A stretch of DNA of 35,162 bases from Bacteroidota bacterium (GTDB taxonomy: Bacteria; Bacteroidota; Bacteroidia; UBA7662; CANHCV01): the NCBI GenBank assembly GCA_947459245.1, contig CANHCV010000020.1, forward strand, positions 1-35,162, written 5' to 3'. The translations under genes and the position numbers were made by a program. Of this stretch, positions 1-35,162 are shown in pieces; the first letter of the stretch is position 1, and the number at the start of each line of letters is the position of its first letter. A model generated the notes under the pieces. That model saw nothing but the letters and a program-made list of their open reading frames with translations. It did no database searches and had not been told where the DNA came from.

Positions 1-410
1 TGGTGTTTAATTACGATAACATGGCCTACGATTCTACCAAGCACCAACATACCGACATTGCATTTTCACCGGCCATGGTGGGCAGCGCTCAGTTGGCATG
101 GTCGCCCATGAAGAACATGAAAGCGGTTTGGATGAGTCAACGTGTTGGGAAACAATACTTAGACAATACCTCCAACGAAAGTAGAAAGATTGATGCGTAT
201 TGGGTGAATGACTTGCGTTTTGAATACAATTTTGGAAGAGTTGGAGATGTTCAAATACGAATGAATGCGTTGGTAAACAATGTTTTGAATGCTCAGTTTT
301 CTTCCAACGGTTACACGTTTTCTTATGTGGCCGGAAGCAGGGTTACCGAAAACTTCTTTTATCCGCAAGCCGGAAGAAATTTTCTCATTGGTTGTACGCT
401 TGGATTTTAA
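1..410 (+). CDS. TonB-dependent receptor, C-terminal fragment
   Basis: This is the 3' end of a gene that begins before the window; the open frame runs in from the left edge with codons in phase with base 3. The visible residues (about 135) look like the last beta-strands of a TonB-dependent outer-membrane receptor. They show alternating polar and aromatic residues, a run reading KAVWMSQRVGKQYLDNT, an N-A-L-V-N-N-V-L-N-A-Q turn motif typical of these barrels, and a final strand ending FLIGCTLGF with the terminal Phe expected for outer-membrane insertion. The family imports siderophores, cobalamin or other nutrients with energy from TonB; the substrate cannot be told from this piece. A strong terminator follows at once. 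The barrel call is firm, the exact family less so. Confidence 0.8.
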   Translation, partial: VFNYDNMAYDSTKHQHTDIAFSPAMVGSAQLAWSPMKNMKAVWMSQRVGKQYLDNTSNESRKIDAYWVNDLRFEYNFGRVGDVQIRMNALVNNVLNAQFSSNGYTFSYVAGSRVTENFFYPQAGRNFLIGCTLGF

Positions 411-418
411 TGATGATG

Positions 419-449
419 GCCCTCGAGAAATCGGGGGCTTATTTTTTTT
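419..449 (+). terminator. Rho-independent terminator of the receptor gene
   Basis: An 8-bp stem (GCCCTCGA paired with TCGGGGGC, one G-T wobble) closes a GAAA tetraloop and is followed by TTATTTTTTTT. It starts nine bases after the receptor stop codon and should end that transcript. Confidence 0.85.
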
Positions 450-450
450 G

Positions 451-733
451 ATAAATCTGGTATTGATGAAATAGGTTACCAATAAGTTGTTTTTCTTTCG
501 AATGTTTCACAGAATTTGATCAATAAAGATTTCAAATTTTGGAACCATAGTCTTGAGCAATGGGGTGGAACCGTTTTATCCGTTTATAAGCGGATAGGTT
601 TGAAAGTTTTTCAATTTTAACCAATAGGGATGAATGTCCCTAAGAATTTGGATAACTCCTGCTAAATGAGCAGGTATTGAAATTGGAAAGTGTAGCAAAA
701 AAAAGGCTTAAAAATGCGATTCGAGAGATAAAA
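451..733. other. Intergenic region between convergent genes
   Basis: No gene is supported here. The region lies between the receptor terminator and the 3' end of gldD. It contains two small hairpins, AGGGA/TCCCT at 626-641 and CCTGCT/AGCAGG at 658-674. Neither is followed by a T-tract on either strand, so I do not call them terminators. The gldD operon has no obvious intrinsic terminator. Confidence 0.5.
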
Positions 734-1315
734 TTACTTTTTCCACTTTAGGGAACCGATCAATTCAACAACGTCTTTGGAAACGAATTGGGTATAAGGT
801 TTAAGGGAATCGGCGTTGGGTTCGGTAAAGAAATAAAGAGCACCTCGAAGGAAATGATTGCTGCTGTCGGTTACCCAAAATTGCATGGGCGAAGCGGCAT
901 TTCCAGAAACCGAAAACAATAGCCCATGCACCCGATTTACATCATTATGGATGATGTTTTCCGAAATGCCATTGGCTCTTTGTTGGTGCTTGCTGGTGAA
1001 AAGGTAGGCATCGTTCATCATTTCCTGCAATTTTGATTTACCTGCAAATTGCTTGTAGCTCAAATGGATTTTCGCCTTGATGGTTGGATATTCAATGTCC
1101 AAAAAATAGTCGCCGGGGTTGGATGGCTTTTTACGCGGGAAAGCAGATTTAGCGATGTTTGCTGAAAAGGGAACCGAATCGGCCAATGCTTGGTACCCAG
1201 CCGGAGGCAACTCCACTTTGGGATAGCCGATGGGTTTGGGCGCATAGGAATCGTTGGTGCAAGCACCCAGAAGAATGGCAGCCCCAAGGCTACATCGATA
1301 AATGTACTTTTTCAA
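734..1315 (-). CDS. gldD: Gliding motility lipoprotein GldD
   Basis: The product is 193 residues with a lipoprotein signal peptide: MKKYIYR, a hydrophobic stretch, then the lipobox LLGAC with lipidated Cys19. Just after the Cys is the GldD hallmark YAPKPIGYPKVELP, followed by the conserved region with DYFLDIEYP and IHLSYK. GldD is an envelope lipoprotein required for gliding and type IX secretion in Flavobacterium johnsoniae. Its start lies inside the 3' end of gldE (26-base overlap), which points to translational coupling. It is the last gene of a mutY-ssb-gldE-gldD minus-strand operon whose order is widely kept in Bacteroidota. The product has the normal length and looks intact. Non-gliding members of the phylum can also carry gldD, so it does not prove motility. 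Confidence 0.9.
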   Translation of the reverse strand: MKKYIYRCSLGAAILLGACTNDSYAPKPIGYPKVELPPAGYQALADSVPFSANIAKSAFPRKKPSNPGDYFLDIEYPTIKAKIHLSYKQFAGKSKLQEMMNDAYLFTSKHQQRANGISENIIHNDVNRVHGLLFSVSGNAASPMQFWVTDSSNHFLRGALYFFTEPNADSLKPYTQFVSKDVVELIGSLKWKK

Positions 1316-2579
1316 TTTTTTTGTCGTTTGCTTTTGCGATGCAAAGTTGCAATTTTTCGTATTGGTAACAATCGCCTTCGTTCGGAATTTTTTTGGCGAT
1401 TTCTAAAATTAATCCACCTAACGTTTCTACCTCTCCTTCGAATGGTGCGAAGTAATCTTCGCGCAAATGAAAATGTTTAACGAGATCTCCAAGGGTAGCC
1501 GAGGCGTTTACCTCCCACTGCTGCTCCGAAATTTCTTTGATCCACGATTCAACCACATCGTGTTCGTCGTTGATTTCTCCAAAGATTTCTTCCAAAACAT
1601 CTTCCATGGTAACCAAGCCTTCCACTTCTCCGTATTCATTTAAAACCACGGCCATGTGGTTGCGCTGAAGCTGCATGTCGCGAAACAGATCGTCGATTTT
1701 TTTCGTTTCGGGTACCATGAAAACCGGACGTACCAATGATTTCCATGTTTGTTTGGGTTTGAAGTATAAATCTTTCACATGAAGAACTCCTGTGAATTCT
1801 TCGTAATCGTCTTTTCGAATGGGAACGCGGGAGAATTTCTGTTCGGCAACGAATGCGTGAACTTCTTCCAAGGTAGCACTTTCTTTGAGGTAAACGATTT
1901 TGTGGTGGGGTTGCATGATTTGCGCTGCGGTTCGTGTTCCAAAATTCACCACTCCTTTCAGCAGCGCTCGTTCTTCCAAATCGGTGACGTCGTTTTCAAA
2001 AGCAATTTCAATGGCTTGGTTGAGGTCGTGTACACTTACGGAAGCCGATCGTTGCTCGCTGGTTTTATCGATAAATTTGGTGGTAGATGCGAGCATTCGA
2101 GCCGGGTAATAATTGATTCGAAGGAGCCAACCGATGAGGGGATAGCCCCAACGAATGGTTTTAATACGATGGTGGTACGCATAATGCTTGGGTACTACTT
2201 CTGCAAAAACAACAATCAAAAGCGTTGCTACGGTAGATTGAAGCAAAAAGTGCCAAAAATTATCAGGATTGAGCGGTAAGGTTTTGAAACCAATGTAATA
2301 CGTTGCTACGACCGATGAAATGTTGAGAATGTTGGATGTGAGCAACAAGGTTCCAATCAAAATGCGGGTTGAAAAAGGATCGGAATCCAACAACTTTTTT
2401 AATCGTTCATCTATTTTTTCAGAAAGGAGCAATTGTTTCTCATCGGATTTCAAGGAGAAAATGGCCACTTCCAAGGAAGAGGTTACCGCAGAAAGAAGAA
2501 TGAGTAGAATTAGAACTGCTAAACCGATCAAAAGAGGGGTAAGCAGAATACCAGGCAGGGCAGGGGAAGGATCGTCCAA
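1290..2579 (-). CDS. gldE: Gliding motility-associated protein GldE (DUF21-CBS-CorC_HlyC membrane protein)
   Basis: A 429-residue protein of the HlyC/CorC (CNNM-like) type. An N-terminal hydrophobic helix at about residues 11-35 begins the DUF21 membrane domain, which has further helices near 70-130. Two CBS domains follow (about 215-330), visible as KFSRVPIRKDDYEEFTGVLH and NHMAVVLNEYGEVEGLVTMEDVLEEIFGEI. The C-terminal CorC_HlyC transporter-associated domain is at about 345-425. In F. johnsoniae GldE supports GldD function; relatives handle Mg2+/Co2+ or haemolysin-type functions. The start is TTG, chosen because it lies three bases after the ssb stop, directly precedes the first membrane helix and has no in-frame ATG near it. 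A rare start beside the ssb stop suggests coupled translation. Confidence 0.9.
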   Translation of the reverse strand: MDDPSPALPGILLTPLLIGLAVLILLILLSAVTSSLEVAIFSLKSDEKQLLLSEKIDERLKKLLDSDPFSTRILIGTLLLTSNILNISSVVATYYIGFKTLPLNPDNFWHFLLQSTVATLLIVVFAEVVPKHYAYHHRIKTIRWGYPLIGWLLRINYYPARMLASTTKFIDKTSEQRSASVSVHDLNQAIEIAFENDVTDLEERALLKGVVNFGTRTAAQIMQPHHKIVYLKESATLEEVHAFVAEQKFSRVPIRKDDYEEFTGVLHVKDLYFKPKQTWKSLVRPVFMVPETKKIDDLFRDMQLQRNHMAVVLNEYGEVEGLVTMEDVLEEIFGEINDEHDVVESWIKEISEQQWEVNASATLGDLVKHFHLREDYFAPFEGEVETLGGLILEIAKKIPNEGDCYQYEKLQLCIAKANDKKIEKVHLSM

Positions 2580-2582
2580 AGC

Positions 2583-3023
2583 TTATGTTAATTCGTCAAA
2601 ACCAGAGTCGTCGCCGGAGCTCCAACCCATTCCACCCTCGTTCAAATTTCCGCCGCCCGATCCAGAATTGGGTTCACGGTTTTCCTCACGGCGTTCGGTT
2701 GACATGAGAACAATGTGTTCAGCAACCACTTCGTGAATGTATTTTTTTACACCGTTTTGATCTTCAAATGAGCGGGAGGTAAGTTTTCCCTCGATGAAGA
2801 CTTGTTTTCCTTTTCGAAGGTATTTTTCAGCCAGGTTAGCCAAACCGCGCCACATCACGATGTTGTGCCATTCGGTTCGCTCTTGGCGTGCACCGTCGGC
2901 CGACTTGTATACTTCAGTGGTGGCAAGTGGAAAAGAAGCTTTTACCGCTCCATTGTCCATGTGGCGAATTTCGGGGTCTTTCCCCAAGTTGCCAATGAGC
3001 ATTACTTTGTTTAGCGAACCCAT
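2583..3023 (-). CDS. ssb: Single-stranded DNA-binding protein
   Basis: A 146-residue SSB with one OB fold covering about residues 1-105. Hallmarks are NKVMLIGNLGKDPEIR at the start, the TEWHNIVMW strand, LAEKYLRKGKQVFIEGKL and the YIHEVVAEHIVLM strand. SSB coats single-stranded DNA as a tetramer during replication, recombination and repair. The linker is Gly/Ser/Asn-rich. The tail is unusual: it ends GDDSGFDELT rather than the DDxPF tip that recruits partner proteins, although the acidic character remains. The gene starts four bases after the mutY stop and ends three bases before the gldE start, inside one operon. Many Bacteroidota have more than one SSB, so this copy may not be the only one. 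Confidence 0.93.
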   Translation of the reverse strand: MGSLNKVMLIGNLGKDPEIRHMDNGAVKASFPLATTEVYKSADGARQERTEWHNIVMWRGLANLAEKYLRKGKQVFIEGKLTSRSFEDQNGVKKYIHEVVAEHIVLMSTERREENREPNSGSGGGNLNEGGMGWSSGDDSGFDELT

Positions 3024-3027
3024 AAAA

Positions 3028-4053
3028 TTAGAATGTTGCGATCAATGATTCGATGATTTTTGGAACGGGGAGTTGGTGGATTTGTTCAAGAGGAACCCAC
3101 TTTTCTTCCCTTTCAAGTTGTAAGATAGGAACAAATTCTACAAAACAAAAAAATGGTTGAATTTTTCGATGCGATAGCAAATGGAACGACTGTTTTGCCA
3201 CCGAATGAATGGCACTCACCCGTGAATTTTTTGAGATTTCCTCCGAAATTTCTTTTTCATGATCCAAGTGAGATGGGAATATCATTTCTGGAAAATCGTA
3301 CATGTTCGCCCAAATCGAATTTTCGGCACGTTTCTTCATCAATACTTGCTCTTCTTTTATCGAAATGAGGTAAACCAAAGTCATGGGCTTCACTTTTGTC
3401 TTTTTTTCCTTGAAAGGCAAATTTGCCCAAGCTCCTGATGGAAAGGAATAGCAATGGGATTGAAGCGGACATTGTTCGCATTTCGGTTGTTTCGGGGTGC
3501 AAATTCCCGATCCTAAATCCATCATAGCGTTGTTGAACACGGAAGGTTGAAGCACCACCCAATCTTTCCAAAGTTCCTGGGTTAAATCCATGGATTTCTT
3601 GGAAGGGAATTCGTTGTTTAGCCCAAAAAAACGAGAAGTAACGCGCCAGATGTTTCCATCAACGGCCACTTCGGGTTTGTGGAAGGCAAAAGCCAAAATG
3701 GCTCGGGCGGTGTAGGGCCCAACTCCGGGTATTTTGATCAATTCATTGAACTCAGTTGGAAAGGTTCCATGATGAACTTCCATCAAATGCTTGGCTGCCT
3801 TATGCAAATTTCTAGCTCGTGAATAATATCCAAGTCCTTGCCATAACTTTAGCACATCCTCCTCGGAAGCAATGGCCAATTCATGAACGGTTGGAAACGT
3901 CTCCATGAACCGATGGAAATAGGCAAGTCCTTGTTCAACACGCGTTTGCTGCAGAATAATTTCAGATAAAAACACAGGGTAGGGGTCGGGTTGTTCCCTC
4001 CACGGAAGAATTCTTCCTTCTCGGTTGTACCAGTTGAAAAATTGCTCGATCAC
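3028..4053 (-). CDS. mutY: A/G-specific adenine DNA glycosylase MutY
   Basis: The 341-residue product has every MutY landmark. Catalytic Glu31 is in SEIILQQTRVEQ. A helix-hairpin-helix reads LIKIPGVGPYTARAIL (about 105-120) and is followed by the catalytic Asp132 in VAVDGNIWRVTSR. A 4Fe-4S cluster is bound by Cys185, Cys192, Cys195 and Cys201 (CX6CX2CX5C). A C-terminal NUDIX-like domain that reads 8-oxoG covers about 220-341. The enzyme removes adenine mispaired with 8-oxoguanine. The start is GTG, with no better in-frame ATG upstream. The gene heads the mutY-ssb-gldE-gldD operon and is divergent from the HU-like gene. Confidence 0.95.
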   Translation of the reverse strand: MIEQFFNWYNREGRILPWREQPDPYPVFLSEIILQQTRVEQGLAYFHRFMETFPTVHELAIASEEDVLKLWQGLGYYSRARNLHKAAKHLMEVHHGTFPTEFNELIKIPGVGPYTARAILAFAFHKPEVAVDGNIWRVTSRFFGLNNEFPSKKSMDLTQELWKDWVVLQPSVFNNAMMDLGSGICTPKQPKCEQCPLQSHCYSFPSGAWANLPFKEKKTKVKPMTLVYLISIKEEQVLMKKRAENSIWANMYDFPEMIFPSHLDHEKEISEEISKNSRVSAIHSVAKQSFHLLSHRKIQPFFCFVEFVPILQLEREEKWVPLEQIHQLPVPKIIESLIATF

Positions 4054-4125
4054 GGTAAAAAAAGTTGTGTGTAATGTTATGACCTATTTTTTTAAAAGTT
4101 GTTTTCTTTTTGAAGGAAAAAAAAG

Positions 4126-4133
4126 TATCTTTG
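4126..4133 (+). promoter_or_regulatory. Bacteroidota -7 promoter element of the HU-like operon
   Basis: TATCTTTG is a perfect match to the Bacteroidota -7 consensus TAnnTTTG and lies 38 bases upstream of the HU-like start codon. A TTG at 4099-4101 could serve as the -33 element, but the spacer (24 bases) is longer than the usual 19-21. Confidence 0.6.
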
Positions 4134-4171
4134 CAGTCCTTTGAAAACCCATCATTTTAAATTTTAATACA

Positions 4172-4471
4172 GTGACTAAAGCAGACGTAATCAATCAGAT
4201 TGCCGAGAAGACCGGAGTAGAGCGTATCGATGTTCAACAAGTTGTAGAATCCTTTTTTGAAGTAATCAAGGACAATATGGCTCAGGGAGACAACGTATAT
4301 GTGCGTGGATTTGGATCTTTTGTGGTGAAAAAGCGCGCACAAAAAGTGGCTCGCAAAGTCATCAAAAAAGGACAAAAAGGAGAGCCAATGGTTATTCCAG
4401 CCCACTTTGTGCCTACTTTCAAGGCTTCAAAAATGTTCATTTCCCAAGTGAAGGGTTCTGTTAAAGCATGA
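4172..4471 (+). CDS. HU/IHF-family DNA-binding protein
   Basis: A 99-residue histone-like protein. It begins TKADVINQIAEKTG, has the dimerisation core with VYVRGFGSFVVKKR, and carries the basic DNA-contacting arm ARKVIKKGQKGEPMVIPA before KASKMF. HU proteins bend and compact DNA as dimers in the nucleoid. The start is GTG; no in-frame ATG precedes it, and the family N-terminus begins exactly here. The gene is first in a four-gene run and overlaps the next by four bases (ATGA). This position, upstream of a TPR protein and RNase G, is common in Bacteroidota. Confidence 0.92.
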   Translation: MTKADVINQIAEKTGVERIDVQQVVESFFEVIKDNMAQGDNVYVRGFGSFVVKKRAQKVARKVIKKGQKGEPMVIPAHFVPTFKASKMFISQVKGSVKA

Positions 4472-5301
4472 ATTTAAGAATTTGGCTTTTGGTTGGTGGA
4501 GTTGCGTTGGGAGGTGCATTGTACTTTCTTCCTAAAACCCATGTTTCCAACGAGAAGAGTCAAAACAACACGGAACAAGCTGCGAAAGAACTTACTTCTG
4601 ATGAAGTTTATGCTCATCATTTCGGTTCTTTAGATAGCCTAACCAAACAAAAACTTTCGGACATTGACCAAATGATGGAAAATGCCGAAGGGGAACAACG
4701 AGATAGCTTGTTGTTCCAAAAAATAAAAATCTGGGAGCAGCAAAATGATTTGTTGATGACCGGAATTTTATTTTCCCAGCTTGCAAAAAGCGCGAACGAC
4801 AACGGCCCATACTTGCTCGAGTCGGGAACGCGCTTCTTAGGAGCCATGGATAATGCGGTTGATTCTGCTGAAAGAAATTTCGCTGCTCAATCAGCCCTCC
4901 AATCGTTGGAATTGGCTACCAAAGCCGATCCTGAAAATTTGGATTTCCAAGCCTCTTATGCGCAAGCGGTAGCACTGACCGATCCCGCTCCTTTGAAAGG
5001 AGTTTCCATGTTGAGGGAGATTTTGAAAAAAGATCCCAAACACCAAAAAACATGGTACATCCTCGGTGTTCTTGCCATCCAATCCAACCAATTGGATAAA
5101 GCAAATGGTCGATTTTCATTTCTCAATGAGAATTACCCAAACTTCCCCGATGCTTGGTACTACCGTGCTCAAGTGTTGTACAGCTTAGGTAAAAACGATA
5201 GCACGGTGATTTGTCTCCAAAAATTCAAATCACTGATCAACGACCCCATGCTGAAAAAAGAAGTGCAAAAACAAATTGAAGAAGTAAAAACTAAAAGTTA
5301 A
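4468..5301 (+). CDS. TPR-repeat membrane-anchored protein
   Basis: A 277-residue protein with an N-terminal hydrophobic helix (about 4-22, IWLLVGGVALGGALYFLP) that works as a signal anchor. A polar helical region follows, then tetratricopeptide repeats over about 150-260, for example HQKTWYILGVLAIQSNQLDKA and PDAWYYRAQVLYSLGKND. TPRs mediate protein-protein contacts. The function is not known. Its start overlaps the HU-like stop as ATGA, so the two are probably translated together, and the small ribosomal-type ORF starts 17 bases after its stop. Proteins of this kind sit at this place in many Bacteroidota genomes. Confidence 0.8.
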   Translation: MNLRIWLLVGGVALGGALYFLPKTHVSNEKSQNNTEQAAKELTSDEVYAHHFGSLDSLTKQKLSDIDQMMENAEGEQRDSLLFQKIKIWEQQNDLLMTGILFSQLAKSANDNGPYLLESGTRFLGAMDNAVDSAERNFAAQSALQSLELATKADPENLDFQASYAQAVALTDPAPLKGVSMLREILKKDPKHQKTWYILGVLAIQSNQLDKANGRFSFLNENYPNFPDAWYYRAQVLYSLGKNDSTVICLQKFKSLINDPMLKKEVQKQIEEVKTKS

Positions 5302-5318
5302 ACACTAAATCCAAAACT

Positions 5319-5411
5319 ATGCCCTGCGGAAAAAAACGTAAGCGTCATAAGATCGCTACTCACAAGCGTAAGAAGCGTCTTAGAAAGAATCGCCACAAGA
5401 AGAAGAAATAA
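5319..5411 (+). CDS. 30-residue basic ribosomal-type protein (AURKAIP1/COX24-like, bS22/mS38 relative)
   Basis: The short ORF runs ATG to TAA. It encodes MPCGKKRKRHKIATHKRK followed by KRLRKNRHKKKK, 30 residues of which about two thirds are Lys, Arg or His. The pattern of basic runs around HKIATHKRKKRLRK matches the AURKAIP1/COX24 family, which includes mitochondrial mS38 and the actinobacterial ribosomal protein bS22. Very short members of this type are common in Bacteroidota. I infer a small-subunit ribosomal protein bound to rRNA. The gene sits between the TPR gene and rng and is followed by a 9-bp hairpin. Its codons are mostly AAG and CGT, as expected of a highly expressed gene. The ORF is certain; ribosome binding is inferred. 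Confidence 0.8.
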   Translation: MPCGKKRKRHKIATHKRKKRLRKNRHKKKK

Positions 5412-5431
5412 TTATTTCTAACCCTAGGATA

Positions 5432-5453
5432 AGGGCGAATTTCCATTCGCCCT
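5432..5453 (+). terminator. Perfect hairpin between the small basic gene and rng (terminator or processing site)
   Basis: AGGGCGAAT pairs perfectly with ATTCGCCCT around a TTCC loop. The sequence after it is ATTTCTGTTT, a weak T-tract. The rng ATG lies only ten bases past the stem. It could be a leaky terminator that lowers rng expression relative to the ribosomal-type gene, or a processing or protective hairpin for the upstream mRNA. Confidence 0.6.
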
Positions 5454-5463
5454 ATTTCTGTTT

Positions 5464-7023
5464 ATGGCTATAAAATCACTTTACATACAATCCTCCAACA
5501 ACTCGATGGAAATAGCTCTTTGTGAAAACAAAAAGCTGGTCGAGTTTACCCGTGATGCATCCCAAAAAGGCTTGCAGGTGGGAGATATTTGCTTGGGAAG
5601 AGTTAAAAAACTTTCCACCTCTCTCAATGCCGCATTTGTAGATGTTGGAACCGAAAAAGATGGCTTCTTGCATTACCTCGATCTCGGACCTCAATACAAC
5701 TCCTACCGGAAGTTTGTTCAAGACCGATTACAAGGGAAACGCAACCACAGTACCCTGAAAAATTTTCAAATCCAAACCCTCATCGATAAAGGGGGTAAAA
5801 TTGCCGATTTGATGAACAAAGGAGAATTGGTAATGGTGCAAGTCGTTAAAGAACCCATCAGTTCCAAAGGCCCACGGTTAACCTCCGAAATTTCCATTCC
5901 AGGAAGATTCATGGTTTTAATGCCATTCACCGATTCCGTAACGGTATCGAAAAAAATCAAAGAACTTGAAGAACGAAAGCGGATCAAACAAGCCGTTTTA
6001 GCAGTAAAGCCTAAAAATTACGGATTTATCCTTCGAACTGCAGCTGAAAATGCTAGTGTTGACGATATTCAAAAAGAAGTAAATACCCTTTTGGAGAAAT
6101 GGGAAAAGGCGTTTGCCAATATCCACGTAACCATGGCCTCCAAATGCATCCTTAAAGAAGAGGAAAGATCCATCGGATTGCTTCGCGATTTATTGAGTGA
6201 CTCTTTTGAGGAAATTGTGGTTGATCAAGAAACTCTTTTTCAAGATCTCAAAAAATACGTCACCGAAATTTCTCCAGATCTTCAAAACATCATCAAACAC
6301 TACCGAAAAAAGGATAAATCCTTGTTTGAAGTCTACGAAATTGATCGGCAAATTCGTAACTCTTTCGGACGTTCAGTCACCTTTGTTGGCGGTGCTTATT
6401 TGGTGATCGATCATACCGAAGCCATGCACGTTATCGATGTGAATTCAGGAAACCGAATTCGAAAGGAAGAAGATCAGGAAATGAATGTCTTGAACATCAA
6501 CCTTGATGCTTGCGAAGAAGTTGCTCGTCAGCTTCGCCTGCGCGATATGGGCGGATTGATCATGATCGATTTCATTGACATGAAGCGTCCAACCCACCGA
6601 AAAATGGTTTTTGACAAAATGGAGGAGCTGCTCAATTTGGACCGCGCAACCTCTTCCGTTACCCCTATTGGTAAGTTCGGCGTTATGGAACTAACCCGCG
6701 AAAGGGTTCGTCCAGAAACCAACGTTGAAGTAACCGAAAGCTGCCCGTCTTGCAACGGAACCGGAACCATTCAATCGTCCATGAAATTGATGGATGAATT
6801 GGAACTCCACCTCAAACAAATCTTTTTTGAACAGAATGAAAAAATCATTCAACTTCGAGTGAATCCGTTTATTCATGCCTACCTCACCAAAGGCCTTGTT
6901 TCTCAAAGGATGAAATGGTTCTTTAAGTACGGAAAATGGATTAAACTGGATTCAGATTCTACTTTTTCAGTTAATCAGTACCAGTTTTTGAATGCCTCTG
7001 GAGAATCCATGATCATGGATTAA
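5464..7023 (+). CDS. rng: Ribonuclease E/G family protein (RNase G)
   Basis: A 519-residue RNase of the size of RNase G, without the long RNase E tail. An S1 RNA-binding domain lies at about 37-130 (VGDICLGRVKKLSTSLNAAFVD). The DNase I-like catalytic subdomain has the metal-binding acidic pair: Asp325 in HTEAMHVIDVNSGNR and Asp369 in GGLIMIDFIDM. The Zn-link is CPSCNGTG at 427-434 (Cys427, Cys430). The enzyme makes endonucleolytic cuts in 16S rRNA precursors and mRNA in the cytoplasm. Its stop overlaps the stop of the convergent MbnP-like gene in a shared TTAA, so neither gene has room for a terminator. All key residues are present. Confidence 0.95.
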   Translation: MAIKSLYIQSSNNSMEIALCENKKLVEFTRDASQKGLQVGDICLGRVKKLSTSLNAAFVDVGTEKDGFLHYLDLGPQYNSYRKFVQDRLQGKRNHSTLKNFQIQTLIDKGGKIADLMNKGELVMVQVVKEPISSKGPRLTSEISIPGRFMVLMPFTDSVTVSKKIKELEERKRIKQAVLAVKPKNYGFILRTAAENASVDDIQKEVNTLLEKWEKAFANIHVTMASKCILKEEERSIGLLRDLLSDSFEEIVVDQETLFQDLKKYVTEISPDLQNIIKHYRKKDKSLFEVYEIDRQIRNSFGRSVTFVGGAYLVIDHTEAMHVIDVNSGNRIRKEEDQEMNVLNINLDACEEVARQLRLRDMGGLIMIDFIDMKRPTHRKMVFDKMEELLNLDRATSSVTPIGKFGVMELTRERVRPETNVEVTESCPSCNGTGTIQSSMKLMDELELHLKQIFFEQNEKIIQLRVNPFIHAYLTKGLVSQRMKWFFKYGKWIKLDSDSTFSVNQYQFLNASGESMIMD

Positions 7024-7808
7024 TGGGCCTGAAAACTTTGAGGTAAATTCCCTTTTAATTTAGCAATGAATACCGTGTCGTTTTCAGAATGACTCGACAA
7101 TGGATTTTGATTGAAATCTACTGGATTGTTCCCGAAAAAATACCGATGCAAATCGTGTTTGATTCGGATTTTGGGAACGTTATTCGAAACGATAAATGGA
7201 GCAATGGGAAGCTCAACGGTGGTTCTGTTAATCAATCCTCCTAAATGAAAGGAAAACCCACTTTCCTGTCCGCCCCGAATGATTTTTCCCTCGGTTGCAT
7301 GAAAGATGTAGCCACCCAACCACCCCCAATGCAACTGGCCATAGGAGGGATCGAGGGGGTGAAACTGGGGCCATCGTTGAGGATCACCGTGATTTTCTAA
7401 TGAATCCAATCCAACCTGAAAACGAACCGATGAATAGGTGCCATTGGGAATATTCTTTAGAAAAAAGGAATCAACCCCTAAATTGAGATTGATTAACCCG
7501 TATTGTTCGGGAAACGAAACCCAATTCCCTAACTGATTCTTTAATTCAAGTTTTGAAACAACGTATTTGATGTTGGTGAATTTAAAGGAATACCGAAAAC
7601 TACTGTCCGATTGAAACCGTCGATCCAAACCATCAATGGAATCGTTCCAAAAAAAATGAGAAAATTGCATCAGCAATCCATTGGTTTTGGGCGCACGTAC
7701 ATGCTCGGGAATTTTTGGCCAAACGGTATTGGTTACAGGAATGTAAGGTGTGTCGTCTTGGCAAGAGGTAATTCCAATGCCAAAAAAAACAAGAATGAGC
7801 CAACGCAT
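7020..7808 (-). CDS. MbnP-like periplasmic lipoprotein
   Basis: A 262-residue lipoprotein with signal peptide MRWLILVFFGIGITSC (lipobox ITSC). The body matches the MbnP family: FKFTNIKYVVSKLELKN, LNLGVDSFFLKNIPNGTY, VRFQVGLDSLENHGDP and a LHWGWLGGYIFHATEG segment. MbnP proteins are periplasmic and linked to copper binding, often paired with the di-haem protein MbnH; no partner is seen next to this gene. I placed the start at the ATG at 7808 and not at the TTG two codons upstream, because the TTG lies inside a perfect -7 promoter element. This implies a leaderless or nearly leaderless mRNA. Copper binding is inferred from the family. Confidence 0.78.
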   Translation of the reverse strand: MRWLILVFFGIGITSCQDDTPYIPVTNTVWPKIPEHVRAPKTNGLLMQFSHFFWNDSIDGLDRRFQSDSSFRYSFKFTNIKYVVSKLELKNQLGNWVSFPEQYGLINLNLGVDSFFLKNIPNGTYSSVRFQVGLDSLENHGDPQRWPQFHPLDPSYGQLHWGWLGGYIFHATEGKIIRGGQESGFSFHLGGLINRTTVELPIAPFIVSNNVPKIRIKHDLHRYFFGNNPVDFNQNPLSSHSENDTVFIAKLKGNLPQSFQAH

Positions 7809-7811
7809 TTT

Positions 7812-7819
7812 CAAATCTA
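7812..7819 (-). promoter_or_regulatory. -7 promoter element of the MbnP-like gene
   Basis: On the minus strand the sequence reads TAGATTTG, a perfect TAnnTTTG. It ends only three bases before the ATG, so transcription would start at or within a few bases of the start codon. No clear -33 TTG was found at the usual distance. Confidence 0.55.
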
Positions 7820-7884
7820 CAACTTTTTCTTTTTGTTTTGATATTTAAAAAACAGTTTATATATTGCATCTTCGATTCGTAAAT

Positions 7885-9315
7885 ATGTTATTGAAATTCA
7901 GGGTATTATTTTCATTTTACACGATGATGTTCCTGTTTTCTTGTTCCACAAAACAGGAAAACTCGGAAGCGTTACCCCGTAATCTGAGTCAGGTTGTAGA
8001 GAATTCGTTGCGAAATACCCAATTATGGACGGATTCTAATCAGCAAATTTCATCCAATCAAAACATTTCTACCCTGTATTCCAATGGAATTAAGGCGTGT
8101 CGGGTAGGGTCCATCCGAAATGCCCTCCGCTTGGGTGATTTGTGTTTTGAGTTAGCACAGAAATCTCGGGGAGATAGCGATTTTACCTTGGCTTACCATT
8201 TGATGGGAAAAGGCAGTTCCCTTTCCAAGAATTACGAGAAAGCCAATGAGAGTTTTACGAAAGCGGTAGAATTTGCTCAAAAATCTAAGTTCGACTTGGT
8301 TTTGCCCTACATTTATTCCGATTTGGCTGAATTGCAAATTCATCTTCAAAAGCCAGGGATTGGCTTGGACCTTCTCAAGAAAGTAGAGGTTTCTCCAGAG
8401 TTTCAAAAAAGTTTGCCCTTAAAAATGGCTTATCATGAACTTCGTTCAAACGCTTATTCCCAGTTAAATCAATTCAATTCAGCACAAAAAGAAGCCCAAA
8501 CTCATTTAGAATTGGCCCAAAATAGCCAAGATTTAAATTGGATTTCCCAAAGTAAGAATCTGCTTTGTGCTGTTGAAATTAAGCGAGGAAATTGGGTTGA
8601 AGCAAATCGCTGGTACGCTGAATCTGCCCAATTGGTTCAGAATTCGAAAGATTTTAGGGTGAAGGAAGAAACATATGTGTTGGGTCTTCAACTTGCAAAA
8701 GCCCAAAATGATGTACCCAAGATTTTGGCCAACCAAGAAAAGCTGATTGCCTTGAAAGATCAATTAATCATTGAAGAAAGAACGGGTCATCAAGAGGCAT
8801 TTTTCAAATCGCTTCAGTGGGGAGCGGTGGAACAGGAGCGAACTCAAATGGTAGAACTCACCGAGCGCAATCGGTTGTTGATGATCATTGGGGGGCTTAT
8901 TCTGGCGTTCGTTTCTACTTCTTTAATTTTATCGTATCGCCTAAGTCGAAAAATGAAATTGGCCAACCTCAAGCTAACGGCAAAAAACCGAGAAATTTAC
9001 AGGAAAAACGAAGAAATTGAAAAGAAATCTGAAGAATTGAATCGCCTTAACCGGGTGTTAGAAGCTAAAATTCAAGAACGTACCCAGAAACTTATTCATC
9101 AAAACAACAAACTTCGTGAAGTGGCTTACTACAATTCTCACCGCGTTCGTGGCCCGCTTTCTACCATCATGGGGTTGGTAGATTTGTACCAGGGAAAAAT
9201 GATGGACGACGTTCAATTGTTGATGAACGAAATTGATAATCACAGCCGAGAATTGGATCGCAATTTATTCGAAATCAACGAAGTTTTGAAAAAAGAGGAC
9301 CCAAGTTCCAATTAA
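7885..9315 (+). CDS. TPR membrane protein with a histidine-kinase-like H-box but no ATPase domain
   Basis: A 476-residue protein. The N-terminus has a lipoprotein-like signal (about 1-20, ending FLFSC). A helical TPR region spans about 50-300 (YHLMGKGSSLSKNYEKANE, LRSNAYSQLNQFNSAQKE). A membrane helix follows at about 332-353 (LMIIGGLILAFVSTSLIL), then a coiled coil, then a dimerisation-like segment with His419 in NSHRVRGPLSTIMGL, which matches the Bacteroidota HisKA H-box (SHxxRxPLxxIxGL). The protein stops about 50 residues later, with no N, G1, F or G2 box. It could dimerise with or be phosphorylated by another kinase, or be a non-catalytic sensor. I chose the ATG at 7885 and not 7864, because the signal peptide begins there. 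Confidence 0.75.
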   Translation: MLLKFRVLFSFYTMMFLFSCSTKQENSEALPRNLSQVVENSLRNTQLWTDSNQQISSNQNISTLYSNGIKACRVGSIRNALRLGDLCFELAQKSRGDSDFTLAYHLMGKGSSLSKNYEKANESFTKAVEFAQKSKFDLVLPYIYSDLAELQIHLQKPGIGLDLLKKVEVSPEFQKSLPLKMAYHELRSNAYSQLNQFNSAQKEAQTHLELAQNSQDLNWISQSKNLLCAVEIKRGNWVEANRWYAESAQLVQNSKDFRVKEETYVLGLQLAKAQNDVPKILANQEKLIALKDQLIIEERTGHQEAFFKSLQWGAVEQERTQMVELTERNRLLMIIGGLILAFVSTSLILSYRLSRKMKLANLKLTAKNREIYRKNEEIEKKSEELNRLNRVLEAKIQERTQKLIHQNNKLREVAYYNSHRVRGPLSTIMGLVDLYQGKMMDDVQLLMNEIDNHSRELDRNLFEINEVLKKEDPSSN

Positions 9316-9923
9316 CGGATCGGCGTTCGTAATAACTCTTGTTCTTCCAAAAATCCAATCAATTCATCTCCCGATTTTACTGGGCCAACGCCGGCGGGAG
9401 TACCCGTGAAAATGATATCGCCCATCTTCAAGGTGAAATACTGACTGATGGTGTGAATCAGAAAATCGAATTGAAACATCAAATCTTTGGTCCATCCTTC
9501 TTGAACCTTTTCGCCATTTTTGGTGAGGTAGAAATGAATGTTTTCAGGATTTTGAAGCCTTTCTTTCGGAATAAATTGCCCAACCACTGCCGATTGGTCG
9601 AAGCCTTTCGCCAATTCCCAGGGGTGGCCTTTGCTCTTCAATTCATTTTGCAATTCTCGTGCGGTGAAATCAATTCCCAACCCCACTTCATCGTAATACT
9701 TGTGGGCGAATTCTTGGTCGATGCATTTACCATTCCGGTTGATCTTTAAAATAATTTCCAATTCGTGGTGAATGGGCCCCAAATGATCGGGCAGAATAAA
9801 AATCTTTCCGTTTTGGAGTAGGGCACTTTCGGGTTTCAAAAAAATAAGTGGACGCTCCTCGATTTTGTTGCCTAACTCTTTAACGTGATCGGCGTAATTT
9901 CTTCCAATGCAAATGAATTTCAT
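9312..9923 (-). CDS. Fumarylacetoacetate hydrolase family protein
   Basis: A 203-residue protein of the short FAH type. It starts MKFICIGRNYADHVKELG. The metal-binding acidic residues are in HHELEIILKI and the conserved Asp is in VGLGIDFTARELQ. KGHPWELAKGFDQSA and GDIIFTGTPAGVGPVKSGD complete the family signature. Members hydrolyse or decarboxylate acyl-pyruvates and 2-keto-acid products of aromatic or amino-acid breakdown, or act as oxaloacetate decarboxylases or tautomerases; the substrate cannot be read here. Its stop overlaps that of the convergent TPR protein by four bases, and it is divergent from the E1 gene. A near-consensus -7 element (TAATTTCG, one mismatch) lies just upstream of its ATG. 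Confidence 0.88.
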   Translation of the reverse strand: MKFICIGRNYADHVKELGNKIEERPLIFLKPESALLQNGKIFILPDHLGPIHHELEIILKINRNGKCIDQEFAHKYYDEVGLGIDFTARELQNELKSKGHPWELAKGFDQSAVVGQFIPKERLQNPENIHFYLTKNGEKVQEGWTKDLMFQFDFLIHTISQYFTLKMGDIIFTGTPAGVGPVKSGDELIGFLEEQELLRTPIR

Positions 9924-9978
9924 AACCCGAAATTAAATCATTTTTGCTAAGCATTTTCCACCCTTCTAAATTTCGAAG

Positions 9979-9986
9979 TACCTTTG
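9979..9986 (+). promoter_or_regulatory. -7 promoter element of the E1 dehydrogenase gene
   Basis: TACCTTTG is a perfect TAnnTTTG. It lies five bases before the ATG at 9992, so the transcript would start at or next to the start codon. A good -33 TTG at the expected distance was not seen. Confidence 0.55.
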
Positions 9987-9991
9987 TAAAC

Positions 9992-12040
9992 ATGGATCGT
10001 TCAATTTTAGAAAAGGCTTGGCGTTTGATGTGCACTGCACGTGCTATGGCCGATTTGTATGATGAAAATAGGGATATTGCCAAATACGTTCACTCCACGT
10101 CCAAAGGACACGAGGCCATTCAATTGGCAACGGCATTTCACCTGAATCCAGTTGATTTCGTTAGTTTGTACTACCGCGATGAATCGGTTTTGCTGGGTCT
10201 TGGCCTTTCGCCATACGAATTGATGTTGCAACTCTTGGCCAAGAACGACGATCCATTCTCTGGCGGACGAACTTATTATGGACATCCTTCCTTAAAAAGA
10301 GATGGATTTCCTACCATTCCACACCAATCTTCCGCAACCGGAATGCAAGCCATTCCTGCGACTGGAATGGCCCAAGGGATTCAATACATGGAGCGGCAGG
10401 GGTTGATGCACAATGAAATTGCACCCATTGCACTTTGCTCTTTGGGCGACGGTAGCGTTACCGAAGGAGAGGTTGCCGAAGCGTTTCAAATGGCTGTTTT
10501 GCATCAAATGCCCATTGTTTATTTGATTCAAGATAACGATTGGGGCATTTCTGCAACGGGCAAAGAGATGCGGGCGATGGATGCCTACGAATATGCATCT
10601 GGCTTCAAAGGAATGAAGCGGATGCGCATCAATGGAAGCAGTTTTTCGGAAAGTTACGAAGGAATGAAAACGGCCATTGAATTCGTTCGAGAGAAACGAA
10701 AACCCATCTTGGTTCATGCCGCAGTGCCTTTGTTGGGACATCATACTTCCGGTGTGAGGAAAGAATGGTACCGAAGTGAAGACGATTTGGCTTCACACAC
10801 CACCAAAGACCCGTTTCCTGTATTAAAAAAAGAATGTTTGTCGGCGGGAATTACCGTGGATACGTTGGAAGCCATTCTAATAGAATCCGAAATTCGGGTG
10901 AAGGCCGATTGGAATAAAGCAGTTGCTGCACCCAATCCTCCGTTGGAATCGGTTCACGAAAACGAATTTGCTCCCACCCCCATCACAACTGAAGTGGGTG
11001 AACGCTCCCCGGAGGGAAGAACGCCCGTGGTGATGGTGGATGCGGCCCTTCATGCGTGCGAAGAAATTTTAGCCAAGCATCCCGAAGCCTTGTTGTACGG
11101 ACAAGACGTAGGTCGAACCTTGGGTGGCGTCTTTCGCGAAGCAGCAACATTGGCCGAAAAATTCGGCGATGAGCGAGTATTTAATACGCCCATCCAAGAA
11201 GCTTATTTGGTGGGTTCAACGGCGGGAATGGCTGCAGTAGGGGCAAAACCAATGGTAGAAATTCAGTTTGCAGACTACATTTGGTCTGGGGTAAATCAGT
11301 TGGTGGTTGAACTGTCGAAGAGCTGTTACCTCACGCGTGGTAAATTCCCCATATCCAGTGTTATTCGGGTTCCTTGTGGCGCTTACGGGAGCGGAGGTCC
11401 TTACCACAGCGGTTGCATTGAAAGCGCCATTCTAAGCGTTCGCGGTATTAAAGTCGTTTATCCTTCGAATGCGGCCGATATGAAAGGCTTGTTGAAAGCG
11501 GCATATTACGATCCCAATCCGGTGGTAGTTTTTGAACATAAGGGGTTGTATTGGAGCAAAGTGCCAGGAACGGCCGGTGCTAAAACCGTTGAGCCAGACG
11601 AGCATTATGTGGTACCCATTGGAAAAGGACGGGTTCATTTGAATTGCAGTGTTGAAGCTTTAGAAGATGGGGATTCTTGCGCTGTTATTACCTACGGAAT
11701 GGGTGTTTATTGGGCTGAAGCAGCTGCAAAGAAGTTTCCGGGTAGGGTAGAGGTGATTGATTTGAGGAGTTTGTACCCGTGCGACGAGCAATTGGTGATG
11801 GAAACGGTGAAGAAGCACGGGAAAGTGTTGGTACTTACCGAAGAGCAGCGGTTGAATTCGTTTGCTGAAGCATTGGCAGGGCGCATCAACGAGCAATGTT
11901 TCCGTTATTTGGATCAACCGGTTCGCGTTTTTGGAGCGTTGAATTTACCTGCAATTCCGCTGAACGAATTTTTAGAGAAAGAAATGTTGCCGTCAGCGGA
12001 AAAGGTAGAAAAAGAACTTCAAATTTTATTGGATTCGTAA
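9992..12040 (+). CDS. 2-oxoacid dehydrogenase E1, fused alpha and beta subunits
   Basis: A 682-residue single-chain E1. The alpha half (about 1-325) has the thiamine-diphosphate motif starting GDGSVTEGEVAEAF at about 152 and ending near residue 183 in IQDNDWGIS, plus YYRDESVLLGLGL. The beta half (about 345-682) begins PVVMVDAALHACEEIL and includes LLYGQDVGRTLGGVFREA, NTPIQEAYLVGSTAGMA and GAYGSGGPYHSGCIES. The enzyme decarboxylates branched-chain 2-oxoacids, pyruvate or a similar substrate and passes the acyl group to an E2 lipoamide. The substrate is not certain; Bacteroidota fusions are usually annotated as branched-chain or generic. I placed the start at 9992 and not at the upstream codon at 9944, because the E1-alpha N-terminus begins there and a promoter element lies between. 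No E2 or E3 gene is nearby. Confidence 0.9.
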   Translation: MDRSILEKAWRLMCTARAMADLYDENRDIAKYVHSTSKGHEAIQLATAFHLNPVDFVSLYYRDESVLLGLGLSPYELMLQLLAKNDDPFSGGRTYYGHPSLKRDGFPTIPHQSSATGMQAIPATGMAQGIQYMERQGLMHNEIAPIALCSLGDGSVTEGEVAEAFQMAVLHQMPIVYLIQDNDWGISATGKEMRAMDAYEYASGFKGMKRMRINGSSFSESYEGMKTAIEFVREKRKPILVHAAVPLLGHHTSGVRKEWYRSEDDLASHTTKDPFPVLKKECLSAGITVDTLEAILIESEIRVKADWNKAVAAPNPPLESVHENEFAPTPITTEVGERSPEGRTPVVMVDAALHACEEILAKHPEALLYGQDVGRTLGGVFREAATLAEKFGDERVFNTPIQEAYLVGSTAGMAAVGAKPMVEIQFADYIWSGVNQLVVELSKSCYLTRGKFPISSVIRVPCGAYGSGGPYHSGCIESAILSVRGIKVVYPSNAADMKGLLKAAYYDPNPVVVFEHKGLYWSKVPGTAGAKTVEPDEHYVVPIGKGRVHLNCSVEALEDGDSCAVITYGMGVYWAEAAAKKFPGRVEVIDLRSLYPCDEQLVMETVKKHGKVLVLTEEQRLNSFAEALAGRINEQCFRYLDQPVRVFGALNLPAIPLNEFLEKEMLPSAEKVEKELQILLDS

Positions 12041-12098
12041 AGCTGATTTTTATCATATCTTTTTCATCTTTTTAACTGTTCCTTTGACAAAAAAAAGT

Positions 12099-12995
12099 AT
12101 GAAAAAGTTCATTATCCTCTTTGTATTGTTCAACATGGTTATTGGGGTTGAGGCCCAAAATGTTGATTCTGGTCAGATCGTTTCAGTATTGCAAACGGAT
12201 GGTACCCAGTGGATTGGTCAAATTCTTTCGAGTAATTCTCGTGAAATTCTGTTTAAAACCCAAGAGGGGCGTGAATTATTCATTCCGCAGTTTGTTATTT
12301 CGAAAATTACTGCTGTAAAATTGTCGGAATTCAGTGAAAGTGGAAATTACATTGGGGAAGAAAAATTTTGCACCCGATATTTTCTTACGACCAATGGATT
12401 GCCATTGAAAAAGAAAACCGGATACATTCAGTGGAATTTATTCGGTCCAGATATTCAATTCAGTGTAACGGATAAGTTGGGAGTAGGGTTAATGACGAGT
12501 TGGGTTGGGATTCCAATGATTGCTACCATCAAGTATTCCACCGAAATTGCCGATAACCTCCACATTGCCTTGGGAGGATTGATTGGCACGGGTACATGGG
12601 CTGCTCCTGATTACGGTGGTATCCTTCCTTTTGCAGCCCTTACGTTGGGCAATGAAAAAAGAAACATCAATTTCAGTGGAGGTTACGGCGCCATTTGGAC
12701 CGAGGGGGATCGCGATGGCAGAACATTGGTTTCTCTGGCTGGAATGTCGAAAATTGGCAAAAAGGTATCTTTGGTGTTCGACTCCTTCATCATTTTGCCG
12801 AAATCTGCAACGGAATTGGATCCGTTTGGCAATTCGAGAGCTGTTACCAAAAGTGGTTTAGCCATCATTACTCCTGGGTTACGGTTCCATCAATCGGAGA
12901 CGTCGGCCTTTCAATTTGGATTTACGGGCATGTATGCCAACGCAGAGTGGGTTCCGGTTCCGATACCCATGGTTCAGTGGTACCGAGCGTTTTAA
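12099..12995 (+). CDS. Exported beta-rich protein of unknown function
   Basis: A 298-residue product with a cleavable signal peptide (MKKFIILFVLFNMVIG, then VEAQ). The first mature part, about 20-75, forms short beta-strands: GQIVSVLQTDGTQWIGQIL and EILFKTQEGRELFIP, a pattern resembling small SH3- or Sm-like folds. The rest has alternating aromatic and Gly-rich strands (YIQWNLFGPDIQFSV, GLMTSWVGIPMIATIKYS, LRFHQSETSAFQFGFTGMYANAEW) like an outer-membrane beta-barrel. I do not recognise a named family. The ATG at 12099 was preferred over the TTG at 12084 because the signal peptide begins there. A one-mismatch -7 element (TTCCTTTG) lies at 12079-12086. Confidence 0.7.
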   Translation: MKKFIILFVLFNMVIGVEAQNVDSGQIVSVLQTDGTQWIGQILSSNSREILFKTQEGRELFIPQFVISKITAVKLSEFSESGNYIGEEKFCTRYFLTTNGLPLKKKTGYIQWNLFGPDIQFSVTDKLGVGLMTSWVGIPMIATIKYSTEIADNLHIALGGLIGTGTWAAPDYGGILPFAALTLGNEKRNINFSGGYGAIWTEGDRDGRTLVSLAGMSKIGKKVSLVFDSFIILPKSATELDPFGNSRAVTKSGLAIITPGLRFHQSETSAFQFGFTGMYANAEWVPVPIPMVQWYRAF

Positions 12996-13026
12996 ACAAA
13001 AAAGAATAATAACCGATGTTATCAAC

Positions 13027-13070
13027 TTTCAGGTGTCTTTTTTTTTGATTCAATTGGAATCATCCTGAAA
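13027..13070. repeat. Imperfect inverted repeat in the 12996-13243 intergenic region
   Basis: TTTCAGG at 13027-13033 pairs with CCTGAAA at 13064-13070. An inner stem, TGATTC/GAATCA around AATTG, lies at 46-62 of the same hundred. A T-run interrupts the left arm. It may act as a terminator-like structure after the preceding gene, though no T-tract follows it on the plus strand. Confidence 0.4.
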
Positions 13071-13137
13071 CCAGATAATGGAAAAAAAAGATTGTTTTTT
13101 TAATATGAACTTGAATTTTGGAAAAAAATAAAATAAA

Positions 13138-13166
13138 TTGGTTGTTGAAAAAAAATCCTATTTTTG
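13138..13166 (+). promoter_or_regulatory. Promoter of the unknown lipoprotein gene
   Basis: TTG at 13138-13140 and TATTTTTG at 13159-13166 match the -33 and -7 elements of Bacteroidota promoters, with an 18-base spacer. The expected transcript has a 5' leader of about 70 bases. This is the best two-part promoter in the window. Confidence 0.6.
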
Positions 13167-13243
13167 TTTTTGATAGTCGGAACTAGGTCCCCAAAATATT
13201 GGACAAATTCCGCAAAGCTTTATTATTAAGGATCAAATAATTA

Positions 13244-13852
13244 ATGATGAAAAAAATATTTTTAATTTTAAGTGGAGTAATTTTAATGTTAGTAACTTTG
13301 CAAAGTTGTTCTACGGATGTGAGTGAAATTGAAAGTCAACTTAATACGGTTGAAAAACGATATACCATGTTCATGACATTCGATGGGTGTTTAAAAAATA
13401 TTACTGAACTCAATAAGGATACTGCAAATCGAAATGCCCAAACAAAACTTGTAGCGACAATTTTGCCAGAAACGTTCAAATTCTTAAATGGTGAAATTGA
13501 ATATTTAAATTCAATTGAGGTTGACGAAAAGAACAAAGAGGTTTTAGATCGATACAAATTAAAAATTGGAACTTTGTTAGCGGAGCATATCAAAATTTTC
13601 AGATTGGTTTTTGTGGAAGGTGCCAAACAACAACCAGATTATTGGGGTAAACTAACATTAGAAGGATCAAATTATGACATACTTAGGCAGGAGTGCGAAA
13701 ATAAGACTCAAAAAAGTGTCATTAAAATGGAGTTAAACAATTTTATGATGATCCGATTCAAAAAAATTATTCAGAAATCAGATGATTTTGGAAATGAAGA
13801 AATAGAGATCGAATCGCCTTTGGACTCTGAGCTTATTCCGATGAAATTGTAA
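13244..13852 (+). CDS. Putative lipoprotein of unknown function
   Basis: A 202-residue protein with a lipoprotein signal peptide ending in the lipobox LQSC (Cys22). The mature part is mostly helical and charged, with a probable coiled coil at about 25-60 and no repeats that I recognise. An ATG pair at 13244/13247 leaves the exact start open by one codon. The gene stands alone behind its own promoter, between the exported beta-rich protein and a convergent amphi-Trp gene. Base composition is clearly AT-richer than the housekeeping part, as in the accessory region that follows. No function is suggested. Confidence 0.7.
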   Translation: MMKKIFLILSGVILMLVTLQSCSTDVSEIESQLNTVEKRYTMFMTFDGCLKNITELNKDTANRNAQTKLVATILPETFKFLNGEIEYLNSIEVDEKNKEVLDRYKLKIGTLLAEHIKIFRLVFVEGAKQQPDYWGKLTLEGSNYDILRQECENKTQKSVIKMELNNFMMIRFKKIIQKSDDFGNEEIEIESPLDSELIPMKL

Positions 13853-14059
13853 TTTGATGAATATAAACATTGATCCTTAATCCATTTTTCTCTTAGATTG
13901 GTCATTGGTTCATTTCCATTAGGATGTATTTATTTAAGCTGTTCAAAGGCAAATGATTAACTTAATGGTAAAGTTGTATTTCTTTGTAAGATGTTTTACT
14001 GATTCATTCTTACCACTGTAAAGGATTGAAATAACTAGGGTAATAAAAGTAAATAATTA

Positions 14060-14086
14060 AAAAGCCCCACATCTGTGAGGCTTTTT
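14060..14086. terminator. Bidirectional rho-independent terminator
   Basis: The stem AGCCCCACA / TGTGAGGCT (14063-14082, one wobble) is flanked by AAAA on the left and TTTTTT on the right. It can end the minus-strand amphi-Trp transcript (T-tract TTTTT on that strand) and plus-strand transcripts arriving from the lipoprotein gene. Confidence 0.8.
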
Positions 14087-14094
14087 TCAGGCTG

Positions 14095-14307
14095 TTATTT
14101 TTCCCAAGATAACTGAAATTCCAATTCGCACTCATTTTTCGAATTTTCGAATTCAATTGAAAATGCAGCGCTATCTGGAACATAAATGGGATTGCCATCC
14201 ACCATAATTCTGAAATTTTCATTGGCCTCAAGGCAATCTGCTAATCTGCGGAGTTTCTCAATGAATTTTTCTTTGGAATACTCCTTTTCTAATTCTAAAT
14301 CTTTCAT
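14095..14307 (-). CDS. Amphi-Trp domain protein
   Basis: A 70-residue protein with the pattern of the amphi-Trp domain. An N-terminal helix reads YSKEKFIEKLRRLADCLEAN, a beta-strand pair around FRIMVDGNPIYVP follows, and the C-terminus ECELEFQLSWEK alternates acidic and hydrophobic residues before a Trp. The domain is small, found in diverse bacteria and archaea, and of unknown function. The gene starts one base before the 3' end of the DUF481-like gene and is followed by a bidirectional terminator, so the two probably form a two-gene transcript. The alternative overlapping frame at 14010-14231 lacks such features. Confidence 0.75.
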   Translation of the reverse strand: MKDLELEKEYSKEKFIEKLRRLADCLEANENFRIMVDGNPIYVPDSAAFSIEFENSKNECELEFQLSWEK

Positions 14308-14308
14308 G

Positions 14309-15115
14309 TTATTTAAAAAGTAATTTTAGGTTCAGTTGATAATTATAAAAGAATTTTTGGCTTGCAATGGGTGGGTTGGAGTCATAAAGGCCATCTGAAA
14401 TCAAACCAATTCCAAAGTGGTCATTGAATTGATAGGAAATAGTAGAACTACTCATGTTTCTGATTGATTTTAAACTTGGAATTGCTTGAAAAGAAGATTG
14501 AAATGATAAATTCCAATGGTTGGTTTGACGGCTGGCCTTAAATCCCAATATTCCCCTGATGGTTTTTTTTACAACGTTCTGATCCGACTTTGTCTTGTCC
14601 CACAATTGAGTGTTCCATTGTTCATATTCGTAGCCGATCCCTGCATTGATTGCCAAAGAGTTGCTATCAGCATTTAAAAAATCGTAGTTGATGCAATTCT
14701 GTGAAAAATAACGATCTTTCAAGCCTCTAGCAACATCCCATTGGTTGCCAACAATTACATCGTAATTCATTTGGTCGTTTTGGTATTTGCGGTATCGAAG
14801 TGTATGTTGCCCGGAGTTGATTGCGGTTACCTGTGATAACTTCGTTCGATCAATCCGAGATTGAATTAAAATCCAGTTTTCTTTTTTAAGTTTCAAGCCT
14901 AAATCCACCAAGTAATCAAAATTCAAAACGTTGTTTTTGTACCGGTCTGATTCCAATGAAAACTGAATGGAAGAATATTTCTTAAAGGATTTCAAGGAAT
15001 CTAAATTGAGATCCAATTGGTCCAACAAGAGTATTTGCCCTTTCGAGATATTGGAAAAAAATGTAACGAAGATCAAAACGATGAAAAGCCGATATTTTTG
15101 AACTTTCTTGAGCAC
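14309..15115 (-). CDS. DUF481-like outer-membrane beta-barrel protein
   Basis: A 268-residue exported protein. A hydrophobic signal peptide (RLFIVLIFVTFFSNISKGQ) is followed by repeated amphipathic strands such as YSSIQFSLESDRYKNNVLNF, HTLRYRKYQNDQMNYDVIVG, LAINAGIGYEYEQWNTQLW and WNLSFQSSFQAIP, ending in a barrel strand NYQLNLKLLFK. This matches DUF481-type proteins (salt-induced outer-membrane protein type), though conservation is loose. I set the start at the GTG at 15115; the frame continues upstream, but a perfect minus-strand -7 element at 15134-15141 would put transcription start at about 15128. The gene is divergent from the nine-gene operon. Confidence 0.65.
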   Translation of the reverse strand: MLKKVQKYRLFIVLIFVTFFSNISKGQILLLDQLDLNLDSLKSFKKYSSIQFSLESDRYKNNVLNFDYLVDLGLKLKKENWILIQSRIDRTKLSQVTAINSGQHTLRYRKYQNDQMNYDVIVGNQWDVARGLKDRYFSQNCINYDFLNADSNSLAINAGIGYEYEQWNTQLWDKTKSDQNVVKKTIRGILGFKASRQTNHWNLSFQSSFQAIPSLKSIRNMSSSTISYQFNDHFGIGLISDGLYDSNPPIASQKFFYNYQLNLKLLFK

Positions 15116-15133
15116 ATTTTTCTTTTTAACGCT

Positions 15134-15141
15134 CAAATCTA
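15134..15141 (-). promoter_or_regulatory. -7 promoter element of the DUF481-like gene
   Basis: The minus strand reads TAGATTTG, a perfect TAnnTTTG, about 20 bases upstream of the GTG start at 15115. It is back to back with the plus-strand element at 15154-15161. Confidence 0.55.
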
Positions 15142-15153
15142 CATAAAAAGTTT

Positions 15154-15161
15154 TAGTTTTG
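15154..15161 (+). promoter_or_regulatory. -7 promoter element of the nine-gene envelope operon
   Basis: TAGTTTTG is a perfect TAnnTTTG and lies 15 bases before the ATG at 15177, giving a leader of roughly ten bases. It is the only clear promoter element noticed between here and 23256, which supports a single transcript for the operon. Confidence 0.55.
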
Positions 15162-15176
15162 TAAAAAAAGACAATC

Positions 15177-15512
15177 ATGTATCTTAAATGCAATATCGAA
15201 ATAACCCTAAATCAAGGTGGAAATAAATATTTTGTTCGTTTACTCGAGTTAGATCCTTTAAAGAATGATGTACTTGAGGGACAATGGATTGAAAATGACT
15301 CCTACGGTTTTACCAGTAAACCAGTGGTCAAATTGGTTGAGTTCATGTTTCCTTTTTCAGAAGTTGGAGAATTTTACCCCGAGCTTCAAATAGTCATTTT
15401 TTCTGAGGCTGGTGAAAAGGTTTATGAGTCTGAAATCAATAAGGATTTTTCTTTTTTTGAATTAAATGATGTTGAAAAACTAACCATCGATTTCAAATCG
15501 GTTTCTCTTTAA
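15177..15512 (+). CDS. Small soluble protein, first gene of the DUF4407/OmpA operon
   Basis: A 111-residue protein without signal peptide or membrane helix, so probably cytoplasmic. It is predicted to be beta-rich (MYLKCNIEITLNQGGNKYFVR, FYPELQIVIFSEAGEKVYES, VEKLTIDFKSVS) with many acidic residues. I do not recognise a family. It is followed with zero spacing by the next gene (stop TAA directly before ATG) and so is almost certainly co-translated with it. Its place as first gene suggests a soluble component of the same complex. Confidence 0.75.
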   Translation: MYLKCNIEITLNQGGNKYFVRLLELDPLKNDVLEGQWIENDSYGFTSKPVVKLVEFMFPFSEVGEFYPELQIVIFSEAGEKVYESEINKDFSFFELNDVEKLTIDFKSVSL

Positions 15513-15995
15513 ATGAGTTGGTTGTTTTTTTTAGGATTGGAAAAGCGGTTTGAGATCTTTGATCCCAAATTCGCACCCTATTTTGAAAAATCTCAAGGAG
15601 TTTACCAACTTCGGATTGAGGGTAGAACAAAAGTAGTGGATGGTCAGCGGTTCATCGGGCCATGTTTGGTTTTTTGGAACAAGCGAAATTCACTCTTTTT
15701 TCAAAAGGTGGTAAAAGAAATTACCGTTGAACAAGCTACTGAGGCAAGGTCGTTCGATGATCTTTTTTCAAACCCCCAATGGATTCAACATGGAATTCAC
15801 CCCCAAACACTTCCTTTCCATCCTAAACATTTAGAATTAACTATTACGCAATCTTTGGAGGTTCATCAACAAACTCCACAGTTTCATCAGAATATTCAAA
15901 AAACACAATCATTTTCTTTCCAAAAAAACAATGGTTTAAACATTCGACTTCCTATTGATGAATTGGAAGATAAACTTAAAAATGCAAAAGTATAA
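15513..15995 (+). CDS. Hypothetical protein of the DUF4407/OmpA operon
   Basis: A 160-residue protein beginning MSWLFFLGLEKRFEIFD. The short hydrophobic start (WLFFLGL) is not long enough for a convincing membrane helix. The middle is beta-rich (YQLRIEGRTKVVDGQRF, GPCLVFWNKRNSLFFQKVV), and the second half is rich in Gln and His (TITQSLEVHQQTPQFHQNIQ), which looks like a disordered linker. There is a short C-terminal helix. No family is recognised. It begins directly at the stop of the previous gene and ends ten bases before the DUF4407 gene. Confidence 0.72.
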   Translation: MSWLFFLGLEKRFEIFDPKFAPYFEKSQGVYQLRIEGRTKVVDGQRFIGPCLVFWNKRNSLFFQKVVKEITVEQATEARSFDDLFSNPQWIQHGIHPQTLPFHPKHLELTITQSLEVHQQTPQFHQNIQKTQSFSFQKNNGLNIRLPIDELEDKLKNAKV

Positions 15996-16005
15996 AAATT
16001 AAAAT

Positions 16006-17346
16006 ATGTCAGATCCAAACAATTTAAAAGACACCTCGGTAGGGACCTACCACGATTGGCAAACTGAAGACAAAAGTAATTCGAGTAAATTTTCTCGCTT
16101 TTTATGGTGGTGCGCAGGAGCCGATAAATTTTTCATGGAAAGAAGTCCACAAGCAGATCGCATCAAATACCAAGGAATTGGTGGAATCGTACTTTGTACT
16201 GGGATTTTGGCATTGGTATCAGGAATGTTCGCTTTCTACACCATTTTTGGGCCAAAAACCAATGCAGTGAACAGTAGCGATAGTATCGATTGGGCAACTG
16301 CATTGCCTTCAGGATTATTTGGTATTGTTTGGGGCTTAATTATCTTCAATTTAGATCGTTTTATCGTTTCTTCCACAGGTAAAGGTGATGGTACCGACTC
16401 GATCAGTGGAAAAGAATTGCTGCAAGGGTTGCCAAGGATTTTGGTGGCCATCATTCTAGGATTTGCAGTTTCTGCACCATTGGAGGTTCGTATTTTGAAA
16501 TCCGAGATCGATGCAGAATTGCAAAAGAAACAAAATGAGTATTTGCATGAATTGAACCATGGAACAGATTCTTTATTCAATCAGCAGCGAAAGGTTTTGG
16601 AAGCAAAAAAGGTAGAAACCGAAAATCAAATCAAAACTTTTGAAGATTACAAGGAAAAACGCCGAATTGAGATCAAAGACCAATTGAGAAATTTGGAATT
16701 GGAGGCGGAAGGAAAAACTGGAACAGGAATGCCCGGACGTGGACCAGCGTACCGGGATAAAAAAGAAAACCTGGAAAGGATGGATGCAGAATTGAATAAA
16801 CTTGTTGAATCTAAGCAGCCAGAAATGAATGGTTTAAAAAATCGTTTGGAACAAACCGTTAAAGATATTGACGAATTAGAGGTGAAAAGAAAATCGACCT
16901 ATCTAGAAAATCAAAAGGCTTCTTTTGGTCTCGATGGCCTTTTGGAAAGAATTAAAATTTCCCATGAAATCGGTGGGTGGGTACCTTGGGTTATTCTCTT
17001 TGTCTTTCTTGCAATTGAAACCGGACCTATTTTCTTCAAAATGATGATGACCAAAGGCGTTTATGAATATTTGGTTGAAAATAATGTAAAGCGCTTTTTG
17101 GCATCGAACGGTGTTTTGCACACCGAAGAAATTTTCCACGGAAAAGATGGAGCTGTTTACAAGGAAACTTACATTTATTTAGAAGCTGAAATGGAGGAGG
17201 CCGCTAAAAAAGAAGTAATCGATAAGCAAAAAGCATTGAACCAAAAAATCATTGGGGAATGGCACAAAGATACCGACTCACAAGTCAATGCTGATCCCAA
17301 AAGTTTCTACAACACCAACCCCAACTCTAATTCGAGTAACATTTAA
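16006..17346 (+). CDS. DUF4407 family membrane protein
   Basis: A 446-residue inner-membrane protein with strong DUF4407 signatures: FLWWCAGADKFFMERSPQAD, YQGIGGIVLCTGILALVSG, VWGLIIFNLDRFIVSSTGKG and LPRILVAIILGFAVSAPLE. Membrane helices are at about 56-80, 98-120, 142-160 and 326-347. Between helices 3 and 4 lies a coiled coil of about 160 residues (164-325), broken by a GTGMPGRGP segment near 238-247. After the last helix is a soluble tail. The function of DUF4407 is unknown. The layout of three helices, long coiled coil and fourth helix is shared by the next gene product, so they may form a hetero-oligomer. The stop overlaps the next start by one base (TAATG). Confidence 0.92.
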   Translation: MSDPNNLKDTSVGTYHDWQTEDKSNSSKFSRFLWWCAGADKFFMERSPQADRIKYQGIGGIVLCTGILALVSGMFAFYTIFGPKTNAVNSSDSIDWATALPSGLFGIVWGLIIFNLDRFIVSSTGKGDGTDSISGKELLQGLPRILVAIILGFAVSAPLEVRILKSEIDAELQKKQNEYLHELNHGTDSLFNQQRKVLEAKKVETENQIKTFEDYKEKRRIEIKDQLRNLELEAEGKTGTGMPGRGPAYRDKKENLERMDAELNKLVESKQPEMNGLKNRLEQTVKDIDELEVKRKSTYLENQKASFGLDGLLERIKISHEIGGWVPWVILFVFLAIETGPIFFKMMMTKGVYEYLVENNVKRFLASNGVLHTEEIFHGKDGAVYKETYIYLEAEMEEAAKKEVIDKQKALNQKIIGEWHKDTDSQVNADPKSFYNTNPNSNSSNI

Positions 17347-18596
17347 TGAGTTTTTTTAAAACCATATTATTCAGTACCCTTGGCATTGAGCCTGTTCAAT
17401 TCGAACAGGCCACCCAAGCCGAGCAAAGATTGCTAAAAATTTTGCACGTCTTGATATGGATTGGTTTTGTGGTTTGTTATATTTCTGCATCACATTATTT
17501 GTGGATGATTGCGAATCAGTCCATCGGTTTTTCCTTGTTAGGAGGAATGATTCTTGGATTTATTTTCATCTCCTTAATTCGAATAGCCCTACTAACGTTC
17601 ATTCCTGGAATTTACAACGAAGAGGAAGGAAATGTTTTCTCCCAAGTTGCTCCGTTACCCGGTAGCACAGCCCCCACCGGTTGGCTAGGAAAATTGAAAT
17701 CTGTCTTTCAAAAAGGAGGCGGGCTTCTTAAAGGAATCAATTATCCCAAATTCATTTCCTACGTTTTCAGATTTTCTTTCATCTCCTTAATTGGAATCGT
17801 CGTTTCATTGGGAATCGGTTGCCTAATTTTTAAGAAGAAATTGGACCAATCGGTTGAAACTTATCGGGAGAAAATTGAAGCCAATTTTTCCAAGTATGAA
17901 AGTCAAAAAAGAGCATCCAATTTAGAATCTCTTCAAAAGGAAATCAAAAATTCTGAAAACAAAATTAAAATTTCTCAAAACAACTTGATTCAATGGAAAC
18001 AAGCGTGGGAAACAGCTCCAACCGATTCTTTGAGATTTGTTGCCGAAGTTCAATGGAACATCTCAAAAAGGGAAGATTCCATTCAGCTGGGTCAATTGAA
18101 ATCATTATTGGAGGAGTTTCAGACTTTGAATGCAAAAGAAATAGAAATAGAGCAAGAACAAATTGCGGCATACCGTGAAAAAATTGATAAAGAGAATTTT
18201 CCCGTGGTTAGAATTACCGAGGCCTTTCAAATGGGATCGGTAAAACTGTTGGTTTTCATCTTTACCCTATTTTTTATTATTCAATCTGCTTTCCTGGTTT
18301 ATTTGAAAACCAAATCGAGTTTCATTTATTTAGAATTGGTTAATAAAAGTTACAGAGAACAGGTTTCTGACGACTTTGCTCTTTTGAAGGATTTTGTCAA
18401 TGGAAAAGAAGTAAGAGAGAAATATTTGGGATTTCAAGCTTCCAATTCTTACGGTTTGAAAAGCATACAGCATTTGCAAGATGAGATCCAGTTTTATCCT
18501 GAATTTCGAGATCCACCTTTCAATTTTATCCCAATTCAAGAGCCCAAAATTGTGAAAAAAGGAGATATGTTTGATTTTTTAAATGGGCAGGTTTAA
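17346..18596 (+). CDS. DUF4407-like membrane protein (second, divergent paralogue)
   Basis: A 416-residue protein with the same topology as its upstream neighbour: helices at about 32-53, 60-85, 140-162 and 298-320. A coiled coil of about 120 residues (165-285) lies between the third and fourth helices, with ESLQKEIKNSENKIKISQNN typical of it. A soluble linker follows helix 2 and a soluble tail follows helix 4 (about 95 residues). The DUF4407 hallmark sequences are not conserved, so I infer distant paralogy from topology and position, not from clear sequence identity. It starts on the last base of the DUF4407 stop codon and ends three bases before the OmpA gene. Confidence 0.75.
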   Translation: MSFFKTILFSTLGIEPVQFEQATQAEQRLLKILHVLIWIGFVVCYISASHYLWMIANQSIGFSLLGGMILGFIFISLIRIALLTFIPGIYNEEEGNVFSQVAPLPGSTAPTGWLGKLKSVFQKGGGLLKGINYPKFISYVFRFSFISLIGIVVSLGIGCLIFKKKLDQSVETYREKIEANFSKYESQKRASNLESLQKEIKNSENKIKISQNNLIQWKQAWETAPTDSLRFVAEVQWNISKREDSIQLGQLKSLLEEFQTLNAKEIEIEQEQIAAYREKIDKENFPVVRITEAFQMGSVKLLVFIFTLFFIIQSAFLVYLKTKSSFIYLELVNKSYREQVSDDFALLKDFVNGKEVREKYLGFQASNSYGLKSIQHLQDEIQFYPEFRDPPFNFIPIQEPKIVKKGDMFDFLNGQV

Positions 18597-18599
18597 TCT

Positions 18600-19844
18600 A
18601 TGGGAAAAAAAGTAGTTTACGGATTTTATAAAGGGGAAATTGATGCTCAGTTTTCGGCAGACCCTAAAAATGATTTGGGCGCCAATCAACGCTTAATTGA
18701 TTTAGAAAACCGTGTTGTTTTCAATAAGGTAGAAGAAATTTCGGAATTTGATTACGAGCAGCATCTTCAATCTATAGAATACAGAAAGTGTTGGATGGTA
18801 AAGAAAGGTTATCCCATCGAATTAACCTTTTTGAATGACTTACAAGACCCTATTCGTCTTACTTCTGAGTTAATTGCCATTCGTCAGAGTAATGACGTTC
18901 CTGAAGCATACATGAATGCTCCCATCATTCGTACAGGAAGGTTAAACGGGCAGGCAGTGTTCAAAGGGTATCGATTGGTAGACGATCCTACATTTGTTCC
19001 GCCCGTTGTTCCCCCTACAGTTTGCAAGCACCAATACGGAGATAAATCTTTCTGCACTTCAAATGCTCTACCCAACTCTCCCTTTTGTTCCAATCATGGA
19101 GGTTGCGCCAACCGCGTTTTTGGAGATGAAAAATCGGGATGTTTTAGCCTTTGGGGGATATTGCCGCGATTAGGAATTGGAAATTTACCGTTCCCCGGAA
19201 TGAGCAATGGCGGTTGTTTTCAATGGGGGTGTGGTTGTTTGATTCCGCTTCTTTTATTATTGCTTTTGTTGCCTTTCTTGCTTTGCCTGTTCAAACGAGA
19301 TTGCAACATGCTGGATAAATTGACGCATCGCGATTCTTTGAGGGACACGGTTGAAGTAGTGAAATACGATACCGTTAAGGTCGTTGAAAAGGAAACAGTA
19401 ACCAAAATTGATACGCTAAGGATGACCGATACTCTCGAACAAACAGAGTCCATACCCGATATCATTACGTTGCCCAACGTGAATTTTGAAACCAATAAGG
19501 CCATTCTTAAAGAAGGTTCATTCAAGAGTTTGGATCAATTGGCTGAATTGATGAAACGTAATCCGGAAATGACCATTGAAATTGTTGGATATACGGATAG
19601 TGTTGGAAATGATCAAAAAAATCAAAAACTTTCTGAGGATCGTGCAGAAGCCATCAAGAAATACCTTGTAGATAAAGGAGTTGGCGATGAACGAATTCAA
19701 GCTAGGGGAGAAGGTGAAAATGATCCTATTGGAGATAATAGAACGGAGGAAGGAAGAATGCTAAACCGAAGGGTAGAAGTAACAGTCAAGAATAAAGGAA
19801 AAAATGTTCAGAAAAAAGAAATAAGACAAGAGAATGCCAAGTAG
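18600..19844 (+). CDS. Membrane-anchored OmpA-domain protein with cytoplasmic domain and Cys-rich segment
   Basis: A 414-residue protein in three parts. The N-terminal soluble domain (about 1-135) is beta-rich (KKVVYGFYKGEIDAQFSA, GRLNGQAVFKGYRLVD). A Cys-rich segment has Cys142, 152, 163, 169, 181, 206, 211 and 213, possibly metal-binding. One membrane helix follows at about 213-231 (a run of Leu). The C-terminal peptidoglycan-binding OmpA domain (about 286-397) shows ITLPNVNFETNKAIL, EIVGYTDSVGN, LSEDRAEAIKKYL and GRMLNRRVEV. There is no cleavable signal peptide, so the N-terminus should be cytoplasmic and OmpA periplasmic, as in MotB-type stator proteins. Its last 11 bases overlap the next gene. 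The OmpA part lies in an 823-bp tandem duplication. Confidence 0.88.
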   Translation: MGKKVVYGFYKGEIDAQFSADPKNDLGANQRLIDLENRVVFNKVEEISEFDYEQHLQSIEYRKCWMVKKGYPIELTFLNDLQDPIRLTSELIAIRQSNDVPEAYMNAPIIRTGRLNGQAVFKGYRLVDDPTFVPPVVPPTVCKHQYGDKSFCTSNALPNSPFCSNHGGCANRVFGDEKSGCFSLWGILPRLGIGNLPFPGMSNGGCFQWGCGCLIPLLLLLLLLPFLLCLFKRDCNMLDKLTHRDSLRDTVEVVKYDTVKVVEKETVTKIDTLRMTDTLEQTESIPDIITLPNVNFETNKAILKEGSFKSLDQLAELMKRNPEMTIEIVGYTDSVGNDQKNQKLSEDRAEAIKKYLVDKGVGDERIQARGEGENDPIGDNRTEEGRMLNRRVEVTVKNKGKNVQKKEIRQENAK

Positions 19845-19953
19845 TTTTTTTGAAATTTCTGGAAAGTTTGAAGGATTCTTTTCTCAGAAAAAGTTTTCGG
19901 AAACTCTTGCGCCTTCCCATTTATTTTTCATGGAATGGGAGAACTTTATGATT
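19440..19953 (+). repeat. Tandem duplication, left copy (823-bp period)
   Basis: This segment covers the OmpA domain of the 414-residue protein and the first 40 codons of the next gene. It recurs at 20263-20776 with a constant offset of 823 bases. The last 116 bases (19838-19953) differ from the right copy at four positions only; the OmpA part is more diverged but remains collinear without net indels. Confidence 0.85.
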
Positions 19954-20667
19954 CATGGAAATCCTCAAACAAGTGTCATTCCAATGGAAAAATTCAATGA
20001 GTTCGTGAATAAGAAAATTTTCGATGTTCAGCAAGAGGGCCAATCAACGTTATTTTTAAAAATTAAAAATAACAAAATGGCAAAAAATCTCCTTTTGGGA
20101 TTTCTTATTTTAATATTTTTTACATCATGTGAAGGTTCTTGGAATGAAGAAAAAAAAATAGATTTAAATAAAAAAGAGGCAGTAATCCCTCATGGTGATT
20201 TAATAAAGTTGGGAACTGAAAAAACAAAACCTAATGCAATTCAAAATTCCGATACCCTCAATCAGACTCAATCCATTCCAGATATCATTACCCTTCCCAA
20301 CGTGAATTTCGAAAACAATAAGGCAATTCTTAAAGAAGGTTCATTCCAAAGTTTGGATCTATTGGCAGATTTGATGATACGGAACGGGGAAATGAACATT
20401 GAAATTTCGGGGCATACCGATAATGTTGAAAAACCAGAAACCAACAGGAAATTATCCCAAGATCGAGCTGATGCCATTAAAAAATATTTGGAGAATAAAG
20501 GAGTTGAAGCGAATAGAATTGTAGCAAAAGGAAGGGGAGCTGAAGTTCCGATTGGGGATAATAATACTGAAGAAGGAAGAATGTTGAATCAAAGAATAGA
20601 AGTTAGTGTTAAAAATAATCGTGAGAATTTTCAAAAAAAGGAATTAAAGCAGTGTGATGTCAAGTAG
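19834..20667 (+). CDS. Chimeric OmpA-domain protein made by tandem duplication (or OmpA lipoprotein starting at 20077)
   Basis: The 277-residue frame has two origins. Residues 1-75 copy the start of the 146-residue protein encoded next (FFEISGKFEGFFSQKKFSE is identical). From residue 82 there is a lipoprotein signal MAKNLLLGFLILIFFTSC, a linker and a complete OmpA domain (DIITLPNVNFENNKAIL, EISGHTDNVE, GRMLNQRIEV). If read from 19834 it is a cytoplasmic stub, a membrane helix and periplasmic OmpA, the same topology as its upstream paralogue. If read from the ATG at 20077 it is a 196-residue OmpA lipoprotein. The 11-base overlap with the upstream stop favours at least some translation from 19834. 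Its own stop overlaps the next start by 11 bases. Confidence 0.8.
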   Translation: MPSSFFEISGKFEGFFSQKKFSETLAPSHLFFMEWENFMIHGNPQTSVIPMEKFNEFVNKKIFDVQQEGQSTLFLKIKNNKMAKNLLLGFLILIFFTSCEGSWNEEKKIDLNKKEAVIPHGDLIKLGTEKTKPNAIQNSDTLNQTQSIPDIITLPNVNFENNKAILKEGSFQSLDLLADLMIRNGEMNIEISGHTDNVEKPETNRKLSQDRADAIKKYLENKGVEANRIVAKGRGAEVPIGDNNTEEGRMLNQRIEVSVKNNRENFQKKELKQCDVK

Positions 20668-20776
20668 TTTTTTTGAAATTTCCGGAAAGTTTGAAGGATT
20701 CTTTTCTCAGAAAAAGTTTTCGGAAACCTTTGCGCCTTCCCATTTATTTTTCATGGAGTGGGAGAACTTTATGATT
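20263..20776 (+). repeat. Tandem duplication, right copy (823-bp period)
   Basis: Right copy of the segment at 19440-19953. It carries the OmpA domain of the chimeric gene and the first 40 codons of the 146-residue gene, and keeps the same 11-base stop/start overlap (ATG at 20657, TAG at 20665). Confidence 0.85.
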
Positions 20777-21094
20777 TTACCCGAGTTCCAATCGGTAGCC
20801 ATTGCTGCAGATAAGTTCAAATCAATGGCTGAAAATAAAATTTTTGAGGTGCAGGCCGAGATGCCTACCACAGGATTTTTATCAATGCCCATAACCTTGA
20901 AGGTTTTCAAATGGAAACAAGAGGAATTTAAAAATTTCGAATTCAAATCATCAAACGTATGGAATTCGATTTCCATCAAAACTAAAGTTACGGGCTCCTT
21001 TTCGGGAATTTACCAAATTGGAACCGATGAATCGGAAAATAAAATTGTTCAACCCGAAATGACTCACTACCCCATTTTCCCATTACAAGCATAA
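20657..21094 (+). CDS. Soluble protein with the operon's GKFEG domain
   Basis: A 145-residue protein without membrane helices. It begins SSSFFEISGKFEGFFSQKKF. The same opening occurs in the chimeric OmpA protein (almost identical), and a diverged form, HIHIQGKFEGYFRP, opens the 548-residue transglutaminase-like protein, so one domain is used three times in the operon. The domain is beta-rich with conserved aromatic residues (FMEWENFMI here, FNELDWRFFAV in the large protein). I do not recognise it as a named family. The start is the ATG at 20657, one codon after an in-frame GTG, because the first copy of the duplication uses the equivalent ATG. Confidence 0.78.
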   Translation: MSSSFFEISGKFEGFFSQKKFSETFAPSHLFFMEWENFMILPEFQSVAIAADKFKSMAENKIFEVQAEMPTTGFLSMPITLKVFKWKQEEFKNFEFKSSNVWNSISIKTKVTGSFSGIYQIGTDESENKIVQPEMTHYPIFPLQA

Positions 21095-21095
21095 C

Positions 21096-22742
21096 ATGGC
21101 GTTAGAACACATACATATTCAAGGAAAATTTGAAGGTTATTTCCGACCCGATAATGCCAAGCCAGTACTTGGTGCCACGTTCAATGAATTGGATTGGAGG
21201 TTTTTCGCGGTAGATGAATATCAAATCATACCAGAATATTATCCGGATGAACAAAAAGTTCATGATTTTCACTATTCCTCCAAAATTTCCGATGTAAGGA
21301 TTCGCCTTCCATTTGCCATGGAGGAGTTTGAAGGAGAATTGATCAATGTTGTAGTCAGAAATTTAACCTTGCACGGTGCCATGGACACTCCCGAGGGGAA
21401 GTTGGTCAAGGTTACCGGAGATGTTTGGGGTAGTGCCATTAAAAAGGTAAAACCCGTTAAACCCATTGTTGTAAAAGACAATAGTTTCAAGGGGCTTTTT
21501 ATTCGGGGTTGGAAAGGGGTTCCCGACTTTTTCTCATCGAACAACAATCAAATTAATTTCGGGGGGAATGCCTTGGGTTCTTGGTCGCGATGGTTACCCA
21601 ATTTGCTTTGGTTGTTGCTTGGGATTTTCTTCCTTTTTAAACTTCCTCTACTTGGAATTATTCTATTAGTGGCCTGGGCACTCAATAAATTTGGATTGTT
21701 AGGTGGAACTGGACTCAATACCTCAGCTCAATCTTCAGGTTGTTTAGGAAATATTTGGAACATCATATTAGTAGCCTGGTCATTTTGGTTGGCGAAACAG
21801 TTTTGGGCAGCCCACGATTGGTGGTGGCTTTTCGTACTTGTTGGCGGATTTTTGTTTTGGATATTCAGCAAAAGCGGTCGTGCAGCAAATTGGATGCGAT
21901 GGGTAGGTATGATTGCCTTCCCGCTCTTATTGCTGTATTTAACCTTTAAAGATGTACCCATCGAATTGCCCAAACCAACACAAGACGATGGAAAAGTGAA
22001 ACTACAAATTGAACCTATCCGCGATTCCCTTGGAGTAGATTCGTCTTACAACCATACCATCGATTGGAAATCGTTCAATAACAAACAATATCAAGCTTCG
22101 TACTCCACTTTTGCTCGGGTTTTCCAACAGAGTTTTGGAAACGGTGCCAGAATTTCCAGGTATGCAGCTGAAAATTCTCAATCTTCCTATGAAGCTTATG
22201 GAAAGATTTATCAATCCATGGCCAATTACGATAGTCCTAAAATTGATTCTTTAATGAATGTCTTGAATGAGAAGGGAGAAGGATTAAATGCGGTTGATAA
22301 AGCTGAAATGGTCATTACCTTCATCCAAGAAATTCCGTATGTTTTGGTTCATGATTTGAGTTGTAAAGATTTTCTAAGAGAAAACAGATCCAACTCTTTT
22401 GTGGTTCAATACCATGCCAAAGGGGATCCTTGTCTTGCCAACGTACCTGCCGGGGTGCAATCTCCTTACAGCTTTGCGCACAATCTAAAAGGCGATTGCG
22501 ACACTCGATCTTTATTGGGTTACCTCATTCTTAAAAAAATGGGTATTCCTGCATCCGTATGGGTCAGTGAGGCTTACGGTCACTCTATTTTAGGAGTTGG
22601 CTTACCAGCGGGAACTTCCAATTCTAAAACTTATCGTGGCATTAAATATTACGGAACTGAACTAACCGCAAAAGGATTTAGAATCGGTCAAGTTCATTCA
22701 AGTAATGGAGATATGGATAACTGGGAAATTGTACTAGATTAA
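21096..22742 (+). CDS. Membrane transglutaminase-like protein
   Basis: A 548-residue protein. Residues 1-120 form the GKFEG domain shared with two other operon proteins. Residues 165-285 hold about five membrane helices (for example LPNLLWLLLGIFFLFKLPLL and WWWLFVLVGGFLFWIF). Residues about 330-548 form a transglutaminase-like domain with the full triad: Cys468 in LKGDCDTRSLLGYL, His496 in SEAYGHSILGVGLP and Glu522 in YYGTELTAKGFRIG. Such domains act as cysteine proteases, peptide amidases or crosslinkers. The signal-less N-terminus suggests a cytoplasmic first domain, and an odd number of helices would put the catalytic domain in the periplasm; the helix count is not certain. It starts one base after the preceding gene. 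Confidence 0.85.
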   Translation: MALEHIHIQGKFEGYFRPDNAKPVLGATFNELDWRFFAVDEYQIIPEYYPDEQKVHDFHYSSKISDVRIRLPFAMEEFEGELINVVVRNLTLHGAMDTPEGKLVKVTGDVWGSAIKKVKPVKPIVVKDNSFKGLFIRGWKGVPDFFSSNNNQINFGGNALGSWSRWLPNLLWLLLGIFFLFKLPLLGIILLVAWALNKFGLLGGTGLNTSAQSSGCLGNIWNIILVAWSFWLAKQFWAAHDWWWLFVLVGGFLFWIFSKSGRAANWMRWVGMIAFPLLLLYLTFKDVPIELPKPTQDDGKVKLQIEPIRDSLGVDSSYNHTIDWKSFNNKQYQASYSTFARVFQQSFGNGARISRYAAENSQSSYEAYGKIYQSMANYDSPKIDSLMNVLNEKGEGLNAVDKAEMVITFIQEIPYVLVHDLSCKDFLRENRSNSFVVQYHAKGDPCLANVPAGVQSPYSFAHNLKGDCDTRSLLGYLILKKMGIPASVWVSEAYGHSILGVGLPAGTSNSKTYRGIKYYGTELTAKGFRIGQVHSSNGDMDNWEIVLD

Positions 22743-22758
22743 ATAAAAAAAACAGAAT

Positions 22759-23256
22759 ATGATGAACTTCATTCAATTGGCGCTTGCCTTTTCCGTAGGA
22801 ATCGCCGCCTTATGGATTGTAAACTCCATTTTTCAATCCATCATGAACAAGAAAATTGGGATTGATGAGCACAATACGGCTACAGCAACTTTTCAAGCGG
22901 GGATTGTTTTGGCAACAACCGTAATTCTTTCCAGCACCATTGGGCCAGGAATGAATGCTTTCCGATTCCTAACCCAAGGACAAATGGATTTGATGAACAT
23001 TGCTTGGGCTTTGGCCTTTAACCTCTTCTTCATTTTAATTGGGTTGATCATGACTTTTTTGGTCATTGCGGCAGGCATCATTTCCTTTTTTACCATTACC
23101 CACATCAATGAATGGGAAGCTTTGAAAAACAACAACATCCCGGTAGCTATTTTAACGGCAACCGTAGTGGTGGGGCTTTCCTTTTTATTGAAAGATTTTG
23201 TGGGCCATTTTTGCGAGGCACTGATTCCTTATCCTGAGGTACTTCAGGTGAATTGA
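22759..23256 (+). CDS. DUF350-like membrane protein
   Basis: A 165-residue protein made almost wholly of membrane helices (about 4-24, 45-65, 80-112 and 125-147). Two internal repeats can be seen, KKIGIDEHNTATATFQAGIV and INEWEALKNNNIPVAILTATV, each placing an acidic/Asn pair just before a small-residue helix. That is the pattern of DUF350 (YjfL-like) proteins, whose function is unknown but which often sit beside PspA-like, ATP-grasp and transglutaminase-type genes. The start may be at 22759 or the adjacent ATG at 22762. It is the last clear gene of the operon. The assignment rests on pattern and context. Confidence 0.68.
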   Translation: MMNFIQLALAFSVGIAALWIVNSIFQSIMNKKIGIDEHNTATATFQAGIVLATTVILSSTIGPGMNAFRFLTQGQMDLMNIAWALAFNLFFILIGLIMTFLVIAAGIISFFTITHINEWEALKNNNIPVAILTATVVVGLSFLLKDFVGHFCEALIPYPEVLQVN

Positions 23257-23378
23257 TAAACCAAACTCTCGCCCAAATCAATCAGTTATGGGCAAGTAAA
23301 ACAGACAATACGGTTCAAGGCAGGCTGGCCACCTATAGTGACAAAAGACAAAAACAAGTGGAGACCAGAATCCAATAA
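23253..23378 (+). pseudogene. Possible 41-residue ORF or gene remnant after the DUF350-like gene
   Basis: A frame opens with TTG overlapping the DUF350-like stop (TTGA) and runs 41 codons to TAA. It encodes NQTLAQINQLWASKTDNTVQ followed by GRLATYSDKRQKQVETRIQ. Its second half lies in the 97-bp direct repeat; the other copy, at 24005, reads RLTSYSDKRQKQVETRTPKK and then KRGVIRKAI before a stop, in the equivalent frame. This suggests both copies descend from the 3' end of a once longer coding sequence. Translation today is unproven. Confidence 0.35.
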
Positions 23379-23415
23379 AAAAAACGGGGCGGATTTCGAA
23401 AAGCCATAAGAGTAG
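23319..23415 (+). repeat. 97-bp direct repeat, copy 1
   Basis: From GGCAGGCTGG to GAGTAG, collinear with 24005-24101 without net length change. The most conserved core is CTATAGTGACAAAAGACAAA and the bases just after it. It ends 23 bases before the ATG of the 23439 gene. Confidence 0.85.
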
Positions 23416-23438
23416 AAATTAAATTTAATTAAAAAATT

Positions 23439-23852
23439 ATGCCACAACGCTATAGTCCTGACAAGGAAAATTTAGAATTAGAACTGGAAAAAATGGACAC
23501 CAACCTGTATCAAATGGTTGAACAAGGTCTTATGCATGAGGAAACTCTTATGACTATCGAATCATTATTTTCTGAGTGGAGTAAAAAAAACCTAAACGCC
23601 TACCAAAACTTGGAAAGGGAATTTGAAGAACTTTCGAAAGAGGATAGAAAATATTATGAGGATATTGATGAGTATATCCAGGAAAAAGGTAGGTGGTGGA
23701 TTGAAATCTTCAACCAGCTCACCAGCGAGGAAAAAGTAAGTTTTTTACATAGATATAATTTGACTATTTCTTGTTGTTTAAATAGTGATACCTCTGATGA
23801 GGAAACAATAAATGATTCTATAGAAACAGGGTGGAAATTAATCAGCCAATAA
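23439..23852 (+). CDS. Small acidic protein of unknown function behind a direct repeat
   Basis: A 137-residue, strongly acidic, mostly helical protein (LELELEKMDTNLYQMVEQGL, LEREFEELSKEDRKYYEDID) without signal peptide or membrane helix. It resembles immunity proteins of polymorphic toxins in size, acidity and isolation behind a repeat, but I recognise no family. The codons are AT-rich. It lies in a cassette-like arrangement of 97-bp repeat, 23 bases, then start codon; the following small gene is arranged in the same way. No toxin gene was found beside it. Confidence 0.65.
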   Translation: MPQRYSPDKENLELELEKMDTNLYQMVEQGLMHEETLMTIESLFSEWSKKNLNAYQNLEREFEELSKEDRKYYEDIDEYIQEKGRWWIEIFNQLTSEEKVSFLHRYNLTISCCLNSDTSDEETINDSIETGWKLISQ

Positions 23853-24004
23853 GAGCACTTTTGTGAATATGGCGGGTTTGGTGGTAATTGAAAGATTATG
23901 CTTCAAATAAACATTGGTTGCAAAATGTAAGTATGGCTTCCAAGCCCGTCAAATCTGCTAAGCGCAAAATGGTATGGTCAAGTTAAACTAGCATAAAAGC
24001 TTAG

Positions 24005-24101
24005 GGCAGGCTGACCAGCTATAGTGACAAAAGACAAAAACAAGTGGAGACCAGAACCCCCAAAAAAAAACGGGGCGTAATCCGAAAAGCTATATGAGTA
24101 G
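24005..24101 (+). repeat. 97-bp direct repeat, copy 2
   Basis: Second copy of the 23319-23415 repeat, 686 bases downstream. The base triplet at the position equivalent to the ATG in copy 1 (24 bases past the repeat end) is AAG at 24125-24127. Confidence 0.85.
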
Positions 24102-24193
24102 GAATAAATTAAATAATTAAAAAAAAGACAAAAATTGAAATTCCTTTCGATTGGAATTTAGATATTCCAGCAGTAACTGAATTTACCTTTCAA

Positions 24194-24607
24194 ATGGACT
24201 CTGAGAAAGCAGGTGATGCAAATGGAGATTTGGAAGAATTTATATCTTTTATTGTAGATTTAAAAACTGGTGCATTATTGTGGGTTCATGATTGCTTAAT
24301 AGATGGTATAGCTTTTCACTATAAATCTACAAACCATATCTATATAATTGGGAAAAGTTGGTATATAGGTCATGATGGCTCAGAGGATTATGAGCTTTTA
24401 CCTAATGAAAATTTTAAAACGAAAATAGATAGTTATTTCAATTGTTCTAATGCGCCGTTTGCTGATGAAAGCAGCTTTTTCAATATTGTAGAACAAGTAT
24501 GTGAATTAGGTAGTAATGTCGAACTTAAAAATATTAAAACGGTTGATGATTATAATGAAATTTATCAAAAAAATATTAAAACAGAAAAGCCCGAGGGTTT
24601 TATGTAA
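24194..24607 (+). CDS. Small acidic protein, probably N-terminally truncated by loss of its start codon
   Basis: From the first in-frame ATG the product has 137 residues (DSEKAGDANGDLEEFISFIV, then TGALLWVHDCLIDGIAFHY). The frame is open upstream to 24110 and the extra residues look like real protein: TKIEIPFDWNLDIPAVTEFT, then FQ before the Met. Aligned with the first repeat cassette, the original start falls at 24125, where ATG has become AAG. A full-length product would have about 160 residues. Either the gene is decaying, or translation begins at 24194 or a non-standard codon. The protein is acidic, soluble, of unrecognised family and immunity-like in size only. Confidence 0.55.
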   Translation: MDSEKAGDANGDLEEFISFIVDLKTGALLWVHDCLIDGIAFHYKSTNHIYIIGKSWYIGHDGSEDYELLPNENFKTKIDSYFNCSNAPFADESSFFNIVEQVCELGSNVELKNIKTVDDYNEIYQKNIKTEKPEGFM

Positions 24608-24664
24608 TTTTTTTAAAATTCAAAAAATTGGCCTTAATTTAAGTAATATTACACATATTAAATT

Positions 24665-24694
24665 AATTAGGGGATTTTAAAGTCCCCTAATTTT
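24665..24694 (+). terminator. Hairpin terminator after the second small gene
   Basis: A perfect 10-bp stem, AATTAGGGGA / TCCCCTAATT, around TTTTAAAG, with TTTT running out of the right arm. It separates the repeat cassettes from the HhH-GPD-like gene that starts 14 bases further on. Confidence 0.65.
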
Positions 24695-24707
24695 CAACTA
24701 ATAGCTT

Positions 24708-25445
24708 ATGACATCAGACGATTCTCCAATTCAATCAAAAGCATTAAAAATCATCAGTTCTTCGCTGAATGATAAAAACATACAACAGGTGTGGCTTTCA
24801 AAACTTGACGATTTGAAAAAGCAAGCCGATGTTATTAAAAAATTAGAAAAAGAATTACCAGAGGCTTGGGTGCCATTAAGAATAGCTTGTTCTGCATTCT
24901 TAACGCAAAGAACAAGTCTTAAACGCACAAATACACCTCAATCACTACGTGATTGGAAATATGTTTGGACTGAATTAAAGCCAATTGTATCAGAAAAAGG
25001 GAATACCTCAATGAATTTTAGTTTATGGTTAAAATCTAGAGGAAATCACCGTTACGCAATAAAATTTGGCGAATATTTTGAAACATACTGCCAAACTAGG
25101 GATTGGAATTTGAATAATACGCTTAAAGACTTGCATGAACTACGCTCTCTAACCTATGCCGAAGAAGTTAAAAAATGGTGGATGCAATTTCAGGGAATTG
25201 GCGTTCAGTATGCAAAAAATATCCCTATGGATGAAATGGACGATCGATTTAATGATTTCGTAAAAATTGATTACAGGTTGTCTAAAATAATAGATGAAAT
25301 AGGAGGTAGTTCTTTAAATTCAAGCGAGAAACAAGATTTGTTCGTAAGTATCGCAAAGAATTTAAATATGACACCGTGGGAAATAGATAGATTTTGTTTC
25401 AATTTTTATAAAGAAATTCATTCGAAGATACACCAAGTGTTATAA
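24708..25445 (+). CDS. HhH-GPD-like protein of unknown function
   Basis: A 245-residue soluble protein. The region WWMQFQGIGVQYAKNIPMD (about 157-175) has the shape of a helix-hairpin-helix, and VKIDYRLSKI (about 185-194) supplies an Asp where HhH-GPD DNA glycosylases have their catalytic Asp. The C-terminal MTPWEIDRFCFNFYKE resembles a motif in uncharacterised HhH-GPD relatives. The N-terminal 50 residues are a charged helix. I infer a DNA-glycosylase-like or DNA-binding role, not tested. AT-rich codons set it apart from the true mutY in this window. Its stop codon is embedded in the left end of a palindrome. Confidence 0.55.
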   Translation: MTSDDSPIQSKALKIISSSLNDKNIQQVWLSKLDDLKKQADVIKKLEKELPEAWVPLRIACSAFLTQRTSLKRTNTPQSLRDWKYVWTELKPIVSEKGNTSMNFSLWLKSRGNHRYAIKFGEYFETYCQTRDWNLNNTLKDLHELRSLTYAEEVKKWWMQFQGIGVQYAKNIPMDEMDDRFNDFVKIDYRLSKIIDEIGGSSLNSSEKQDLFVSIAKNLNMTPWEIDRFCFNFYKEIHSKIHQVL

Positions 25446-25508
25446 TAACCAGCCCATAACAGCGTGCAAGCGCCATAACTCTAACGCAGGCGCAACACCG
25501 GGTTATAA
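25440..25508. repeat. 69-bp imperfect palindrome joining two convergent stop codons
   Basis: Both ends are TTATAA (25440-25445 and 25503-25508). Inside are AACC/GGTT (25447-25450 with 25501-25504), GTG/CAC and GCGCC/GGCGC (25464-25474 with 25489-25498) around a 14-base loop. The left TTATAA holds the stop of the HhH-GPD-like gene, the right one the stop of the minus-strand 37-residue ORF. The element is GC-rich in an AT-rich stretch. It may be a shared terminator structure or a recombination site; the integron attC consensus GTTRRRY is not met. Confidence 0.55.
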
Positions 25509-25616
25509 TCTCCTGTACGAAAACCGGTATTTTTGTTTGGCTGCCTTTTCCCGAGAACGGGCCAGGTCTTGAATGGTTTTTCCCAGGGCCTTGGGTAATT
25601 GATTGCTTATTTGCAT
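25503..25616 (-). CDS. Possible 37-residue basic ORF at the end of the NACHT operon
   Basis: An ATG-to-TAA frame 20 bases after the stop of the NACHT gene. It encodes MQISNQLPKALGKTIQDLAR followed by SREKAAKQKYRFSYRRL, a basic amphipathic helix. It may be a genuine small gene, or the remnant of a longer gene cut where the palindrome begins, since its stop lies in the palindrome end. Spacing and codon use fit the operon. No family is recognised. Confidence 0.4.
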   Translation of the reverse strand: MQISNQLPKALGKTIQDLARSREKAAKQKYRFSYRRL

Positions 25617-25636
25617 GGTGAATATTTTTGATGTGA

Positions 25637-28600
25637 TTAGTTTAATTTTTCGAGATACCACAATACATATTTGGTGTAAGAGTGTTCTTCTCCCAATTTC
25701 TTCTTAAAAATTTGATAGGCTAATTGAAAAAAATCATTTGATTTGGCTAATTCACCTTTGTCTAACCAAAGTAAACCCATGTTGTATAAGGAAATACCTG
25801 TTACTGGATGATTTTCTCCGTGGATGTGAAGATTAATTTGAAGCGATTTTTCATAGTATTGAATGGCTTGGTCGTATTCCCCTATTTCCTTCCAAGCAGA
25901 ACCCAAGTTAATGTAAGCAGAGGCTGTTACTGGGTGATTTTCACCTTGGAATTGAAGATAAATTTGGAGCGATTTTTCTAAGTATTGAATGGCTTGGTCG
26001 TATTCCCCTTGTTCATTCCAAAGAGTACCCAAGTTATTGTATAAATAGGCTAGTGATGAGTGATTTTCACCATAGGAATTTAGTCTAATTTGTAATGATT
26101 TTTCATAGTAATGGATGGCTTGGTCGTAATCCTTTTTTGAACCCCAATCCATACCCAAGTAATGGTATGTATCGGCTGTTGCTGGATGATTTTCTCCGTG
26201 GAATTTAAGATTAATTTGGAGCGATTTTTCATGGTATTGGATAGCTTGGTCGTATTCCCCTTTTTCTTTCCAAACGGAGCCTAATTTATTATAGGAAGTG
26301 GCTGTTGATGGGTGATTTTCTCCATGGAAATCAAGATTAATCTGAAGAGATATTTCATAGTATTGGGTGGCTTGGTCGTATTCCGCTATTGCATTCAATA
26401 CAGTACCCAATTTAATGCAGTAATTGGCTAATGATGGGTGATTTTTACCATAGGAATTTAGTCTAATTTGAAATGATTTTTCATAATAATGGATGGCTTG
26501 ATCATATTTGCCAAAATAATCATTTATATCTCCTAGCAAGAGTAAAGTATCAGCATCGTCATCGAATTTTTCCCCCGCAACTGTCAGTTGGGGCAAATGG
26601 GGTTCAAACTTTTCTTTCTCGATCAATTGCCCCGCTTCAATTCCCAACCATAGCGATTCTTTGGTTTCAAATTTCAAGAGGGGAAGCAGGGTTTCAAGAA
26701 ATTCTTTTCTTCTTGTTGCTTCCACCAATTCTTCCATTTTCTGGTTCAATAACCACAAAACCTTCCAATCGTGATCGGTAGGGTTGGCTAATACGGTTGT
26801 TAAGGTTTCGGCTGCTCCGTGGGTTTTTAGGTAAACCAAAAGGGGGTGAACACAAACCGGATGATTTTCTTCCTCGGCGTCTATCAATTCCGTTACCAAG
26901 GATAAATCGCCCAATTGGGCATTCAAGCAGAGGAACTCTTCCAACCCCGCCACCCGCAATTTGTTTTTTGCTTTCACCAATTCCATGGCCCAAGTCAAAT
27001 TCACCTTTTCAGGTTGTTCTTGCAAATGGAGCCCCAACAAATAAAAAAGAGCTCCTTCCACGGTAAATCCAATGCAGGCATTCAAATCTTTGGTGTACCT
27101 GCTGATCCATCCCAAATTTTTCAAACGGGGATAAGCCGCATTGATGCGATCGGTGGTTAAAAATGGAGCAAGCTCGGGGCGGTTGAAAGCATCTTCCAGC
27201 AACAATTCGTTTTCCCCAATTTCCCATAGGGTAGTAGCCAATAATTTCATGAAGGATTGTTCCTCTTCCGAAAACGTAGCTAACCAATCTTTCCAAACAT
27301 GCAAGGGGTGTTTCCCTTTTTTCGGGAGGTTTTTTCCGTGATACGTTTCTAAAAATAGGCGCAATACCAATGGATTGCTGATGGTTTGGTACAACCCACG
27401 GTCGTAAACCGCCAAATCATCGAACGAAAACAGGGGTTTAAATCTATTTTTATCTTTCTGTTGGTAATTTCCCCAACATTCCTTCATTTCTTCCATGGAC
27501 AGGGCTGTAAGCCAATGGGTGAAAGCTGAAAGACCCTCATTCTGTTCTTTTTTCTCACCGTACATCCAATTTTCTTGGGAGGATAACAGGGGATATCGGT
27601 TAATATCGGCACTGGAATTGGCACGGCAAGTCATCACAAATTTGATGCATCCCGGTTCAAAACTCGAGCAGATTTCTCCAACTTCCTGCCAAATTTCTTC
27701 TGCTTTGGAGGCTTCGTTTAGCCCATCCAACAAAATGAAAAAGGGGTGGGATTGGGTGCCGGCAAGGGAAGGATAGGCCTTCAATCCTAAAGATTCATCC
27801 AAATTTAATAAATAAGCCAATTGTTGGTGGAGGGTTGGCTTTTCCATTCTGGAAGTGCGAATGAGCAAACTTGCACAATTTCGTTCGGCGTACTGCTGCT
27901 GCATTTCCACCAATAAATTGGTTTTACCACTTCCGGCTTCTGCTGCAATAAAAAGAATGTTCGCTCTGGATCCAATCCATTCTTTGAGCTTCAATTCCAT
28001 TTCTTGCCGGTGAACATACACCCCGGGAATTACTTTTTTCTCGGTACAAAGCGTCTCATAAATCAACTTATTTTCCGCCGCAATGCGTTGAAGAAAAACC
28101 TCTCTGGTGAAATCCTTCGGTTGAAAATGAATTTCGGTTTGTTTGTCGCGAATCAAAAGGTTAAGGCGCTCCAATATTTTTCCGGAGGTTCGCTTTTCGG
28201 TTCCTTCCGGGCTAAAAAACTTGATGGTTTTTCCCGTATAGGATTCGTAAGTAAAAATTTGTTCTTTATCGGCTTTATCCAAGGAAACCTCGCCCGGAAC
28301 AATATAAAAGGGAAGGATTTCGAAAATTTTCCCCTCTTTATTTTCCATCCAAACACTGCTTGGACCCGGAGCTCGGTGTTCCACCGTTTTAATTTCGGAA
28401 GAATGCAGTTGAACCATTTCCCCATGTTCGTTTTTATACATCAGATAGTCCTGGGGGAAGGTCATTTCTTGCAACAAGGATCGGAAAATAGGGTAGTACT
28501 CTTTCCAAAGCTCCGAAGCAGGGCCATCGTCGAGGGTGAGCCCGTGGCCGAGGTACCGATTTCTAAAATTGATGAGCATACCAATGCCCGTGGCTTCTTG

Positions 28601-29128
28601 CTTTTGAATCAATAAATCGCCATGGGCATCCAGAATTTCAATTTCCCCTTTGTAAAGTTTTCTTCGATTTCCTGTTTCAATTTTTTCGTAATAGGTTACC
28701 AATTCGGGGCAAAAAAACGGGTGCTGGTGGTGTTGAAGGAACTTAATCGTTTCCCGAATGTATTGGTTCCAGGTTCCAAACGAGGGCTCTGCCAACGATT
28801 GTTGGAACAAGGCCACCATGTTTTTATCCTTGAGGGTGCTATTGAAAAACTCGGAAGCGGTGAGCAAGCCGAGGTACTTCAAATAATTGAGAAAGGTGTC
28901 TTTGAAAAGATTCATTTTCTTCCACGGATTTTGCTCTTCCAAGGTGCGCTGCAAGGGGTAGGCAATCACGTAAGGAAGAGCAGCAAGTAAATGTTTTTCT
29001 TCCTCGTTGAGGTTGGAAATGGCCGTTAATGGTTCGTCGCAGAACGGACATTCCATGGCTGCCGGATATATTTTCCCTTTTTTGGATTCCGGCGCGCAGC
29101 AATCGGGAGAGGTGCAATGAAAACTCAT
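25637..29128 (-). CDS. STAND/NACHT NTPase with N-terminal HEPN-like domain and C-terminal TPR array
   Basis: A 1163-residue, apparently soluble protein. Residues 1-30 have a Cys-rich start (Cys5, Cys10, Cys11, then CPFC at 27-30), possibly zinc-binding. Residues 40-225 form a helical domain with NFRNRYLGHG: Arg189-Asn190 and His195 fit the HEPN RNase motif RX4-6H. A beta-rich linker follows. The NACHT core has Walker A AEAGSGKT (396-403), the signature FFILLDGLNEAS (Walker B, about 463-474), FVMTCRAN (about 497-504) and NPLVLRLF (585-592). The C-terminus, about 880-1163, is a TPR array of 42-residue units. NACHT/STAND proteins with TPR sensors act in phage defence and programmed death by sensing a ligand and oligomerising. 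That role is inferred here. It is fourth in a compact operon. Confidence 0.85.
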   Translation of the reverse strand: MSFHCTSPDCCAPESKKGKIYPAAMECPFCDEPLTAISNLNEEEKHLLAALPYVIAYPLQRTLEEQNPWKKMNLFKDTFLNYLKYLGLLTASEFFNSTLKDKNMVALFQQSLAEPSFGTWNQYIRETIKFLQHHQHPFFCPELVTYYEKIETGNRRKLYKGEIEILDAHGDLLIQKQEATGIGMLINFRNRYLGHGLTLDDGPASELWKEYYPIFRSLLQEMTFPQDYLMYKNEHGEMVQLHSSEIKTVEHRAPGPSSVWMENKEGKIFEILPFYIVPGEVSLDKADKEQIFTYESYTGKTIKFFSPEGTEKRTSGKILERLNLLIRDKQTEIHFQPKDFTREVFLQRIAAENKLIYETLCTEKKVIPGVYVHRQEMELKLKEWIGSRANILFIAAEAGSGKTNLLVEMQQQYAERNCASLLIRTSRMEKPTLHQQLAYLLNLDESLGLKAYPSLAGTQSHPFFILLDGLNEASKAEEIWQEVGEICSSFEPGCIKFVMTCRANSSADINRYPLLSSQENWMYGEKKEQNEGLSAFTHWLTALSMEEMKECWGNYQQKDKNRFKPLFSFDDLAVYDRGLYQTISNPLVLRLFLETYHGKNLPKKGKHPLHVWKDWLATFSEEEQSFMKLLATTLWEIGENELLLEDAFNRPELAPFLTTDRINAAYPRLKNLGWISRYTKDLNACIGFTVEGALFYLLGLHLQEQPEKVNLTWAMELVKAKNKLRVAGLEEFLCLNAQLGDLSLVTELIDAEEENHPVCVHPLLVYLKTHGAAETLTTVLANPTDHDWKVLWLLNQKMEELVEATRRKEFLETLLPLLKFETKESLWLGIEAGQLIEKEKFEPHLPQLTVAGEKFDDDADTLLLLGDINDYFGKYDQAIHYYEKSFQIRLNSYGKNHPSLANYCIKLGTVLNAIAEYDQATQYYEISLQINLDFHGENHPSTATSYNKLGSVWKEKGEYDQAIQYHEKSLQINLKFHGENHPATADTYHYLGMDWGSKKDYDQAIHYYEKSLQIRLNSYGENHSSLAYLYNNLGTLWNEQGEYDQAIQYLEKSLQIYLQFQGENHPVTASAYINLGSAWKEIGEYDQAIQYYEKSLQINLHIHGENHPVTGISLYNMGLLWLDKGELAKSNDFFQLAYQIFKKKLGEEHSYTKYVLWYLEKLN
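25690..26540 (-). repeat. In-gene TPR array, 126-bp units
   Basis: At least six units of 42 codons repeat with exact 126-base spacing. The GENHP turn recurs near 25806, 25931, 26057, 26183, 26309 and 26435. The helix B core GEYDQAIQYYEKSLQI is nearly unchanged between units, also at DNA level. This is kinesin-light-chain-type TPR. Confidence 0.9.
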
Positions 29129-29144
29129 CGGTTCTTTGGTGTTA

Positions 29145-29453
29145 TTACAATGGTTTGTGGGTACTCCACAGTTTTAAAAGGTAATCGGTTATCGAGGCCT
29201 CTTTGGTGATGTTTCCGGATTTTACATCGTTGATCAATTGAAGGCCGATGTGGGCCATGCTTCCCCAAATTCCCAGTACGCCGCTGTGCAACCAACCGTT
29301 GATGAGGCGGTAGGTTTTTACCACGGGTTGTTCATTCACGGTGGTTAAAAATTCATGCTTCAAATTTTTCTCCAGCCCCTCGCAACGTTCTTGCTGCCAT
29401 TCAATATGGGTTTGAAGGTCGGAATACGACCGAATTTGTCCTTTACTTTTCAT
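29145..29453 (-). CDS. Small soluble protein of the NACHT operon
   Basis: A 102-residue protein with no signal peptide; the mildly hydrophobic stretch GWLHSGVLGIWGSMAHIGL (about 53-71) is not clearly a membrane helix. It is mostly helical, with a charged N-terminal half (YSDLQTHIEWQQERCEGLEK). No family is recognised. Its start overlaps the end of the Holin-X-like gene by 11 bases, and its stop is 16 bases before the NACHT gene, so it must belong to this operon. Confidence 0.72.
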   Translation of the reverse strand: MKSKGQIRSYSDLQTHIEWQQERCEGLEKNLKHEFLTTVNEQPVVKTYRLINGWLHSGVLGIWGSMAHIGLQLINDVKSGNITKEASITDYLLKLWSTHKPL

Positions 29454-29775
29454 CTTGGAACATGGATTGGGTGAAAACGTTTTGAAGGGTATGGATAACT
29501 CTTTTTTTGAATGCGATGATCAAAAGAAAAATTAAAAAGAGAAATCCAGCAATGCAGAAGAACCCCATCCATGGGTTTTCCCAAAGTTCTCCAAGCCAAA
29601 GGGCCAAACCCCAACCAGCAAATAGAAATGCTAAAAGGAAAAGTAGGGCTCGAAGGAAAAACTGACTGACCTGGGCCGAAAGTTGAATGCCTTTTTGAGC
29701 GGCCTTAAGTTTGGCCAATTCGATGCGTTGTTCGATAACCTCTTGAGAGAGTTGAAGGAGTTCTTTAGCTTCCAT
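29443..29775 (-). CDS. Holin-X/DUF1469-like small membrane protein
   Basis: A 110-residue protein. An N-terminal amphipathic helix (ELLQLSQEVIEQRIELAKLK) is followed by two membrane helices at about 41-65 and 69-90 (FFLRALLFLLAFLFAGWGLA, WMGFFCIAGFLFLIFLLIIA) and a short basic tail. This is the layout of the Holin-X/DUF1469 (YqjE-like) superfamily: helix, membrane hairpin, cytoplasmic ends. Despite the name most members are not phage lysis proteins. It overlaps the large membrane protein gene by 11 bases and the next gene by 11 bases, and probably assembles with the large protein. Confidence 0.68.
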   Translation of the reverse strand: MEAKELLQLSQEVIEQRIELAKLKAAQKGIQLSAQVSQFFLRALLFLLAFLFAGWGLALWLGELWENPWMGFFCIAGFLFLIFLLIIAFKKRVIHTLQNVFTQSMFQDEK

Positions 29776-32700
29776 GTGCTATTTTTTCGAGTAAAACATG
29801 ATTATTCCAAAATTCTTCGTTGTTGATTCTGTCTGATTCCTTTTGGTGTTGAGTAGGGTAGGGTGGGGCGTAAATTCCCGGAAAGACGGTACTAATTCTC
29901 CAATTCTTAAAGTGGGCATCATAGTACAAAACAATTTGGAATTCATTCGTTAAGGGCAATTCCTCCACCATCACTTTTAGTCCGTGGGTCGTTGAAATCA
30001 GTTGAGATTCATCGTAGAGGCTCTTTGGACTCAATCCATTCTCACCTAGTAGAGACTTTTGAGCTTCGGGAATGACGATGCTTATTTCAAATTTCAACAA
30101 ACCGTGTTCGGTACTTTTTCGAACTTTTGCTACCTGTCCTTTGAGCTCTCCTAAGGAAATGTTTTGACTTTCTAAATTTTCAACTTGTTCCTCGGTTAAT
30201 GGATCGAAAACTTGGTGAATTTTTTGAACCAAATGGATGGAATCAGTCCAAAAGTGGTTTTTGAATTTAGATTTGACTTTCGAAAAGCGTTTAAGTACTT
30301 CTTTTTCATCCAGAAGAATACGATCTGAGAAGTGCTTCATTTTCGGATGAGTGCTGAAATGATGCGTAACATGTTTAGCTTCCATCAAATGCTGGTAAAA
30401 AGTAGCTTTTTGCTGGAATTTGGCAGATGTTTCGGGATGGTTAGGCCTCATCAATTCAACCAGATCCATCATGGCTTTCCAAGCTAAGGATTCACTATTG
30501 TTGTTATCAACCTGATAGGCAAGTCCGAAACTTACTTCATACCATTTGAAGGCATCTTGAAGGTCTTCTATTTTATTTGATTTTTTATTGATGATAGAAC
30601 CTCCGATATAACTAGAACTGAGGATACAACCTATTTTATCATTGGCCAATTTGTTGATTTGAAAGGATATTATGCCTATTTTTTGACTTGAATCGAAATC
30701 TTTGATGTAAGAAAAGTAACGGCAGAGGTAATTCATGGTGTAGCAAATACCTCTTCGGTCTCGAACCACATCGGGATTAAAAAGCACTTCGTTAAATTTT
30801 GGAGTAAAAAGATCTTCTTTCTTCAATCCATTTGGAAAAACATTGCTTTCCAAATTCATATCCAACTCAAGGCGCTGCAATAACCCGTTTAGTACGCATC
30901 TTCCCAGGCTTTCCAAATCCTTAATTTCAGCATTTTGCAACAAGCTAAAAGAAAAGTTTGAAATGTCTGTTTTGGAAGATAAAGGACCAAAAACGCGATC
31001 GTTTAAGAACGAGCCATAATAATCATTGAGGATTTCTTTTCGAATGCTCCATTCCGGGGAGTATTGGCTAAGGTTTATTGAAACAGGTTTCAATAAATTT
31101 TGGAAACTTCCATCGATTTCTTCCAAGATGTTTTTATTGAAATTATTGTGGCCCACCTCAGCTTGTTTGGAGGGAATTAACTTCAATCGATAGAACTCTA
31201 TTCGAGTTAGGTCTAAAGAGGAAGGATTTAAACTTTTTAAGTGTTCTAAAATTTGATGACCTATTTGAGCATTTTTGGGATTGTATAGAATAAAACACGC
31301 CTTCACTTGGTTAAATAACATTTGAAGGTACACTTCGATTGGAAGGAGGTCCTTCAAGTTAGGTTCTTTATCCAACAAATCGAAGGTGGCCTCCATTTTG
31401 GTATTGTCGTTGCTCTCTACATCAATCAAGAATTTTTGAGCCAAAGCTCGTACGTCTCTTTCTTTAAGTTTTTCTAAGTTTTTAGCTTTTCGGTTGATGA
31501 GCATGCAATCCTCAATGCAAAGGGTTGCTGCATCAAATTTTGCTATTTGATGTTCGGAAAATAACTGTGCGCCCCAGAAATTGATTTCCCAGGCTAAGTC
31601 TGGAAACTCTTGGAACGTTTTTGCAGAACGATGGCACAACAACTCAATTTCGTCGATGCTGATTCTTCCTGCAGTGTAATCGTCCTTGACAGATTTTAAG
31701 TAGCTAGCGGTATTCTCAATCGCTCCGAAAAAGGAAACGTACAAGCGATAATATTCTTTCCCTAATTGTGAAATTATATCGTCGCTGGAGTTTTCAGTTT
31801 CTTTAAATCCATTCACAAATTCCAAATCGGAAAAAGCAAATAAATCGTAGTTTTCTCCACTTTTTTTGTCGTAAATGATGTGGTTCAATTCGGCTTCTCT
31901 AAGTAAGAAGAGCAATTGAATGCGGTCCATGTTGCAGAATTTTTCAAGCATTCTTACCCGAAAGGTACCGGTAGAATCGGAGGCATAAGCGGCGGCAATC
32001 AACACCCGTTTTACCCCTTCATTTTTGCTTAAAAACTCATCAACTTCAAAGGGATAATCCACCTCTGGCAGTTTTTTCAATTGGTGAAATTCCACCTTGG
32101 GGAAGATGCTATTCGGATCTTCCTCTATTTTCCCGTCGTCCACCATTTTTTGGAAAATGATTTCCATGGTTTCTGGCGACACATCTTTCTTTTCTCGGCT
32201 AAAGGTTGATGCCAGCTCCAACTTTGCTTGAATGGGCAATTCTTTTTTCCTTACGAAATCCCAGGCCAAATTTTCGAATTCCACATCAAATGGCGTAAGC
32301 ATACTTAAATTGGCCTGACAAGTTCGAATAATGGCATCTTTCTCACTGAATGAACTGTATTCGCAAAATACAAAAACCGTTGGGAATGACTTTATTCCTT
32401 GGTCTGTTTTTGAAAGAATGGCATTCAATAATTCCAATTCCTGTTTTTGAATCAGGTTGATGTGGTCGAAAACCACTACCGAAGGGTTATCGGTAAGCCA
32501 TTTAACGATTTCTTGGGATAACTCTGGCAGATGCCGAGGCTTGGGCTCACTCTCATCCATCAAGAAATTTCCAACTGCCTCGGAAATCGATCCCAATATT
32601 TTACCCAATAAATTTCCCGCTTTTTTTGCTGTTTCCGAAACATCATTGAATCTTTTGAACGAGAAAATCGACTCAAAACCTTTTGCGAAAGAATAATAAT

Positions 32701-34576
32701 GCACCAATTCACTTCCTTCTGCTTGCTTTTCAGAGAAACTGATGTGGATGAAATGATTCACTTCTGTAGGAAGCAAGTACTTCTCCACCAATTTTCTTCC
32801 GTTTAATCCGCGTTTCCCCTGAATCCAAAAGACCTGATTTCTCGAATCGTCTTTTTTGGAATGAACACAATATCTCGCTAAATCTCCCTCTTCTTCTTCC
32901 CAAATGATTTCAAATTTCTCAATGCCTTTGGGTTGAATTTCATCGGTTTTGCCCTGATAAGGAATGAATTTGCGTTTTCTCAATCGTTCAATTCCCAACA
33001 ACAACAATTCTAAACCAACCAATACCGGAAGTTGACTGCTGAAAAATTCACTCAACAGCGGGGCATCAACGGCAACCGAAGTGAAATTGAAGATGTACAA
33101 CACGTACATTAATATGAAAATGCCAATGCCCCCAAAAATGGAAAACTTTAAAATCGAATCTACCTTTTGGGGGAAGTTCGCCACCTTTGACCAATTGAGT
33201 GCAATGAAGGTGGCAATACTCATGGAATACAACGTGGTTGCCGCCACCTGTTCCCAAGGAGCATTCACCCCGTAGCGAACTGGCAAGTAATAATAAACCA
33301 CCGCCGGAAACGTGAGCAAGGAACCCGAAATCCATGAAAAAATACCCGAAAACCGATCTAAATTGGATCGGAAACTTCCTACCCCTCGATCCATTTTGCC
33401 AATGACAATGTAGCTGAGAAACAAAGGCAATAAGAACAAAGAAATGGCAAAAGTGAATTGCCAAACCATCACTTCATCCGCAGCATAATATTCATCGGGA
33501 ATGGGATTGGCAATTTCTCCAATTCCCAATTCCATGAACAAAACATGGGCAATGATTCCGGTAAAGGCACTCAAGGCAGCGATAAAATAATTGGTGCGTT
33601 GTTTCTTTTCCTTCTCTCCCTCCCAAAAATAAATGCACAAGCCAATGAACAACCCCAACAGTAAAAAGATGACAACATTGGGAATTTTGAAAGTAATCAT
33701 TTGATTGAACAACTTGTTCTTGGTGAAATACTCCACGTAAACATTGTCAATCACCTTTTTTTCTGCCCGCCCCCAAATATCTAAGCGAAGACCAAAGTAC
33801 ATCAACCCGTCCAAAGAATCGTTAACGGTTAGGTGAATGAACTGCAATTTTTGGGTATGAAAAAAATCGCAAATCGTGGCCAATTTGGCTGTGTCGGCAA
33901 TGATGGCTTCTACATTTATGACCGAATCTCCCAGGATTTGAGTCAATTCGTGGTCAGAAATGGTATAAATTTTGGTTTCCGAGTTCAATTTTTCCACCAC
34001 CAATTCCTCTACGTTGGGGTCTTGGGGATGCGTAAGGACCAACCCAAAATTTGCCCGTTCTTTGAGCATTACGTTTTGGTCGGAGGCTTTCAAGTCGAGA
34101 ATTTGATCGATCGCTTTCAAAGATCCTTGCAAACGAACCTCCTCCAACTCGCAATCTTCCTCTTTGTAGGATTCGTCGTAACCCATCATTTCGGTGTAGA
34201 GCGGAATTTGGGTAGATAGCCGCTGGTGACAAACCGGCTCAATCGAATCCACCAAATCAATCAACGTTTGGGCTTGGAGCCGGTAACGATTTTTCGATGC
34301 TTCCGGAAGTTGCTCACTACCGTTCAAAGAATCCAAAACTTCCTGCGCAAGTTCCCGGGAACGGGCAAATTCCGGCCACGTATTCTTGCGCGTTCGAGCG
34401 TACCAATAATACGTGTTGGCATGATTCAATTTGCTGGCAATGGTTTCCGACTTCCGATTGAAATACGTTTCAGTTTCTTCAATATTGGTTACGTTGTACC
34501 GATGCAATTGAATGATCCCCAAGGTTGCAATCATTCCGGCAATCACCGTAAGAATCAACTTTTTGCTTAACTTCAT
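29765..34576 (-). CDS. Giant membrane protein with sensor domain and cytoplasmic P-loop-like domain
   Basis: A 1603-residue protein from the ATG at 34576 (an in-frame upstream codon at 34627 is less likely, because the signal anchor MKLSKKLILTVIAGMIA starts here). Helix 1 is at 7-24 and an extracytoplasmic domain at about 25-298. Seven further helices lie between about 299 and 530. A cytoplasmic domain follows with P-loop-like GKRGLNGRKLV (about 587-597), Walker-B-like SVVVFDHINL (about 699-708, Asp704) and a sensor-like strand TVFVFCEYSS (about 733-742). The phosphate loop departs from GxxxxGK[ST], so ATPase activity is doubtful. The last 800 residues are helical, TPR-like, with a beta-rich end (YYDAHFKNWRISTVFPG). 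I do not recognise the family. It is first of a four- or five-gene operon with a NACHT protein. Confidence 0.75.
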   Translation of the reverse strand: MKLSKKLILTVIAGMIATLGIIQLHRYNVTNIEETETYFNRKSETIASKLNHANTYYWYARTRKNTWPEFARSRELAQEVLDSLNGSEQLPEASKNRYRLQAQTLIDLVDSIEPVCHQRLSTQIPLYTEMMGYDESYKEEDCELEEVRLQGSLKAIDQILDLKASDQNVMLKERANFGLVLTHPQDPNVEELVVEKLNSETKIYTISDHELTQILGDSVINVEAIIADTAKLATICDFFHTQKLQFIHLTVNDSLDGLMYFGLRLDIWGRAEKKVIDNVYVEYFTKNKLFNQMITFKIPNVVIFLLLGLFIGLCIYFWEGEKEKKQRTNYFIAALSAFTGIIAHVLFMELGIGEIANPIPDEYYAADEVMVWQFTFAISLFLLPLFLSYIVIGKMDRGVGSFRSNLDRFSGIFSWISGSLLTFPAVVYYYLPVRYGVNAPWEQVAATTLYSMSIATFIALNWSKVANFPQKVDSILKFSIFGGIGIFILMYVLYIFNFTSVAVDAPLLSEFFSSQLPVLVGLELLLLGIERLRKRKFIPYQGKTDEIQPKGIEKFEIIWEEEEGDLARYCVHSKKDDSRNQVFWIQGKRGLNGRKLVEKYLLPTEVNHFIHISFSEKQAEGSELVHYYSFAKGFESIFSFKRFNDVSETAKKAGNLLGKILGSISEAVGNFLMDESEPKPRHLPELSQEIVKWLTDNPSVVVFDHINLIQKQELELLNAILSKTDQGIKSFPTVFVFCEYSSFSEKDAIIRTCQANLSMLTPFDVEFENLAWDFVRKKELPIQAKLELASTFSREKKDVSPETMEIIFQKMVDDGKIEEDPNSIFPKVEFHQLKKLPEVDYPFEVDEFLSKNEGVKRVLIAAAYASDSTGTFRVRMLEKFCNMDRIQLLFLLREAELNHIIYDKKSGENYDLFAFSDLEFVNGFKETENSSDDIISQLGKEYYRLYVSFFGAIENTASYLKSVKDDYTAGRISIDEIELLCHRSAKTFQEFPDLAWEINFWGAQLFSEHQIAKFDAATLCIEDCMLINRKAKNLEKLKERDVRALAQKFLIDVESNDNTKMEATFDLLDKEPNLKDLLPIEVYLQMLFNQVKACFILYNPKNAQIGHQILEHLKSLNPSSLDLTRIEFYRLKLIPSKQAEVGHNNFNKNILEEIDGSFQNLLKPVSINLSQYSPEWSIRKEILNDYYGSFLNDRVFGPLSSKTDISNFSFSLLQNAEIKDLESLGRCVLNGLLQRLELDMNLESNVFPNGLKKEDLFTPKFNEVLFNPDVVRDRRGICYTMNYLCRYFSYIKDFDSSQKIGIISFQINKLANDKIGCILSSSYIGGSIINKKSNKIEDLQDAFKWYEVSFGLAYQVDNNNSESLAWKAMMDLVELMRPNHPETSAKFQQKATFYQHLMEAKHVTHHFSTHPKMKHFSDRILLDEKEVLKRFSKVKSKFKNHFWTDSIHLVQKIHQVFDPLTEEQVENLESQNISLGELKGQVAKVRKSTEHGLLKFEISIVIPEAQKSLLGENGLSPKSLYDESQLISTTHGLKVMVEELPLTNEFQIVLYYDAHFKNWRISTVFPGIYAPPYPTQHQKESDRINNEEFWNNHVLLEKIAHGS

Positions 34577-34724
34577 ATCTATGAATGGTGTTTTTGTGCC
34601 CCTAAAAATAGGCAATAGAACGCACACTATTCGAAAAATAAATGGTCATTTGTTTATTTTTTCTAGACCAATCATTTGAATAATTCCTTAAATTACCCAC
34701 CAATACAAGACTGAAAAAAAACGC

Positions 34725-35162
34725 ATGAATCCTTTGCTAAAACACCCGCAAATTTTTGCCCTTTACGAAATTTACCAATCTGAAAATCAGCCGTTTCGAA
34801 AAGTTCACCGGATGATCGACTTATTCGAGTCCATCATCAAAACCCATACGGTTGTCATCCTTTCCGAATACGTGTCGCACAATCAGCTTAGCGACACGGC
34901 CAAAGGATTGCTTTCTCAGGGGCTTCGCACCCCATCGCTGGGGACTTGGCAATTGTTCAGCCGGGTGCTGTTTGAAGAGTTGCAAGCACAAAATTACCCT
35001 TGGAATTTTTCTGATTTTCCTGCCGAGTTTGCTGCGCTCGATAAGGCCCTGAATGCCGATAAAACCAACGTTATTTCCTTTCGAAACGGTTATGCCCACG
35101 GCGCAACACCTACCGATGAGCAATGCCAAGCCGATGTTCAAAAGTTTGAACCGTTCTTAGAA
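34725..35162 (+). CDS. HEPN-like domain protein, N-terminal part (continues past the window)
   Basis: An open frame of 146 codons from ATG at 34725 to the window end, with no stop. It begins MNPLLKHPQIFALYEIYQSE. The helical domain contains TPSLGTWQLF (about 69-78) and ISFRNGYAHGATPT (about 117-130), where Arg120-Asn121 and His125 fit the HEPN motif RX4H. The NACHT protein of the facing operon has the same landmarks in the same order (EPSFGTW, then NFRNRYLGHG), so both carry one domain family. The gene is divergent from the giant membrane protein, with about 150 bases between. I expect a downstream effector or NTPase domain beyond the edge, which cannot be seen. Confidence 0.7.
   Translation, partial: MNPLLKHPQIFALYEIYQSENQPFRKVHRMIDLFESIIKTHTVVILSEYVSHNQLSDTAKGLLSQGLRTPSLGTWQLFSRVLFEELQAQNYPWNFSDFPAEFAALDKALNADKTNVISFRNGYAHGATPTDEQCQADVQKFEPFLE

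Follow-up and report, generated by a model that had tools for sequence, protein, structure and literature searches.

The window analysed here, 35,162 nucleotides that make up the whole of contig C20 of a Bacteroidota-type draft genome (2.35 Mb, 99.96% complete), probably carries an undescribed membrane-connected anti-virus system. A defence role is fairly probable from the sequence, and the balance of judgement leans slightly towards an island-borne NLR-like abortive-infection module that may be coupled to the cell envelope. Coupling is proposed because relatives of the C-terminal domain of a giant membrane protein in the window (C-dom) are linked to HEPN-STAND genes in other loci, and because of domain fusion. 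The sequence-only reading had likewise proposed a membrane-coupled version of a receptor-based defence operon; HEPN-NACHT genes that repeatedly lie near members of the C-dom family lend this partial support, but the coupling itself is read from linkage and fusion.

The accessory island and its four-gene operon

The left edge of the island (Table 1) is where nucleotide synteny with two congeners breaks off, and GC content drops at the island start. In one congener, a tRNA-Lys gene and an amidohydrolase gene come next after the shared left flank; in the window's genome, contig C4 opens with these two genes, and the right edge is placed near its tRNA-Lys gene. At least 22 kb, starting at approximately 13.0 kb and continuing to the end of the contig, has been inserted beside tRNA-Lys and is absent from the congener, and synteny suggests that the island connects contigs C20 and C4. 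The accessory location, established by the synteny break and the tRNA-Lys site, counts in support of the defence reading. Another congener (G002) has a tyrosine integrase after the same left flank (L074:5136-6398), suggestive of an insertion hotspot at tRNA-Lys.

Table 1. Features of the window (positions are those of the 35,162-nucleotide stretch)
Feature	Position	Strand	Basis
Left island edge, end of synteny with two congeners	12997..13010		Nucleotide synteny
Outer-membrane-type protein (DUF481, 9.9e-5)	14309..15148	-	Homologous to gene adjoining C-dom genes elsewhere
Envelope cluster DUF4407–OmpA–DUF350	16006..23256	+	Profiles; same cluster in other loci
DUF4407	16006-17346	+	
DUF4407-like	17346-18596	+	
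OmpA genes	18600-19844; 19834-20667	+	
Cluster gene	20654-21094	+	
1-TM protein	21096-22742	+	
DUF350	22759-23256	+	
HEPN-NACHT-TPR protein P0002, 1163 aa	25637..29128	-	ORF, domain profiles, homologue alignment
P0002 TPR region, seven ~42-aa units	25640..26566	-	TPR_12 profile, DNA repeat array
P0002 NACHT NTPase, Walker A K402, Walker B D468	27029..28021	-	Profile and alignment
P0002 Zn-ribbon-like N-terminus and putative HEPN region with R189...H195	28454..29128	-	Motif, homologue alignment
Small orphan protein P0004, 102 aa	29145..29453	-	ORF; sits where YtxH-HolinX operons have third gene
Holin-X, two-helix membrane protein, 110 aa	29443..29775	-	PF07332 6.1e-10; paralogue on contig C74
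Giant membrane protein P0001, 1603 aa from ATG	29765..34576	-	ORF, hydropathy; orphan except C-dom
Giant C-dom, residues 1400-1603	29768..30379	-	Homology to standalone 160-200-aa proteins
Giant putative degenerate P-loop/STAND-like region, residues ~560-900	31877..32899	-	Motifs by eye; hhalign without support
Giant transmembrane cluster, residues 289-529	32990..33712	-	Hydropathy
Second, divergent HEPN-STAND-TPR gene, N-terminal 146 aa, cut by contig end	34725..35162	+	Homology

The envelope cluster of the island is found beside CorA-like/C-dom genes or HEPN-STAND genes in other loci (L044, L045, L065, L067 and L107/L108); in the window, L065 and L107/L108, the linked genes include HEPN-STAND genes. 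In genome G121, a relative of the second receptor and a complete DUF4407-OmpA-DUF350 cluster are 4 kb apart, which provides a further independent link between the envelope cluster and HEPN-STAND receptors. Assignment of the cluster to Zorya was rejected: the OmpA domain alone matches ZorB (1e-10), and no match to ZorA was found among the five envelope proteins scanned. The products of the second OmpA gene and the cluster gene that follows it are alike in their first ~77 residues (E 6e-28), evidence of a local duplication. Two DUF805 RNA motifs (RF03081, 69 bits each; 23353-23422 and 24039-24108, plus strand) each lie a short way upstream of a 137-aa orphan gene (23439-23852 and 24194-24607); a search of the literature on this motif found no paper.

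The four minus-strand genes that follow, read from 34576 to 25637, have junctions consisting of 10-11 base overlaps or a 16-base gap. The stop codon of the giant gene falls inside the start of the Holin-X gene (ATGGAAGCTAA), the stop codon of the Holin-X gene falls inside the start of the small gene (ATGAAAAGTAA), and 16 bases separate the small gene from the HEPN-NACHT-TPR gene; thus, the overlaps arrange the four genes as one transcription unit. Promoter and terminator scans of the locus gave signals at or below chance level, and no operon boundary was obtained from them. The tight arrangement that the sequence-only reading had described (overlap or at most 16 bases) agrees with the ORFs and junctions. 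The span that it gave, 25503-34576, contains the genes, but its 25503 edge lies about 130 bases beyond the last stop codon, and its extent, right as to the four genes, missed the envelope cluster at 16-23 kb, the DUF481-type gene at 14.3 kb and the second HEPN-STAND gene from 34725 onwards.

As a four-gene system taken literally, the operon is not supported: the set co-occurs nowhere else searched, an outcome that the earlier interpretation had itself named as counting against it. A conserved four-part machine is disfavoured because the giant and the 102-aa protein are orphans and Holin-X has an operon paralogue elsewhere. This paralogue (contig C74 of the same genome) belongs to a YtxH–Holin-X–small-gene operon, which a congener and another family of the order also retain. 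Similar to such YtxH-HolinX (PF07332) operons, the window has a Holin-X gene followed by a small gene; unlike them, it has no YtxH, and P0004 was rejected as a homologue of the usual third gene, to which it has no detectable homology. No homologue of the 102-aa protein was found in 295 class genomes. Because its paralogue occurs in an ordinary YtxH operon, Holin-X is regarded as an accessory membrane protein and not as evidence for a phage-style holin; a phage lysis holin was also rejected for want of any phage or endolysin context or PHROG match. The membrane hairpin protein proposed earlier is upheld by its profile, but not as part of a conserved four-gene system.

The HEPN-NACHT-TPR receptor and the divergence of its sensor

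P0002 begins with a cysteine-rich, Zn-ribbon-like N-terminus, followed by a HEPN signature, a NACHT domain and TPR units, the order of effector, NTPase and repeats that had been claimed for a NACHT/STAND receptor, with profiles backing the NACHT and TPR parts. The NACHT assignment is supported by NPHP3_N (1.4e-5), the PADLOC Avs2 model (7.5e-7) and a solved Avs2 structure (9o4e, 1.6e-6), and TPR_12 of Pfam matches six stretches of the protein (8e-73), the TPR units being encoded by a 126-base tandem array (25798-26508). K402 is located within GSGKT, and R189 and H195 within RNRYLGH. The Walker A lysine and HEPN histidine are at the positions predicted earlier, and R189, N190, G194, H195, G399-S400-G401-K402-T403 and D468 are invariant among six aligned homologues.

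The protein thus has the intact Walker A/B NTPase, C-terminal repeat sensor and accessory, variable locus of bNACHT/STAND proteins, and its R189-N-x4-H195, kept in homologues, conforms to the R-x4-6-H motif of HEPN RNases. No HEPN profile of Pfam or the PDB matched P0002, and the conserved RN-x4-H motif is the sole basis on which it is putatively labelled HEPN. Classification as Avs2 (AVAST type 2) was rejected, the match being limited to ~105-120 residues of the NTPase. No relatives of P0002 were found on plasmids, phages or viral contigs. G121 has a HEPN-NACHT-TPR gene (58% identity) with no C-dom, CorA-like gene or giant nearby, and because the receptor is found there without these partners, it can probably work alone.

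Compared with its two closest relatives, P0002 is 57-58% identical in the HEPN-STAND half versus 27-36% in the TPR half. The second receptor of the window has an N-terminus 72% identical to that of a 1112-aa HEPN-NACHT-TPR protein, in a family that reaches 1702 aa; among its full-length relatives (L105, L106 and L107), residues 1-640 are 91-97% identical between genomes and the TPR halves 25-70% identical, a pattern that, by analogy, resembles sensor replacement on a constant effector-NTPase core. Rapid replacement of the sensor on such a core is typical of immune receptors and is established for STAND families; the fast divergence of the TPR regions is accordingly taken as a sign of immune function. 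Split receptors were observed in L061/G178 and L047, where a HEPN-HEPN-NACHT gene precedes tandem TPR genes with a post-NACHT domain. At L017:8350-14000 with L040:3-2526, and at L047:1-7322, two or three such overlapping tandem TPR genes follow the HEPN-HEPN-NACHT gene, each starting with the post-NACHT domain, as if several sensors served one effector.

The giant, the C-dom family and linkage to HEPN-STAND genes

The giant P0001, for which an alternative, longer GTG start at 34627 is possible, consists of an N-terminal transmembrane segment, a ~265-residue ectodomain, a transmembrane cluster and a large cytoplasmic part comprising a degenerate P-loop-like region, a helical region and C-dom. 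Seven hydropathy peaks exceed the threshold (residues 4-22, 289-307, 330-348, 374-392, 472-490, 487-505 and 511-529), and the eight helices previously counted would be plausible. The degenerate P-loop is visible by eye in the motifs GKRGLNGRK (587) and VVVFDH (700), but profile comparison gave it no support (hhalign probability 0.6%); with no Pfam match either, identification as a NACHT/STAND NTPase was rejected. Residues 1-1390 have no relative in plasmids, phages, viral contigs, 85k genome contigs or 395 class genomes, and searches of these collections with the giant matched through C-dom alone. Derivation of the giant from a CorA-like protein was rejected, as the two have no similarity, and the giant does not match the PADLOC CorA models. 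Its possible role is suggested by one domain and by operon position.

C-dom, the last ~200 residues of the giant, matches a family of standalone 160-200-aa proteins. A scan of 85k species genomes, made with C-dom alone, identified 27 loci, mostly in Bacteroidota with a few in others. In most loci of sufficient length, the C-dom gene comes immediately after a CorA-like gene for a ~440-aa protein with two C-terminal membrane helices. In L049 (861-2738), the CorA-like protein and C-dom are fused in one 625-aa protein, just as C-dom is fused to the giant in the window. PADLOC CorA models match 19 of the 20 members of the CorA-like family (best 1.6e-14), and CorA structures top the fold search with its model (pLDDT 87), none of them significantly; the CorA-like protein is probably a relative of the type III CRISPR CorA effector. 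Type III CRISPR itself was rejected for the related loci, a crude GGDD scan for cas10 among ORFs over 500 aa in the C-dom loci having found none.

The C-dom of the giant (AlphaFold2 pLDDT 81) matched no known fold in a fold search and no known family by similarity, and it lacks an RNG motif common to its relatives. A BECR-type RNase, suspected from TxFPG-like motifs, was rejected because neither fold nor profile comparisons supported it. No member of the CorA-like family was found in the window's genome, in searches that detected the positive controls; the giant therefore apparently stands in for the CorA-like protein.

The 27 C-dom loci were chosen without regard to HEPN genes, with P0002-type genes defined by E < 1e-100 and the distance limit set at 10 kb. 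Within this distance of C-dom, P0002-type HEPN-NACHT genes are present in four of the 27 loci (L047, L061, L065 and L066) and SAM-HEPN-NACHT-TPR genes in L057 and L063, which brings the loci with any HEPN-STAND gene to six of 27. The HEPN-NACHT gene of L066 begins 73 bases after the C-dom gene on the same strand, and in L065, where the DUF4407 envelope cluster is also present, the two genes are convergent and ~10 bases apart. A gene this rare would be expected far less often than in four of 27 loci: among 395 class genomes, P0002-type genes are present in three, C-dom in seven and both in two (hypergeometric p = 8e-4 counting the window's own genome; p = 0.03 excluding it). Many C-dom loci show no HEPN gene in view, some of these being short contigs.

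It is rather unlikely that defence is confined to the HEPN-NACHT-TPR gene, inserted behind an unrelated envelope operon of giant, Holin-X and 102-aa protein, together with the truncated second receptor gene. Such an arrangement would accord with the solitary receptor of G121, the housekeeping-type paralogue of Holin-X, the orphan status of the giant and the uniqueness of the four-gene set, but not with the joint occurrence of C-dom and HEPN-STAND genes in six of 27 other loci, adjacent in two, nor with the location of the giant itself inside the accessory island.

Several observations weigh against the preferred reading of an envelope-coupled defence module: the orphan state of the giant outside C-dom, the solitary receptor of G121, the missing RNG motif, the HEPN label resting on a motif, and C-dom loci with other partners or no HEPN gene in view. 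In L053, L054 and L059, TPR-SpoIIE phosphatase genes stand before C-dom, at the position that HEPN-STAND genes hold elsewhere; the CorA-like gene is present in L053 and L054, and L053 also encodes an nSTAND1-WD40 protein. Since C-dom is found beside TPR-SpoIIE genes too, several types of sensor appear to share the CorA-like/C-dom pair as their membrane arm. These three loci, and the fact that envelope proteins (DUF481, DUF4407, OmpA and DUF350) make up most of the conserved neighbours, would also suit an envelope-stress or surface-structure system in which the HEPN-STAND proteins are stress regulators and not antiviral receptors; this is improbable given an accessory island at a tRNA gene with an integrase in a congener, TPR sensors that change rapidly and a relation to CRISPR CorA effectors. 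HEPN RNases also serve as toxins in toxin-antitoxin pairs and the island looks mobile, but a selfish or inter-bacterial toxin cassette acting to stabilise the island is very improbable, as no antitoxin-like gene was identified and the large STAND receptor, with its TPR array, is better suited to sensing than to addiction.

Proposed mechanism and comparison with known systems

By analogy with STAND and HEPN families, the fast-evolving TPR half of P0002 may recognise an invader product or an infected state, upon which the NACHT domain would bind ATP and oligomerise, bringing HEPN domains together to cut RNA and stop growth. The co-transcribed giant, with C-dom fused at its C-terminus, may hold the place of the CorA-like and C-dom proteins of other loci and anchor or relay the response at the membrane. 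Holin-X and the 102-aa protein would be locally recruited membrane accessories, and the second HEPN-STAND receptor and the DUF4407-OmpA-DUF350 cluster are part of the same island. The anti-phage role, RNA cleavage and functional substitution by the giant for CorA-like and C-dom proteins are predicted from family membership and gene context, and it is only tentatively suggested that the sensing of infection triggers both RNA cleavage and membrane action.

Type III CRISPR is the setting in which CorA-type effectors are known to serve defence; a nucleotide second messenger presumably opens them there. If relatives of these effectors are tied to NLR-like HEPN-STAND receptors, bacterial NLRs would be able to act through the membrane in addition to a nuclease, C-dom would be a marker domain for finding such systems, and with the giant the same membrane step would have been solved a second time, independently.

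No published description of this gene order was found in the literature searched, in keeping with the sequence-only reading. The accessible portions of the work on bNACHT proteins, DefensePredictor and STAND conflict systems (PMC12169576, PMC13092281, PMC7159879, PMC8195603) describe the parts and not, as far as those portions extend, their association, most subscription papers lying outside the search. Known defence models match the NTPase, TPR, CorA-like and OmpA parts only. The STAND/SAM/TPR conflict systems (Kaur et al. 2020, 2021; PMC7159879, PMC8195603) share the STAND NTPase, TPR, HEPN, kinases and inactive STAND paralogues; in the accessible text of those papers, no mention was found of the C-dom/CorA-like pair, the DUF4407-OmpA-DUF350 cluster or the giant.

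Similar to the bNACHT/STAND proteins bNACHT25 (available text of PMC12169576) and Avs2, P0002 has an N-terminal effector, a central NACHT domain and a C-terminal sensor. Avs2 is the closest to the NTPase profile of P0002 among solved structures, although only the NTPase matches Avs2 models. The effector of bNACHT25 is described in the same text as a PD-(D/E)XK DNase, whereas P0002 has a Zn-ribbon and a putative HEPN effector and a linked membrane partner with C-dom. In type III CRISPR, CorA has an adjacent or fused partner, which is NrN, DEDD or SAM-AMP lyase (PMC10600005 and PMC11229360, in the parts accessible), and the CorA-like protein of the related loci has an adjacent or fused partner in the same manner as CorA with NrN. 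In the related loci, however, the partner is C-dom, and STAND receptors are present instead of a Cas10-like GGDD protein; in the window, the giant takes the place of CorA. NLR-like STAND defence is itself known, but there is a real chance that the locus represents a distinct membrane-coupled class.
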